Positions 1 to 60,286 of a stretch of DNA of 60,286 bases are shown here, one piece after another. Source of the DNA: Pelotomaculum sp. PtaU1.Bin035 (lineage in GTDB: Bacteria > Bacillota > Desulfotomaculia > Desulfotomaculales > Pelotomaculaceae). Each line of letters opens with the position of its first letter. Position 1 is the first letter of the stretch. The notes under the pieces were generated by a model. The model was not told the DNA's origin. It ran no database searches and saw nothing but the letters and a program-made list of their open reading frames with translations. Both the position numbers and the translations under genes were made by a program. The stretch is from contig MVRN01000128.1 in NCBI GenBank assembly GCA_002067965.1, forward strand, positions 1 through 60,286, read 5' to 3'.

Positions 1-1954
1 CATAAACACCGGTTTTGGGCGTACTGATAAATGGGGGATCTATCGATAAACGCTCCTTGTTAAACAAAAAATGTAAGATGTCACCCGGCAACAACCACCG
101 GCATTTGAGCCCTGTAGCATATGTGAAAACTTCTTCCACATCACCCTCCACAGCAAGCTTATAAAGAAGCCAGGGAAAATCAACCCCTGCCAGTATAGAT
201 AACTGCAGCGACCCCCAAAACCGCGGATTGACTTCCATGAACTTGACCTTACCATCCCTGGGGTCAATCATGAACTCAACTTCTGCAACGCCATACCAAT
301 TAAGTTTTTGCATCAGGTGAGTTGCTTTTTCCACCAGTTCTGGGCGCCAGACGCTTTCCTGAACTGTGCTGGGTCCTCTATTAACGGGAAAATGTCTAAT
401 TTCCTTTTGCACAAAAGAGGCTTTTAATCGCGATGACCGGTCAAAAAGGAGGCAAACATCAAACTTTTCACCGGCGGGGATATATTCTTGGATAATAGGA
501 AAAGGATATCTTTCATGAATTCTCATATACTTATTTGTCAGATCCGCCGCTGAATTGACTAATGCAATGCCTCGAGAACCGGAGCTTTTTCTCGGTTTTA
601 CAATAACCGGAAACGATAATCCGGAGACCGCCAGCGGCAGGTCATCCAGATTATTTATAATTATTGTATCAGGACACTCTAAGCCAGCCTCCTTGGCTAT
701 CATTACCGCAATGGCCTTATCAGCGGCACTGTTGTAATTTTTGCTATCAGGAACTGGTACCTTACAATACTGTTCAATTTCTTCCTTATGCTCAATCACA
801 GTCTCCAGCACCTTGTCATCCATGGGGAAGAGCACCTCACATGGAAAGTGTCTTAGGATGTCTAAAAGCCATTGATAGAACTTATCCGGTTCTTTATTGG
901 GGTTCGGATAAACAAAACTCTTGTTACAATACTTAGAATACAATGAAGTTGCCCAGCGGGTTTCTTCGGCAGCCATGACGTAAATATTTTTATTGCCAAG
1001 GGATCTTGCCACGGCAAGTGTTTTTCTTTGCTGCGCGTCAGTTAATAGAGCACGTCCAACCGTTGCAATTTTAGTATTGTCTTGTTGATGTGCTTTTTTT
1101 CTGATAATCGTAATATTTCTCAAGTATTCCTTATCGAATAATATTATAGATAATAATCCCAATAGTACAGTGAGGGCTATTAATTGAAAATGATAAAAGC
1201 AACTGAGGATAATCCCATATGAATTATCTATGCCGTATAACGATAAACCATATGTAGCAGCCATCTGATATGTCAACAAGCCGGCAGGTAGAATTGCTAA
1301 CATTGATCCTACAGAAGCAATGTTACTTATGTGAAATGCTTCAAAGGCAGTTAACCCTATATTATATGACTTCATGAAAAAGTAAAAGGAGAGGAAAGAA
1401 AACAACCTAGTAATTATGCCATATCCAAGTCCTCTATAGTACTTAACTAGTTTGACGTTCTTAGCTCCCAAGATAAGAGGTGTCAAAATTATAATTAAAA
1501 ATAAAATCAAAAAAGAATATCTATATAAAATAAATTGCTGCCTTACAATAATAAATGCAAGTAATACTGCTAATACTATAGCGCCTTCAATTATTTTTTC
1601 AATAGCTAATAGAATGAGTATATAAATATATTTTTCTTTTGTTGTTTCTTTACTCCACCAGACCTTATACAAATCCCCGGCCCGGGCGGGAAGGATAACA
1701 TTGGCCATCATACTGGTAAATACTTTAGAAAGCGCTGAAGACTTTTCCTCGTTTTTAATCTCAATTAAGGACAGCCAAATAAATCCCCTAGAAAGATACA
1801 TTAACAAAGTTGCTAGTATAAAAACTATATAATAGCTCAAGTAAAAATCCAACTCAAGATTTTTACTTTCCTCTATATCAATATATTTTTTAAAAAACAG
1901 TAAAAATACCAGGAATAAAGCTATTTTTAATACAAAATTGAATCGGCTTTTCAT
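1..1954 (-). CDS. Flippase-like membrane domain fused to ATP-grasp ligase (partial, C-terminus off left edge)
   Basis: Reading the minus strand from ATG at 1954 gives one uninterrupted frame to base 1, at least 651 residues. Residues 1 to about 285 are hydrophobic with several membrane segments and carry the motif LPARAGD, typical of the lysylphosphatidylglycerol-synthase-like flippase family (UPF0104/AglD type). From about residue 300 the chain is soluble and reads as an ATP-grasp domain: FPVIVKPRKSSGSRGIAL (ATP-binding lysine and glycine-rich loop), IIQEYIPAGEKFDV, and FMEVNPRFWGS near the metal-binding site. The start has AGAGGTGATC before it and lies 26 bases after the deacetylase gene, so it is the last visible gene of the polysaccharide operon. 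A role in moving or ligating an amino-acid or sugar building block of the polymer is inference. The ATP-grasp substrate cannot be told, and the C-terminus is missing. Confidence 0.85.
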   Translation of the reverse strand, partial: MKSRFNFVLKIALFLVFLLFFKKYIDIEESKNLELDFYLSYYIVFILATLLMYLSRGFIWLSLIEIKNEEKSSALSKVFTSMMANVILPARAGDLYKVWWSKETTKEKYIYILILLAIEKIIEGAIVLAVLLAFIIVRQQFILYRYSFLILFLIIILTPLILGAKNVKLVKYYRGLGYGIITRLFSFLSFYFFMKSYNIGLTAFEAFHISNIASVGSMLAILPAGLLTYQMAATYGLSLYGIDNSYGIILSCFYHFQLIALTVLLGLLSIILFDKEYLRNITIIRKKAHQQDNTKIATVGRALLTDAQQRKTLAVARSLGNKNIYVMAAEETRWATSLYSKYCNKSFVYPNPNKEPDKFYQWLLDILRHFPCEVLFPMDDKVLETVIEHKEEIEQYCKVPVPDSKNYNSAADKAIAVMIAKEAGLECPDTIIINNLDDLPLAVSGLSFPVIVKPRKSSGSRGIALVNSAADLTNKYMRIHERYPFPIIQEYIPAGEKFDVCLLFDRSSRLKASFVQKEIRHFPVNRGPSTVQESVWRPELVEKATHLMQKLNWYGVAEVEFMIDPRDGKVKFMEVNPRFWGSLQLSILAGVDFPWLLYKLAVEGDVEEVFTYATGLKCRWLLPGDILHFLFNKERLSIDPPFISTPKTGVY

Positions 1955-1980
1955 GATCACCTCTGGTTATTTTGTTGAAA

Positions 1981-3606
1981 TTAGTAGTACTCTAAAACCA
2001 CATGTTTCCGATTTTTTTGACAATAACATAGAATGTTGTTATCATCAATGATATACCATGGTTGTAGTTGATGCTCGGATTGTTCCCAGGAGATATGCAT
2101 CAACGGAGATCTATTAAAAAAATCGTATTTCAAGATCCTGTTATTTTTTGAATCGTATGTGTATAGTATTCCATTGGTCAAAACTGAACCTGTATAGAAT
2201 GCGGAATCGTTATCTGGCAAGGTACAGTATAATGTCAATTCTCCTGTATCTGGATTAATCTGCTGGACTACTCCATTGTTATCAAAAACATATAGTTTTG
2301 AACCATCATTTACAACATTATAGGGGTAGAATGATAAGTCGATTTCTCTTGAAGCGCGCTTACTTAAATCGTTTAAGTCTAATTTATATAAAACTGATCC
2401 TGTTACGCTTCCCACCCAAATGTCTCCGTTAGGCAATATCGTAGGGATAATAAAGGATTCCGGGTTAGGTTGTTTTGAACCAAGTGGTTTTTGAACCGGG
2501 GATGGTCCCAATGTTGTTATCCAGTCTTTCCCTACTGTCATAATTTTACCAGTTGTATCGCCTACTACAAATCTATCATTTATACTGTCGTATGTGATGA
2601 ATCTTGTATTATAGACTGAACCGTTAACTAAAACCATTAGCCCAAAATTAGTAATGCTAAATATTTTATCATAAGATGTTTCCCCTGAAATGCCGATACG
2701 GCACAATCTGTGAGGGGAAGTTGAATTTAGAGGAACAGTTTGTTCACTACCCGTTTTACCTACATTAACCCCCATAATACCAAGTTCATTCATTACTGAG
2801 TCATTGTCGGCTTTTATTTCCATAGTTGCTCCATTTTTCCCGCTAGTGTAAGCAAAACAATATGCAGGATTGTAATGATTGATTACCGCAATTGAAGACT
2901 GCAAATCAGATTTTACTCTTGCATGTCTTTCTTCCATTGTTTCGGTTCTTGACAATGTATCAAGCCATTTTAAATCATTATAAAATGAACCTTTTTCACC
3001 ACCCTCATTTATAGATATGGGTTGATGACCGACATAACCGTGAGACTGTATATCCCAATTATAAGTGTTGCGTAGTGTGGCAATTTGTTTTTGGGTAAGT
3101 CTTAAATCACTGCCGATTTTTGAAGTTTCCACAAAGACTGTAGCCACATAACCATAATTTGCTAATATCGGTGCGGCAACTGTCAAGTTGTCAGCGTAAC
3201 CATCATCAAAAGTCAACCAAATAGATTTTTCCGGCAACGGACATTTGTTGATGTTAAAATCATAAGCCTGTTTCGCCGTGATTGTTTTATAACCGTCTTT
3301 ATACATACGGTCTATAAGTTCCTTGAAACTCCATTCCCAATAGGGATCCAGTCCTCCTTGCGGTTTAATGGTATTTACTGAATGGAACATCAATATGGGT
3401 AATCTTGAGTTATTAAAAATTGTCTTAGTAAAATTAATTTTCACTGTATTATTAGCGCCATCAGTTTCATTAGCCGTTGCAACGACCGGCTTTATTTCCT
3501 TATCTTCCACATGTTCTTTTTGCATGAAACAACCTGCCAATAAAAATAAACCGGATAATATAGCTGTTAGCATAGCTATTATGGCAATAAATGCCGGTCT
3601 GTGCAT
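1981..3606 (-). CDS. Lipoprotein polysaccharide deacetylase (NodB fold) with C-terminal propeller-like region
   Basis: 541 residues. The N-terminus is a lipoprotein signal (hydrophobic residues 8-25, lipobox LLAGC), so the protein should sit on the outer face of the membrane. Residues about 70-290 form a NodB-type carbohydrate esterase 4 domain: PILMFHSVN, then WLTFDDGYADN with the metal-binding Asp pair, then a DIQSHG motif. The last ~220 residues contain repeated strand-rich blocks such as GDIWVGSVTGSVLYKL, GSKLYVFDNNG and NGILYTYDSKN, suggesting a beta-propeller. It probably removes N-acetyl groups from the hexosamine polymer made by this operon, the role PelA or IcaB plays elsewhere (inference). 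The ATG at 3606 is preceded by AAAGGGGA. The propeller may bind polymer. Confidence 0.85.
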   Translation of the reverse strand: MHRPAFIAIIAMLTAILSGLFLLAGCFMQKEHVEDKEIKPVVATANETDGANNTVKINFTKTIFNNSRLPILMFHSVNTIKPQGGLDPYWEWSFKELIDRMYKDGYKTITAKQAYDFNINKCPLPEKSIWLTFDDGYADNLTVAAPILANYGYVATVFVETSKIGSDLRLTQKQIATLRNTYNWDIQSHGYVGHQPISINEGGEKGSFYNDLKWLDTLSRTETMEERHARVKSDLQSSIAVINHYNPAYCFAYTSGKNGATMEIKADNDSVMNELGIMGVNVGKTGSEQTVPLNSTSPHRLCRIGISGETSYDKIFSITNFGLMVLVNGSVYNTRFITYDSINDRFVVGDTTGKIMTVGKDWITTLGPSPVQKPLGSKQPNPESFIIPTILPNGDIWVGSVTGSVLYKLDLNDLSKRASREIDLSFYPYNVVNDGSKLYVFDNNGVVQQINPDTGELTLYCTLPDNDSAFYTGSVLTNGILYTYDSKNNRILKYDFFNRSPLMHISWEQSEHQLQPWYIIDDNNILCYCQKNRKHVVLEYY

Positions 3607-3626
3607 GACAATCCCCTTTCGGTGAA

Positions 3627-4541
3627 TTATTTTCCATAGTTTATATTTCTGTTTTTGTTACTGTCCTTGGATAACTCTATTAATTCATACCTTAGGTTTG
3701 TAATTTGCTCGGCAATCAAGCTAAGTAATATAGTTAGTACACCGGCAAGGTAGAATATACCAACATTCGGTGAGAATTTTGAATGATTAACAAGCTGATA
3801 TACTGTCAGTGCAATAGCAATAGCTAATCCAGCAATCCCAAAAGGCATTAGAATTGTTTGTGGGCTATATAACATAATAATTTTTATTATAATATTAATA
3901 AATTTCATCCCGTCAAAGAAAAGGTTGATACTGCTTTTCCCATGTTTCCTGCCGACTATCGTAGATAGATTAACATATTTGATATTCATTGAACTCTTAA
4001 TCATACATATTGTTAAAGTAGTCGAGTAGGAAAACCTATTTGGAAATAGAGGTAAATAAGGCAAGACTAAATCTCTCTTAAAGGCTCTAAAACCAGAAGT
4101 TAAATCAGATATTTTTTGTTTTGTAATTTGCTGTGCAAACGACTTTAAAAAATAGTTGCTAATACACCTTACTTTTGATAAAGAACCGTTATTCACTCTT
4201 GATCCTACTACCATATCATATTCATCAACGTATTCTAGTAATTTTGGAATATCAGATGGATCATGCTGCCCATCCCCATCTATTAACACTACGTACTCTC
4301 TTGTCGCTTTAATTATGCCTTTCTTCACAGATGCGCCCATGCCCAAGTTATATGGATTTTTTATTATTATTACCTCGTACTGCTTGATAATATCATATGA
4401 ATCATCAGTTGATCCATCGTCTATAACAATAATCTCCCATATACTGTTTATTTCTTTTATTTTATCGATAATACTTGAGATAGTTTTAGCTTCGTTATAG
4501 CAAGGTATTACGACTGAAACATTGTCAATCAATCCAACCAC
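3627..4541 (-). CDS. GT2 family glycosyltransferase (polyprenyl-phosphate sugar transferase type)
   Basis: 304 residues. The N-terminal GT-A domain shows VSVVIPCYNE, VIDDGSTDDS and LIDGDGQHDP (the DXD-type nucleotide-sugar/metal motif), followed by VVGSRVN and TSGFRAF, as in dolichyl- or undecaprenyl-phosphate glycosyltransferases of the DPM1/GtrB type. Two hydrophobic segments near residues 215-270 would anchor it in the membrane. It likely loads a sugar onto a lipid carrier for the GT-C-like enzyme encoded upstream in the same operon (inference). The start is unsettled between GTG 4541 and a TTG nine bases further in; both follow AGGTGG. The gene is AT-rich like its neighbours. Confidence 0.85.
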   Translation of the reverse strand: MVGLIDNVSVVIPCYNEAKTISSIIDKIKEINSIWEIIVIDDGSTDDSYDIIKQYEVIIIKNPYNLGMGASVKKGIIKATREYVVLIDGDGQHDPSDIPKLLEYVDEYDMVVGSRVNNGSLSKVRCISNYFLKSFAQQITKQKISDLTSGFRAFKRDLVLPYLPLFPNRFSYSTTLTICMIKSSMNIKYVNLSTIVGRKHGKSSINLFFDGMKFINIIIKIIMLYSPQTILMPFGIAGLAIAIALTVYQLVNHSKFSPNVGIFYLAGVLTILLSLIAEQITNLRYELIELSKDSNKNRNINYGK

Positions 4542-4586
4542 CTACACTTCTTTTTAATTCTAAATACATCCCATCCGCTTTTTAGA

Positions 4587-5909
4587 TTATGCTCCAATTA
4601 CATTAAAGCCTGCGAAACCTCTCTGACGTAATGCGTTGCGACTGTCCACAATGAGGGCAGGTGATTTATAAATCATTTCATACGGGAAACTAGAATGATC
4701 TGTAACAATTAAGATTGCATCATAGAACTGGATGGATTCTTCTGTGATACTTATTGATTCTAATTGGATTTTTGAGTGCCGGGTTAACAAAAGATTTGGG
4801 AAATAGGGGTCACTGTAATCCACTTGAGCGCCCTTCGCCAGCAGTAGTTCTAATATTTCCACAGATGGTGACCCTCGTAAATCCCCAACGTCTTTTTTGT
4901 AAGCAATACCTAACACCAATATTTTGGAACCGTTAATAGATTTCTTGCGCATGTTTAGTGCATCAGCCAGCTTTTGTATTACATATAAAGGCATTGTATT
5001 ATTAATTTCCCCGGCAAGCTCGACAAAGCGGGTTGTTATCCCGTATTCACGGGCTTTCCATGCTAGATAAAAAGGATCGATGGGTATGCAATGGCCCCCA
5101 AGTCCAGGCCCTGGGTAGAAAGGCTGGAAACCGAAAGGCTTGGTTTTAGCAGCCTCAATCACTTCCCAGATATCTATGCCCATACTGTCAAATGTTATTT
5201 TTAGCTCATTGACCAAAGCTATATTTACGGCGCGATAAATGTTTTCCAATAGCTTGGCTGCCTCTGCTACCCTAGTGGACGAAACCCGAACCACACATCT
5301 GACCACCTGCGCATAGAGAAGGCTTGCTATTTCAAGACACGCAGGGGTAATACCGCTGACTACCTTAGGTGTGTTTTCTAGCTTATATTGTTCGTTTCCA
5401 GGATCCTCGCGCTCAGGTGAAAAGGCCAGGAAAAAATCCTCCCCAACCTTGAGTCCGCTGGTGATTAGGTGAGGTAAAAGTATTTCCTCTGTTGTACCTG
5501 GATAGGTTGTGCTTTCCAGGCAAACAAGCTGGCCGGCTTTTAGATTTTTTACTATAGCATCGGCGGTTTCTACTATAAATTGTAAATCAGGATCATGTTG
5601 GCGTGTCAAAGGTGTTTGCACGCAAATTAGTGATGCGTCAACCTTTCTAAGCTCGTTAAAGTCATTCGTAGCTTTAAGCTGTCCTGCTCGTATCAGGTTA
5701 AATATTCGATCTGAAGGAATGTGCTGGATATAACTTGAACCGTTGTTTATATTGTTTATTTTAGCCTGATCTAAATCAAACCCAATAACTCTAAAGCCAG
5801 CTTCTCCAAATTTTATAGCCAAACCTAAACCCACATAACCAATTCCAATGATTCCCACTGTAAAATCACGATTTACAATACGGTTTTTTATTGTATTAAT
5901 ATTTAACAA
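4587..5909 (-). CDS. UDP-N-acetylhexosamine 6-dehydrogenase (WbpA/TviB-like)
   Basis: 440 residues, normal for the UDP-glucose/GDP-mannose dehydrogenase family. The N-terminal Rossmann motif GIIGIGYVGLGLA binds NAD; ESTTYPGTTEE and FSPEREDPGN are hallmarks of the branch that oxidises UDP-GlcNAc or UDP-ManNAc. The catalytic cysteine lies in GPGLGGHCIPIDP, and the C-terminal domain contains VLGIAYKKDVGDLRGSPS. It converts the C6 hydroxyl of a UDP-HexNAc to a carboxylate, supplying uronic acid units, which would make the polymer anionic. TTG at 5909 is chosen because AAGGAG lies eight bases upstream and no in-frame ATG is near. UDP-GlcNAc versus UDP-ManNAc cannot be decided by eye. Confidence 0.9.
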   Translation of the reverse strand: MLNINTIKNRIVNRDFTVGIIGIGYVGLGLAIKFGEAGFRVIGFDLDQAKINNINNGSSYIQHIPSDRIFNLIRAGQLKATNDFNELRKVDASLICVQTPLTRQHDPDLQFIVETADAIVKNLKAGQLVCLESTTYPGTTEEILLPHLITSGLKVGEDFFLAFSPEREDPGNEQYKLENTPKVVSGITPACLEIASLLYAQVVRCVVRVSSTRVAEAAKLLENIYRAVNIALVNELKITFDSMGIDIWEVIEAAKTKPFGFQPFYPGPGLGGHCIPIDPFYLAWKAREYGITTRFVELAGEINNTMPLYVIQKLADALNMRKKSINGSKILVLGIAYKKDVGDLRGSPSVEILELLLAKGAQVDYSDPYFPNLLLTRHSKIQLESISITEESIQFYDAILIVTDHSSFPYEMIYKSPALIVDSRNALRQRGFAGFNVIGA

Positions 5910-5955
5910 TGATACATCTCCTTAATCATTGATTTGGGATAATTATCCAACTGAT

Positions 5956-8013
5956 TTAGGAAAACAGCAAAACAGGATTTCTTAGGTCCTGTTTAATTAA
6001 AAATATTTTCATGTATTGACCATCAAAAAACACTTTCATGTTATTATTTTTTTTCATATATTCTTCCGCCCAATAATAAGCCCTTGCTTCAATGATTGTT
6101 CTATTAACTACATCCCTATAGTAAAACTCAGTCTCGGGTCCCTTTGTTTCGGGAATCTTTGTTTTTCTATCAACCATTTCTATAGTTTTATTTGAGCCCA
6201 ATGGAATCTTTTCAGTAAAGATAAAAATGTAATCAGTTGGTATTGAAAATGATTTATCACCTTCTTTATCTGCTGTGGGTATTTTTTTTACAAACTCGAT
6301 TAAATCATAGTGCCAGCCTTGTCCTAGAGTTTGCTGATATTGTTCCACAGGAGCAACTATAGTCCAATTGAAGATGGGATAAATGCTTTTGATTTCTAAA
6401 TATGCTTGTACCGCCTCATCATATTCATAGCAATTACCTTCAGGAATCTTCAACGGTATAAAAATAAGCATGGTAATCATAGTAGCCAATGTAACAGCCA
6501 ACTTTATGTCATATGGAGTATTTGTTTTTATCTTTGTCATTGAATTAATTATATCTAGCGTTCCAGCATAAGTAAGGGCAGCAAATAATGTTAAAAACAC
6601 TTCGGTTCGGTATGGATTCATTATAACAGGCAATCCAAGCTCGGCTGCTCTGTATTGCAGGTAAGATATCAATGAGATAAGAGCACAAAAAAGATAAGCC
6701 CTATCAACCCTTCTATTAATTTTTCTTACAACTAATAATAGTTCGTATAATAAAATAATGGTGAAACAAATTAGAATTGCCAGAAGATATGGATTGTTTT
6801 CGGAAAAAATTTTTATACTATTAGTAGCGAAATTGGTCTTATCTTGTATTATCTGTACATTCCGTTCAATATAGTTTATTGAACTGTCGTGAAATTTTTT
6901 GCCTGTAATAACACCAATTATTATTGGAAGGATACCTGCAAGACTGGATAATAGCATAACGAAAACTGATCTAAAAAAAAACTTGGTGTTCAATATATTC
7001 TTAGGATAGCATAAAAAAATAATAGAATAACCTAATAGCAAAAACACCGTCACATATGGGTGGATGAGGAGAGTCAGGGCAAGGCACGCTGCAGACAGCT
7101 TTAAGTATCTTTTCGAAGCGTTTTTCATGTATAAATTAAAAAAGTGAATTCCAGGTAATAAAAATATTGTAGCGTACTCCTGTGACAACGCATTAGATTG
7201 TCTCAAAATATGACTGGGGAACCTATCGTCTACGATAATTCCGTATATAAAAATAGCTATCAGTGCCGCATGTGGACTTTTAAAATTTCTCAGCGCAAAA
7301 TAGTAAACAGATAGTAACAAAAAAAATCCAGCTAGAGGGCCGACAAATCTAACAACAAAATATGGATCAAGAAAGAATAATTTACTAAACGCCGATAAAA
7401 CCGCATGATAGCCATAGGGATAAATCCCATCCCTGTATATCTGATTTAGTCCTAAGTATTTAATCCATATAAGGTGAACATAGGGATCTGCGGCTCCATA
7501 ATATGCGTGGATAATTGAGTGGTTAAACCTTATCACAGCAGCTGCCACAAGTATTATAACTGTAAACAGTCCTGCAATAGGATTTAGAATAGAATAGCGT
7601 AGTATTTGAACAGCACTTTTCCAAAATTGATTAAGCCAGTTTTTTAGTTGGTCGAATAATTCGCCACGTAAACCGGACCTGCCTTCTGATATATCTAGTA
7701 GATTCAAAACCAGCTTCATGCCAAGCGCATCTGCAATTAAGTCGGGATTCCTGCCTTTCTGCCAGGAATAGATGATATATACTATTAAATAACATAAAAG
7801 GAGGGAGAGAAATTCATAAAGTTTAAGAAATGCTAAACAATGAACGATTGAGATGGTTATTATATTTGAGTAAATAAGGCCAATAAACACTTTGTCCAGG
7901 AGTTTATCTTCGTTTTTGAAATTAGAAATCTGAGCTGGTATGAAAATGTAAATGAAGGTGAATAGAATAATTACCTTAACAGCCATTAACAGACTATATC
8001 CCACACCAAGCAT
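5956..8013 (-). CDS. Large multipass membrane protein, GT-C-like glycosyltransferase or polymerase candidate
   Basis: 685 residues with at least ten predicted membrane helices and a soluble C-terminal domain of about 140 residues. The first large outer loop contains YGAADPYVHLIW followed by YPYGYHAVLSAF, an acidic-residue arrangement like that of GT-C enzymes, which use lipid-phosphate sugars (oligosaccharyltransferase or mannosyltransferase type). It follows the 57-residue peptide and precedes the UDP-HexNAc dehydrogenase and the GT2 that could make its lipid-linked donor, so a role in polymer assembly or decoration outside the membrane is reasonable. ATG 8013 has GGAGGA six bases upstream. 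I cannot place it in a named family with certainty. Confidence 0.75.
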   Translation of the reverse strand: MLGVGYSLLMAVKVIILFTFIYIFIPAQISNFKNEDKLLDKVFIGLIYSNIITISIVHCLAFLKLYEFLSLLLCYLIVYIIYSWQKGRNPDLIADALGMKLVLNLLDISEGRSGLRGELFDQLKNWLNQFWKSAVQILRYSILNPIAGLFTVIILVAAAVIRFNHSIIHAYYGAADPYVHLIWIKYLGLNQIYRDGIYPYGYHAVLSAFSKLFFLDPYFVVRFVGPLAGFFLLLSVYYFALRNFKSPHAALIAIFIYGIIVDDRFPSHILRQSNALSQEYATIFLLPGIHFFNLYMKNASKRYLKLSAACLALTLLIHPYVTVFLLLGYSIIFLCYPKNILNTKFFFRSVFVMLLSSLAGILPIIIGVITGKKFHDSSINYIERNVQIIQDKTNFATNSIKIFSENNPYLLAILICFTIILLYELLLVVRKINRRVDRAYLFCALISLISYLQYRAAELGLPVIMNPYRTEVFLTLFAALTYAGTLDIINSMTKIKTNTPYDIKLAVTLATMITMLIFIPLKIPEGNCYEYDEAVQAYLEIKSIYPIFNWTIVAPVEQYQQTLGQGWHYDLIEFVKKIPTADKEGDKSFSIPTDYIFIFTEKIPLGSNKTIEMVDRKTKIPETKGPETEFYYRDVVNRTIIEARAYYWAEEYMKKNNNMKVFFDGQYMKIFLIKQDLRNPVLLFS

Positions 8014-8048
8014 AACTTTCCTCCGCGCATCAGGTTCTTACTAAAAAT

Positions 8049-8222
8049 CTATTGAATCTTATAAACCAATAAGATAATCATATTTATTATTATAATAATA
8101 AATATAAAGAATAAGCATCCTATTGCTTTTTTTACATTGAAGTTAGATTCCTCTGGTTTTTCATTACGTCTATGGTATAATTTCTCATTAGTATCTTTTT
8201 TCCCCTTCAAAAACATTTTCAT
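8049..8222 (-). CDS. Small single-span membrane protein, 57 residues
   Basis: A short frame between the PelG-like and GT-C-like genes, same strand, 39 bases after the former. It encodes a charged cytoplasmic half (residues 1-32, rich in Lys, Arg and Glu), then one strongly hydrophobic segment (about 34-54: IGCLFFIFIIIII and onward) and a short KIQ tail. ATG 8222 has only a weak ribosome site; a second ATG lies two codons in. Its position, membrane segment and lack of overlap make it a plausible small subunit of the polysaccharide machinery, but no family is recognised and AT-rich sequence can produce such frames by chance. Confidence 0.5.
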   Translation of the reverse strand: MKMFLKGKKDTNEKLYHRRNEKPEESNFNVKKAIGCLFFIFIIIIINMIILLVYKIQ

Positions 8223-8261
8223 CCCAGCTTTTCATAAGATGTAAATTTGTTTTTATGATTT

Positions 8262-9863
8262 TTACATTGCAGAATAAAGGTAATAGTCAAGGTTATTAAA
8301 TAATTCCCAAACCCTTCTTGAAGTTATAATCGCAAATGCTATTGCCCCGATCAAAAGCCCGAATACAGCCCATGTATAATCCACCCACCTGCTAAGCACA
8401 AAACCGAGAAAAACATTTATTAGGAGAGCGTACAATGTGGAACGGTAAACTACCTCTGGCTGTGATAGGCTGAACAGGATCATGTTGTTCATTAACGCAA
8501 CTACAATTACAGTGTAGGCTATCACGGCATATATAAATACAAAACGGATCATTTTGTTGGCTATAATATTTGTTTCAAGAGTGCCGTTTTGATTCAAAAT
8601 TTTTATTGAAAAATAGATCATCACAGCGTTGGCCACTGAAAACAGGATAACGAAGATGATCCTTTTGATATACAAAATGATGTAATTCCTGTTCATTTGT
8701 CTTACATTTGCTGCCATGAAATTTTTCTGGTTTGCCTCTAGATTGGTCATGATTTCGTTTACAACAACTTCAACCACGCCCATAGGTAAAATAAAAGTGA
8801 TAATAGCCAAGTCAAGACCCAGTTCATATTCCCCCCGGAACCAAATCAGGTAGGGCATGTAAATATTATTGGTGGACCAGGCAATTACCCGGTCGGCAAA
8901 AAGGAAAGTAAAGTATAAAAAACCATACGCGAAATAAGGGATACTGGTATAGGCCACGATGGACAACCTGGGCATCGGCGGCGCTATACCTTTTTCCGCG
9001 CCTCGTTCCGCCCGCATAAAATAGTAATAGGCTATTGCGACACCGGCCAGTGAGACCAGTGCAAGAGAAATGATTTGTGATAAAATAATATTTACATTGG
9101 CTAATTTAAAAAAAATGAAAACAACAAGTATACCGCCTAATATTAAACCCGTAAAGGTTAGTTCCTTCTGCAACATATACATTATTGTGACTGACAGCCA
9201 AATTGCGCACAAAAATATAAAATATAGAATAACGATAATCACCATGCGCCACGGATAAACCAGGAAAATAGCATTTAACAAAAAAAATAAAGCGGAAGTA
9301 ATTAAACAGACGATAAAACCCGACTTTACAAAATAAAAAGATATCCTTCTGGCTAAATAGTAGTGGCCCTGTCCTAGATACATAAAACCCCGGCGCGCTA
9401 TGGCCTGAGTAAATCCTCCGACTGCCATGAAACTGAGAATAGTTCCAATAGCTATGCTCGTGGCGTTTTCCAACGACAAATATTCATATGACCACAGCGA
9501 AAACCTCAAGGTCAACATAGACGCGACAGATACCGCCATCGGCAGGGCAAATATTGTGCCTCGCAAGAAACTCCGTATAATCATGATGGAGTATTGCATA
9601 AAATCTATTTTTTTAACCGGTGCGGCCGGCATAAAAAGAATCTTTTCCTGTATAATATCCCAAATATCAGCTGAAAGCGCGAAAATATCATCGGTCCCAA
9701 ATGCTTCTGAAGCCATGCTGTCGTTCCAGCCCATTGATTCGAGGATAGCTGCGATTTCGTATTTATCCTCAGGCTGCATCCGGCGCTCGAGGATTTCATT
9801 AATTAATTTATTCAAGGCATTTTCTTTTTCACTCTGACTAATATTGTTATTAATCAGTTTCAT
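8262..9863 (-). CDS. PelG-like polysaccharide transporter (Wzx-type multipass protein)
   Basis: 533 residues. Residues 1 to about 85 are soluble and partly acidic; the rest is hydrophobic with roughly twelve membrane segments. Blocks such as RSFLRGTIFALPMA, FTQAIARRGFMYLGQG, YFIFLCAIWLSVTIMY and FTFLFADRVIAW resemble the PelG branch of the MOP/Wzx flippase superfamily. In Pel systems PelG works with the cytosolic glycosyltransferase PelF to extrude the polymer, and a PelF homologue is encoded three genes upstream here. The extra soluble N-terminal extension is unusual and could dock to the coiled-coil protein whose gene ends four bases before this start. Assignment to PelG rather than a generic Wzx rests on context plus weak motif similarity. 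Confidence 0.7.
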   Translation of the reverse strand: MKLINNNISQSEKENALNKLINEILERRMQPEDKYEIAAILESMGWNDSMASEAFGTDDIFALSADIWDIIQEKILFMPAAPVKKIDFMQYSIMIIRSFLRGTIFALPMAVSVASMLTLRFSLWSYEYLSLENATSIAIGTILSFMAVGGFTQAIARRGFMYLGQGHYYLARRISFYFVKSGFIVCLITSALFFLLNAIFLVYPWRMVIIVILYFIFLCAIWLSVTIMYMLQKELTFTGLILGGILVVFIFFKLANVNIILSQIISLALVSLAGVAIAYYYFMRAERGAEKGIAPPMPRLSIVAYTSIPYFAYGFLYFTFLFADRVIAWSTNNIYMPYLIWFRGEYELGLDLAIITFILPMGVVEVVVNEIMTNLEANQKNFMAANVRQMNRNYIILYIKRIIFVILFSVANAVMIYFSIKILNQNGTLETNIIANKMIRFVFIYAVIAYTVIVVALMNNMILFSLSQPEVVYRSTLYALLINVFLGFVLSRWVDYTWAVFGLLIGAIAFAIITSRRVWELFNNLDYYLYSAM

Positions 9864-9867
9864 TAGA

Positions 9868-11556
9868 TTATTCTTCCAGTCCTGGTATAACCATATGAAT
9901 AATCAATTCGGCCAGTTTACCTTCCTTTTCCGCCTTGTCTATTATTGCCGCTGTGATCAGCTCGTTTTTGCTAATAATGATTTGATCATTGTTGTCCAGC
10001 AGGTCTTCTCCCGCCAATTTTCCCACAACATATTTATGACGCACCGTTTTTATCTCTTTGTCTACCGCCGGACTGGATTTTGGCGCTGCTGCCTGTGGTC
10101 TGGCTTGATAATCGGACACCTTTATTTCGCCTTCAGGGTGTATGGAAGCATGGTCCTGACTAACAGGTGTATCATGTGAGTTGTCCGGCAGGGAGGGCTC
10201 AACCGTTGAAGCAGTTTCTGTTTCGTCAAAATAGGATCCGGATTCACTAAAAAAGGATTCGGATTCTAAAGTTTCTGTTGCTGAAGGTTGCGGTTTGTTA
10301 ACTGTCTCTTTTTCAGTTTTGTTAAAATATAATTCCCCGGTAGTGCTGGTGATATTTTCTTCCATATCGTCTTCCGCGTCTTTGTTTCCCCAGAAACCTT
10401 CCCGGTCTTCCCCAAGATCCATTTCAATGGATTGCGGTTCTGCCGGAATATCAGACGCCGGTGAAATACTAATGATATCGTCTGTTGCTGTTATTTCTGT
10501 TTCGTTAAAATTAGACTCTTCTGAAGCTTCTATATTATCTTCCTCATCGTCGTTATCCCAAAAACCCGACTGGCCTTCCCCAAGATCCATTTCCATAGAT
10601 TGCGGGTCTGGCGGAATGTCACCCATAGATACAGAGTCAACCGCTTCATCCGAAAGGCCAAAATCTGCTAAATATTTTGTACGTTTGCCTGTATTAATTG
10701 CTTTCGGAGCTATTGCTCCGTCAGCGGTCATCTGCTCTTTAATAATTGACTTCAAGTTATCCAATCGCTCCGTGGAATCTTTCCCCGGAGCGCTGGATTT
10801 GTCTGATTGCCTGCTAATCTTCTGCCAATCCGCGGAAACAACGAGAGAGTCTTTTTTTACAGCAATAACACAATCAGCGGTGATAGGCTTGTCGGCGGGT
10901 AGTTGATTTCCTTTGAGGTAAAAACCCTCTATTCCATTTGTTGCCTCGTTTATTATAAGACTCTTGACACGGCCGATCAGCACGCCGTTGGGGAGAACCA
11001 CTGTTTTACCAATGATATCACTGGTTTCGCTGATTAAGCCGTTTCCCAGCGTGGATATAGTAATTTCAGATTTGCTGGCGGAAGGTAGTATCGTACCAAC
11101 TACCTTTCTGATAACTGGGTCGCTTTCAGTATCCCCAGCATCTTCATTTTCAATAATCAACTCTTGAACTTCTTGCAGCATTGAACTCATTTGGGATTTT
11201 AGCTTGACTATTTCATAATCAATGTCTGTTAAATAATTGTTGTGGATTTTCAGCTTTTGTTTTCTGTCCTCCTGAATTTTGGCGACATCTTTTTGGGCGG
11301 CGGCGTCAATTAAATTAGAGTATTCGTTTGTTTTTGTCAAGGCTAGCTCCAGTAATTCTTTGTTCTTGGCATATCTCTCCTGTTCCTCTTGCAACACATT
11401 TAATTCTTGAACAAGAGAGTTTATTTCAATTTTGCAGGTCTCAATATTCTCCTTAATTAAATTAATTTCATTTTCCTGGAATTTATTAGCTTTTTCCAGG
11501 TACTTGTCTACTTGTTTTTTATTGAACCCCATCAGTTTACGATTGATTATTTTCAT
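9868..11556 (-). CDS. DivIVA-like coiled-coil protein with PRC-barrel-like domain and acidic repeat linker
   Basis: 562 residues. The N-terminus (KLMGFNKKQVDKYLEKANKF) resembles the membrane-binding start of DivIVA/GpsB proteins, and residues about 22-135 form a long coiled coil. Residues about 178-245 (IIGKTVVLPNGVLIGRVKSL onward) read as a PRC-barrel. A disordered acidic linker follows, holding two copies of a unit containing PQS(M/I)EMDLGE and GFW at about 310-415. A conserved-looking tail (YVVGKLAGEDLLDNNDQIII) covers about 508-562. The start overlaps the previous gene by 20 bases and the end is four bases from the PelG-like gene, so translation is probably coupled. A membrane scaffold positioning the polymer exporter is inference; I know of no named homologue. 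Confidence 0.8.
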   Translation of the reverse strand: MKIINRKLMGFNKKQVDKYLEKANKFQENEINLIKENIETCKIEINSLVQELNVLQEEQERYAKNKELLELALTKTNEYSNLIDAAAQKDVAKIQEDRKQKLKIHNNYLTDIDYEIVKLKSQMSSMLQEVQELIIENEDAGDTESDPVIRKVVGTILPSASKSEITISTLGNGLISETSDIIGKTVVLPNGVLIGRVKSLIINEATNGIEGFYLKGNQLPADKPITADCVIAVKKDSLVVSADWQKISRQSDKSSAPGKDSTERLDNLKSIIKEQMTADGAIAPKAINTGKRTKYLADFGLSDEAVDSVSMGDIPPDPQSMEMDLGEGQSGFWDNDDEEDNIEASEESNFNETEITATDDIISISPASDIPAEPQSIEMDLGEDREGFWGNKDAEDDMEENITSTTGELYFNKTEKETVNKPQPSATETLESESFFSESGSYFDETETASTVEPSLPDNSHDTPVSQDHASIHPEGEIKVSDYQARPQAAAPKSSPAVDKEIKTVRHKYVVGKLAGEDLLDNNDQIIISKNELITAAIIDKAEKEGKLAELIIHMVIPGLEE

Positions 11557-11986
11557 TTGGCAAAACCCCTTCGGCTGATTCTAACAATAGCCGGTACCGG
11601 CTGGTTACCGAATTGATTTCCTCTTTAACTTTCTTTATATTCGTCTTTAATTTTGTTAATTCATCTTTCTTGAAAAGTACTTTGTCGGTCGCAGTTTTTT
11701 CCGCTCGTCTGGAATCCAGCATTGCCATAAAAACTTTTTCAACGGCATCAAGATGTTTTTTTAATAATATCCGTGAAATTTCATTCTCAATTTTTTTGTA
11801 GGATTCAATGTTATTTTTAACCTTTTCAATGTTGACTTTCAATAGCTGAAGCTGGTGAACTTCGTCAGCAAGCTGCTTTCTCAATTCCATCAAGCTGTCT
11901 TTATAGCGCTTGTCCATGCTTTTTAACTGTTTGTCAACATCTGCCGGGTTATAGCCCCAAAAAGAACGTTTAAACTTAACATTCAT
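11537..11986 (-). CDS. Small DivIVA-like coiled-coil protein
   Basis: 149 residues. The N-terminus KFKRSFWGYNPADVDKQL matches the pattern of the DivIVA domain (FTKSFRGYDEDEVNEFL in Bacillus), where an exposed aromatic and basic pair inserts into curved membrane. The rest is almost entirely coiled coil, with many Lys, Glu and Leu, ending at about residue 140. ATG 11986 has GGGGGA nine bases upstream. It lies 25 bases after the PelF-like gene and overlaps the larger DivIVA-like gene, so the two probably work as a pair. Placing polymer synthesis at poles or septa is inference from the domain family. Confidence 0.8.
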   Translation of the reverse strand: MNVKFKRSFWGYNPADVDKQLKSMDKRYKDSLMELRKQLADEVHQLQLLKVNIEKVKNNIESYKKIENEISRILLKKHLDAVEKVFMAMLDSRRAEKTATDKVLFKKDELTKLKTNIKKVKEEINSVTSRYRLLLESAEGVLPNENNQS

Positions 11987-12011
11987 TTTGCTTGTCCCCC
12001 ACCCTGTTAGA

Positions 12012-13754
12012 TCACGCTATCCTGTTATTTTCCAAATACTCAACCATGGCTTCAACTTTTTCTAATTCGTTAAAAGCCATGTCAAAATTTCCAAGATTAT
12101 TGTAAGCCCTGGCAATTTCCGTTAACAGCACCGGAACCGCCGTAGAATCAACCGCGGCGTCGATCGCTAAGCGGAATTGTGAAATGGCTTCGCGCCAGTG
12201 ACCAATCTCGGCAAGGGCGTAGCCTTTTTCTGAAAGTAATTTTTGCCGTTTCAAGTTAAGCGGTATAACTTTGGGTTCAGCAACTCCAAATGCCAGTTTT
12301 TGATAGCTGTTCAGATAAAGTTCCAATGCCCGCTCAATTGTGAAATAGTTCAGTGCCCTTTCTCTTGCTTCTTTACCAAGGGCTTCACGCATCTCGGGAT
12401 CTTCCAGCAACGTAATCAAAGCTTGCGCAAATTGTTCCGGACTGCGCGGCCTTACAATTATGCCGCAACCTCCGACGGCTTCCTTAACTCCACCGACGTC
12501 TGTGGCCACAACTGGTTTTTCAGTCATCATCGCCTCGATCACTGAATAAGGAAACGCTTCGGTAATACTTGACAGGGCAACAACATCTCCGGTGCGGTAG
12601 GCGGCAGGGGCATCATCGGTGTGCCCGGCGAAAATAAATGTTTCTTCCAGGGCAAGCTCTTTTCTTAAAGCGAGGCACTCTTCATAATACTCCGGAACAG
12701 ATACAGAACCGTATACAATAAACCTGACATCGGGTATTCTATCCTTGACTATAACCGCCGCTCTGATCAGGGTAATCAAATCCTTGACAGGATCTATCCT
12801 GGCTACGGCAACCACCGTCGGGTGCGGGTTCTTCTGAATATTCTGCCGCATCGAAAACAGTTCCTGATCCACACCATTAAAAATGACATCTATTTTCCCT
12901 GGGTGAACTCCGAACATTTTTTCCCATCTGGTATTATACACGCATACTGGAGAAACTTGATCGGCCAGGGCGTAGTTCAAACTGCTTACAGAATGGATCA
13001 TCCTGATCAGGAAGGTATTCAGGTAAGAGGAATACCCCCTGCGTGACAGCGACAGATACTGTTCCCTTAAATAAACTCCATGCTCAGTCAAAAGAAACGG
13101 AGTCCTGTTTTCTAATTTTGCCAGGACGCTTGGTATGCCGCAAAACGCGGCCGCCGCCGAGTGAGTTACATCTACTCTTGGAAGTGGTGTATTTAAGATA
13201 ATTAAAAAACGGTATATCCATCCCAGACTCTGAATTAGGTCGAAAACACTTGGCTGCGCCAGTTTGTTCCTGCCGTCATTCGTATAATTCAGTATAATAC
13301 CTTTAAAAACTTCCCAGGCAGCTTCCGACTTAAAACTGTTTTTATAGTCGTACTCCTGAAAATACTTATACATTTCGCTCAGGACGCCGCCAAGCTTGAG
13401 AGGGTTTTTTTTAAAATTAATTATTTCTTCTATTAAGTTCTGAAACAGTGGTATAAAATGACTTTCAACAATCTTTTTATCTGTGTATCTTTTTGCGGTG
13501 TATACTTTGGAAAAAGGTGTTGTCAGGTGTTCGCTCGGTTCCTCGGTACCCCAGAGCGGCACCTTGATCATGCCGGCGTTGCTTGGCAAGATGAATTTTT
13601 GAGTTACAAAGGGATTCATGATAATACTGTAGATTGTGAAGTCAACTTCAGTTAGCTTTTCTACAAGAAAATTGCACCAAGTGCTTACCCCGCCCTGGTG
13701 AAAAGGGTAGGTTCCTTCAGTGGTAAGCATAACTTTGATTCGATCATTTCGCAT
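12012..13754 (-). CDS. pelF: PelF-like GT4 glycosyltransferase with C-terminal TPR-like tail
   Basis: About 580 residues from ATG 13754. The frame stays open to 13913, but those 53 extra codons are AT-rich, hydrophobic and precede the family's normal start, VMLTTEGTYPFHQGGVSTW, which is characteristic of PelF. The second Rossmann half carries VAVARIDPVKDL, the donor-site region SSITEAFPYSVIEAM and VGGVKEAVGG. PelF is the cytosolic transferase that polymerises UDP-GlcNAc/GalNAc in Pel systems. The last ~60 residues (ALAEIGHWREAISQFRLAID and onward) form one to two TPR-like hairpins, not typical of PelF as I know it, and could bind the neighbouring coiled-coil proteins. It is the first gene of the minus-strand operon. 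Confidence 0.88.
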   Translation of the reverse strand: MRNDRIKVMLTTEGTYPFHQGGVSTWCNFLVEKLTEVDFTIYSIIMNPFVTQKFILPSNAGMIKVPLWGTEEPSEHLTTPFSKVYTAKRYTDKKIVESHFIPLFQNLIEEIINFKKNPLKLGGVLSEMYKYFQEYDYKNSFKSEAAWEVFKGIILNYTNDGRNKLAQPSVFDLIQSLGWIYRFLIILNTPLPRVDVTHSAAAAFCGIPSVLAKLENRTPFLLTEHGVYLREQYLSLSRRGYSSYLNTFLIRMIHSVSSLNYALADQVSPVCVYNTRWEKMFGVHPGKIDVIFNGVDQELFSMRQNIQKNPHPTVVAVARIDPVKDLITLIRAAVIVKDRIPDVRFIVYGSVSVPEYYEECLALRKELALEETFIFAGHTDDAPAAYRTGDVVALSSITEAFPYSVIEAMMTEKPVVATDVGGVKEAVGGCGIIVRPRSPEQFAQALITLLEDPEMREALGKEARERALNYFTIERALELYLNSYQKLAFGVAEPKVIPLNLKRQKLLSEKGYALAEIGHWREAISQFRLAIDAAVDSTAVPVLLTEIARAYNNLGNFDMAFNELEKVEAMVEYLENNRIA

Positions 13755-14104
13755 GGTATCACCATCTTGCGTAAAAGCTTTAGTACTGTTACAAAGGCTG
13801 CAAAGGGGTGTAAAGTTATAAAGTTTCACCAGAATTAGAGTAATAAAAAATAATGCATAATATTTGACCAAATAATAGTTATATTGGCAATAAATAGTTC
13901 CCCTTGAATACAATTCACCAAATAATCTTAATTATAGCAGAAATCAATAATAATGAGAAATAAAACTTTTGTGTCAACCTGTTTTTTTCTGGCATGATAT
14001 TCGTTAAACAATAAAAAAAGCCGCCTGGAACATAAAAATCTTGTATGTTATAATTTAGCTGCGCAGCACCCTGTTGCCGCTAATTTTTGAATAATGGGGG
14101 TTTT
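13755..14104. promoter_or_regulatory. Divergent intergenic region between pelF-like gene and epimerase gene
   Basis: This 350-base AT-rich gap separates two divergent transcripts. On the minus strand an extended -10 element (TGC then TATAAT, bases 13939-13931) would start a leader of about 175 bases before the pelF-like ATG. A TTGACA also lies on that strand at 13977-13972, too far from it (35 bases) to be its partner. On the plus strand TGT-TATAAT (14046-14054) would serve the epimerase gene about 50 bases on. The long leader leaves room for post-transcriptional control, but I recognise no known riboswitch in it. Confidence 0.45.
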
Positions 14105-15049
14105 ATGATGAGCACTTTTCTGGTCACCGGCGGTGGCGGTTTTATCGGTTCCAACCTGGCCATCACCATGGTCGAACTCGGTCACAAGGTTAGGGTGCTG
14201 GACAATTTTTCAACCGGCAGCCTTGATAATTTGCAGCCGGTGTTAAAGGAACTAGATGTGCGGCGCGGCGACCTGCGCAGCATGGATGATGTGCGGCGGG
14301 CCATGTCAGGCGTGGAGGCGGTTTTTCACCAGGGGGCCTTACCGTCAGTGCCCAGGTCGGTTGCTGACCCGCTGACTGTGAATGAAGTAAATATTACCGG
14401 GACCCTGAATGTTTTTTTGGCATCCCTGAGCGCCGGAGTCAGAAGGGTGATATATGCTTCCTCGTCTTCGGTTTACGGCAACAGTGATATTCTGCCTAAG
14501 GTTGAGAATATGAGCACCTGTCCGGAGTCACCCTATGCGGCAACCAAACTGGCCGGGGAGGTTTATGGGAAAATATTTAATAAATTATACGGCTTGGAAA
14601 CTGTGGGGCTAAGGTATTTTAACGTTTTCGGGCCGCGTCAGAATCCTGAATCCGAATACGCCGCGGTTATTCCCCGCTTTATCAACGCGTTATTAAAAGG
14701 AAATCCGCCGGAGATATATGGTGACGGAAAACAGTCCCGTGATTTTACCTATGTCAATGACGTTGTGCGGGCGAACCTTTCGGCCAGTCAGTCGATCGGG
14801 GCTGCCGGAGAAGTTTTTAATATAGCCGGTGGCAAAAGGATTAACTTAAATGATTTACTAAGTATATTAAAGAGTATTACAGGCTCACAGGTGGACGCGG
14901 TATATTCGGAAAGCCGGCCGGGTGATGTCAAGCACTCCATGGCCTCTATCGATAAAGCCTCCGGTTTGCTTGGCTACTTTCCCAAAACAGGCATCGAAGA
15001 AGGATTGCGGTTGACAGTAGAATGGTTTGCGCGGAGGAACAACGGTTAA
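14105..15049 (+). CDS. NAD-dependent nucleotide-sugar epimerase/dehydratase (extended SDR)
   Basis: 314 residues from ATG 14105, with ATG 14108 an equal option; GGGGG lies just upstream. The Rossmann motif TGGGGFIGSNL, the active-site serines in YASSSSVYG and the YAATK tetrad (Tyr-X3-Lys) define the extended short-chain dehydrogenase family, UDP-glucose 4-epimerase branch. GLRYFNVFGPRQ, IPRFINALL and YGDGKQSRDFTYV are further family blocks. It probably interconverts UDP-hexoses or UDP-HexNAc and may feed the divergent polysaccharide operon, though substrate cannot be inferred. Its base composition is higher in G+C than that operon, suggesting an older resident gene. mutS2 follows 31 bases downstream. 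Confidence 0.9.
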   Translation: MMSTFLVTGGGGFIGSNLAITMVELGHKVRVLDNFSTGSLDNLQPVLKELDVRRGDLRSMDDVRRAMSGVEAVFHQGALPSVPRSVADPLTVNEVNITGTLNVFLASLSAGVRRVIYASSSSVYGNSDILPKVENMSTCPESPYAATKLAGEVYGKIFNKLYGLETVGLRYFNVFGPRQNPESEYAAVIPRFINALLKGNPPEIYGDGKQSRDFTYVNDVVRANLSASQSIGAAGEVFNIAGGKRINLNDLLSILKSITGSQVDAVYSESRPGDVKHSMASIDKASGLLGYFPKTGIEEGLRLTVEWFARRNNG

Positions 15050-15080
15050 GGACCTTTTAAATAATCAGGAAGGCAGGGTT

Positions 15081-17438
15081 ATGGATAATAAGACACTATT
15101 AAGGCTTGAATACAATAAGGTTAAGGAACAACTGGCTGTATTTGCAGGATCGCCTCTCGGGAAAGAGCGGGTGAAGGAATTGGCGCCGGTAGACGACTTG
15201 GGTACTATTCTCAGGTGGCAGGCCGAGACCAGCGAGGGGCGCGAACTGCTCAGGCTGGACCCGACCGCTGAAATTGGCGGGTGGCATGATATCCGGCAAC
15301 AGCTCCAAAGAGCGGGCCGCGGGGCGTTGCTTGAACCGGAGGAACTTACAGCCGTGGCGGACACCCTCAGAGCCTGCCGGGTTATAAAAAAGTTTTTGAC
15401 GGAAAAGAGGGATCGCTATCCACTGCTTAGTGAACTTGGGGTATCCTTGGCCTCGTTGCCTGATCTGGAGAACAAAATCAAGCAGGCCGTCCTGCCTGGT
15501 GGTGAAATTGCCGACGGCGCATCCTCCGTATTGGCACAAATACGCCGCAAACTATTAAATGCCCAGGCACAGATCAAGGAGCATCTGGAGCATGTCATCC
15601 GCTCTCCGGATTACCAGAAATATTTGCAAGACCCAATAGTCACGGTCAGGGAAGGGCGGTACGTGGTGCCGGTAAAAATTGAATACCGCGGCCAGGTGCC
15701 GGGGATTGTCCACGACCAGTCCGCCAGTGGCGCCACCCTTTTTATTGAGCCAATGGCGGTGGTTGATAAGAATAATGAGTTAAGGCGCCTCATGGTGGCG
15801 GAGAGACAGGAGGTTATGAAAATCCTTGCTGATCTTTCTGAGAGGGTGGCACGTAACGCCGAAGATTTAAGTATTTCGATGGAAGCTCTTGGGGAACTTG
15901 ATTTTATTATGGCTAAAGCCGGGTACAGCCAGAAATTGAACGCTTGGGCTCCTGTGTTTGAAGGCGAAGCGAGCATGAATATCCGGCAAGGGAGACACCC
16001 GCTGCTGAAAGGGGAAGTAGTGCCTGTAGATCTGCGGCTTGGCGAAGATTTTGATACTCTGGTAATTACCGGCCCGAACACCGGCGGTAAAACTGTTGCT
16101 TTAAAAACTGCCGGCATCCTGGTATTAATGGCCCAGTCCGGATTGCACCTGCCGGCTGAGGACGGTTCAAAACTAGGGATATTTCAACAAGTTTTTACTG
16201 ATATCGGTGATGAACAAAGTATTGAGCAGTCTCTGAGCACCTTTTCCTCCCATATAATTAATATCGTTGAAATTGTTTGTAAAGCCGGCCGGGACAGCCT
16301 GGTGCTGCTGGATGAGTTGGGGGCCGGAACAGACCCTACCGAAGGGGCGGCCCTGGCCCAGTCGATTTTAGAAAAACTGCACTCATCGGGTGTGAAAACC
16401 GTAGCCACTACCCATTACAGCGAGTTAAAGAACTTTGCCTATACGCGTGACCGGGTGGAAAATGCCAGTGTGGAGTTTGATACTATTACTTTAAGACCCA
16501 ACTACCGCCTATTAATAGGCAGGCCGGGCCGCAGCAACGCCTTTGAAATTGCAACAAGGCTGGGTTTGCCGGGAGATCTGGTTGAGCGGGCCAGGGGTTT
16601 TCTGACATCAGAGCAGGTGCAAATAGATGATTTGATGCGCAATTTGGAAAAGGCACAGCGGGAAGTAGAGGCCGAGCGTGAGGAAGCGGTTCAATTGACG
16701 GAAAAAGCAAGGCATCTCAAAGATAAATATGAAAAATTGGAGTTTGACATTGCTCAAAAACGGGAGTCCATCCTGGCAAAAGCCGGGGAAGAGGCAAGGG
16801 TTCTGGTTAAAGCAGCAAGGTTGGAAGCGGATTCTGCAGTTAAGGAATTACGGGTAAAGCTGGCCCGGGAAGCGGCACATGTCAGGGAGAGCGCTATTCA
16901 GGAAGCAAGGGAAAAGTTGGCGAAACTACAGAAAAAGGTAAATGAAGCCGTCCCGGAAAAGGTTGCCGCCGGACAAGCGCCTGGCAATCTGCAAAGCGGA
17001 GAAGAAGTCTACCTGCCCAAATTTAACCAAAAAGGTTTTGTCTTGACCCCTCCTGATACCGATGGCGAAGTACATGTGCAGGTCGGTGTAATTAAGATTT
17101 CAGTCCCATTAAAAGAATTGCGCCGGGTCGAGAGGTCCAGGCCGGCCGGCGGACAAAGTGAAGCGGCGGGGTTAGCGCTGAATAAAGCGCGGGAAGTATC
17201 ATTTGAGCTGGATCTAAGAGGCCTTTACGCTGATGATGCCTTGCTTGAGGTCGAAAAGTACCTGGACGACGCATATTTGGCCGGCCTTCCAAAAGTCCGC
17301 CTGATTCACGGCAAAGGTACGGGCTCGCTGCGGATGGCGATCCATAGGTATCTTAACGGGCACCGCCGGGTTAAATCCTTCCGCCTGGGTGAACAGGGTG
17401 AGGGAGGTTTCGGGGTTACAGTAGTGGATCTGGCTTAG
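15081..17438 (+). CDS. mutS2: MutS2 family ATPase/endonuclease (RqcU)
   Basis: 785 residues from ATG 15081, which has AGGCAGGGTT just upstream and fits the family length; the open frame extends 18 codons further 5' into the epimerase gene. The lever/clamp region covers residues 1-300, the Walker A motif GPNTGGKT lies near 335, and the ATPase blocks LDELGAGTDP and TTHYSELK follow. A long coiled coil spans about 510-640, then a KOW-like segment and the C-terminal Smr domain ending in RLIHGKGTGSLR. In Bacillus MutS2 acts on collided ribosomes in quality control and has been linked to suppression of recombination. The domain set is complete with no sign of damage. Confidence 0.96.
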   Translation: MDNKTLLRLEYNKVKEQLAVFAGSPLGKERVKELAPVDDLGTILRWQAETSEGRELLRLDPTAEIGGWHDIRQQLQRAGRGALLEPEELTAVADTLRACRVIKKFLTEKRDRYPLLSELGVSLASLPDLENKIKQAVLPGGEIADGASSVLAQIRRKLLNAQAQIKEHLEHVIRSPDYQKYLQDPIVTVREGRYVVPVKIEYRGQVPGIVHDQSASGATLFIEPMAVVDKNNELRRLMVAERQEVMKILADLSERVARNAEDLSISMEALGELDFIMAKAGYSQKLNAWAPVFEGEASMNIRQGRHPLLKGEVVPVDLRLGEDFDTLVITGPNTGGKTVALKTAGILVLMAQSGLHLPAEDGSKLGIFQQVFTDIGDEQSIEQSLSTFSSHIINIVEIVCKAGRDSLVLLDELGAGTDPTEGAALAQSILEKLHSSGVKTVATTHYSELKNFAYTRDRVENASVEFDTITLRPNYRLLIGRPGRSNAFEIATRLGLPGDLVERARGFLTSEQVQIDDLMRNLEKAQREVEAEREEAVQLTEKARHLKDKYEKLEFDIAQKRESILAKAGEEARVLVKAARLEADSAVKELRVKLAREAAHVRESAIQEAREKLAKLQKKVNEAVPEKVAAGQAPGNLQSGEEVYLPKFNQKGFVLTPPDTDGEVHVQVGVIKISVPLKELRRVERSRPAGGQSEAAGLALNKAREVSFELDLRGLYADDALLEVEKYLDDAYLAGLPKVRLIHGKGTGSLRMAIHRYLNGHRRVKSFRLGEQGEGGFGVTVVDLA

Positions 17439-17893
17439 TCTAGAAGTAATATTATTTCACGCAGGAAGTACTTTCTACTATAGAATTAATAAAAATTACT
17501 CGCGGGAAAGAACCAACAACCTCAAATTGTTATTATTTACAACTGCCAGCGACATGGCCGGCAAGCCTTGACTCGCTGTAAAATATCTAATACAGGGGAC
17601 GGGCGAGGGTGATGGTAGACGGTATTACTGATACCTGAATTCGATGGTAAAAGCCACCCATTAAAGGTGGCTTTTGGTTGAAAGTTATATATATATATCC
17701 GACAGGTATGCCGACTTTTCTTACCCTTCGGTTTCTTAATACTTTTAATAAAAGCTTCCATGAATAAATCAACCACCTGACATTATAATAAGAAATCAAT
17801 TCAGTCTAGTCGAGTTGGCTTATTAACCTGACACCTCATTCTACCCGTCAAATAGGAATTGTTATCCCCTTGTTGATACTGATAACATTTAGT
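17439..17893. other. Intergenic region after mutS2 with possible short transcript
   Basis: No protein gene is supported here. TTGACT (17569-17574) lies upstream of a purine-rich stretch (about 17595-17640) that runs into the terminator-like hairpin at 17651-17675, which could define a short RNA on the plus strand. The -10 candidate is poor (TAATAC), so this is only a suggestion. The hairpin may equally end the mutS2 transcript and, on the other strand, the 111-residue gene's transcript. Confidence 0.3.
17651..17675 (+). terminator. Intrinsic terminator (probably bidirectional)
   Basis: Perfect 8-base stem AAGCCACC/GGTGGCTT with a 7-base loop, followed by TT on the plus strand and preceded by AAA, which gives a T-run on the minus strand too. 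It lies between mutS2 and the convergent 111-residue gene. Confidence 0.65.
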
Positions 17894-18229
17894 TCAGCTT
17901 AACCTTCCGAGTAAAGACCTTAGTACATCATCAAAGGGCATGTTGCCAATTTCATCCAAGATTTTGTCCAATCTGGTTCTCCGCCTCAATGAACCATCCA
18001 AAAGAATTTCAATTGATTGATTCCTGTCTATTAAAACTGATCTTACCTCCAGTACTCCTCTTATCAGGCCGAGAATTACCAGGACCTTTTGCGGGGTGAG
18101 TACCGGCGGTTTTTTTTTGCCAACGCAGCACCCTGAATTTGTGTGGGTGTCTTGAGAATTCACTTTTCCTTGACCTAATTGGGAGATGATTTGTTCCAGT
18201 AAACCATCAAATTGTTCCGGTGAAAACAC
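17894..18229 (-). CDS. Conserved hypothetical protein, 111 residues
   Basis: Starts at GTG 18229 with AAGGGGGA eight bases upstream. The N-terminal third is polar (EQFDGLLEQIISQLGQG) and has a CC pair; the C-terminal two thirds are strongly patterned (VLVILGLIRGVLEVRSVLID, then LDGSLRRRTRLDKILDEIG and MPFDDVL). I recall similar proteins of unknown function in Desulfotomaculum-type genomes, but cannot name a family. It has no signal peptide, and one weak hydrophobic stretch is more likely a buried helix or strand. The gene is monocistronic and convergent with mutS2. Confidence 0.7.
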   Translation of the reverse strand: MFSPEQFDGLLEQIISQLGQGKVNSQDTHTNSGCCVGKKKPPVLTPQKVLVILGLIRGVLEVRSVLIDRNQSIEILLDGSLRRRTRLDKILDEIGNMPFDDVLRSLLGRLS

Positions 18230-18640
18230 AAATTTTCCCCCTTTTCAAGGGTAGGAAAAATATTTTCGGAATGCTATGGAATAACAATTGGTGCCTCGCC
18301 TAACAATCTTGGAGGTCCCGAGAGCCCAGTACTGAAAAGAATAGCTAAAGATGTTACAATTATCAGAAGAAGATCATGCTGGATTCCATCCTTAACATCT
18401 ATCGACAACAATATCACATCCTTAAAAAAGTTATTAATTATTTAGACTTTGCAGTACATACGCAAAAGGTCTTTTTATACTGATGATTATACCTGCATCC
18501 CCTATTTTACTACTGTCTTTCAAGGATTTTGCTTTATTTTAGGGTACAATTAATTCTTAATTCACATATCATGGAGTAAAAAACAACATTCTGTCAAGAC
18601 TAATAACTAGAAAAATCGGACTTCTAGGAGGTTAAATATT

Positions 18641-18736
18641 TTGGGTAACGGAATATTTCTTGATAACTTTAGGGAACCTTGTGAAATATTATTTTTTTTC
18701 TTCCTAGTATTATTTATTATGACTTGTTTTTCCTAG
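18641..18736 (+). CDS. Small hydrophobic peptide, 31 residues
   Basis: TTG at 18641 follows a perfect AGGAGG (18626-18631) by nine bases. The peptide begins GNGIFLDNF, then a short polar part containing Cys, then the hydrophobic segment EILFFFFLVLFIMTC. This pattern (short head, Cys-Glu-Ile, Phe/Leu-rich membrane stretch) resembles very small membrane peptides common in spore-forming Clostridia, some linked to sporulation. The strong ribosome site is the main support; there is no neighbour in the same transcript and no clear promoter. Function unknown. Confidence 0.5.
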   Translation: MGNGIFLDNFREPCEILFFFFLVLFIMTCFS

Positions 18737-19150
18737 GGCTTCAACATTGCAAATAATCGATGGATAATATAATGTTTAGAAATAATCAACGCGGCAGGTC
18801 TTCTCAAAAAGTTTGTTGTTCAAGCTAAAAATTCTTTCGAAATTATGACAATCCAGTATTCTGAGGCTATCGTATGGTTTGCTTCCTTCGAAAAGATTAC
18901 AATTTCTATGTATTATTTTTGAAACATTATTCATATTGGCGATATGTAAACTATGAATATGAACCATCTTTACACCATCCTTCCTAATTAATATATGTCT
19001 GGCTTAGCATATATGTGAATATCTATCAGTATATGCTCACGTTCTATTTTTTGTGTTTTTCAAGGTTATATTTTATTCCCTTTCTTTATTTTTTAATTAG
19101 TCATCGTAGGTGCTGTGGTCAGATGGCACTGTTCCATCAGGCGAGTTGAA

Positions 19151-19290
19151 CTATGCTTCAGCCGGTGTTTTATAACCAAGGGAATGGTGTGGCCTTTCAT
19201 TAATTATAAAAATTATATAAGCTGATGTATTGTCCGGCGAAAGTTGAATAAATTAGTTCATTGTAATATTCTTGATTGCAGAACATACTT
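19151..19290 (-). pseudogene. Remnant of IS3/IS481-type transposase C-terminus
   Basis: Reading the minus strand, bases 19219-19151 encode NERPHHSLGYKTPAEA followed by TAG, the typical C-terminal end of an rve-type (DDE) transposase. Just upstream in another frame the strand reads LYNFYN, as expected before that motif, so a one-base shift separates the two parts. Only the last few dozen residues are recognisable, and no terminal repeats or N-terminal part are seen. It is the scar of an old insertion beside uvrB; the outer limit is approximate. Confidence 0.7.
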
Positions 19291-19308
19291 TTGGTATCTT
19301 GCTCCTTA

Positions 19309-19317
19309 TGGTATACT
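19309..19317 (+). promoter_or_regulatory. Putative extended -10 promoter for uvrB
   Basis: TGG-TATACT forms an extended -10 about 40 bases before the uvrB ATG. The -35 region is weak (TTGGTA, 15-base spacer). No LexA-type box was identified with confidence. Confidence 0.4.
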
Positions 19318-19355
19318 ATTAATAAATAAGAATTTCAAATTTAGAAGGTAAAACA

Positions 19356-21356
19356 ATGCGGCCTTTTCAGCTGAAATCAGAATACAAGCCAATGGGGGAC
19401 CAGCCCAAGGCTATTTCCGCCCTGGTAGATGGCTTGCAGAAGGGGTATCAGGGCCAAGTTTTGCTGGGCGCCACCGGCACCGGTAAAACTTACACGGTAG
19501 CCCAGGTGATCCAGGCTGTCCAGCGGCCGGCCTTGATACTGGCGCCGAACAAGACTCTGGCCGCCCAGCTTTGCGGGGAGTTTAAAGAGTTTTTCCCGGA
19601 CAATGCAGTGGAGTATTTTGTCAGCTATTATGATTATTACCAGCCTGAAGCATATATTGCCCACACTGATACCTACATTGAAAAAGACTCGTCTATTAAC
19701 GAGGAGATCGACAAGCTGCGCCACTCGGCCACCTGCGCTCTTTTTGAGCGGCGGGACGTGATTATCGTGGCCAGTGTTTCATGTATATACGGCCTGGGTG
19801 ATCCCGAAGAGTACAGCACGCTGGTCCTCTCCCTGCGTCAGGGGGAGAGTTATGACCGGGACGCTGTCCTGCGCAAACTGGTAAGCATCCAGTACGAGCG
19901 CAACGATATTAATTTTATCCGCGGGAAGTTCAGGGTGCGGGGCGACGTAGTCGAAATTTTCCCGGTCTCCGCCACGGAAAAAGCAATCAGGGTGGATTTT
20001 TACGGTGATGAAGTGGAAAGGATGCTTGAGTTCGACGTGCTGACGGGAGAAATTCTCGGGGAACGCAAGCATGTGTCAATCTTTCCGGCCAGCCATTACG
20101 CCACATCCAGGGAGAGGATGGACCGGGCCGTTTCTTCCATAAAAGCTGAACTGGAAGAGCGTCTGGCCGAGTTGCGCTCTAAAGAAAAGCTTCTTGAGGC
20201 GCAGCGCCTGGAGCAGCGTACCAGCTACGATCTTGAAATGATGCAGGAAATGGGGTTCTGCAGCGGGATTGAGAACTATTCGCGGCATCTGACGGGCAGG
20301 GCGCCGGGTCAAGCTCCCTATACCCTGCTGGACTACTTCCCCAAGGATTTTATTATGTTTATTGACGAGTCCCATGTGGCGGTTCCCCAGGTGGGGGGCA
20401 TGTACGAAGGGGACCGTTCCCGTAAGAGCTCCCTGGTGGAGCACGGTTTCCGGCTGCCTTCCGCTTTCGATAACCGCCCATTGACCTTTCCGGAATTTAA
20501 GGAACGGTTAAATCAGGTCATTTATACTTCCGCCACGCCGGGAGCTTATGAATTGAAAAACAGCGTTCAGGTCGTGGAGCAGATTATCCGCCCTACGGGT
20601 CTTGTTGACCCGGAAGTATCCATCCGGCCCACCAAGGGACAGATTGACGACCTTTTGAAAGAGATACAGTCGCGGGTTCAAAGGCAGGAAAGGGTGCTGG
20701 TGACTACACTAACCAAGAAGATGGCTGAAGACCTTACTGATTATTTCCGTGAAACGGGAGTTAAGGTTCGCTACCTGCACTCGGATATTAATACAATTGA
20801 GCGTATGGAAATATTGCGCGACTTGCGGCTGGGGGTTTTTGACGTATTGGTGGGCATTAACTTGTTAAGGGAAGGGCTGGATCTCCCCGAGGTAAGCCTG
20901 GTAGCCATCCTTGACGCCGACAAAGAAGGATACCTGCGCTCCGAACGTTCCTTGATCCAAACCATCGGCCGGGCTGCCCGCAATGCCGAAGGAAAGGTGA
21001 TTATGTACGCGGATAAGTTAACGGGTTCGATGAAAACAGCCGTCAACGAAACTGAGCGCCGCCGGAAAATACAAATTGAGTATAACAATAAACATGGGAT
21101 TACCCCGGAAACTGTCCGCAAGGCGGTGCGGAATGTGATCGAGGCCACCCGGGCGGCGGAGCCGAAGGCAATTTATGAAGCCGGCCCGCGTTCAGGCAAG
21201 AAGATGAACAAGGCCGAGTTGAAGAAGTATATCGCCTCCCTTGAAAAAGAGATGCAGGAGTCGGCGCGCCGGTTAGCCTTCGAACAGGCGGCGCAATTGA
21301 GGGATATAATTATAGAATTGCGGCTCCAGCTAAGGGGTGAGAAAGGGGCCAGTTAA
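19356..21356 (+). CDS. uvrB: UvrABC system protein B
   Basis: 666 residues, normal length. The damage-verification helicase subunit of nucleotide excision repair. Walker A GATGTGKT is at residues 38-45, the DNA-clamping beta-hairpin region [11 protein letters not shown] near 95, helicase motifs IDESHV and TIGRAARN follow, and the C-terminal UVR domain ([14 protein letters not shown]) that contacts UvrC is intact. It heads the uvrB-uvrA-uvrC cluster, although 174 bases separate it from uvrA, which may have its own promoter. ATG 19356 is preceded by AGAAGGT. Confidence 0.98.
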
Positions 21357-21530
21357 TTTAGCGGCTTTAAACGGGAATAAAACCTGGCTTGAACCTGATA
21401 TTAAATGTTGTTCCGTTCCAAAAGTAAGGATGTCGAACGGCCAAGCTTTTAGTTATGTTAACCTGCTATTGAAATACTGGCAACGGGATAATATAATCAC
21501 AGTATGATTGAATGAAACAGGGGTTTATTT

Positions 21531-24422
21531 ATGCTGAACAGGATTTTAGTCAAAGGCGCCCGTGTCCACAATCTGAAAAATATTGATGTTGAGATTCCCC
21601 GTGATAAATTTGTGGTGATCACCGGCCTGTCGGGCTCCGGCAAGTCTTCGCTGGCTTTTGACACCATTTACGCCGAGGGGCAGCGCCGCTATGTGGAGTC
21701 TCTTTCTGCTTATGCCCGCCAGTTTCTGGGACAAATGGACAAGCCGGATGTGGATTATATCGAGGGGCTTTCTCCAGCCATATCTATTGATCAGAAGACC
21801 ACGAGCCACAACCCGCGCTCTACGGTGGGGACGGTGACGGAAATATACGATTACCTGAGGCTGCTTTATGCCCGGGCGGGACGTCCCCACTGCCCCCGCT
21901 GCGGTAAGTTGATTACCCGGCAGGCGGTGGAGCAGATGGTGGACCACCTGGCTTCTCTCCAGGAAGGCACGCGTCTGAAAATTCTCTCGCCGGTGGTCCG
22001 CGGCAAAAAAGGTGAACATGTGAAGGTTATCGAAGATATCCGCCGCAACGGTTTCGTCAGGATCAGGGTGGACGGTAAAGTGCTGGAAGCTTCAGGTGAG
22101 ATTAAGCTGGATAAGAACAAAAAGCACACTATCGAACTGGTGGTGGACCGTGTTATTGTCCGACCGGGCTTCGAGAGGCGGCTCGCGGACTCACTGGAAA
22201 CCGCCCTGAAGCAAGGCGGCGGACTGGCGGTGGCGGTGGTAGATGGGGCGGAAGAAATCACTTTCAATGAGAACTTCGCCTGTGTTGATTGCGGCATCAG
22301 TATAGTGGAAATCACTCCGCGGTTGTTCTCTTTCAACAGCCCTTACGGCGCCTGTCCCGATTGCACCGGGTTGGGGATTAAGAAGGAAATCGATCCAGAT
22401 CTGGTTATTCCCGACCGGAGCAAATCTATCGCCGGCGGGGCGATTGAAGGATGGTCCAAGGGCGGCTATTCTTACCAGTTCCTCGAGGGGGTCGCGCAAC
22501 ACTACGGCTTCAGCCTGGATACCCCGGTGCATGAACTGGCGCCGGAACACCTGGATATAATTCTATATGGAACGGGCAGCAACCGGCTTCATTTTATTTT
22601 ACAGAATGATTTTTACGGACGCAGACACGAAATGTATGTACCCTTTGAAGGGGTGATTAATAATTTATCCCGCCGCTATAAGGAAACGGCGTCGGAGCAC
22701 CAGCGGGAGGAAATTGAAAACTACATGAGCAGCCGAACCTGTCCCGCTTGCGGTGGCGCCAGGCTCAAACCGGAGGTGCTGGCGGTAAAAGTGGGGGGCC
22801 GGTCCATTACCGAGGTCACTCGCTTTTCTGTGCTGGAAGCGCGGGAGTTCTTTAATACGCTGGATCTTACCGGGCGGGAGCGGATGATTGCCCGGCAGAT
22901 CTTAAAGGAAATTAACGAGCGCCTGGGGTTTCTGGTCAATGTAGGGCTGGATTACCTTACCCTGGACCGGGGGGCGGGGACCCTTTCAGGCGGCGAGGCG
23001 CAACGGATCAGGCTGGCTACTCAAATCGGCTCCGGGCTAATGGGGGTGCTCTATATCCTGGACGAACCGAGCATTGGGCTGCATCAGCGGGATAACCAGC
23101 GCCTGCTCCGAACGCTGGAGCGCCTGCGGGATCTGGGAAATACACTGATTGTCGTAGAGCATGATGAAGATACGATGCTTGCCGCCGACCATATCATCGA
23201 TATCGGCCCAGGTGCCGGGGTGCACGGCGGGCGGCTGGTGGCGTCCGGCACTTACCAGAATATTGTCGACAACCCGGATTCTATCACCGGGCAGTACCTG
23301 AGCGGAAAGAAAGCCATACCGGTGCCCCTCTTCCGCCGCCAGTCCAATGGCAAGGCGGTGGCAGTAGCAGGGGCGGTGGAAAACAACTTGAAAGATATTG
23401 ATGTTTCTTTTCCGCTGGGCGTGTTTATTTGCGTGACGGGTGTTTCCGGATCGGGCAAAAGCACTCTGGTAAACGATATTCTGTATAGGAAACTGGCTCA
23501 GGAACTGCACCGGGCAAGGACTCAGCCCGGGCGCTGCCGGGGCGTCAGCGGTATTGAATATCTGGATAAAGTAATTGATATAAACCAGTCTCCCATCGGG
23601 CGCACCCCCCGGTCCAACCCGGCCACTTATTCCGGTGTCTTTAACGATATACGCGAGCTTTTCGCGTTGACGCCGGAATCGAAGATGCGCGGCTATAAAG
23701 CCGGGCGTTTCAGCTTCAACGTCAAAGGGGGACGTTGCGAGTCCTGCCAGGGGGACGGGATCATCAAAATTGAGATGCACTTCCTGCCCGATGTATATAT
23801 CCCCTGCGAGGTGTGCAAAGGCCTGCGCTACAACCGGGAGACTCTGGAGGTCCGCTACAAGGGCAAGAACATAGCCGATGTGCTGGATATGACGGTGGAT
23901 CAAGCGGTGGAGTTCTTCGGGCAAATTCCGAAAATCCACCGCAAGTTAAAGACTTTGCAGGATGTCGGCCTGGGATACATCCGCCTCGGGCAGCCGGCCA
24001 CCACGCTTTCGGGCGGCGAGGCCCAGCGGGTGAAACTGGCAGCCGAACTGTCCAGGCGTTCCAACGGCAGGACCGTCTACATCCTGGATGAGCCTACCAC
24101 CGGCCTGCATACGGCTGACATCGACCGCCTGCTGAAAGTACTGCACAGGCTGGTGGAGGCCGGGGATACGGTGGTGGTGATCGAACACAACCTTGATGTA
24201 ATCAAAACGGCCGATCATATTATCGACCTGGGTCCTGAAGGAGGCAACAAGGGCGGTGAAGTGGTGGCTGCCGGCACTCCGGAAGAGGTGGCGGCAGTTT
24301 CTGATTCGTTTACCGGGCAGTTTTTATGCAAAGCCTTCGCGAAAGGACCCCGGCAAGGGACCGGGTTCTGGGGGGAGATGGATGAAGAGCCGCCGGCATT
24401 GAGCAAGAGCGTCGGCGAGTGA
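21531..24422 (+). CDS. uvrA: UvrABC system protein A
   Basis: 963 residues, the DNA-damage sensor ATPase of nucleotide excision repair. Two ABC cassettes: first Walker [10 protein letters not shown] near residue 35 and second GVSGSGKST near 640, each with an LSGGEAQR signature. Zinc-module cysteines occur as CVDCG with CPDC, and as CESC with CEVC. It delivers UvrB to lesions. ATG 21531 follows AACAGGGG by a short gap. uvrC starts 16 bases after the stop, so the two genes are probably co-transcribed. No anomalies. Confidence 0.98.
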
Positions 24423-24437
24423 AAGCGGTGGTCAAAA

Positions 24438-26291
24438 GTGCAACTGGAAGAAAAACTTAAACAACTCCCTGCCAAGCCGGGAGTTTACCTTTTCCGGGAC
24501 GCCGGCGGTGAAATAATCTATGTGGGCAAGGCGGTCTCGCTCAAAAATCGCGTTCGCTCCTACTTCCAGCACGGCGCTCAATATCAGCCCAAGACAAAGC
24601 TGATGCTGGAAAAGGTAGCCGGTCTGGATTTTATTGTTACTGATTCCGAGGTGGAGGCGCTGATCCTGGAACAGAACCTGATCAAGGAGCACCGCCCCCG
24701 TTATAACGTTTTGCTTAAAGATGACAAGAGTTATCCTTACCTGAAAGTCACATTGAATGAAAACTACCCGCGGGTGCAGATTACCCGCCGGCACGTTAAA
24801 GACGGGTCAAGGTACTTCGGGCCTTACACCAGGGTGGGGGCGGTGAACGAAACCCTGCGCCTTTTGAAAAAAATCTTTCCGTTCCGTTCGTGCAAGCTGC
24901 GGGAGCCTGTTGCCAGAGAAAGGCCTTGTCTGAACCACCACATCAAACGTTGCCTTGGCCCGTGCTGCGGACTTACAGACAGGGAAACCTACCGGTCGAT
25001 GATCAACGAGGTATGCCTATTCCTGGAAGGGCGGCAGGAGGAATTGACCAAACACCTGACGGCCAGGATGGAAGAAGCCGCGGGAAATCTCGAGTTCGAG
25101 CAGGCTGCCGAATTGCGCGACCAGTTGCGGGCAGTCCGGGAAGTGATTGAAAAACAAAAGATTATTTCAGGCGGCTTTGAGGATCAGGATGTGATAGCCA
25201 TGGCCAGGGCTTTCGATGAGGCATGTATAATGGTGTTTTTTGTGCGGGGCGGCAAGTTGATCGGGCGGGATCATTTTATCTTGAAAGGCACGGAAGGCCT
25301 GAGCCGCTCCGAAGTGCTCGGCGCTTTTGTCAAACAGTATTATACCGGCGTTGATTTTATTCCCGGGGAAGTCTTCTTATCTGAAGACGTTGGGGAAGAA
25401 AAGGCGGTAATCGAAAAGTGGCTTACCGGGAGAAAAGGGGTTAAAGTTTTCCTGAAAACACCCAGCCGCGGAGAGAAGAAAAAAATGGTGGAGATGGTGG
25501 CTAAGAACGCTCTCTTGACTTTAGAGCAAGTGCAAAGTGAGGGTATTACCCAACGTGACGAAGCGGCGGCGGCCCTGGCCGAACTGGCCGGCGCGCTGGC
25601 GCTGGAGCGGCCGCCCCGCCGGCTGGAATGCTATGATATTTCCAATACCCAGGGAACCGGCAGCGTTGCCTCGATGGTTGTTTTTGAGGGAGGAAAACCT
25701 GCCAGGGACCAGTACCGGCGCTTTAAAATCCGCACTGTGACAGGGCCGGACGACTATGCCTCCATGCAGGAAGTGCTCAGGCGGCGTTTTACCCGCGCCC
25801 TGGAGGAAAAGGAGCTTTTGCGCACCGGGCAGCTCTCCAGCAAGGAGGCGAAATTTTACCTTTTGCCGGATTTGGTGATCGTGGACGGCGGCAAGGGGCA
25901 GCTTTCCGCCGCCCGGCGGATTATGCGCGAGCTGGGTTATGCCGGCATACCCGCTTATGGCCTGGCCAAAGAAGATGAACTGCTCTTTTCAGAGGGTAGG
26001 GCGGGGCCTATCGCTTTGCCGGAAAACTCCCGGGCGCTTCATTTGTTGCAGCGCTTGCGGGATGAAGCGCACCGCTTTGCTATAACTTACCACCGGAATT
26101 TGAGAGGCAAGGCCGGGCTGAAGTCGCTGCTTGACGAGGTGGAGGGTGTGGGTAGGGTGCGCCGGAGCGCCCTGCTCAAGGCGTTTGGCAGCGTTACTGG
26201 AATTCAAAAGGCATCACTGGAAGAACTAGCCGCCGTCCACGGGATGAATAAAAAAGCCGCGCAAGCTGTGTACGATTTTTTTCATAAATAA
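24438..26291 (+). CDS. uvrC: UvrABC system protein C
   Basis: 617 residues from GTG 24438. It makes both incisions flanking a lesion bound by UvrB. The N-terminal GIY-YIG nuclease reads KPGVYLFRDAGG then IIYVGKA; a cysteine cluster around residues 150-180 is typical of clostridial and archaeal-type UvrC; the UVR domain (FEQAAELRDQLRAV) lies near 215; the RNase H-like 5' nuclease (ECYDISNTQG, IVDGGKGQL) and C-terminal helix-hairpin-helix repeats follow. All domains are present and it ends the uvr cluster. Confidence 0.98.
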   Translation: MQLEEKLKQLPAKPGVYLFRDAGGEIIYVGKAVSLKNRVRSYFQHGAQYQPKTKLMLEKVAGLDFIVTDSEVEALILEQNLIKEHRPRYNVLLKDDKSYPYLKVTLNENYPRVQITRRHVKDGSRYFGPYTRVGAVNETLRLLKKIFPFRSCKLREPVARERPCLNHHIKRCLGPCCGLTDRETYRSMINEVCLFLEGRQEELTKHLTARMEEAAGNLEFEQAAELRDQLRAVREVIEKQKIISGGFEDQDVIAMARAFDEACIMVFFVRGGKLIGRDHFILKGTEGLSRSEVLGAFVKQYYTGVDFIPGEVFLSEDVGEEKAVIEKWLTGRKGVKVFLKTPSRGEKKKMVEMVAKNALLTLEQVQSEGITQRDEAAAALAELAGALALERPPRRLECYDISNTQGTGSVASMVVFEGGKPARDQYRRFKIRTVTGPDDYASMQEVLRRRFTRALEEKELLRTGQLSSKEAKFYLLPDLVIVDGGKGQLSAARRIMRELGYAGIPAYGLAKEDELLFSEGRAGPIALPENSRALHLLQRLRDEAHRFAITYHRNLRGKAGLKSLLDEVEGVGRVRRSALLKAFGSVTGIQKASLEELAAVHGMNKKAAQAVYDFFHK

Positions 26292-26376
26292 ACCCATTTT
26301 GAATCAGGGATTTTCTTTTTATTGTATAATTATTGTATAATGTTATTGTTATTTACGGCTTTGTATAGGGGGATAT

Positions 26377-27180
26377 ATGCCAAAGTTTAAACTGGTTGCC
26401 GCAGATTTGGACGATACCTTGCTTGACGATAATTTGCAACTAACCGGACGGGTCAAGGAGGCTATCGTTGCCGTTCGTGCCGCTGGTGTTCAGTTTACCA
26501 TCTCCACCGGGCGGATGTACCGCTCCGCGGTGCCGTATGCCCGGGAACTGGGGCTCGATCTGCCTCTGATCACCTATCAGGGAGCGCTGGTTAAAAACGC
26601 TCTTTCCGGGGAAGTCCTGTTATACCGCCCGCTGCCACTGATTTTTGCCAGGGATATAATTGCCCGGATTCACGAACTGGGCTACCATTTAAACGCATAT
26701 CTTGACGACGTGCTCTACATGGAAAACGATACCCCCGAAGGCCGCCGGTACAGTCAAATTTCTGGTATAAAGCCTGAATTGGTGGGGGATCTTCTGAAAA
26801 TACTGGATCGTGATCCCACAAAAATAGTGGCTATTGCCGGTGAACCGCAGCTTGACCGGCTGAATGCCGAATTGGCGCCGCTATATGCCGGGAAAGTGCA
26901 TATTGCCAAATCAAAACCGTTTTTTTTGGAATTTTCCCACCCGCTGGCCACGAAAGGTCATGCCCTGAAAACTCTGGCCGGACATTTTGGGATAAAAAGG
27001 GAAGAGATCATGGCTGTCGGTGACAGTTACAACGACCTGGAGATGCTGGAGTATGCCGGCTTGGGCGTCGTGGTCGCCAACGCCAGGGATGAGATCAAGA
27101 AAAGGGCCGGGTATGTGACCATCGCGCCGAACGGCGAAGGGGTGGCCGAGGCGCTGGAGAAGTTTGTACTGGGCGCGTGA
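26377..27180 (+). CDS. HAD superfamily phosphatase, Cof/YidA type
   Basis: 267 residues. Motif I DLDDTLLDD (nucleophile and acid Asp), motif II STGR, a C2-type cap domain, a conserved Lys in TKIVAIAG or ATKGHALK, and motif IV GDSYNDLEML place it in the Cof subfamily of cytosolic sugar-phosphate or flavin phosphatases. Substrate is not predictable. Two overlapping TATAAT elements (26325-26341) lie upstream, and GGGGGA precedes the ATG. The downstream sugar kinase and debranching enzyme suggest, but do not prove, sugar-phosphate metabolism. Confidence 0.9.
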   Translation: MPKFKLVAADLDDTLLDDNLQLTGRVKEAIVAVRAAGVQFTISTGRMYRSAVPYARELGLDLPLITYQGALVKNALSGEVLLYRPLPLIFARDIIARIHELGYHLNAYLDDVLYMENDTPEGRRYSQISGIKPELVGDLLKILDRDPTKIVAIAGEPQLDRLNAELAPLYAGKVHIAKSKPFFLEFSHPLATKGHALKTLAGHFGIKREEIMAVGDSYNDLEMLEYAGLGVVVANARDEIKKRAGYVTIAPNGEGVAEALEKFVLGA

Positions 27181-27232
27181 TTCCTTAAAATAGCGAGGGT
27201 ATACTATATATAACCAAGGGGAGGTAAGCCAC

Positions 27233-28207
27233 CTGCCGGATCGTTTTATTATCGGGGTCGACCTTGGCGGCACGAAAATTCATACAGCCCTGGCCGCCGG
27301 GGACGGCAATATTCTGGCCGAAATAAGAATTCCTACCGAAACAGACAAAGGACCGGCGCATGTGATCGGGAAAATTGTCGCGTCTATCGGGCAAGTACGG
27401 AAGCAGGCGGGGGTCTCATCTGATATAATCGAGGTTGTCGCAGTTGGGGTGCCCGGCCCTCTTGATACGGCACGCGGCGTGATCAGATTTGCGCCGAACC
27501 TGGGCTGGCGCGATGTTCCCTTGAAGCGGATCCTGGAGGAACAAATATCAATGAAGGTTATCCTGGACAATGACGCCAACCTGGCTGCTTTGGGTGAGCA
27601 TATTTTCGGGGTGGGGCGGGGCCAGGAAAATATGGTATACGTTACTGTCAGCACCGGGGTTGGCGGGGGGTTGATCCTTGGCGGGCGTCTTTACCGCGGT
27701 TCCTCGGACGGGGCCGGGGAGATCGGCCATATTACCGTGCAGCCGGAAGGGCCGTTATGTACCTGCGGCGCTCGTGGCTGCCTGGAGGCCGTCTCCTCCG
27801 GCACGGCTATCGCCAGGGAGGCCCGGTGCCTGGTGGAGCGCGGCGGGGGACAAAATATCCTGGCGCAGGCCGGAGGCAACCCGGCAGGGATCAGTGCCGC
27901 CGTAGTGGCAGCCGCTGCTGCGGGGGGAGATCCGGAAGCGGGGTCCATTATCTCACTTGCAGCACGCTTTCTTGGAATCGGTGTAGCCAGCATTATAAAC
28001 CTGCTGAATCCGGGTATGGTGGTCCTTGGCGGTGGTGTGATGGAAATAGGTGAGCCGATCTGGAGGCATGTAAGACTGGAAGTCGAGGCCCGGGCTTTGG
28101 AAACGTCCCGTACCCGCGCTCAAATAGTACCGGCCGGTCTGGGCAGGCGGGCCGGAGTACTTGGGGCGGTGGCGCTGGCGCTGGCGCTGGCGCTCCAGCA
28201 AAAATAA
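27233..28207 (+). CDS. ROK family sugar kinase (glucokinase-like), apparent CTG start
   Basis: 324 residues if read from CTG 27233. The ATP-binding motif (GVDLGGTK) is encoded at 27254-27277, upstream of the first conventional start (GTG 27362), so the short version would be inactive. Within the open frame (in-frame stop at 27191) no ATG, GTG or TTG precedes the motif, while GGGGAGG (27218-27224) sits eight bases before CTG. The DNDANLAALGE active-site Asp, GTGVGGG-like loop and zinc motif CTCGARGCLE are intact. It phosphorylates glucose or a similar hexose. It lies between a HAD phosphatase and a glycogen-debranching enzyme, fitting glycogen or hexose use. Confidence 0.9.
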   Translation: MPDRFIIGVDLGGTKIHTALAAGDGNILAEIRIPTETDKGPAHVIGKIVASIGQVRKQAGVSSDIIEVVAVGVPGPLDTARGVIRFAPNLGWRDVPLKRILEEQISMKVILDNDANLAALGEHIFGVGRGQENMVYVTVSTGVGGGLILGGRLYRGSSDGAGEIGHITVQPEGPLCTCGARGCLEAVSSGTAIAREARCLVERGGGQNILAQAGGNPAGISAAVVAAAAAGGDPEAGSIISLAARFLGIGVASIINLLNPGMVVLGGGVMEIGEPIWRHVRLEVEARALETSRTRAQIVPAGLGRRAGVLGAVALALALALQQK

Positions 28208-28290
28208 AGTGGTATCGTATTTTATCGTATCCTTGCCGGAAGAATAAAAGGCTTTCCCGCTGATTATGCTATTGGTGGGAGGGGGTAAAG

Positions 28291-30297
28291 ATGTATTTTT
28301 TTGGTAAGAGCGATTGGCGGACTTTTGAACGGGGTATTGAAAAAGAATGGCTGGTTACGAACGGCATCGGCGGTTACGCTTCCAGCACTATCATCGGCGC
28401 CAATACCCGCAAGTACCACGGGCTGCTTGTCGCAGCCCATAACCCGCCAGGCCGCCGGATGGTCCGGCTTGTCAAATTGGACGAGCGGCTGTCGGCTGGC
28501 GGCCGCACCTATAATCTCGCCACAAACAACATCGGATGCGGAGTCAGTGAATCAGGCTACATTCACCTCCAACAGGTAGTAATAGATCATATCCCCATCT
28601 TTACCTACAGTTTTGCCGACATTACCCTGGAAAAAACAATTTTCATGGTACACGGGCAGAATACCACCATCATTTTATACCGAATAGCAAACGGAGCCGG
28701 GCCGGGCGTCCTGCGCCTCACCCCTATGGTCAACTGCCGGGGTTACCATTTTATCACCAGCGAGGGCCAGATTGAATTTACTCAGATGGAAATCAGCAGC
28801 GGTGTTTCCATTAAAAGCAGGGAGGATGTACCCCCTTTGTTGCTCGCCACCAGCACGGGAAGCTATATTCCGGGTGGCTGGTGGTTTAGGGGGATGTCTT
28901 ATCCTATAGAAAAAGAGCGTGGTGAAAATTACTTAGAAGACCACTACATCCCAGGCTTTTTTGAAGTACCCCTGGGAGCGGGGGAAAACAAAACCGTCAC
29001 AGTGATCGCCTCGACGGTAGTGTTTGGTGATATAGCCGGCGAAGAGTTGCTTGAAAAAGAAAGATACCGTCTTAAAGATCAGGAGGACCGGGCCGGTTAT
29101 GACGACATGTTGGCCAGCCAGCTTGTGCGGGCTTCAGACGCCTTTATTGTCCGGCGACAGTCCACCGGCTCCAAAACGGTGATTGCCGGTTATCCCTGGT
29201 TCACCGACTGGGGTAGGGACACGATGATTGCCTTGCCTGGGCTGACCCTCGTTACAAAGCGGTTTGAAGAAGCGCGGGAAATCTTGCTCACCTATGCCCG
29301 GCAATGTAAAAAGGGCCTATTGCCGAACTGTTTCCTGGACGGGGCTGAATATCCGGTTTTCAATGCTGTAGACGCCTCACTGTGGTATTTTAACGCTGTA
29401 TACAAATATCTTATTTATACTGGCGACTTGGATTTCATTCGCGACCAGATATACCCGGTACTTAAAGACATCATCCACTGGTATATGAACGGGACTGATT
29501 TTAATATCTACATGGATCAAGACGGGCTGCTGAGCACCGGAACCCCCGATGTCCAGTTAACCTGGATGGACGCTAAAATTGACGGGTGGGTTGTGACGCC
29601 CCGGAATGGTAAAGCAGTGGAGATAAATGCTCTGTGGTACAATGCTCTCTGTATAATGGAAAACCTGGCCCGGATCTATGGGGATAAACCGTCTTGCCGG
29701 GATCTGGGCAGCCTGGTTAAGAGAAGTTTTATTTGTACTTATTGGAGCGAGAGCGAAGGTTATCTGTGTGATGTAATTTCCCCTGAAGGAAAAGACTGGA
29801 GGGTCCGGCCGAATCAGTTGCTGGCCGTAAGCTTGCCTTACAGCATGTTGGCCAGGGAGCAGGGTTGCCGGGTCGTACGCAGGGTCTGGCGGGAACTTTA
29901 TGCCACTTATGGCATCCGCAGTCTTTCTCCGGAACACAGTGAATATAAAGGAGTTTATGTTGGGGACCGGGTTCAGCGGGATAGCTCCTATCACCAGGGG
30001 ACTGCCTGGAGTTGGTTGATGGGCCCTTTTGTCACCGCTTACCGGAGAGTGCATAACTACAGCGCGGCCAGCCGCGAACAGGCCTGCCGGTTTTTATCGC
30101 CCTTCCGGGACCACCTGCGCGATCAGGGTATAGGGTATATCTCTGAGATATTTGACGGCAATGAGCCGGTTATCCCGCGAGGCTGTTTTGCCCAGGCCTG
30201 GGGGGTTGCCGAAGTGCTTCGGGCTTATGTCGAAGATGTGCTGGAAATACAGCCGCCGGCGGCGGAAAAAGTAGAAGCCTTAATAAGGAGGGAATGA
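28291..30297 (+). CDS. Glycogen debranching enzyme (amylo-alpha-1,6-glucosidase type)
   Basis: 668 residues. The N-terminal GDE_N domain (EWLVTNGIGGYASST, TRKYHGLLVA) and the C-terminal (alpha/alpha)6 barrel (GYPWFTDWGRDTMIALPGL, HQGTAWSWLMGPF, EIFDGN) match the archaeal/clostridial debranching family, which hydrolyses alpha-1,6 branch points in glycogen. The catalytic acids are expected in the WGRD block and near the C-terminus. ATG 28291 has GGGAGGGGG upstream. Glucose released here could be phosphorylated by the ROK kinase encoded 83 bases before it. Confidence 0.93.
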   Translation: MYFFGKSDWRTFERGIEKEWLVTNGIGGYASSTIIGANTRKYHGLLVAAHNPPGRRMVRLVKLDERLSAGGRTYNLATNNIGCGVSESGYIHLQQVVIDHIPIFTYSFADITLEKTIFMVHGQNTTIILYRIANGAGPGVLRLTPMVNCRGYHFITSEGQIEFTQMEISSGVSIKSREDVPPLLLATSTGSYIPGGWWFRGMSYPIEKERGENYLEDHYIPGFFEVPLGAGENKTVTVIASTVVFGDIAGEELLEKERYRLKDQEDRAGYDDMLASQLVRASDAFIVRRQSTGSKTVIAGYPWFTDWGRDTMIALPGLTLVTKRFEEAREILLTYARQCKKGLLPNCFLDGAEYPVFNAVDASLWYFNAVYKYLIYTGDLDFIRDQIYPVLKDIIHWYMNGTDFNIYMDQDGLLSTGTPDVQLTWMDAKIDGWVVTPRNGKAVEINALWYNALCIMENLARIYGDKPSCRDLGSLVKRSFICTYWSESEGYLCDVISPEGKDWRVRPNQLLAVSLPYSMLAREQGCRVVRRVWRELYATYGIRSLSPEHSEYKGVYVGDRVQRDSSYHQGTAWSWLMGPFVTAYRRVHNYSAASREQACRFLSPFRDHLRDQGIGYISEIFDGNEPVIPRGCFAQAWGVAEVLRAYVEDVLEIQPPAAEKVEALIRRE

Positions 30298-30497
30298 TAT
30301 GTCTCAGCACTACTGGCATGTTAACAGCTTTAGAGGCTTTGCCCGCTCAGTGTGCCGAGGCCTGCTGGAACCTGGTTAAAAATGTTGAACCGCCGGAGAT
30401 TGAAGCCATTTCCAATATCGTGGTTACCGGCCTGGTGGTTCGGCTGTTGGCGACCTTTTTAAGCGGGAGTTGCAAGACCGCTGAAGCGCAATTATAA
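30294..30497 (+). CDS. Hypothetical 67-residue protein (uncertain)
   Basis: The frame starts at ATG 30294, overlapping the debranching enzyme stop as ATGA, with AGGAGG (30285-30290) very close. It encodes a short Cys-containing peptide with a mildly hydrophobic C-terminal half (ISNIVVTGLVVRLLATFL). An alternative ATG at 30299 has better spacing but gives only a 25-residue peptide in another frame. No family recognised; it may be a small real gene or simply the open gap before rapZ. Confidence 0.35.
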   Translation: MICLSTTGMLTALEALPAQCAEACWNLVKNVEPPEIEAISNIVVTGLVVRLLATFLSGSCKTAEAQL

Positions 30498-30548
30498 TTA
30501 GAAATGACGTTAGCAGACAAGCAATGTAACATTTATTTTAGTGGGGGT

Positions 30549-31415
30549 GTGATTGATACGCAAAAGCTAGTTATTGTTACCGGCCTGTCAGGGGCCGGCA
30601 AGACCCAGGCCTTGCGCAGCCTGGAGGATTTGGGCTTCTTCTGCGTGGATAACCTGCCCCCCGCGCTCATTTCGAAATTTGCCGAGCTTTGCGCACAGGC
30701 TGCCAGCAAAATTAATAAAATAGCATTAGTGGTGGACATTAGAGGAGGAGAGTTTTTCGACACCTTCTTTGAAGTACTGACAGATCTTGATACCCGGGGG
30801 ATCCGGTGTGAAATACTTTTCCTTGAAGCTTCAAACGAGACACTGGTGCGGCGGTTCAAAGAATCCAGGCGGCGTCACCCCCTGAGTTTGTACGGTGAAG
30901 TACTGGATGGGATTCAGGAAGAGAGAAGCCGTTTGCAAGATTTAAGAGGCAGGGCGAACAAAATAATCGATACCTCCAACATGGCCGTTCAACAGCTTAA
31001 GGAAGTAATTAGCGGTATCTTTGCCGACAGCGCCGACACTTCCGGGCTGCATATCACAGTCATTTCTTTTGGCTTTAAATACGGCATACCGCTTGACTCG
31101 GACATGGTAATTGATGTACGGTTTCTGCCCAATCCGTACTACCAGTCTGCTCTGAGACATTATACCGGCAACGATGCGGTCGTCCGGGAATTTGTTTTCA
31201 GTTCCCGGTTGACAGGTGAGTTTATGGAGAAATTTGCCGGCTTGGTTGAGTTTCTCATTCCACAGTACTCTAAAGAGGGTAAAACCACCTTGTTGATTGC
31301 CATTGGTTGCACCGGGGGGATGCACCGTTCCGTGGCCCTGGCCAACCGACTGGGAGAAATTCTTGTTGAGAAGGATTTTCGGGTAACGGTACGTCACCGG
31401 GATATTAACCGTTAG
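30549..31415 (+). CDS. rapZ: RNase adapter / nucleotide-binding protein RapZ (YvcJ)
   Basis: 288 residues from GTG 30549; the frame is open from ATG 30504, which has no ribosome site. Walker [10 protein letters not shown], the DNLPPALI block, [21 protein letters not shown] and the C-terminal [16 protein letters not shown] are diagnostic. In enterobacteria RapZ senses GlcN6P; in Firmicutes YvcJ is a GTPase/ATPase encoded, as here, just before yvcK and whiA. The exact start is unclear because GGGGGT abuts the GTG; an ACG at 30558 would be better spaced. Probably one operon with the next gene (18-base gap). Confidence 0.95.
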
Positions 31416-31433
31416 CATGATGGGAGCATAAAG

Positions 31434-32786
31434 ATGAAAATGCTTAAATGGCTCTATCCTGGTATGCGGGTGAAGCGATGGCTGTCTATTGCCCTTGCCG
31501 GGCTAATAATTGCCACTTTGGGAATTGACCTTTTGACCGGCGGTAGGCTGCTTGGTGACTTTGCCGGTTCTGTTCACCGCCTGGAAGAAGGGTTTATCGC
31601 CAACGGATCCCGCTGGATTGCAGGCATTCTGGTTGTCACGTCGGGTGGCGCCATCATGGTTATTGGCTTATTAATAGTATTTCATTCAATAGCCGCAGTA
31701 CTCCTGCCCGAGCAGAAAGGCGGGATGGCCGATTTCATTTATGCCAGGCGTAACCTTATGCGCGGGCCTAAAATCGTGGTAATCGGCGGGGGCACAGGGT
31801 TGTCCGTATTATTAAGGGGACTGAAGGAATATACAAGCAATCTTACCGCTATTGTTACCGTATCTGATGATGGGGGCAGTTCCGGGCGACTGCGGGGTGA
31901 ATTGGGTATTTTGCCGCCGGGTGATATCCGTAACTGTCTGGTAGCGCTGGCTGATAAAGAGCCGCTTATGGAAGAATTATTGCAGTACCGTTTTTCAACT
32001 GGTGAATTGGCGGGCCATTGTATGGGAAACCTGCTCCTGGCCGCGTTAACCAGGGTGTCCGGCGGTTTTGACCTGGCGGTACGCGGGCTCAGCAAGGTTC
32101 TGGCTGTGCGCGGCCAGGTACTGCCGGCAACCCTGTCGGACGTTACACTTTGTGCTGAACTGGTTGACGGGACAGTGATTCAGGGTGAATCTAATATATC
32201 CCAAAGTCCGGGGCAAATAAAAAAGATTTTTACCAGACCACACCGTTGTCTGCCGCTGGCCGAAGCGCTGGCCGCCATCAAGGAAGCCGACGCTGTTGTT
32301 TTGGGCCCGGGAAGTCTTTATACCAGCATTATTCCGAACCTGCTGGTAAAAGGAATACCAGAGGCGCTGGACAGGACACCTGCTATTAAAATATATGTCT
32401 GTAATATTATGACACAACCCTGCGAGACGGGAGGATATTCCGGTTCGGCACACTTGCGGGCGATAATAGCCCACGGCGGGAAATTTCTTGATTACGCGCT
32501 GGTTAATACCGGCCGGGTTCCCGCCAGACTGCGTGCCCGCTACCGGCAGGAGGGCGCTGATCCCGTACTGGCAGATTGGGGGGAGATGAAAAAGCTGGGG
32601 ATAGCCGCTGTGGGCGAAGATCTGGTCCACCAGACCGAGGTGGTGCGGCACCACCCGGATAAACTTGCCCAGGCGATTTTACGCCTGGTGTTTTCGGATA
32701 ATGACCTGTATGAAAAGATCCGGTTTTTGCACATGCGCCAAAAATTTGATCGGGATCACGAGTTATCCGATGCAAAAATATACTGA
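31434..32786 (+). CDS. glmR: Gluconeogenesis/cell-wall regulator GlmR (YvcK) with N-terminal membrane segments
   Basis: 450 residues, longer than the ~320-residue Bacillus protein because of about 110 N-terminal residues with two membrane helices (LSIALAGLIIATLGIDLL and GILVVTSGGAIMVIGLLIVF). The core begins KIVVIGGGTGLSVLLRGLKEY and has TVSDDGGSSGRLR and VLGPGSLYTSIIPNLL, typical of the CofD-like/YvcK family, which binds UDP-GlcNAc and controls carbon flow into wall precursors. The membrane extension is common in Clostridia-type orthologues. The terminator at 32799-32826 closes rapZ-glmR. Confidence 0.95.
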   Translation: MKMLKWLYPGMRVKRWLSIALAGLIIATLGIDLLTGGRLLGDFAGSVHRLEEGFIANGSRWIAGILVVTSGGAIMVIGLLIVFHSIAAVLLPEQKGGMADFIYARRNLMRGPKIVVIGGGTGLSVLLRGLKEYTSNLTAIVTVSDDGGSSGRLRGELGILPPGDIRNCLVALADKEPLMEELLQYRFSTGELAGHCMGNLLLAALTRVSGGFDLAVRGLSKVLAVRGQVLPATLSDVTLCAELVDGTVIQGESNISQSPGQIKKIFTRPHRCLPLAEALAAIKEADAVVLGPGSLYTSIIPNLLVKGIPEALDRTPAIKIYVCNIMTQPCETGGYSGSAHLRAIIAHGGKFLDYALVNTGRVPARLRARYRQEGADPVLADWGEMKKLGIAAVGEDLVHQTEVVRHHPDKLAQAILRLVFSDNDLYEKIRFLHMRQKFDRDHELSDAKIY

Positions 32787-32798
32787 CTGGAGATATTC

Positions 32799-32826
32799 CC
32801 CCGGATCATCCCGGGGTGATTTTGTT
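32799..32826 (+). terminator. Intrinsic terminator after glmR
   Basis: Stem CCCCGG/CCGGGG with a 6-base loop, followed by TGATTTTGTTTTT. Confidence 0.7.
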
Positions 32827-32876
32827 TTTCGGAATTATGTTTATAGAGTGGATGTAAAGATGTGGATGAGGAAATC

Positions 32877-32907
32877 TTGGTTTCTGAAAAATATAATATG
32901 GTATAAT
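32877..32907 (+). promoter_or_regulatory. Putative promoter for whiA
   Basis: TGG-TATAAT (32899-32907) is an extended -10; TTGGTT (32877-32882) is a weak -35 with a 19-base spacer. It lies between the glmR terminator and whiA, so whiA may be transcribed separately. Confidence 0.5.
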
Positions 32908-32936
32908 AATATGAAAAAGAAAGAAGGAGATCCTTA

Positions 32937-33881
32937 TTGTCTTTTTCGGCGGTGACAAAGAATGAGCTGGCGCGAATCATTGGCCAGCGGTCCTGCTGCC
33001 GCCTGGCTGAATTGGCAGCCCTTATCAGAATGGATGGCAGTATTCAAGTCATTGGCAGTCAGCTTGTGACAATGAATATAATAACAGAGAACGCTGCGGT
33101 TGCAAGGAAAATATTTTCTATGTTAAAGGAACTTTTCAGCCTTAAGGCAGAGGTGCTGGTGCAGCGGAAAACCCGTCTCCGTAAAAACAACAGCTATTTG
33201 GTGCGTATCCCCCCTCAACCTGGAGTGAATGGGCTCCTGGATCAGCTAGGTGTGATTGACCAAAACGGCCGGCTGAAGGACGGTGTGCGGGAAGAATTAT
33301 TGAAGAAAGAATGTTGCCGCCGCGCTTACCTGAGGGGGGTTTTCCTGGGAGGCGGTTCAGTAAATAGCCCTGAAGGAAATTATCACCTTGAAGTAATTAC
33401 CGATAACGAAAAGTACGCCCGCTATATTGGCAGGCTGATGAAGAAATTCCGTCTGCCGGCCAAAGTAAGCGAAAGGAAGAACTGGCATGTTATATATTTA
33501 AAGGACAGTGAACAGATAGTTGGTTTTTTAAATATTATCGGGGCGCATACGGCTTTGCTTAATTTTGAAAATGCCAGGATATATAAGGACATGCGCAACC
33601 AGGTCAACCGCCTTGTAAACTGTGAAACGGCTAACTTAAATAAGACCGTGAACGCTTCCGTGCGACAGTTGGAAAATATCAAACTGGTAAGGGATACGAT
33701 AGGGTTTGACCAGATGCCTGCCTCCCTGCGTGAAGCAGCTGAATTGAGGGTTAAATATCCTGACGCGAGCCTAAAAGAGTTGGGTGATATCATGCAACCC
33801 AGGTTGGGGAAGTCCGGTATCAACCACCGGCTGCGTAAGCTTGAAGAAATTGCTGAAAAAATCCGGGACGGGGAGCTCTGA
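32937..33881 (+). CDS. whiA: DNA-binding protein WhiA
   Basis: 314 residues from TTG 32937, preceded by AGAAGGAGA. The N-terminal degenerate LAGLIDADG homing-endonuclease-like fold ([23 protein letters not shown]) and the C-terminal helix-turn-helix ([29 protein letters not shown]) are both clear. WhiA is a conserved Gram-positive regulator of division or chromosome segregation (sporulation in Streptomyces) and lies after rapZ and glmR as in most Firmicutes. Confidence 0.97.
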
Positions 33882-34019
33882 ATAACGGGAGCGGATGGTC
33901 CGAATGAAACAATTTCCTGCGAATATCTTTAAATTAAGAAGTGCTTCCGGCAGGAAAAGCCCCGTCTTTTAATGAACTAATATTTTATAATAACTGGTTT
34001 TACTTGAGGTGTAGTCATA

Positions 34020-35408
34020 ATGCAAATGGGTTATAATCTCAACTTGGAACAGACCCAAAAGTTGGTCATGACGTCCGAGTTGTGCCAAGCCATTGCTGTA
34101 CTGCAACTCTCTTCCATGGAACTGTCCATGTATATTGAAAGGCAGCTTGAAGAAAATCCCCTTTTGGAAATACGGGATGATGTCGTTGATGAGGAAGAGG
34201 AAAGACAGGAGTACGGAGTTGATTGGGAAGAATATTTTGATGAGCGTTACGGTGGGGGCAGGGATAAAGAGATTGCCAGCCGGGAAAATAGCCGGGACCA
34301 GCAAGAATGTGGTTGTGAGAAGTTTCTGTCCCGGGCGCCTACCCTGCCGGAATATCTTTTGTTTCAGTTGAACCTTTCCTGTTGCCGCGGCAGGGATAAA
34401 TTGATCGGAGAGTATTTAATCGGCAATATAGATCAAAACGGATACCTTCGGGTTTCTTTAACAGAAGTAGCTGAAGTATTAAGAGTAACTATAAGTGAAG
34501 CAAACAGGGTATTGGCTTTGATTCAGAGCTTTGATCCAGTGGGGGTCGGTGCAAGAAATGTACAAGAATGCTTGTTGATCCAAGTTAGTTATTTGAATAT
34601 TAATAGTGAACTGATAAACAAATTGATTGATGATCATCTTGTGGATCTGGCCAAGGGCAAGCTGATCAAGATAGCACATAACTTGGGTGTAACCATACAG
34701 GAGATCCAACGGTCCGCCGATCTCTTGAGAACCCTCGATCCTAAACCCGGGCGCAACTTTACCAACTTGAACGATACTTGTTATATTGTTCCGGATGTTG
34801 TTCTGGAAAAGGTGGGAAGCGAGTATATAATTTTTGTCAACGATATAACTGTTCCGCAGATTACTATCAACTCAACCTACCGGTCTTTGCTTGCCAAGGA
34901 CAGAAACACGGATTCCAATACTCGCCGTTTTGTTGAAAATAAGTTAAATGCAGCTGTTTGGTTGCTCAGAAGCATTGAACAGAGGCGTTTGACCTTGTAC
35001 AAAGTTACCGGTTGTTTAGTGGAACTTCAGAAAGAATTCCTTGAATACGGTATAAAATATCTAAAACCGCTAAATCTGAAAAAAGTTGCTGAAATGGTGG
35101 GCCTGCATGAATCGACGGTCAGCAGGGCTACTTCCAATAAGTATATTCAGACTCCCCGGGGTGTTTTTGAAATGAAATTTTTCTTTTCGACCGGGCTGAG
35201 CAACACTGCCGGTACCATGACTTCGGCTGGATCCATTAAAAAAATGCTTCAGGAGATAGTCGCCGGCGAAGATCCTGGATTCCCCTTGAATGACCAGAAG
35301 ATAGCTGAATTGCTCCGGCAGAAAGGAATAGAAATATCCAGGCGAACTGTGGCTAAATACCGTGATGAACTGAACATTCCGGCAATTCAAAGAAGAAAGA
35401 GGTATTAA
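34020..35408 (+). CDS. rpoN: RNA polymerase sigma-54 factor
   Basis: 462 residues. Region I (LVMTSELCQAIAVLQLSSMELSMYIERQLEENPLLE in form, residues 14-50) contacts activators; an acidic linker follows; the core-binding domain spans about 100-260; the helix-turn-helix and RpoN box (SRRTVAKYRDELNIP) at the C-terminus read the -24 element. The ATG at 34020 has GAGGTG nine bases upstream. It sits directly before the glycolytic genes, where Bacillus has the repressor gene cggR. No enhancer-binding activator gene is visible in the window. Confidence 0.97.
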   Translation: MQMGYNLNLEQTQKLVMTSELCQAIAVLQLSSMELSMYIERQLEENPLLEIRDDVVDEEEERQEYGVDWEEYFDERYGGGRDKEIASRENSRDQQECGCEKFLSRAPTLPEYLLFQLNLSCCRGRDKLIGEYLIGNIDQNGYLRVSLTEVAEVLRVTISEANRVLALIQSFDPVGVGARNVQECLLIQVSYLNINSELINKLIDDHLVDLAKGKLIKIAHNLGVTIQEIQRSADLLRTLDPKPGRNFTNLNDTCYIVPDVVLEKVGSEYIIFVNDITVPQITINSTYRSLLAKDRNTDSNTRRFVENKLNAAVWLLRSIEQRRLTLYKVTGCLVELQKEFLEYGIKYLKPLNLKKVAEMVGLHESTVSRATSNKYIQTPRGVFEMKFFFSTGLSNTAGTMTSAGSIKKMLQEIVAGEDPGFPLNDQKIAELLRQKGIEISRRTVAKYRDELNIPAIQRRKRY

Positions 35409-35498
35409 AATAGATTATAGTTTCCAATAAAAGGGTATGGCATAAAGTCGTACCCCTAATTTTTTCTGAACAAAATTGGATTTTATAAGAGGAATTTA

Positions 35499-35529
35499 TT
35501 GTCCTGCCGGAGAATAAGTATGTTATAAT
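35499..35529 (+). promoter_or_regulatory. Putative promoter for the gap-pgk-tpiA-gpmI-eno operon
   Basis: TGT-TATAAT (35521-35529) is an extended -10 with a poor -35 (TTGTCC, 19-base spacer). A ribosome site at 35540 followed by ATG 35548 would encode an eight-residue peptide before gap. No CggR-like operator was recognised. Confidence 0.5.
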
Positions 35530-35586
35530 TTAATAAAAAAGGAGTCAATGAGGTACACTAATGAAAGGAGTGGGTAACATAATGGG

Positions 35587-36615
35587 GTGAGAATAGGGAT
35601 CAATGGTCAAGGAAGAATTGGTCGTGATCTATTGAGGGGCGCCCTGAAGCGTCCGGATCTTGAGGTTGTAGCGGTTAATCATAAAACCCGGCGGCTTTCA
35701 GTTTCCGAAACTTATGCTCAATCAGTATCGCACCTGATAAAATATGATTCGGTACATGGCATTTATGACGCCGACGTTCAAGCTGAAGAAGGCGTCTTAG
35801 TCATCAACGGTAAAAAGATAAAGCTATATGCGGAAGGTGACCCCGCAGACCTCCCATGGGGGGAAATGGGTGTTGATATTGTCCTTGAGTCTACGGGTAA
35901 ATTTAACAATCCGGACGAAGCGGCCAAACACATGCAAGCTGGTGCGAAGAAAGTGATTTTAAGCGCCCCGGCCAAAGGCGGAGAATGTTTTACTGTTGTA
36001 ATGGGTGTTAATGAGGACAAATACGATCCGGCCAGGCACCATGTGGTTTCAAATGCTTCTTGCACAACCAACTGCCTGGCGCCGGTCGCTAAGGTCCTGA
36101 ATGACCGGTTTGGAATCGTTAAAGGGTTTATGACCACTGTTCACGCATATACTAATGACCAGCAGATTCTTGATATGCCTCACCGGGATTTGCGGCGGGC
36201 GAGAGCGGCCAACCTTTCGATTATTCCTACCAGCACCGGCGCAGCCAAGGCGGTGGGGCTGGTTCTCCCGGAGTTGAAGGGTAAACTGAACGGTTTCGCC
36301 ATGCGAGTGCCTACTCCTAATGTTTCAGTAGTAGACCTGGTGGTGGAGTTGGCTGTTAAAGTCGATAAAGATGAAATAAATGCAGCTTTTAAGGAAGCCG
36401 CGGAAGGGCCATTGAAGGGGATCATGGAGTACTGCGAACTGCCGCTGGTATCCATTGATTTTGATGGCAACCCCCACTCGGCTATTGTGGACGCGCTTTC
36501 AACCATGGTTATAGAAGGAAATATGGCAAAAGTGGTAGCCTGGTATGACAATGAATGGGGTTATGCCCAACGGCTTTTAGATCTGGTATCATATATGGCC
36601 TCAAAGGGGTTGTAG
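35587..36615 (+). CDS. gap: Glyceraldehyde-3-phosphate dehydrogenase, type I
   Basis: 342 residues from GTG 35587, the only in-frame start after an upstream stop. The catalytic Cys motif [24 protein letters not shown], and [12 protein letters not shown] are intact. The NAD region is atypical: the usual glycine motif reads INGQGRIGR, and the segment after the second strand ([18 protein letters not shown]) replaces the common VAVNDLTD, lengthening the loop and losing the Asp that usually favours NAD. An out-of-frame ATG (35582) five bases before the GTG is followed at once by TGA. First gene of the lower-glycolysis operon. Confidence 0.95.
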
Positions 36616-36703
36616 GATTAAAATATGGTCGTGGTTATGCCCGCCGGCAAGCCGCGACTATTTTTCAAGTTAATAAACATGATTTTTCCTCAAACCATGG
36701 AAA

Positions 36704-37918
36704 GTGTTTGTAAAGACAGGGGGTGTATCTAAAATAGCCAAAAAGACTGTGCGGGACCTGGATGTGGCCGGCAAGAGGGTGCTGGTGCGGGTGGACTTTA
36801 ATGTTCCTCTGGATAAAAACGGCCAGGTTGCCGACGATACCCGGATCAGAGCGGCTATTCCCACAATCAATTATCTTATTGAAAAAAATGCCAAAGTTAT
36901 CCTTATCTCCCATCTCGGGCGTCCCAAAGGAAAGGTCGATGAGAAATACAGGATGGATCCCGTGGCTGGGCGGCTCTCTGAATTGCTGGGTCTTCCGGTA
37001 GCCAAGGTTGATGATTGCGTTGGAGAAGCGCCGCAGTCCGCTGTGGAAAGGATGCAGGGCGGAGGTGTTGTCCTGCTTGAAAATGTCAGGTTTCACCCTG
37101 AAGAAGAGAAGAATGATGAGAAGTTTGCCCGGCGTCTGGCTGAATTGGCTGATATCTTTGTGAACGACGCGTTCGGGACTGCACACCGCGCTCACGCCTC
37201 TACTGAAGGAGTGGCTGAGTTTCTGCCTGCTGTAGCGGGCTTTCTTATGGAAAATGAGCTTGCGATGCTTGGCAAACTGCTGGCAGAGCCGGAGCGGCCC
37301 TTTGCGGCTGTTATGGGCGGGGCGAAGGTTTCTGATAAAATAGCGGTTATTTCAAATTTGCTTAATAAGGTTGATGTCTTGATCATTGGCGGCGGGATGT
37401 CCAACACTTTTTTAAAAGCTCAAGGTTATGACACCGGCAAGTCTCTATTGGAGGCCGACAAGGTCGATTTGGCCAAAAATCTGATTGGTGAAGCCAAAAG
37501 CAAGGGTGTAAATATCCTCTTGCCTGTCGATGTTGTGGTTGCATTGGCGGCAGCGCCCGACTCAGAGCAAAAAACCGTACCGGTGGACCGGATTCCGGCC
37601 GATTGGATGGCGCTGGACATCGGGCCCGAATCCGCCGGGCATTTTGCCGGAGCTCTAAGAACAGCCAAAACTGTGGTATGGAATGGCCCCATGGGAGTTT
37701 TTGAAATGGAACCATTCGCAAAAGGTACTGAGGCTTTAGCCCATGCACTGGCCGAAATTGACGCAACGACCGTTATCGGGGGCGGCGATTCGGTAGCTGC
37801 TGTGAAGAAGGCCGGCGTTGTCGAAAAGATGACCCACATTTCAACCGGCGGAGGCGCTTCCCTTGAGTTCCTTGAAGGTAAGCAACTTCCGGGAGTAGTG
37901 GCACTGCTTGACAAATAG
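36704..37918 (+). CDS. pgk: Phosphoglycerate kinase
   Basis: About 394-404 residues. Motifs [28 protein letters not shown] and the C-terminal [22 protein letters not shown] are intact; it makes ATP from 1,3-bisphosphoglycerate. The start is ambiguous. GTG 36704 has no good ribosome site, whereas AGGGGG (36718-36723) precedes an ATA at 36734 by ten bases, exactly where homologues begin (the next residues are [15 protein letters not shown]). Either an ATA start is used or a start codon has mutated. Co-directional with gap and tpiA. Confidence 0.95.
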
Positions 37919-37948
37919 TGAACTCAAGTAGATCAGGGGGCCGGATGG

Positions 37949-38719
37949 ATGATAAAAACACGCAAGCCCGTTATTGCCGGAAACTGGAAGATGTATAAGA
38001 CAGTAACCGAGGCTGTGGCTTTTGTGAGTGAACTTAAGTTAGCCGTGGGCGGTATCGGGAATGTTGAGGTGGTTGTTTGCCCGCCTTTTACCGCCCTGGC
38101 AAAGGTGGCCGAAGCGCTAGGCAGCACAGGTATTGGAGTGGGCGCGCAGGACGTATACTGGGAAGACAAGGGCGCTTTTACCGGTGAAATATCCGCTGTC
38201 ATGTTAAAAGAGGCCGGTTGCCGGTATGTGATCATTGGCCACTCCGAACGCAGGCAGTTTTTCGGGGAAACCGACGCTTTCGTCAACCAAAAGGTAAAAA
38301 CCGTGTTGGAACATGGCTTGGTCCCGATTGTGTGTGTAGGCGAGCTAATTGGAGAACGGGAGTCCGGTATTACTGAAAAGGTTGTGCGGCTCCAAACCGA
38401 GGCGGCTTTGGCGGGGCTGACGGCTGATCAGGCGGCGGGCTTGGTAATCGCCTATGAACCGGTCTGGGCCATCGGTACGGGTAAAACCGCTTCAGACGCG
38501 GACGCCCAGCAGGTGATTGGTTTTATTCGTGGAGTGGTGCGTCATTTGTTTGGCGCCGGGGCGGCAGGGAAGGTGCGCATTCAGTACGGCGGGAGTGTGA
38601 AGCCTCAAAACACCGTGGGCTTGATGGAGCAGCCAGATATTGACGGCGCACTGGTCGGAGGCGCCAGCCTGGATGTGGAGAGTTTTGCAGGGATAGTTAA
38701 AGCAGCCGCCGGTATTTAA
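37949..38719 (+). CDS. tpiA: Triosephosphate isomerase
   Basis: 256 residues, standard TIM barrel. It has the Lys in AGNWKMYKT, the catalytic His in IIGHSERRQ, the catalytic Glu in AYEPVWAIGTG and the phosphate loop YGGSVKPQN. It interconverts DHAP and G3P. It lies 30 bases after pgk in the same operon. No anomalies. Confidence 0.98.
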   Translation: MIKTRKPVIAGNWKMYKTVTEAVAFVSELKLAVGGIGNVEVVVCPPFTALAKVAEALGSTGIGVGAQDVYWEDKGAFTGEISAVMLKEAGCRYVIIGHSERRQFFGETDAFVNQKVKTVLEHGLVPIVCVGELIGERESGITEKVVRLQTEAALAGLTADQAAGLVIAYEPVWAIGTGKTASDADAQQVIGFIRGVVRHLFGAGAAGKVRIQYGGSVKPQNTVGLMEQPDIDGALVGGASLDVESFAGIVKAAAGI

Positions 38720-38829
38720 GCGCCTCGAAAAACAGGTGTATTGATGCTTACTTCCGTTTGGTTGATTTCGGAGGTAAGAGGGTATCCTAATGATTTTGTC
38801 TTGACAGCCGAGTTTGGAGGTTTCTAATT

Positions 38830-40389
38830 TTGAACGCAGTCAGAAAGCCCCTGGTCCTGGTTGTTTTGGACGGCTGGGGCCTCAGTTCCCGGGTCGAAGG
38901 CAATGCCATAGCCCAGGCGAATATACCAAATATGGAAAGCTACCTGGATCGTTACCCCAACTGCACCCTTGTTTGTTCCGGTGAGGAGGTAGGTCTCCCC
39001 GAGGGGCAAATGGGCAACTCGGAAGTGGGGCACCTTAATATAGGAGCAGGCCGGGTGGTATACCAGGAGTTTACCAGGATTAACCGTGCCATTAAGGATG
39101 GAAGCTTTTTTAGAAATGAAGTTTTGCTGGAAGCCGTAAACAACTCAAAAGAGCATAATTCATCGCTTCATTTAATTGGGTTGCTGTCGGACGGGGGAGT
39201 GCACAGTCATATCAACCATCTTTTTGCCCTGCTGGACCTGGCGGCGCGAGAAAATCTGAGCAGAGTATTTGTACACGCCTTCCTGGATGGGCGGGATGTT
39301 CCTCCCGCTAACGCCAAAGAATATTTCGATCTCCTTGAATGTAAACTAAATATGTTGGGCTTTGGCGAAGTGGCGACAGTAATGGGGCGTTATTATGCAA
39401 TGGACAGGGACAGCCGGTGGGATCGGGTGGAACAAGCATATGAAGTCATGGTTTTGGGTGAGGGGTATCAGGCTGATACGCCCTTCGAAGCGGTAAACCT
39501 CGGATATAGCCGGCAAGAAACGGACGAGTTTATCCGGCCCACAGTTGTCAGACGGGGGAACAGCGGCCCTGTAGCCAGGATTTCTGATGGTGACTCCGTT
39601 GTTTTCTATAACTTCCGCCCGGACCGGGCACGCGAACTTACCCGGTCCTTTGTAGATGAAAATTTTAATGGCTTTGTCCGGCGCTATGGCCGTCCCAAGG
39701 TACATTTCACCTGTATGACTCAATATGACAAAATCATTGAAGCACCCATAGCCTTTAGACCCCAAATTTTACATAAAACCTTGGGCCAGGTTCTGAGTAA
39801 TAACGGGATCAGCCAGCTCAGGCTTGCCGAGACGGAAAAGTATGCCCATGTTACATTTTTCTTTAACGGAGGTGTTGAATCACCTAACCAGTCTGAAGAA
39901 AGAATTCTGATTCCTTCGCCCAAGGTGGCGACTTACGACCAAAAACCGGAAATGAGCGCGGTTGAGGTTACGGATACATTTTTGGAACAGTTAGAATCGG
40001 GTAGGTTCGGGGTAATCATAATGAACTATGCCAATGCCGATATGGTCGGGCATACCGGTGATATGGCCGCAGCAGTCAGTGCTGTGGAGACTGTTGACCA
40101 GTGCCTGGGGAGAGTGGTTAGGGCTATATTGAAAATTGACGGCACCGCTCTGATCACGGCAGACCACGGCAACGCCGACGAGATGCTTGATGAGGAAGGG
40201 AATGTTTTTACCGCCCATACTACTAATCCGGTGCCTTTTATTATGATCCGCCGTGATGTGACTGGGATTGTCTTACGGGATGGGAGTCTGGAAGACATAG
40301 CGCCGACCATGCTCCAACTGTTAAATATCCCCAAACCCGAAGAGATGACCGGCGAATCTCTCATCCAAAATGGTATTACAATCAAATAA
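38830..40389 (+). CDS. gpmI: 2,3-bisphosphoglycerate-independent phosphoglycerate mutase
   Basis: 519 residues from TTG 38830, preceded by GGAGG (38816-38820). Alkaline-phosphatase-like fold with the metal-binding start VLDGWG, the phosphoserine motif MGNSEVGHLNIGAGR, the HAFLDGRDVPP block and the second metal site TADHGNADEM. It is the Mn-dependent enzyme typical of spore-formers, where pH and Mn control its activity. Position between tpiA and eno matches the Bacillus order. Confidence 0.97.
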   Translation: MNAVRKPLVLVVLDGWGLSSRVEGNAIAQANIPNMESYLDRYPNCTLVCSGEEVGLPEGQMGNSEVGHLNIGAGRVVYQEFTRINRAIKDGSFFRNEVLLEAVNNSKEHNSSLHLIGLLSDGGVHSHINHLFALLDLAARENLSRVFVHAFLDGRDVPPANAKEYFDLLECKLNMLGFGEVATVMGRYYAMDRDSRWDRVEQAYEVMVLGEGYQADTPFEAVNLGYSRQETDEFIRPTVVRRGNSGPVARISDGDSVVFYNFRPDRARELTRSFVDENFNGFVRRYGRPKVHFTCMTQYDKIIEAPIAFRPQILHKTLGQVLSNNGISQLRLAETEKYAHVTFFFNGGVESPNQSEERILIPSPKVATYDQKPEMSAVEVTDTFLEQLESGRFGVIIMNYANADMVGHTGDMAAAVSAVETVDQCLGRVVRAILKIDGTALITADHGNADEMLDEEGNVFTAHTTNPVPFIMIRRDVTGIVLRDGSLEDIAPTMLQLLNIPKPEEMTGESLIQNGITIK

Positions 40390-41691
<1,302 letters not shown>

Positions 41692-42079
41692 AAGTTAATA
41701 TTGAGCTTGAACATTCCTTCACTGGAGATATAGCTTAGGTAAAGATTTATTGGCACGGGGGCAACATAATATCCCCGGAGACTTTCTTACAATATTTAAA
41801 ATGTTTAGCAATTGAAGAGTCCGGCAGAATGCTTGGTATGGCTAAATATTTGTCTCATTAAGATTGTCAGCTATTTCACGGTGTGGTATAATAACTTCGG
41901 TTTATAGTCGGCTTGACCCGGATATTGCCTATATTCAATTTTTTTATTAGTTTTTATCTTAAATTGCATAATTGTTAGAAATATCACTTTAACATCATGT
42001 TAAGAAGTCATATTAAAATGATCAAAATGAGTTTGGCAATTTCCGGGATTCAGAGTCCAAAAAGGAGGTGAACTATGTA
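41692..42079. other. Intergenic region between eno and secG
   Basis: No protein gene is seen. It holds a possible eno terminator (CGGGG near 41756 with CCCCG near 41780, no good T-run), a strong promoter listed separately, and an AT-rich leader of about 180 bases before secG. Confidence 0.5.
41864..41892 (+). promoter_or_regulatory. Strong vegetative-type promoter for secG-hppA
   Basis: TTGTCA (41864-41869), a 17-base spacer, and TATAAT (41887-41892) with an extended TGG upstream: a near-consensus sigma-A promoter. Confidence 0.7.
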
Positions 42080-42304
42080 GTGAAAGTCGCAGTGACTGCC
42101 CTGCATGTCATTCTTTCTGTTGCACTGATTGCGGTCGTAGTTCTGCAATCCGGCAGAAGCGCCGGTTTGTCCGGATCAATCGCCGGGGGTGCGGAAACAC
42201 TATTCGGTAAGAAAAAGGGGCTGGACGAGCTGTTGGGGAAGGTCACTATCGTGGTAGCGGTATTATTCGCAGCTACCGCACTGGGCTTGGTTATCTGGAA
42301 GTAA
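42080..42304 (+). CDS. secG: Preprotein translocase subunit SecG
   Basis: 74 residues from GTG 42080. Two membrane helices (TALHVILSVALIAVVVLQSG and VTIVVAVLFAATALGLVIW) flank the cytosolic loop SAGLSGSIAGGAETLFGKKKGLD, diagnostic of SecG, which assists SecYE in protein export. AAAGGAGGTG lies ten bases upstream. An out-of-frame ATG at 42075, better spaced to that site, is followed directly by TAG. A GTG at 42068 overlaps the ribosome site and is less likely. Confidence 0.95.
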   Translation: MKVAVTALHVILSVALIAVVVLQSGRSAGLSGSIAGGAETLFGKKKGLDELLGKVTIVVAVLFAATALGLVIWK

Positions 42305-42351
42305 TTAAGCGCAGATTAAAGATATTTGGAGAAGAGGAGGGTTAATAAAAA

Positions 42352-44427
42352 ATGCAGGACTTAAATTTGGCCTATTATGGCGCGGCCGCCGGGGCTATTG
42401 CTCTGCTCTTTGCGCTTGCCACTCTGGCAAGTATCTTGAAAGAGTCCATGGGTACCCCCAGAATGAAGGAGATTTCTGAAGCTGTTCAGGAAGGCGCCAT
42501 GGCTTACCTGAACCGCCAGTACAAGACCCTGATTCCTTTTACTATTGTTATTGCAATCCTTCTTGTAGTAGTACTACCATTACTTGACCCCCGGGTTAAA
42601 GGAGTTCCCCTGTGTATATCATTCCTGGTTGGTGCTGTTTGCTCTGCCATAGCCGGTTATATCGGGATGAACAGTACCACCAAGTCCAACGCCCGTACTG
42701 CTGAAGCTGCCCGTAGTCATGGACTGGGCAAAGCGCTTAATGTTTCCTTCCGTGCAGGCGCTGTTATGGGTTTGTCTGTTGCCGGTTTGGGCCTGCTGGG
42801 CGTGTCTGTTTTATTCCTCATTTATAAAGATGCTGTGGTGATCAACAGCTTCGCTTTCGGGGCATCCGCTATCGCGTTCTTCGCCCGGGTCGGCGGTGGT
42901 ATCTACACCAAGGCTGCTGACGTTGGCGCTGACCTGGTGGGTAAAGTCGAAGCCGGTATTCCCGAAGACGACCCGCGCAACCCGGCTACCATTGCCGACA
43001 ACGTTGGTGACAACGTGGGCGACACCGCCGGCATGGGCGCCGACTTGTTCGAGTCTTACGCCGCCACCACGATTGCCGCTATGATTATCGGCAACAGTAT
43101 TTTTGGACCAAAAGGCGCGCTTTTCCCGCTGGTGGTTGGTGCGATCGGGATTATCGCTTCTATTATCGGTACCTTCTTCGTCCGCACCGGTGAAGGCGGT
43201 AACCCGCAAGCGGCCCTTAACGTAGGTCTGTGGGCTACCAACATAATGACTGCCATTGGCGTTTACTTCCTTTCTGTCAGTACTTTTGGCAATAAAGAAG
43301 GTTTTGGAATCTTTCTCGCTGTCGCTGCCGGTCTTATCGTTAACGTCGCCATCGGCGCCTTGACCGAATACTACACTGCCAACAACAAGGCTCCCTGTTT
43401 GCGGATTGCCGAAGCTTCCAAAACAGGCCCGGCCACTAACGTTATCCACGGCCTGGCGGTAGGTATGGAATCAGTGTTCCTCCCCATGCTTTTCTTTGCT
43501 GCCGCTATTTACTTCGCTTTCTGGGCAGCCAGCTTTGTTAACTCCACACACGCTATTTACGGTATAGCCATGGCTGCCATGGGCATGCTTTCTACCGCAG
43601 GTATTGTGGTGGCGATGGACTCCTTTGGACCTGTTGCCGACAACGCTGGCGGCATTGCCGAAATGGCTGAGCTTCCGCCGGAAGTCCGTCAAAAAACCGA
43701 TAAATTGGATTCTGTCGGTAACACCACTGCTGCTATCGCCAAGGGGTTTGCCATCGGTTCCGCCGCTCTGACCGCGTTAGCCCTCTTCCAGGCTTTTGCC
43801 GACGAAGTGATGCGGAACCCGAAACTACAGCACCTATTGGTTAACGGTCACCTGGCAATCAACCTGAATGACCCGAAAGTTTTGATAGGCCTTTTAATCG
43901 GCGCCGCGGTTCCTTTCCTGGTTGGCGCTTCCACCATGCGTGCCGTTGGTGAGGCTGCCTTTGGTATGGTTAACGAAGTGCGCCGCCAGTTCCGTGAGAT
44001 TCCCGGCATCATGGAAGGCACGGGCAAGCCGGATTATGCACGTTGCGTAAGTATCGCCACCGGCGCTGCGATCAGCAAGATGATCTTCCCCGGCTTGGTC
44101 GCGGTGATTATGCCCTTGATCGTGGGCTTTGGTTTGGGCGCTCTGTCACTAGCTGGTTATCTGGCCGGCTTGACCGCCACCGGTGTTTTGATGGCCCTGT
44201 TCCTGGCCAATGCCGGCGGCGCCTGGGATAACGCCAAGAAATGGATTGAGGCGGGCAATCTGGGCGGCAAGAAGATCGATGGTAAACCCAACCCGGTTCA
44301 CCAGGCTGCCGTTATCGGCGATACTGTCGGTGACCCCTGCAAGGACACCTCCGGTCCCGCTATGAACCCGCTAATCAAGGTTGCCGGTACCATCTCCCTG
44401 ATTATCGGTTCCGTACTTTTCCATTAA
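42352..44427 (+). CDS. hppA: Membrane-bound pyrophosphatase (K+-dependent type, H+ or Na+ pump)
   Basis: 691 residues with about 16 membrane helices. The PPi/Mg-binding motifs [21 protein letters not shown] and [21 protein letters not shown] and the C-terminal [15 protein letters not shown] are intact. The segment [21 protein letters not shown] has Ala where K+-independent enzymes carry Lys, so it should be K+-stimulated. Whether it pumps H+ or Na+ cannot be decided by eye. It uses pyrophosphate to energise the membrane, valuable in low-energy anaerobes. It follows secG by 47 bases, with AGAGGAGGG before ATG 42352. Confidence 0.96.
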
Positions 44428-44440
44428 AATAGCAAAGAAA

Positions 44441-44468
44441 AACCGGGGTTTATACCCGGTTTTTTTTT
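44441..44468 (+). terminator. Intrinsic terminator after hppA
   Basis: Stem AACCGGG/CCCGGTT followed by a run of nine to ten T. Confidence 0.9.
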
Positions 44469-44574
44469 GCCTGTTGAAAATTAGTAAAAAATTGGTTTAT
44501 ATTAATAGTTATAGATAGCTTATATAAGCTTATATCTTATATTTATATCTTATATACGGAAAGAAAGTGGAGCG

Positions 44575-45006
44575 ATGGCTAAATTGCTGTGTGAAGACAA
44601 CATGTGCTTTGCCTGCAGCGTACGCAACCCTGTCGGACTAAAGTTGAAATTTGAACAGGATGGCGACATCTGCCGGACATATTTCCTTGCCGGGCCTGAA
44701 CATCAGGGCTGGAGCGGGGTGCTGCACGGCGGGCTAGTCGCCACCCTGCTTGACGAAGTGATGGCCCAGTGGTTATGGGTGCGTGGTATCACAACCATGA
44801 CTGCTGAAATAACTACTCGTTACAGTAAAGCGGTGCCGATAGGAAAGCAGCTAACTATTGAAGGAAACCTGGTATCCGACAGAGGACGCCTGGTTGAGAT
44901 GGCGGGAAGGCTGATCCTGCCGGACGGTACCGTGGCGGCTCGGGCAAAGGCTAAGTTTTTAAAATTAGATCCGGAAAATATGTTCGGAGGGAGTATTGAA
45001 GCTTGA
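44575..45006 (+). CDS. Hotdog-fold thioesterase (PaaI/YbgC-like)
   Basis: 143 residues. It has the PaaI-type core: HQGWSGVLHGGLVATLLDEVMAQW carries the HGG and Asp/Glu catalytic region, followed by TAEITTRYSKAVPIG. An N-terminal Cys-rich start (CEDNMCFACSVRNPVGLKL) is common in this clostridial group. It probably hydrolyses acyl-CoA thioesters; the acyl group is unknown. ATG 44575 follows AAAGTGGAGCG. The upstream stretch (44515-44560) is an AT-rich repeat of TTATATC-like units. Confidence 0.88.
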   Translation: MAKLLCEDNMCFACSVRNPVGLKLKFEQDGDICRTYFLAGPEHQGWSGVLHGGLVATLLDEVMAQWLWVRGITTMTAEITTRYSKAVPIGKQLTIEGNLVSDRGRLVEMAGRLILPDGTVAARAKAKFLKLDPENMFGGSIEA

Positions 45007-45440
45007 ACAGAACAAGAGCCCTGTAGTTGTTGAAAAAAACCTGACAAATAAAATATGTATAACCATTCCCTCGCCGTAGAGGCGGTAATGCGCCGTCTGG
45101 CCCGGCATTTCGGCAAACGAAAAAAAATGGGGGCTTGCCTGGGCTCCACGATATGATTGCAACCGCACCAAGGACGATCCGGACCGCCACAGTATTGAGG
45201 GCGCCGCGTTACTGAAGGAATCAGGCCTGACGGAAGATGTAGTTTATACAGTGAAAGTACATAATGATCAACAAGGATTACATGCAAATCATTGACGGGC
45301 AAAGGCTCTCTTTGCCACCGACCGGTCACCGGGCTAATTGCGCCGGCGCCTGATCAGGCCCGAAAAAAATTTGGCCGCGATAGATGTCCTTTTTCTAATG
45401 AACCGTTTTAACGAAAAATCATTCGCCCGCATTAATATTT
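45004..45440 (+). pseudogene. Decayed HD-domain phosphohydrolase gene
   Basis: Several plus-strand frames together spell a typical clostridial HD-domain protein. First comes a start-like MNR..ALVVEKNLTNK at about 45004-45050; then YNHSLAVEAVMRRLARHFG from ATG 45055; then, after a shift near 45151, CNRTKDDPDRHSIEGAALL and TEDVVYTVKVHND; finally LIRPEKNLAAIDVLFLMNRF up to about 45430. At least three frameshifts and in-frame stops (TAG near 45024, TGA at 45293) break it. The shift near 45151 looks like one lost base inside the catalytic LHDID motif. It lies directly after the thioesterase stop and was probably once in the same transcript. Limits are approximate. Confidence 0.8.
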
Positions 45441-45442
45441 GC

Positions 45443-45470
45443 TTGACAAACCAGACCCGACTGCTATAAT
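45443..45470 (+). promoter_or_regulatory. Consensus sigma-A promoter upstream of the structured RNA and smpB
   Basis: Perfect TTGACA (45443-45448) and TATAAT (45465-45470), 16-base spacer. It lies at the end of the HD pseudogene. Confidence 0.8.
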
Positions 45471-45477
45471 TAAGACA

Positions 45478-45611
45478 CTTGAGAGCCATTCACAATATGG
45501 TTTGCCCAAGGCTGGGAGAGAGTAACCCAGGTCATTGATATTGAATGAGCTTGATACGGCTTTGGGCCACCAGGAGCCGGCAGCAACTATACCGGCTCCT
45601 GGTGGTTATTT
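45478..45611 (+). ncRNA. Candidate structured RNA (leader or sRNA) before smpB
   Basis: The transcript from the consensus promoter can fold into a compact three-way junction. P1 pairs GCCCAAGG (45504-45511) with CTTTGGGC (45560-45567). P2 is CTGGG/CCCAG (45512-45516/45526-45530) with loop AGAGAGTAA. P3 is TCATT/AATGA (45532-45536/45544-45548). The unpaired strand after P3 reads GCTTGATACGG. A strong terminator hairpin follows at once and shares one base with P1, so folding of one could affect the other. I do not recognise a named riboswitch class; it may be a stand-alone sRNA or a regulatory leader of smpB. Confidence 0.5.
45567..45611 (+). terminator. Strong terminator hairpin upstream of smpB
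   Basis: A perfect 14-base stem (CCACCAGGAGCCGG at 45567-45580 with its complement at 45592-45605), an 11-base loop, then TTATTTAACTTTT. It lies only 25 bases before the smpB start, so it would limit or attenuate smpB transcription. Confidence 0.7.
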
Positions 45612-45629
45612 AACTTTTAGGTGAACTGT

Positions 45630-46091
45630 ATGAGTTATAAAACTATAACAGAAAATAGGAAGGCTAGGCATGAATATCATATTATAGAGACTTTTGAAGC
45701 CGGCCTGGTGTTGACCGGAACCGAAGTAAAGTCTCTTCGCGCCGGGCGGGCCAACCTCCAGGATAGTTTTGCCCGCGTTGAAAATGCTGAGCTTTTGTTG
45801 TATAATATGCATATAAGCCCTTACTGTCAAGGCAATCAATTCAACCATGAACCCAAACGCACCCGTAAATTGTTAATGCACAAGGTTGAGATTTTGCGGC
45901 TACTGGGTAAGACCAGAGAAAAAGGTCTGGCCTTGATTCCACTTAAGGTTTATTTTAATAGGGGCATTGCCAAAATAGAGTTGGCGCTAGCAAAAGGCAA
46001 GAAATTATATGACCGGAGAGATGATATTGCGGCACGTGACGCTCGAAGGGAAATGGACCGCGTGGTGAAGGAAAAGTCGAAGATGTATTAG
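45630..46091 (+). CDS. smpB: SsrA-binding protein SmpB
   Basis: 153 residues from ATG 45630, which has AGGTGA eight bases upstream; a GTG three codons earlier is less likely. The OB-fold body ([37 protein letters not shown]), [22 protein letters not shown] and the basic C-terminal tail ([24 protein letters not shown]) are standard. It carries tmRNA to stalled ribosomes; its partner ssrA lies 58 bases downstream. Confidence 0.98.
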
Positions 46092-46149
46092 CGTATATTA
46101 ATAATAAATGAAGTTAAATAACTGTCACTTTGGAATAAATTTTATTTAT

Positions 46150-46500
46150 GGGGGCGTAAAGGTTTCGACGGGGGAAGCGGTGGCAGGAGGAGCGAGCCGG
46201 GGTTCCATCAGCCCGCAATACGGTGGAAAACTTATAATTGCCAACGAAGAATACGCTTTAGCTGCTTAGTTGCAGTTAACCTTCTACCCGCGCTGGGCCC
46301 GTGGCCCGGGCTAGGGGGTCATCTAAACGGGCTGGCTTGAACCCAATTCTCGGAGGATTCAAGCAAGACTCATCGAGATAGTTCCAACGGAGCTTGGCTG
46401 TAAGCGCCCGCGGAGCAAAACCTAAACTACAGCCTGCGCTCGGAGAAACTCCTGTGGTCGGTCTTCCGGACGGTGGGTTCGATTCCCCCCGCCTCCACCA
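46150..46500 (+). ncRNA. ssrA: Transfer-messenger RNA
   Basis: The 5' end GGGGGCGTAAAGGTTTCGACG and the 3' end with T-arm GGTTCGATTCCCCC and encoded CCA form the tRNA-like domain; the acceptor strands pair over seven bases. The tag frame reads ANEEYALAA then TAG (46240-46269), the proteolysis tag. Pseudoknot-forming GC-rich segments occupy the interior. Lies just after smpB. Its 3' end is a favoured integration site for mobile elements, and accessory DNA begins a short way downstream here. Confidence 0.97.
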
Positions 46501-46556
46501 GAATTTTAGGTTGAAATAGATGCAGGTCCATTTCAGCCAGTAAATACAAGGGTTTG

Positions 46557-46592
46557 CGGGCTTTCTGAGAGCAATTTCAGAAAGCCCGTTTT
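46557..46592 (+). terminator. Intrinsic terminator after ssrA
   Basis: A 12-base stem CGGGCTTTCTGA/TCAGAAAGCCCG with an 8-base loop, followed by TTTT. Confidence 0.85.
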
Positions 46593-46742
46593 CCATAGAT
46601 GCATGACTAAATAAGTTATCATTTGAATTAATCCTCTAAATTGTGATATTGTTAGTTTATAGTTCACATTAGATAGTTAATGCACAGCATATTGTTCCTT
46701 GTTAAACTATCGGGCAGATTAGGGGGTTCATTGTGTTACTAA

Positions 46743-47420
46743 ATGAATAATGGAATTACATTTGGAGTTTCCCAGCATGTTAAGAAAAGCCAAAACAAGC
46801 GTCGGCTGTTGGTCAACGCCTCCCTCGCCGGGGCGATCTTGGGCGTCTTGGCACAGTCCCTCAGGCAAATTTCAGGAGCTCTTATGTATCTAGGGGCTTC
46901 AACCGCCCCGTGGGTCTTGGTCGGCTTCTTGCTTGCCGTCTCTACGTCGCGTGGAGCCCATACACCACGCAAGGCGATCCTCGTCGCGACCGGGACCGTA
47001 GCCGCCTACCTCCTTGCGTGGCTCGTATCGTATCACCTTCTGTTCGTGCTACGCGAGTCCGTGAGCCTAGCTGACGGATGGCGCCAAACCGCACCTTGGC
47101 TCGTTGCCGCCGTACCCGCGAGCCCGATCCTTGGTACAATTGCTGCCCTGTCGCACAAGCGTGGGCTCCTCGGGGACGTGTGCCTCGCCGCACCGATCGC
47201 TTTGTCACTGCCGGAAGCCATCGAGAGCCTGAAAGAAGGCTGGTTGATTGGCTCCGTCGTTGTGACCCCTGTAGCTGTTTTCGCCGCACTGCTGATTCAT
47301 ATGGCAATAAATGAACGCAGAGTGAGTACGACTGCGTTGCTAGCGGCTGTCGTAATGCTGGGAGCATTGGGCATTGCCCTGTTTCCGGTCGTCTGGTTTC
47401 TGCTTCTGGGCCGGTTTTAA
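46743..47420 (+). CDS. Multipass membrane protein, DUF6518-like
   Basis: 225 residues with about six or seven membrane segments (LLVNASLAGAILGVLAQSL, STAPWVLVGFLLAVSTSRG, AILVATGTVAAYLLAWLVSY and others). The pattern fits a DUF6518-type family of unknown function; I am moderately sure. ATG 46743 follows an in-frame stop and has a distant, weak ribosome site. Codon use is richer in CG and rare-looking Arg codons than the flanking core genes, suggesting acquisition. It lies between tmRNA and the island, so it may be cargo at the integration site. Confidence 0.7.
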   Translation: MNNGITFGVSQHVKKSQNKRRLLVNASLAGAILGVLAQSLRQISGALMYLGASTAPWVLVGFLLAVSTSRGAHTPRKAILVATGTVAAYLLAWLVSYHLLFVLRESVSLADGWRQTAPWLVAAVPASPILGTIAALSHKRGLLGDVCLAAPIALSLPEAIESLKEGWLIGSVVVTPVAVFAALLIHMAINERRVSTTALLAAVVMLGALGIALFPVVWFLLLGRF

Positions 47421-47512
47421 GGTTTTTTTATTTTGGGTAAATCGTTGCTTACAGCGGAATTTTTTTTAATATACGGTGGATCCTAATAAGGACTCCCCAT
47501 TAACAAAAATTA

Positions 47513-47551
47513 GCGGTGGCATTTTAGAATAAGATGCCACCGCTTTTTTTA
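47513..47551 (+). terminator. Strong intrinsic terminator at the start of the island
   Basis: A perfect 10-base stem GCGGTGGCAT/ATGCCACCGC, an 11-base loop, then eight T. It separates the DUF6518-like gene from the island genes. Confidence 0.85.
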
Positions 47552-47594
47552 TGCCCTTTTTAAGAAAAAACCACAAACGATTGGAGGAAATCAA

Positions 47595-48128
47595 ATGTCA
47601 AGCATCAAGCAAACCATCAAGTTTTTCAGTCCCCTGTCGATTACAACATACCCTTCCCATGAATACGGCGAGTGCGGCGCAGGTGATATACCTGAAGAAC
47701 TGTCTCCATCGGAGGCGGTGTGCTACACGGAGGAAATCCTTGCCGCCATCGAAAAAGAAAAGCTGCCCAGCGAAGGTGACCGTGGCCTGATGGTATATTT
47801 CTACGATGACCGGGCGCTGTCAGAAAAAATCTACAGCCTTCACCCGACTGTCGAGGAATGGAACGGCAAGCTATGGGGCGCGTTGGTGGCGGAAGTTTAT
47901 GGTGAGCTGACCGGAGCGGAAACAAAAAAACTGCTTGAATTTGCCGCTGGTCAACTGTCTGACGGCTGGGGTGAGGGGTTCGAGCAGCGTCCCATTAAAA
48001 CGAAGGACGGTGAAATATTCGTCAGCTTCTGGAACAGTGAGAACTTTTGTATCAAACCGGAGCGGGAATTGAAACAAAACAGTAAGCCTGATCTCGGAGG
48101 CAATACGCAAACGATGGGAGGATTGTAA
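47595..48128 (+). CDS. Island protein of unknown function (DUF6329-like)
   Basis: 177 residues from ATG 47595 with TTGGAGGAAATC upstream. Features include SPLSITTYPSHEYGECG near the N-terminus and a mixed C-terminal domain (GLMVYFYDDRALSEKIYSLHPTVEEWNGKLWG, LLEFAAGQLSDGWGEGFEQRPI). Similar proteins occur near the front of clostridial conjugative elements, from memory as DUF6329; not certain. It has no signal peptide or membrane segment. First gene of the GC-rich island. Confidence 0.6.
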   Translation: MSSIKQTIKFFSPLSITTYPSHEYGECGAGDIPEELSPSEAVCYTEEILAAIEKEKLPSEGDRGLMVYFYDDRALSEKIYSLHPTVEEWNGKLWGALVAEVYGELTGAETKKLLEFAAGQLSDGWGEGFEQRPIKTKDGEIFVSFWNSENFCIKPERELKQNSKPDLGGNTQTMGGL

Positions 48129-48235
48129 CCCTTTTTAATCTCAATTATCAACCCTAAACCAATATAGGCAAACGAGCATAAGGCGCTACCTTCTGAGGCG
48201 GCGTCTTTTTTTGTTGCCGGAAAGGAGCCGTAACT

Positions 48236-48436
48236 ATGGACACAGACGTAAAACCAGGGAACAAAAAAGAAAGCGCCGATCACGGACCGCCGAGAAGAAT
48301 CTATACCGTCCCCCTCCCCAAAGACACCAGCCAGTGCAAAGGCTGCCCCTATCCCGGCGTCGGCTTTATCTGCTGGGACCCGGACGGAACCTGCCTGCGC
48401 ACCAACATGGACAGGTTCGGCAGGCCGGGGAGGTGA
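48236..48436 (+). CDS. Small cysteine-rich protein, 66 residues
   Basis: ATG 48236 has GAAAGGAGC upstream. The middle of the protein holds CKGCPYPG then CWDPDGTC: four Cys as CX2C and CX6C, plausibly a zinc knuckle. The rest is polar and basic. Its stop lies eight bases before the methylase start, so the two are probably co-translated. No family name is offered. Confidence 0.6.
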   Translation: MDTDVKPGNKKESADHGPPRRIYTVPLPKDTSQCKGCPYPGVGFICWDPDGTCLRTNMDRFGRPGR

Positions 48437-48443
48437 TTTTGAA

Positions 48444-49388
48444 GTGAACAGCATTATCAGTTGGGTCGGCGGGAAAAAGGCCCTGCGCTCTCTTATCTAT
48501 CAGCGGATGCCCAAAGAGATCGGGCGGTACATCGAGGTCTTCGGCGGCGGCGGCTGGGTGCTGTTCGGAAAGCCGCCCGACACCGCCATGGAGGTCTACA
48601 ACGACTTCAACGCCGACCTTGCCAACCTGTTCCGCTGCACCAAGGAAAGGCCGCTCGCCCTGTTAAAGGAACTGAATTTCCTGCCGCTGAACGGCAGGGA
48701 CGAATTCAATATCCTGAAAAAATACCTGGAGAAAGAAGAATTCACCAGCGAATACCTGCCGGAGGAACTGGAGCTGGCCCAGAACTGCCTGTCCCCGCCG
48801 CAGTTTGAGGAAATCAAGTCCATCCTCGTCGAGAACGCCGCCATGAACGACGTCAAGCGGGCCGCCGCGTTTTTCAAGCTCATTCGCTACAGCTACGGCA
48901 GCGGCTGCACGTCCTATAGCTGCCAACCCTTTGACATACGAAAGACTTTCCACCTCATCTGGTCGGGGAGCCGCAGGCTCAAAGACACGGTGATCGAGAA
49001 CAAGGACTTTGAGGCGTTGATCCGTCAGTACGACCGGGACAACGCCTTTTTTTACTGCGACCCGCCATATTACCAGACCGAAGGCCACTACGCGGTGGAA
49101 TTCCGCCGGGAGGATCATGTGCGGCTGCGGGACACGCTGGCCGGCTGCCAGGGCAGATGGCTGCTCTCCTACAACGACTGTGAATACATCCGGGAACTGT
49201 ACCGGGACTATCAAATCGAAGCCGTGAGCCGCATCAACAACCTGGCCCAAAGGTATGACAACGGCTGTGAATATCCCGAAGTCTTCATCTCCAACTACGA
49301 CACCGCGGAGCGCATTAGGGATAGGCCAAAGCAGATTAGGCTCTTTGATCTGGATGAGAAAACTTTATGGAGCGAAGAACCATCATAA
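48444..49388 (+). CDS. DNA adenine N6-methyltransferase (Dam/D12 class)
   Basis: 314 residues from GTG 48444, preceded by GGGGAGGTGATT. The SAM site WVGGKKALR and EVFGGGGWVLF and the catalytic motif FYCDPPYYQTEGHY are intact, and the class order (SAM site first, DPPY later) is alpha-type D12. It probably methylates adenine in GATC or a related site. No restriction enzyme gene is adjacent, so it is an orphan, likely helping the element avoid host restriction or time its own transfer (inference). Such genes are frequent in clostridial conjugative elements. Confidence 0.9.
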   Translation: MNSIISWVGGKKALRSLIYQRMPKEIGRYIEVFGGGGWVLFGKPPDTAMEVYNDFNADLANLFRCTKERPLALLKELNFLPLNGRDEFNILKKYLEKEEFTSEYLPEELELAQNCLSPPQFEEIKSILVENAAMNDVKRAAAFFKLIRYSYGSGCTSYSCQPFDIRKTFHLIWSGSRRLKDTVIENKDFEALIRQYDRDNAFFYCDPPYYQTEGHYAVEFRREDHVRLRDTLAGCQGRWLLSYNDCEYIRELYRDYQIEAVSRINNLAQRYDNGCEYPEVFISNYDTAERIRDRPKQIRLFDLDEKTLWSEEPS

Positions 49389-49421
49389 ACCATCTGAAAA
49401 ACCATAGACAAGGAGGCAGAA

Positions 49422-49796
49422 ATGATTAAAGTAAAGGTTTACAGCATGACTGAAACCCCGCTGTGGATACGTCCTCTGTCCTTACAAATTCCCAATCACG
49501 ATGAGCAGGCGGAAGAAGTGCTTAAGAAGCTCAACAAACATCAACAGCTCATCGCCAGGAAAATAGCTGTTGAGTACAGCTATCCCAGGGCAAGCATCAG
49601 CGGCAAGCTGCTAAAGGGTGAAACCTTGGGCGACCTCCGCGCCTTAGATAAAAAATTGGAAGATCTATCGGCGGACGAGATAAAAAACTACGGACTGGCG
49701 CTTGAGGATCTGGTAGGGCGGGATGTGAAAAGCCTGATCCTGCTTGCTGACAGGGTGAAAAGTGAGATGAAACCCTATATGAGCCAAACCATGTAA
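49422..49796 (+). CDS. Hypothetical island protein, 124 residues
   Basis: ATG 49422 follows AAGGAGGCAG. An all-helical polar protein: EEVLKKLNKHQQLIARKIAVEY, then LGDLRALDKKLEDLSADEIKNYGLALEDLVG. No signal peptide or membrane span, no recognised motif. It lies between the methylase and AbrB-like genes on the same strand. Confidence 0.65.
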   Translation: MIKVKVYSMTETPLWIRPLSLQIPNHDEQAEEVLKKLNKHQQLIARKIAVEYSYPRASISGKLLKGETLGDLRALDKKLEDLSADEIKNYGLALEDLVGRDVKSLILLADRVKSEMKPYMSQTM

Positions 49797-49822
49797 GCGA
49801 AACAAGTAAAAATGAAGTGACC

Positions 49823-49846
49823 GCCCCCTTAACATTTAACGGGGGC
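49823..49846 (+). repeat. Intergenic hairpin (no T-run)
   Basis: GCCCCC/GGGGGC stem extended by a TTAA/TTAA inner stem with one bulged C and a CAT loop. It lies 27 bases after one gene and 20 before the next. It could be a weak terminator or an RNA-stability element. Confidence 0.5.
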
Positions 49847-49865
49847 TTCAAGGAGAAAACGGTTT

Positions 49866-50288
49866 ATGAAAATGATTGAAATGCAAAGTGTTGTGGACGG
49901 GCAGGGACAGCTTACCATCCCCGCCCAGCTTCTAAAAGACATGGGGCTGGTCTCCGGCGACCCGGTAAAGCTCGCCTACATCAGCGGCACCAATGAATCC
50001 ATCCGCAACACCTTCAAGGAATTTGTCCTGACCACGGACGGCGTCGCCGCCCTCCAGGACGACGGGGATGCGGAACTCACCCTGCCCCATGAACTGCTGG
50101 CGGCGGCGGAAATCCCCGTGGACAGCGACCTGGAAATCGTCTGCGCCAAGGGCGCCGTCGTCATTTTGGAGGCTGATCTCTTGGACAGCCTGCCTGATGA
50201 GCTGCGGGAGCTGTTTAACGACCTAGGCATCCATCCCGACACCGTCCGGGAGGTCATGAGAAACGGGGGTGCTATGGATGTCCGGTAA
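49866..50288 (+). CDS. AbrB/SpoVT-like transcription regulator with duplicated domain
   Basis: 140 residues. The first half (VVDGQGQLTIPAQLLKDMGLVSGDPVKLAYI) is a SpoVT-AbrB swapped-hairpin domain; the second (DAELTLPHELLAAAEIPVDSDLEIVCAKGAVVI) looks like a diverged second copy, so one chain may act like a dimer. The C-terminus (LPDELRELFNDLGIHPDTVREVM) is helical. It probably regulates island genes. ATG 49866 follows AAGGAGAAAACGGTTT. Its end overlaps the next AbrB-like gene by 11 bases. Confidence 0.8.
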   Translation: MKMIEMQSVVDGQGQLTIPAQLLKDMGLVSGDPVKLAYISGTNESIRNTFKEFVLTTDGVAALQDDGDAELTLPHELLAAAEIPVDSDLEIVCAKGAVVILEADLLDSLPDELRELFNDLGIHPDTVREVMRNGGAMDVR

Positions 50289-50561
50289 AGGTATCTATAA
50301 AGTGCTGGATGATAAAGGCCGCGTCCTCATTCCCCGGCAGCTCCGCGCCGCCGCCGGGATGAGCCGGGGCGACATCATCAAGCTCGGCGTGCAAAAGGGT
50401 GTTGTCACCGCCAAAAAAGTTGACCTGATCGAGGTGGGCGACCAGTCCCCGCAGGCGGTGGAGGCTTATGTGTTCTCGCCGTCAGGACCATGGAAAAGCA
50501 AACCCTCATTTCCCTCGCGGCGCGGCTCATCGCCCTCATCAAAGAAAACAGCAAGGAGTAA
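50278..50561 (+). pseudogene. AbrB-like regulator with an internal frameshift
   Basis: From ATG 50278 the frame encodes GIYKVLDDKGRVLIPRQLRA and onward, a clean AbrB domain, then VEAYVFS. At about 50475-50479 the natural continuation, AVRTMEKQTLISLAARLIAL ending at TAA 50559, is in another frame, as if one base were lost after TTCTC. The unbroken frame instead runs through low-complexity Pro/Ser sequence into the next gene. So the long 296-residue reading is an artefact joining two genes. Real mutation, programmed shift and sequencing error cannot be told apart here. Confidence 0.75.
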
Positions 50562-50574
50562 GGAGGCGTTTCTG

Positions 50575-51159
50575 GTGACAGATAAAAAAATCTTCACCCC
50601 GGAGGACTGCATTGAAACCGGCCGTACTATGTCCATCGCGGGCAGGGTCGTCGCCTTAAAGCCGTCCTCCCTGCCGCCGGAGTACCGGGACGGCGAGCAT
50701 CAACTGTACTTTTGCGAAGGGGGCGGCGGCAGCAGGCCCAACCCCATCGGCCGCTCCGTCTTTACGGTTTCCCTGGCTAACGGCGAGCGGGCACGCTGGA
50801 ACCGCGGCGATGTCATGGGCATCTTGAAGCCAGAGCTTTTGCCCGACACCGCCAGGCTGCACCTGTCGCAAATCCGGCCCCGCGGCACCCTTGATTTAAA
50901 AGAGCGTGAGCCCAAGTACAGCGGGTACAGCTTCCTGCCGGACGGCAGATACGCCGCTGGCGTGTGGCTCTGCGGCGAAAAGGAGGTCAAGGACTACATC
51001 GAGATGCAAAAGGACTACCAGCACCAGGTGATGATCTGCGACCGCGACGACTTCTGCGTGTTGGAGATGGTAAACGGCGAAATCATCCATCCCTCCCCGA
51101 AAGTCCTCCAGGATTTTTGCCAGGGGCGGGAGCCTGGCGGCCAGAACATGAACCTGTGA
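50575..51159 (+). CDS. Hypothetical island protein, 194 residues
   Basis: GTG 50575 has a perfect AAGGAGG (50560-50566) eight bases upstream, so it is a separate gene even though its frame is open further 5'. It is a soluble mixed protein: MSIAGRVVALKPSSLPPEYRDG, FTVSLANGERARWNRGDVMGILKPELLP, then DRDDFCVLEMVNGEIIHPSP. No catalytic motif or family recognised. A hairpin (51189-51226) follows its stop. Confidence 0.75.
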   Translation: MTDKKIFTPEDCIETGRTMSIAGRVVALKPSSLPPEYRDGEHQLYFCEGGGGSRPNPIGRSVFTVSLANGERARWNRGDVMGILKPELLPDTARLHLSQIRPRGTLDLKEREPKYSGYSFLPDGRYAAGVWLCGEKEVKDYIEMQKDYQHQVMICDRDDFCVLEMVNGEIIHPSPKVLQDFCQGREPGGQNMNL

Positions 51160-51188
51160 GGAAGATAAAGATGTTAACGGTATGGAAC

Positions 51189-51226
51189 AGAGCCGGAAAG
51201 GGCGTGATAGCGCACTCTCCGGCTCT
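51189..51226 (+). terminator. Hairpin after the 194-residue gene
   Basis: Stem AGAGCCGG/CCGGCTCT with a 22-base loop, followed by TTTGC. A weak terminator before the SLH gene. Confidence 0.45.
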
Positions 51227-51266
51227 TTGCATGTCCATAAAAAATAACGGAAAGGAATGAAAACCC

Positions 51267-54200
51267 TTGAAACAGAAAGGCAAGAAAATCTACGCCCTTG
51301 TCCTGGTTTTGTCCTTGCTGCTCTGCGGCGGCACATACCCCGCGGCCGCCGCCCTGTTCTCGGACATCAACGGACACTGGGCGGAACAGACCATCACCGA
51401 GCTGGCGGGCAAAGGCGTGATCAAGGGCTACCCTGACGGAACGGTCAGGCCGGACGCCACCATCACCAGAGGCGAATTCATCGCCCTGCTGGTGAGGAAC
51501 CTGGCGCTAGACACGAAAGCGGCGGAGAAAGGGCCGCCCGCTTTTGACGACATTGCCGGTCACTGGTCGGAGCAAAACATCCAGGTGCTGGCAGGCAAAG
51601 GCTTTCTCGACCCGGCGGATTATGGCGGCAGCCTAAAACCAAATGAACCGATCACCCGCGTTGAAATCATCCGGATACTGGTCAGGAGCATCGGCCAGGG
51701 CGAGAAGGCCAAAATACCCGTGGCCCATACCGATTTCAAGGATGACAACGCCATCAAAAGCTCCGACAAGGGGTATATCAACATCTCAGTCCAGTACGAC
51801 CTGGTCAAAGGCTATCCCGACAACACCATCCGCCCTGAAGGCAAAACCACCAGGGCCGAGGCCTTCGCCTTGCTGGTGCGCCAGGATAAGGCTCTGGAGA
51901 CAATTAAGAAAGAAGCGGAAAAGAAACAGCCTCCCAGCAGTTCGGGCGGCGGTTCCGCCGGCTACCCACTGGCGCAGGTGGCCTTTGAACTGCCGGCTGT
52001 GGCCCATACCGATACCAGCATCAGCATCATACCCACCCTCAAGAACACCCAATCCCTCCGCTGGTCGCTGGCGAAAGAATCCCCCGGCGGCGGGATGCTG
52101 CCCATTGACCTCGGAGAGGCGGCAGACGGCTCCCTGGGCAGCGAGGGCGGCACCATTGTCTTCAAAAAAAGCGGCAGCTACACCCTGACTGCCACCGCCG
52201 TCAACTACGGTGGCAGGGAAACCACCCATGCGGCAAGCATCACAGTCTACCCGGTGATAGACGCGGGCTTTGAACTGCCGGAGTATACCCATACGGACAA
52301 GACGGTCACTGTTGCAACCGCTGCCGAGCCTGGTGAGTTTGATATCCAGTGGTCGGTCGTAAAGGACGGCGAGGCCGTGGCCTGGGACACCGCCATTGAC
52401 GGCAGCCTGGGAAACGGCGGCGGCTCCATTGCTTTCAAGGAAAAAGGGGGCTATGTAATCACCGCCACGGTCACCGACGCCACCGGCAGGAGCTTCACCC
52501 ACAGCCAGGCCGTCACGGTCTATCCGGTGGCGGGCGTGGCTTTTGAGCTTCCCGCCATGACGCACACCGACACCGCTATCGACCTTGTCACCACCCTGAT
52601 GGAAATGGACGGGCTGACCGTAAATTGGAGCCTGACCCGGAACGCCGAGGCGGTTTCCCTCCCCGAATATGTGGAGGGCCAGCTGTCAAACAGCGGCGGC
52701 GCCATCCGTTTCAGGGAAAAAGGCGTGTACGCCTTGACCGCCACGGTTGCCGACGCCACCGGCAGGGAGTTTGCAGCCACGGCCTCGATCACGGTGTACC
52801 CCGTCGGCACAGCCGGTTTTTATCTGCCGGAAATAACCCACACGGACAGGACTGTGGCTGTGGAAGCCAGCTTTGCCAACATCGACGCCGCCACGGCGGC
52901 CTGGACGCTGACCCGAAACGGCGCGCCGGTCACCCTGGGCGACTATGTTGAGGGGACATTGACCAACGACGGCGGCGGCATCCGCTTCAAGGATAAAGGA
53001 GAATACGTCCTGGCCGCCGCCTTTACCGACCCGGCGGGCCGAACCTACGGCTACACCTCGCCGGTGACCGTCTATCCCGTTCCAGAGTTAACATTCAGTT
53101 TGCCGGCCACGGCGCATACCGACACCAACATACCTGTCGCAGCCACCGCCGGGGAGATGGATGGCTTAACCGTGGAGTGGCTGGTGGACAACACCTACGG
53201 CTTTCAGGATTGGGACACATACATTGACGGCAGGCTGGACAGTGACGGCGGCGCCATCCGCTTCAAACACGCCGGTGTTTACGAGCTGGTGGCGCGGACA
53301 ACAGACGCCACCGGGCGGGTGTTCCTCTTCGAGAATGGGAGCAAGACCGAGGTGCATCCGGTGCTGAACATCCGCTTCGACTTGCCGGAGGCGACCTATC
53401 CCGACCGGACCATTGACCTTCGGACCACCGGCAACATCGCCGTCCTGCCAACGGAGTGGAGCGTCACCAAGGACGGAAAAGCCGTACCGTTGGTCAGTTG
53501 TGTGGAAGGTTCCCTCAACGCCCAGGGAGGAAAAATCCGCTTCACCGGGCAGGGCCAATACACCCTGACCGCCTCGATGACCGACGCCCTGGGCAGAACC
53601 TTCTCCCATACGGATTCCGTCGCGGTCTATCCCATACCGGAATTCCAGTTGGCCCTGCCGCGGACCGCGTATGCGGGAGAAGCCGCCACAGCGGCCGTCA
53701 GCGGAAGCAACCTGGAAAACCTGACCGCGGACTGGACCCTGTCGGCGAAGGGCGAAGCTGATATGCCGTACACCGAGTACGCCGACGGGAGCCTCTCCAA
53801 TACTGGAGGAAGCATTGCCTTTAAAGCCAAGGGCGATTATGTGCTGACCGTTACCATGACGGACGCCCTGGGCAGAACCTTTTCCCAAAGCAAACCAATT
53901 ACCGTCTACCCCTTACCGCAAATCCAGCTAACGCTGCCACAGGTTGGGTACGCGGGAGAGGCAGCCCTGGTGTCCATCAGCGGAACTGAGCTTGAGAACC
54001 TCACCGCCTCGTGGACAGTTTCCAAAGATAACGGTGAGGCCAAGGCCTACACCGAGTATGCCACCGGTAGCCTGAATAACGAGGGCGGCGGCATTGCCTT
54101 CAGATCCAAGGGCGGCTATCTCCTCACGGTCACCATGACCGACGCCCTGGGCAGGAGCTTTGTCAAGAGTGAGGCAATCACCATCTACCCCATACCGGAA

Positions 54201-55838
54201 ATCCAGCTAACGCTGCCGCAGGTTGGCTATGCGGGAGAGGCAGCCTCCGTGTCGGTGAGCGGAACTGGGCTTGAAAACCTCACCGCTCAATGGACCATTT
54301 CCAAAGACGGCGGTGAGGCTAAAACGTACACCGAGTACGCCGACGGCAGCCTTTCCAATACCGGGGGCAGTATTGCTTTTAAAACAAAGGGCGACTATGT
54401 GCTGACCGTTATCATGACGGACGCCTTGGGGAGGACTTTCTCCCAAAGCGAAGCCGCTGCCGTCTATCCCATACCCGAGATGCAAATCAGCCTGCCGCAG
54501 TTCACGTACAGCGGAGAAGCCCTGCCGGTCACGGTTACGGGCAACGAACTGGCCGGATTGAACCTGGCCTGGCATATTTCGATAGACGGAGGCGCGGCGG
54601 CGCCTTACACCCAGTACGCCGCCGGCACCATCGGGGATAGCGGCGGCGAGCTGCGCATCAGCACGGACAAGACCATCACGGCAAGGCTCACGGCCACCGC
54701 CACCGATGAAAAGGGCCGCGAATTCACCTTTACTTCCGCTACCACAATCATAAAACCCATTGCGCAGTTCCCCTTTAGCCTTCCCTCCTCCGTGCATGTC
54801 GGCGCGGGCTTCACTGTTACCATGGGGAACGTCTCCGGCCTGGAGGGCAAGAGCATTGTCTGGTCGCTGACCCAGGGCGGCGGCGCGGCAAGTTATACCG
54901 GAACCCTCACCAACGGCGGGGGCGGCATATCCATCGGCGCCACCGGGACCTATACCCTGACGGCCAGCGTCACCGATGATGCGGGCCGGACGTTCACGCA
55001 TTCGGAAAGCATCACTGTTACCAACACCGCGCCGAACAAGCCAGCCGCCGGCGCGACGGTAACCAGAACCGCCAAGAACGGAAAGCTGCTGGTCAACTTT
55101 ACCGTATCCGCCACCGACCCCGACGGGGACGCGGTAACCTACGAATACTCCGGCCAGAGCGCCGACGGCTACTACGCGGTGGGCTCCCATACCGTCAAGG
55201 TCAGGGCCAAGGACGCCTACGGCCTGTACTCCGACTGGACGACAATCAGCTTCACCGTGGCCAACTCGGCGCCAGCCACGCCGATCATCACCAGAACGCC
55301 GACCGGCAACAGCGTCGCTCCTGGAACCGCCGTCACCATCACCGCGTCGTCAAGTGATCCCGACGGTGACGCCGTAACCTACGTGTGGGAGGGCAGACCG
55401 GCCCAAACCTCCACCTATCCCCTGGGCAAGAACACGGTCCGGGTGAAAGCGGTGGACGCGACGGGAGCGGAATCCCCCTGGGCGGCCATCGTCTTCTTTG
55501 TAGCCGACGCCAACAGCGGCGGCGGCATGACCCTGACCGGCCCCGAGTCGGTGATCCTGGAGCAAGGCATCGCGGGCGCCACCATCACCGAGTACACCTT
55601 CACCGTGCCGCCGGTAAGCGGGCACTCCGGCAGCGACTTCGGCCGGGTGCGGGGATATAACGTCAAGACCGGCCAGTGGGATCAGCTCGACTACGGCACG
55701 ACCAGCAACGGCATCACCTTCAGCCGCTCCCTGACACCGGGCGTCTATTCACAGTTGGAGTTTTACTATTACACCAACCACGACTGCATGTACAACAAGA
55801 GCAACATCACCTATTCAGTCACCTATTACTTCGAATAG
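51267..55838 (+). CDS. Giant SLH-anchored surface protein with eleven Ig-like repeats
   Basis: 1523 residues from TTG 51267. A signal peptide (VLVLSLLLCGG, cleavage near AAA 28) precedes three SLH domains at about 31-79, 93-143 and 155-207 (FSDINGHWAE, FDDIAGHWSE, ITRGEF-type motifs), which bind pyruvylated wall polymer. After a Ser/Gly linker come eleven repeats of about 92 residues (239 to ~1250), each with FxLP near its start, GxLxNxGGxIxFKxKGxYxLT in the middle, TDAxGRxF, and VYPxP at the join. Two PKD/Fn3-like domains (SATDPDGDAVTYEY; SSSDPDGDAVTYVW) and a Tyr-rich C-terminal domain follow. No LPXTG. Likely a long surface adhesin; on a mobile island it may aid mating contact (inference). 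Confidence 0.9.
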   Translation: MKQKGKKIYALVLVLSLLLCGGTYPAAAALFSDINGHWAEQTITELAGKGVIKGYPDGTVRPDATITRGEFIALLVRNLALDTKAAEKGPPAFDDIAGHWSEQNIQVLAGKGFLDPADYGGSLKPNEPITRVEIIRILVRSIGQGEKAKIPVAHTDFKDDNAIKSSDKGYINISVQYDLVKGYPDNTIRPEGKTTRAEAFALLVRQDKALETIKKEAEKKQPPSSSGGGSAGYPLAQVAFELPAVAHTDTSISIIPTLKNTQSLRWSLAKESPGGGMLPIDLGEAADGSLGSEGGTIVFKKSGSYTLTATAVNYGGRETTHAASITVYPVIDAGFELPEYTHTDKTVTVATAAEPGEFDIQWSVVKDGEAVAWDTAIDGSLGNGGGSIAFKEKGGYVITATVTDATGRSFTHSQAVTVYPVAGVAFELPAMTHTDTAIDLVTTLMEMDGLTVNWSLTRNAEAVSLPEYVEGQLSNSGGAIRFREKGVYALTATVADATGREFAATASITVYPVGTAGFYLPEITHTDRTVAVEASFANIDAATAAWTLTRNGAPVTLGDYVEGTLTNDGGGIRFKDKGEYVLAAAFTDPAGRTYGYTSPVTVYPVPELTFSLPATAHTDTNIPVAATAGEMDGLTVEWLVDNTYGFQDWDTYIDGRLDSDGGAIRFKHAGVYELVARTTDATGRVFLFENGSKTEVHPVLNIRFDLPEATYPDRTIDLRTTGNIAVLPTEWSVTKDGKAVPLVSCVEGSLNAQGGKIRFTGQGQYTLTASMTDALGRTFSHTDSVAVYPIPEFQLALPRTAYAGEAATAAVSGSNLENLTADWTLSAKGEADMPYTEYADGSLSNTGGSIAFKAKGDYVLTVTMTDALGRTFSQSKPITVYPLPQIQLTLPQVGYAGEAALVSISGTELENLTASWTVSKDNGEAKAYTEYATGSLNNEGGGIAFRSKGGYLLTVTMTDALGRSFVKSEAITIYPIPEIQLTLPQVGYAGEAASVSVSGTGLENLTAQWTISKDGGEAKTYTEYADGSLSNTGGSIAFKTKGDYVLTVIMTDALGRTFSQSEAAAVYPIPEMQISLPQFTYSGEALPVTVTGNELAGLNLAWHISIDGGAAAPYTQYAAGTIGDSGGELRISTDKTITARLTATATDEKGREFTFTSATTIIKPIAQFPFSLPSSVHVGAGFTVTMGNVSGLEGKSIVWSLTQGGGAASYTGTLTNGGGGISIGATGTYTLTASVTDDAGRTFTHSESITVTNTAPNKPAAGATVTRTAKNGKLLVNFTVSATDPDGDAVTYEYSGQSADGYYAVGSHTVKVRAKDAYGLYSDWTTISFTVANSAPATPIITRTPTGNSVAPGTAVTITASSSDPDGDAVTYVWEGRPAQTSTYPLGKNTVRVKAVDATGAESPWAAIVFFVADANSGGGMTLTGPESVILEQGIAGATITEYTFTVPPVSGHSGSDFGRVRGYNVKTGQWDQLDYGTTSNGITFSRSLTPGVYSQLEFYYYTNHDCMYNKSNITYSVTYYFE
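51981..55020 (+). repeat. Tandem in-gene repeat array, 11 units of about 276 bp
   Basis: Units begin at codons for FELP, FYLP, FSLP, LTLP and similar, spaced about 276 bases. Units 8 and 9 (near 53920 and 54198) are nearly identical at DNA level over their first ~45 bases, indicating a recent duplication; early units have HTD in place of the later AGEA. Confidence 0.85.
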
Positions 55839-55873
55839 GGCCGGCAATACGCTGATGAAGGGAGGGATCTTCA

Positions 55874-56428
55874 ATGAGTGGCGTCAGTATCAAAAACCAG
55901 CGCGTCCTCTTCTACGGCAACACCGCCGGCTATATCGAAAACGGCAGGGCCATCGTCGACCCCATGTTTCAATGCGAGGAATTAAAGGATTACCTCACGG
56001 AAAAGGAGGGCCTGGAAATCCAGTGGACAAACGGCGTGTTTGACCGGCTGGCCGGCGGCAGCCCTGACCCGGAGGGCGGCGCGCCCCGCCTGAAGAACTG
56101 CCGCATCCACCAGTTAAGACCCGATGTGGACGTCATGATGAAATTCATCAGCTACGATGAGCTGCTGGAACGCTTCGGCGAAGTAAACCCGGAAAACTAC
56201 CAGGTGGTCTATGACGGGGAGCTTGAAACCAACGATCTTGAGGCCATCTATGAAAAATTCAACCTCGACCATCCCCCCGGCTATCAAGGCCACAGCCTCT
56301 CCATGTCCGACGTCATCGAGCTGTATGACCAAAACGGCAGCTCCTTCCACTATGTCGACCGCTTTGGCTTTAAGGAGGTTGCCTTCCAGGCTCCGGAGCA
56401 AGAGCATGACCAGATCATGACCCTGTAG
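55874..56428 (+). CDS. YodL-domain protein
   Basis: 184 residues, ATG 55874 with GGGAGGGATC upstream. The C-terminal part (YQVVYDGELETNDLEAIYEKFN, HPPGYQGHSLSMSDVIELYD, FHYVDRFGFKEVAF) matches the YodL domain found in many Firmicute mobile elements, of unknown biochemical role. The N-terminal half (LKDYLTEKEGLEIQWTNGVF) is unclassified. No membrane segment. Its stop is followed at once by a 13-base-stem hairpin. Confidence 0.82.
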   Translation: MSGVSIKNQRVLFYGNTAGYIENGRAIVDPMFQCEELKDYLTEKEGLEIQWTNGVFDRLAGGSPDPEGGAPRLKNCRIHQLRPDVDVMMKFISYDELLERFGEVNPENYQVVYDGELETNDLEAIYEKFNLDHPPGYQGHSLSMSDVIELYDQNGSSFHYVDRFGFKEVAFQAPEQEHDQIMTL

Positions 56429-56460
56429 CCAGGAGGCGGCCATTCCCGGCCGCCTCCTGG
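56429..56460 (+). repeat. Perfect 13-bp hairpin after the YodL gene
   Basis: CCAGGAGGCGGCC and its exact complement flank a 6-base loop (ATTCCC). No T-run follows, so it is a poor classical terminator; it may stabilise the mRNA end or block read-through of ribosomes. Confidence 0.6.
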
Positions 56461-56491
56461 CATCCTAAAAACAAGCAAGAGGAAAAAGACT

Positions 56492-56878
56492 ATGAAGAAA
56501 ACAGAAAACACCCAGGCCGCCCCTTTGGAAAGCACGGAGCAGGCCCTGCCCATGAAGGTGGACGTGAAGATCGGCTCCATCCGGCCGGAGGGCGCGATCC
56601 GCGCCATCGCCTCGGTCAACTTGAACGGCTGCTTCGCTATCCGCAACGTGAAAGTCATGGACGGCGGCATGGGACTGTTCGCCGCCATGCCCAGCTACAA
56701 GGCGGGAAACGGGGAATACAGGGACATCTGCTTTCCCGTGACCAAGGAGTTCAGGCGGCAGCTCAACGACGCGGTCATCAACGCCTACCAGCAGGCGCTG
56801 AACATGAACCAGCGGAAAGAAGCGGTCCAGGCCCCCTCCGATGCGCCGGAGCAGGCCCCCGGCCTGCGAATGGAATAA
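56492..56878 (+). CDS. SpoVG family RNA/DNA-binding regulator
   Basis: 128 residues. The core VDVKIGSIRPEGAIRAIASVNLNGCFAIRNVKVM and DICFPVTKEFRRQLNDAVINAYQQAL is the SpoVG domain, with about 20 extra residues at the N-terminus and a Pro/Ala-rich tail. Chromosomal SpoVG affects septation and many mRNAs; island copies like this are frequent in clostridial conjugative elements and probably regulate element genes. ATG 56492 follows AGAGGAAAAAG. Confidence 0.9.
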   Translation: MKKTENTQAAPLESTEQALPMKVDVKIGSIRPEGAIRAIASVNLNGCFAIRNVKVMDGGMGLFAAMPSYKAGNGEYRDICFPVTKEFRRQLNDAVINAYQQALNMNQRKEAVQAPSDAPEQAPGLRME

Positions 56879-56923
56879 GCAAAGAAAGATAATTCCCTAA
56901 AATAATTTATGGAGATGATGCCC

Positions 56924-57136
56924 ATGAGCAAAGAACAAAGCGCAACACCCCAGTGCCCCGGTCAAGCCCTTTACTCCCGTCTTCCCAACGTGAAGCTTCC
57001 CGAAAACTACGCAACGCGTGACGGGTTTTTGCGCAAAGGAAATACGATTGTATCCCTTCTGGCTTCGGGAATTGTTGAAGCCGCGGCCCAGGGTTTTCTC
57101 CATGTGGATGAAGCGGAGGAATACAAAACCGGATAG
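56924..57136 (+). CDS. Hypothetical island protein, 70 residues
   Basis: ATG 56924 is chosen because GGAG lies nine bases upstream; the frame is open from ATG 56909. Reads LYSRLPNVKLPENYATRDGFLRKGNTIVSLLASGIVEAAAQGFLHVDEAEEY: a polar small domain without membrane span. A terminator follows. No family known to me. Confidence 0.6.
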   Translation: MSKEQSATPQCPGQALYSRLPNVKLPENYATRDGFLRKGNTIVSLLASGIVEAAAQGFLHVDEAEEYKTG

Positions 57137-57154
57137 GATTTGGCGGCAGTTGTT

Positions 57155-57186
57155 AACACCGGTCTAAACCACCGGTGTTTTTTTTC
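57155..57186 (+). terminator. Intrinsic terminator
   Basis: A 9-base stem AACACCGGT/ACCGGTGTT, a 7-base loop, then eight T. It divides the regulatory part of the island from the pilus module. Confidence 0.85.
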
Positions 57187-57192
57187 GCCCAT

Positions 57193-57558
57193 ATGGAGGT
57201 GGTCAACACGAAAGTAGTGGAGTTGGAACTTGACCTGATCAGGATTGCCTGCGATCCCAACCCCCTTTTCAAGTATCAACTGCTTTACAGGGACGGAATG
57301 GCCACCGGCGTGGCGGGCGTGTACAGCTATGACGAGGATTGGTATTACCTGTACAAGGAGGACACGGAAAGGTACAAGGTCAAGCGGCGCAAAGACCTGG
57401 AAGGCATTCCGCCCCCCTTCACCTATAAGCAGCAGCGGAGCAGGCGGGAAGAAAAACCGTCCCAAGAAAAACCCCTTGAGCAAAGCGCGGCGGCCGCGCC
57501 GCCCGCTTTGGAAGAAACGCCGGAGCAGAGCGATACCATCCGCATGGGCGGTATGTAA
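57193..57558 (+). CDS. Hypothetical island protein, ~121 residues
   Basis: A soluble protein (VVELELDLIRIACDPNPLFKYQLLYRDG, then YDEDWYYLYKEDTERYKVKRRKDL) with a low-complexity Gln/Ala/Pro tail. ATG 57193 overlaps the only ribosome site (GGAGGT, 57195-57200); ACG 57208 lies seven bases after that site and GTG 57217 further on, so the true start is uncertain. No family recognised. It lies 43 bases before the pilin candidate. Confidence 0.65.
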   Translation: MEVVNTKVVELELDLIRIACDPNPLFKYQLLYRDGMATGVAGVYSYDEDWYYLYKEDTERYKVKRRKDLEGIPPPFTYKQQRSRREEKPSQEKPLEQSAAAAPPALEETPEQSDTIRMGGM

Positions 57559-57601
57559 CGTGGAAATCCCAACGAAAATATCAATTTGGAGGTAAAGCGA
57601 A

Positions 57602-57832
57602 ATGAGAAAACTCGCAACCAGGCTAAAGGATCACATCACCGGCAAAGCTTTGACGGCCAGGGCTTTGCTGCGGTCTGAGCGCGGCGAAAATTTTGTCGAC
57701 TCGGCCATCCGCATCTTAATCGCGGTGGTCATCGGCGCCCTTTTGCTGGCCGGGCTGTACACCCTGTTCGGCGAGACGGTGCTGCCCACCCTGACCGAGC
57801 GCATTGAGGAAATGTTCAACTATGGGAATTGA
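57602..57832 (+). CDS. Flp-like pilin candidate (DUF6133-like), 76 residues
   Basis: ATG 57602 with TTGGAGGTAAAGC upstream. A basic leader of about 28 residues ends in ERG, followed by ENFVDSAIRILIAVVIGALLLAGLYTLFG, one hydrophobic helix, and a short TERIEEMFNYGN tail. This is the layout of a Flp/Tad prepilin: a leader ending in Gly and an acidic residue (Asp) five positions after it, like the Glu5 of type IV pilins. The next gene encodes a prepilin peptidase and overlaps it by 11 bases. I recall the family as DUF6133; the pilin role is inference. Confidence 0.75.
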   Translation: MRKLATRLKDHITGKALTARALLRSERGENFVDSAIRILIAVVIGALLLAGLYTLFGETVLPTLTERIEEMFNYGN

Positions 57833-58265
57833 TTTCAGCCACGCGGGCAATCTGCCGCTCCTGCTAAAGGGCGGCATTTTTATTGTTCTGCTTTTGGCGG
57901 CGTCCCTCTTCGACATCAGGAAAAGGATCATCCCCGACCCCGTCTGCCTGGCCATTGCCCTGACAGGCTGCATCCTCTTCGAGCCGGTGAAGCTGCTGGG
58001 TATATTGACCGCCCTGCCGCTCCTGATGGCCTCCCTTTTATGGGGCGGCATGGGCGGGGGCGACATCAAGCTGATGGCGGCGGCGGGCATCGTCCTCGGC
58101 TTCAAGGGAGGCATGGCGGCCATGGTGATGGGGCTTGCCGCCCTGCTTCTTTTTTACGCCGGTTATCGCATCGCGCAAAAGCTGCGCAGGGGGGACTGCC
58201 CCGGGGCGTTCCCCCTGGCGCCCTTTTTATCTATCGGCTGCCTCGCCGCCTATTTCATACTTTAA
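57822..58265 (+). CDS. A24-family prepilin peptidase (TadV/CpaA-like)
   Basis: 147 residues from ATG 57822, inside the end of the pilin candidate gene. Multipass. The two catalytic Asp are in SLFDIRKRIIPD and in the GxGD-type motif MGGGDIKLMAAAG. It lacks the N-terminal methylase domain of PilD, as in TadV/CpaA. It would cleave the adjacent prepilin at the inner membrane. The downstream CpaB gene begins 14 bases later. Confidence 0.9.
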   Translation: MGIDFSHAGNLPLLLKGGIFIVLLLAASLFDIRKRIIPDPVCLAIALTGCILFEPVKLLGILTALPLLMASLLWGGMGGGDIKLMAAAGIVLGFKGGMAAMVMGLAALLLFYAGYRIAQKLRRGDCPGAFPLAPFLSIGCLAAYFIL

Positions 58266-58279
58266 GGAGGAACCACCCT

Positions 58280-59104
58280 ATGAGCTTTCTGAAAAACCGC
58301 ACCGTGCTCGGCGTGCTCTGCATCGCGCTGTCGCTGATCATCTGCTTTGCGGTCACGCCTCTCTTTAACGCCAGCCTTGCCAAAAAGGCGGATATTGTCC
58401 GCGTCACCAAAGATATCAAAGCCAGGGAGCAGATCACCAAGGACATGGTGAAAACCGTGGAGGTCGGCGGCTACAACCTGCCCGGCAACGTGGTTAAAAA
58501 CCTGGAGGCCGCCCTGGGCAAATACGCCAAGGCGGACCTGGCGGCGGGCGACTACATCTTAAACACTAAGCTATCCGACTCGCCCGGGGCGGAAAACGCC
58601 TACCTGTATAATCTGACCGGAACAAAACAGGCCCTGTCGGTTACCATTAAGAACTTCGCCAACGGCCTGTCCGGCAAGCTGATCTCCGGGGACATCGTCT
58701 CGGTCATCGCGCCGGATTACCGGAAGATGGGAGCCACCGTCATCCCTGCGGAGCTGCAGTATGTGGAGGTCATCGGCGTCACCGCCAGCAGCGGCCACGA
58801 CACCGACACCGGGCAGCCGGAAGATGATGAGAAGCAGCTTCCCAGCACCGTCACCCTCCTGGTAACGCCGGAGCAGGCGAAAATCCTCGCCGAGCTGGAA
58901 GCGGACGGCAGGCTGCACCTGTCCCTGGTGTACCGGGGCAGCCGGGAAAACGCCGCCAAATTCATCGCCAGCCAGGACAAGGCGCTGGAAGTCCTGTATC
59001 CGGCTCCGGTGGAGAATATGGCGGAAGACAAGACGGCGGCTGCCGAAAACACCGGGGCCGCCGCGCCGCAAACATCATCCCCGTCCGAAAGGAAGGGCGA
59101 ATAG
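58280..59104 (+). CDS. cpaB: CpaB/RcpC-like pilus assembly protein (SAF domain)
   Basis: 274 residues from ATG 58280, preceded by TTAAGGAGG; the longer upstream frame overlaps the peptidase gene and is spurious. A single N-terminal membrane helix (VLGVLCIALSLIICFAVTPL), a SAF domain (VTKDIKAREQITKDMVKTVEVGGYNLP), and a RcpC-like domain (ALSVTIKNFANGLSGKLISGDIVSVIA, STVTLLVTPEQAKILAELEADG) match CpaB of Tad pili. Anchored in the membrane, facing outward. The C-terminal 40 residues are low-complexity. Confidence 0.88.
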   Translation: MSFLKNRTVLGVLCIALSLIICFAVTPLFNASLAKKADIVRVTKDIKAREQITKDMVKTVEVGGYNLPGNVVKNLEAALGKYAKADLAAGDYILNTKLSDSPGAENAYLYNLTGTKQALSVTIKNFANGLSGKLISGDIVSVIAPDYRKMGATVIPAELQYVEVIGVTASSGHDTDTGQPEDDEKQLPSTVTLLVTPEQAKILAELEADGRLHLSLVYRGSRENAAKFIASQDKALEVLYPAPVENMAEDKTAAAENTGAAAPQTSSPSERKGE

Positions 59105-59920
59105 ATGCTTAATTTTTTGAAAGGGAGCATCTTCTCCCGAAACACCGGAAACCAGCCGGAGGCCCCGGAGGCGGAGAAGGATGTGCAGGTGCTGGCCGTA
59201 TGGGGCAGCCCCGGCTCGGGGAAAACCACCGTAAGTGTCAAACTGGCCAAGCATCTGGCGGACAAAAAGCGCAACGTGGCGCTGCTGTTATGCGATATGA
59301 CCGCCCCCACGCTGCCCTGCGTCTGCCCGCCCTCCGACCTGGAATGCGAGAAGTCCCTGGGCAGTATCCTGGCGGCCACCCATATCACGGACACCCTCAT
59401 CAAGCAGAACTGCGTCACCCACAAACGCTGCCGCCACCTGCTCTTAATCGGCATGCTGAAAGGAGAGAACGTGTTCACCTATCCGCCGTACACCGCGGAA
59501 CTGGCGGTTGAGCTGATCGACCATCTACGCAATATCGCGCCCTATGTCATCATCGACTGCGGTAGCGTCATCGCCACAGACATCCTCTCCGCCGTTGCTT
59601 TGATGGAAGCCGACTCGGTGCTGCGGCTGGTGAACTGCGACCTGAAATCCATCAGCTACCTGTCAAGCCAGCTCCCCCTCTTAAGGGACAACAAATGGGA
59701 CGCCGACAAGCAGTATAAAGTGGCCAGCAACATAAAGCCCCAGGAGGCCAGCGAGCATATCGAGCAGGTGCTGGGCAATGTGGCGTTCAAAATACCCCAC
59801 TCCGACGAGGTGGAAAACCAGGCCCTGGCCGGGGATCTCTTCCGGGATCTGGCCCTGAAGGACAGCCGGGGTTTTCGCAGGGAGATTGAGAAGATCAGCC
59901 GGGAGGTGTTCGGCGTATGA
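59105..59920 (+). CDS. cpaE: CpaE/ParA-like ATPase of the Tad pilus module
   Basis: 271 residues, starting one base after the cpaB stop. The P-loop WGSPGSGKTTVSVKL is near residue 35, followed by VALLLCDMTAPTLP (where MinD/ParA proteins bind Mg) and VIIDCGS. In Tad systems CpaE/TadZ localises the pilus machine, often at a pole. It lacks the N-terminal receiver-like domain of Caulobacter CpaE. The next gene overlaps its stop (ATGA), so the two are translationally coupled. Confidence 0.85.
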   Translation: MLNFLKGSIFSRNTGNQPEAPEAEKDVQVLAVWGSPGSGKTTVSVKLAKHLADKKRNVALLLCDMTAPTLPCVCPPSDLECEKSLGSILAATHITDTLIKQNCVTHKRCRHLLLIGMLKGENVFTYPPYTAELAVELIDHLRNIAPYVIIDCGSVIATDILSAVALMEADSVLRLVNCDLKSISYLSSQLPLLRDNKWDADKQYKVASNIKPQEASEHIEQVLGNVAFKIPHSDEVENQALAGDLFRDLALKDSRGFRREIEKISREVFGV

Positions 59921-60286
59921 GTAAAAAGAGCAGACCAAATAACAGCGGCAGTCCGGGGCTCGAAAGCACTCAAGCGCCTTACCCCCTCCGGGCCGCGGAT
60001 ATGACGGACAACCACAGCCTGTTTTTCGCCCCCGATGACAACTCCAAGGATTTTGGGGCTGTGCTGCGGGAGGTGCAGGAGCACATCTCTTCCAAGTATT
60101 CCACCCTTATCATCGAGGGCGGCAAAGACGAGGTCAAAACCAAGGTCAAACGGTACATCACCAAATACATCCATGACCACCGCATCGCCGTGAGCGGCAT
60201 GAGCGACCGGGAGCTTGTGGACGCCCTCTACACCGAGATGGCCGAGTTTTCCTTCCTCACCAAATACATCTTCGGCACGGGCATTG
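59917..60286 (+). CDS. cpaF: CpaF/TadA secretion ATPase, N-terminal part (runs off right edge)
   Basis: At least 123 residues from ATG 59917. After a polar start (SKKSRPNNSGSPGL) it reads FGAVLREVQEHISSKYSTLIIEG and VDALYTEMAEFSFLTKYIFGTGI, matching the N-terminal helical domain of CpaF-type type II/IV secretion ATPases. The Walker motifs would lie beyond the window. Follows cpaB and cpaE as in Tad loci, where it powers pilus assembly. Confidence 0.8.
   Translation, partial: MSKKSRPNNSGSPGLESTQAPYPLRAADMTDNHSLFFAPDDNSKDFGAVLREVQEHISSKYSTLIIEGGKDEVKTKVKRYITKYIHDHRIAVSGMSDRELVDALYTEMAEFSFLTKYIFGTGI

Follow-up and report, generated by a model that had tools for sequence, protein, structure and literature searches.

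A PF03706 flippase-like domain and an ATP-grasp ligase in one reading frame of a PelF/PelG-type polysaccharide cluster from Pelotomaculum

A single reading frame at one end of a contig from the uncultured bacterium Pelotomaculum sp. PtaU1.Bin035 joins an N-terminal PF03706 membrane domain to a C-terminal ATP-grasp domain. The window, i.e., the whole stretch of DNA that was analysed, comprises the entire contig C128 (60,286 bases) of a draft genome of 2.54 Mb in 128 contigs. Judged by comparison with related genes, this one frame encodes two domains that are separate in all homologues found, and the fused architecture was encountered once among the genomes and plasmids searched. We regard as the likely explanation that two neighbouring genes of a PelF/PelG-type surface-polysaccharide operon became fused in frame in this lineage, with the two activities serving different steps of the pathway. 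The parts themselves are ordinary, and the protein is a variant of the composite flippase and composite ATP-grasp proteins known in glycan pathways.

The frame is continuous, as the initial annotation had stated; it runs on the minus strand without a stop from the ATG at 1954 to base 2 (651 codons), and the Shine-Dalgarno sequence AGAGGTGA lies immediately 5' of the ATG. The two domains named there, an LPARAGD-type membrane domain and an ATP-grasp, are likewise confirmed by Pfam matches above the cut-offs. The membrane domain, of the PF03706 family (LPG_synthase_TM; COG0392, AglD2-YbhN type), occupies 1115–1954 on the minus strand (residues 1–280), as delimited by the Pfam match, identity to the nearest relative (G081), hydrophobic segments and the LPARAGD motif. 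PF03706 matches residues 8–161 and a second stretch with 61.7 bits versus a cut-off of 33.4, which places this part in the PF03706/COG0392 flippase-like family at the profile level. It is followed, on the same strand, by a lysine/arginine-rich linker at 1058–1114 (residues 281–299) and by the ATP-grasp ligase domain at 2–1057 (residues 300–651), the latter defined by Pfam, identity to the ATP-grasps of two relatives (G081 and G080) and an AlphaFold model. CPSase_L_D2, ATP-grasp_3, ATPgrasp_Ter and ATP-grasp all exceed their Pfam cut-offs at about residues 410–620 of the fusion. The fused gene is incomplete, since base 1 of the window is the end of the contig, and about 35–40 C-terminal residues are missing in comparison with the G081 and G080 ATP-grasps. 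Extension to the left, which had been proposed for recovering the C-terminus, halts at base 1 of this contig, but beyond a gap of about 0.5 kb the locus resumes on another contig, C63, within the next gene.

The ATP-grasp core had been described as complete-looking; it was indeed modelled well, whereas its C-terminus is absent. The model, which was built from 18 sequences and covers the ATP-grasp domain alone, has a mean pLDDT of 92.5. Its structural matches are biotin carboxylase, 2pn1 (Z 28.6), PurK and PylC, and the fold shared with these proteins gives no substrate. Profile matches and predicted fold together assign this part, lacking its C-terminus, to the ATP-grasp superfamily, whose general chemistry leads one to expect that it forms an amide via an acyl-phosphate. 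The C-terminal E-x-N motif is present as MEVNPRFW (E574, N576), almost invariant in the ATP-grasp alignment, and a VKPRKSSGSRG loop is present as well; from knowledge of the superfamily, we take the former to be metal-binding and the latter to form the nucleotide site. The best NCBIfam match, from residue 303, is PRK12767, 'carbamoyl phosphate synthase-like', at 88.9 bits with a cut-off of 390. In family-level score and in fold, PRK12767-type proteins and 2pn1 are therefore the nearest counterparts, at a score far under the curated cut-off; to our knowledge, these proteins are standalone and uncharacterised.

Among 113 genomes of the order (the class-level sample gave the identical 113), only G081 and G080 contain close relatives. 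In G081, the parts are a 326-aa PF03706 gene (L036, 16010–16990) and a 389-aa ATP-grasp gene (16908–18077), which overlap by 83 nt in differing frames, and the fusion is 51% identical to the first and about 64–65% identical to the second. G080 has the ATP-grasp only (57% identical), and a GT2-GtrA gene stands ahead of it where the flippase would be. No PF03706 frame in the 113 genomes besides the fused gene is longer than 387 aa, and no other is fused. The whole fusion, used as a query against about 85,000 species genomes, gave no match. A second scan of these, with an alignment of three ATP-grasps as the query, yielded eight orthologues, including those of G081, G080 and the cultured Paenibacillus alginolyticus, and in all eight the ATP-grasp is a gene of its own, of about 387–404 aa. 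In a phylum sample of 398 genomes, the closest matches begin at query residues 297–302 and belong to frames of 395–407 aa. Matches were also obtained in 121 plasmid records, and no single place in any of them spans 80% of the query; haloarchaeal plasmids give the best of these matches, and three that were examined are all standalone ATP-grasp genes. The initial annotation had named homologues that are always two genes as a refutation of its interpretation. The ATP-grasp is separate in every homologue found, which speaks against that interpretation, and the reading of the fusion as a distinctive class of enzyme has only partial support. A literature search for a flippase-like domain with an ATP-grasp returned nothing specific.

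Two long frames of 525–526 aa (L051 and L052) were considered as further fusions and rejected: their extra N-terminal stretch of about 145 residues is low-complexity, GC-rich alternative-frame read-through, and start codons sit near the beginning of the homology (ATG in L052, GTG in L051). The haloarchaeal plasmid loci L088, L089 and L090, whose standalone ATP-grasp homologues show 34–38% identity, have polysaccharide deacetylase genes in the same stretch, together with a varying set of genes for a flippase, a glycosyltransferase or a nucleotide sugar dehydrogenase.

Homology to the separate G081 genes reaches residue 288 on the flippase side and starts from about residue 295 on the ATP-grasp side, so that the junction falls at about 1120–1057 of the window. 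The linker tail after the last hydrophobic segment contains six lysines and arginines and, given this richness, is probably cytosolic. A run of seven adenines (1100–1094) lies within the junction and is a plausible site of an evolutionary indel, or of an error. This raises the alternative that an indel or base error near the junction has artificially joined two separate, probably overlapping, genes, as they are in the nearest relative, where the frame changes at the junction. A frame shift at the adenine run would stop the flippase within a few codons (at 1072 or 1045), and the gene is known from a single draft genome with a contig end close by. To weigh against this, every single-base insertion or deletion was tried from 1160 to 1057. 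Those between 1122 and 1057, i.e., between the homology anchors, soon terminate the flippase, with stops at 1072, 1045 or 1039, but leave the ATP-grasp without an ATG, GTG or TTG start, apart from one TTG that lacks a proper Shine-Dalgarno sequence. Since a separate ATP-grasp gene would need a start codon, we favour the continuous frame; the upstream cluster genes, moreover, are uninterrupted frames. We therefore hold an artefact to be unlikely, though by no means negligible. The sole nearby in-frame start with a Shine-Dalgarno-like stretch is the TTG at 1121–1123 on the minus strand, with AAGGA 4 nt upstream, and some separate ATP-grasp product could arise from it. The frameshift error that had been contemplated at the junction is thus disfavoured by the start-codon and indel scan of this single MAG, and the fusion, seen in one draft MAG only, is rare and probably real.

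The composition of the two parts differs as well. GC3 rises from 0.31 in the PF03706 part to 0.44 in the ATP-grasp part of the fused gene, and from 0.40 in the PF03706 gene to 0.82 in the ATP-grasp gene of G081 (L036:16010-18077). These steps suggest separate histories of the two parts, although membrane-protein codon bias may contribute. A search of viral contigs and phages for a copy of the junction found none.

Gene content and recurrence show the locus to be a polysaccharide cluster of the PelF/PelG type that is conserved among relatives. In the order of transcription, all on the minus strand, it consists of a PelF-family GT4 glycosyltransferase (12012–13913; NCBIfam PelF NF038011, 157.7 bits, cut-off 100), a DivIVA-like coiled-coil protein (11537–11986) and a PRC-barrel protein (9868–11556), both of which are cluster proteins of the sister loci too, a PelG-like exporter (8262–9863; PF16933 at 18 bits, below the cut-off of 29, with orthologues in sister loci), a polytopic 685-aa protein (5956–8013), a UDP-sugar 6-dehydrogenase (4587–5909; TIGR03026, 418 bits), a GT2 of the Dpm/AglJ type (3627–4541), which its profile matches make a candidate polyprenyl-phosphate sugar synthase, a PgaB/IcaB-like polysaccharide deacetylase with a C-terminal extension (1981–3606; assigned by profile, with a 67% identical orthologue in G081), and the fused gene. 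Intergenic gaps range from -20 to 46 nt, with the exception of 248 nt 5' of the 685-aa gene. No Pfam family matches the 685-aa protein, which is STT3/PglB-like by predicted structure: its model (pLDDT 78.5) finds STT3, PglB, DPY19 and EmbA/B GT-C proteins in Foldseek, with E down to 6e-7 and TM about 0.4. On C63, the locus resumes inside an XrtA-type DUF3473 deacetylase gene, 64% identical to that of G081, beyond which lie genes for a MurJ-like flippase, a GT2 and an HD-domain protein. The gene order is mostly common to the sister loci.

Polytopic counterparts of this protein, likewise without a Pfam match, are also encoded at L036:8136-10187, L036:5880-7895 and L038:1-1956, one or two per PelF/PelG-type locus. 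In addition, C63 encodes a secreted-looking protein (L098:5308-7326) with an N-terminal Cu_amine_oxidN1 domain, its sole Pfam match; on visual inspection, its C-terminal region resembles GH114-type polygalactosaminidases.

Under the preferred reading, a fusion of neighbouring operon genes, the PF03706 domain would bring an undecaprenyl-phosphate-linked sugar, presumably the product of the neighbouring Dpm-type GT2, to the outer leaflet for use by the STT3-like GT-C. This Dpm-type GT2 and the GT-C glycosyltransferase are the nearest operon partners of the flippase. For most of the PF03706 family, outside MprF, flippase activity is a prediction. The GT2-GtrA in the PF03706 slot of G080 has the appearance of a flippase-type swap, which would fit a role as polyprenyl-phosphate-sugar flippase. 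COG0392 proteins have been predicted to be flippases from archaeal gene neighbourhoods (PMC5898192), and the set of GT2, PF03706 and STT3-like GT-C in this locus resembles such a neighbourhood.

The presumably cytosolic ATP-grasp, for its part, would link an amine on a sugar precursor with a carboxylic acid, forming the amide via an acyl-phosphate. It may acylate the amine that the XrtA-type (DUF3473) deacetylase exposes, or amidate a uronic acid produced by the UDP-sugar dehydrogenase, and both versions are plausible. The uronic-amide version is weakened because the dehydrogenase was not seen in most of the orthologue loci fetched. The DUF3473 deacetylase is found in the loci of seven of the eight orthologues and adjoins the ATP-grasp in most, so that N-acylation of the freed amino sugar offers the alternative.

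The initial annotation went further and suggested that one chain might attach a substituent to a lipid-linked substrate by ligation and also translocate it. Such a scheme, with a lipid-linked sugar as the substrate of the ATP-grasp and its modified form flipped by the fused PF03706 domain, accords with the single frame, with the adjacency of the two genes in G081 as well, and with the known composites of PF03706 and a substrate-making enzyme (MprF, AglD; PMC5898192). The fusion was met only once, however, the operon partners GT2 and GT-C account for the substrate of the flippase, and most loci keep the ATP-grasp while showing no PF03706 gene. Of the two parts, the ATP-grasp is better conserved in the cluster and is also found without PF03706, so that its reaction is independent of the flippase; the suggestion finds no support, and we deem it improbable. 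In the operon-gene fusion that we prefer, the tether is probably incidental, a consequence of the two genes having been neighbours, and dispensable.

Comparison with known systems places the fusion beside several composite proteins. Members of PF03706/COG0392 (AglD2-YbhN, MprF) occur standalone or fused to the enzyme that acts on their lipid substrate (PMC5898192). In AglD, a GT2 is N-terminal to PF03706, whereas here the GT2 is the separate gene at 3627–4541. In MprF, the partner is a DUF2156 LPG synthase, whereas the fusion has no Pfam match to PF09924 (DUF2156) and its C-terminal part is an ATP-grasp. A selected bifunctional enzyme following the logic of MprF, i.e., one polypeptide that both aminoacylates or amidates a lipid-linked sugar and flips it, with the ATP-grasp replacing tRNA-dependent transfer, seems improbable. 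In Campylobacter jejuni, Cj1438C offers a published precedent for the amidation: it consists of a GT2 fused to a TupA-like ATP-grasp and amidates capsule GlcA (PMC11800379). Our protein is similar in that an ATP-grasp ligase is joined to another polysaccharide-pathway component, but it differs in the partner domain and in the ATP-grasp family, the TupA-like family being absent from its Pfam matches at E 0.1.

At the level of the operon, the described Gram-positive pelDEADAFG operons (PMC7112168) have a PelF-family glycosyltransferase, deacetylases and probably the PelG-like exporter in common with this locus. Only the latter has the GT-C, the MurJ-like protein, the XrtA-type deacetylase, the DivIVA/PRC proteins and the ATP-grasp, and general profile scans of its cluster proteins gave no match to PelD (the c-di-GMP receptor) or PelE. 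The departure from the described operon extends to the Firmicute cluster as sampled in the window (1–14000), C63/L098, L036, L038 and L041-L046.

As a 'Rosetta-stone' hint, the fusion would indicate that a flippase and a ligase of a polysaccharide pathway work close together, although one instance counts for little. The cluster context, with its PelF/PelG-type genes, ATP-grasp, XrtA-type deacetylase, MurJ-like flippase and STT3-like GT-C, matters more than the fusion itself. It suggests that the cluster makes a Pel-related polymer that is modified, possibly by N-acylation or amidation, an idea that is testable in the cultured Paenibacillus alginolyticus. A literature search for a PelF/PelG cluster with an ATP-grasp found no specific paper. 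Elsewhere in the window, the plus strand encodes a 1523-aa cell-surface protein that combines SLH, PKD and Ig-like domains (51267–55838), and a D12-class adenine methyltransferase gene is located at 48444–49388.
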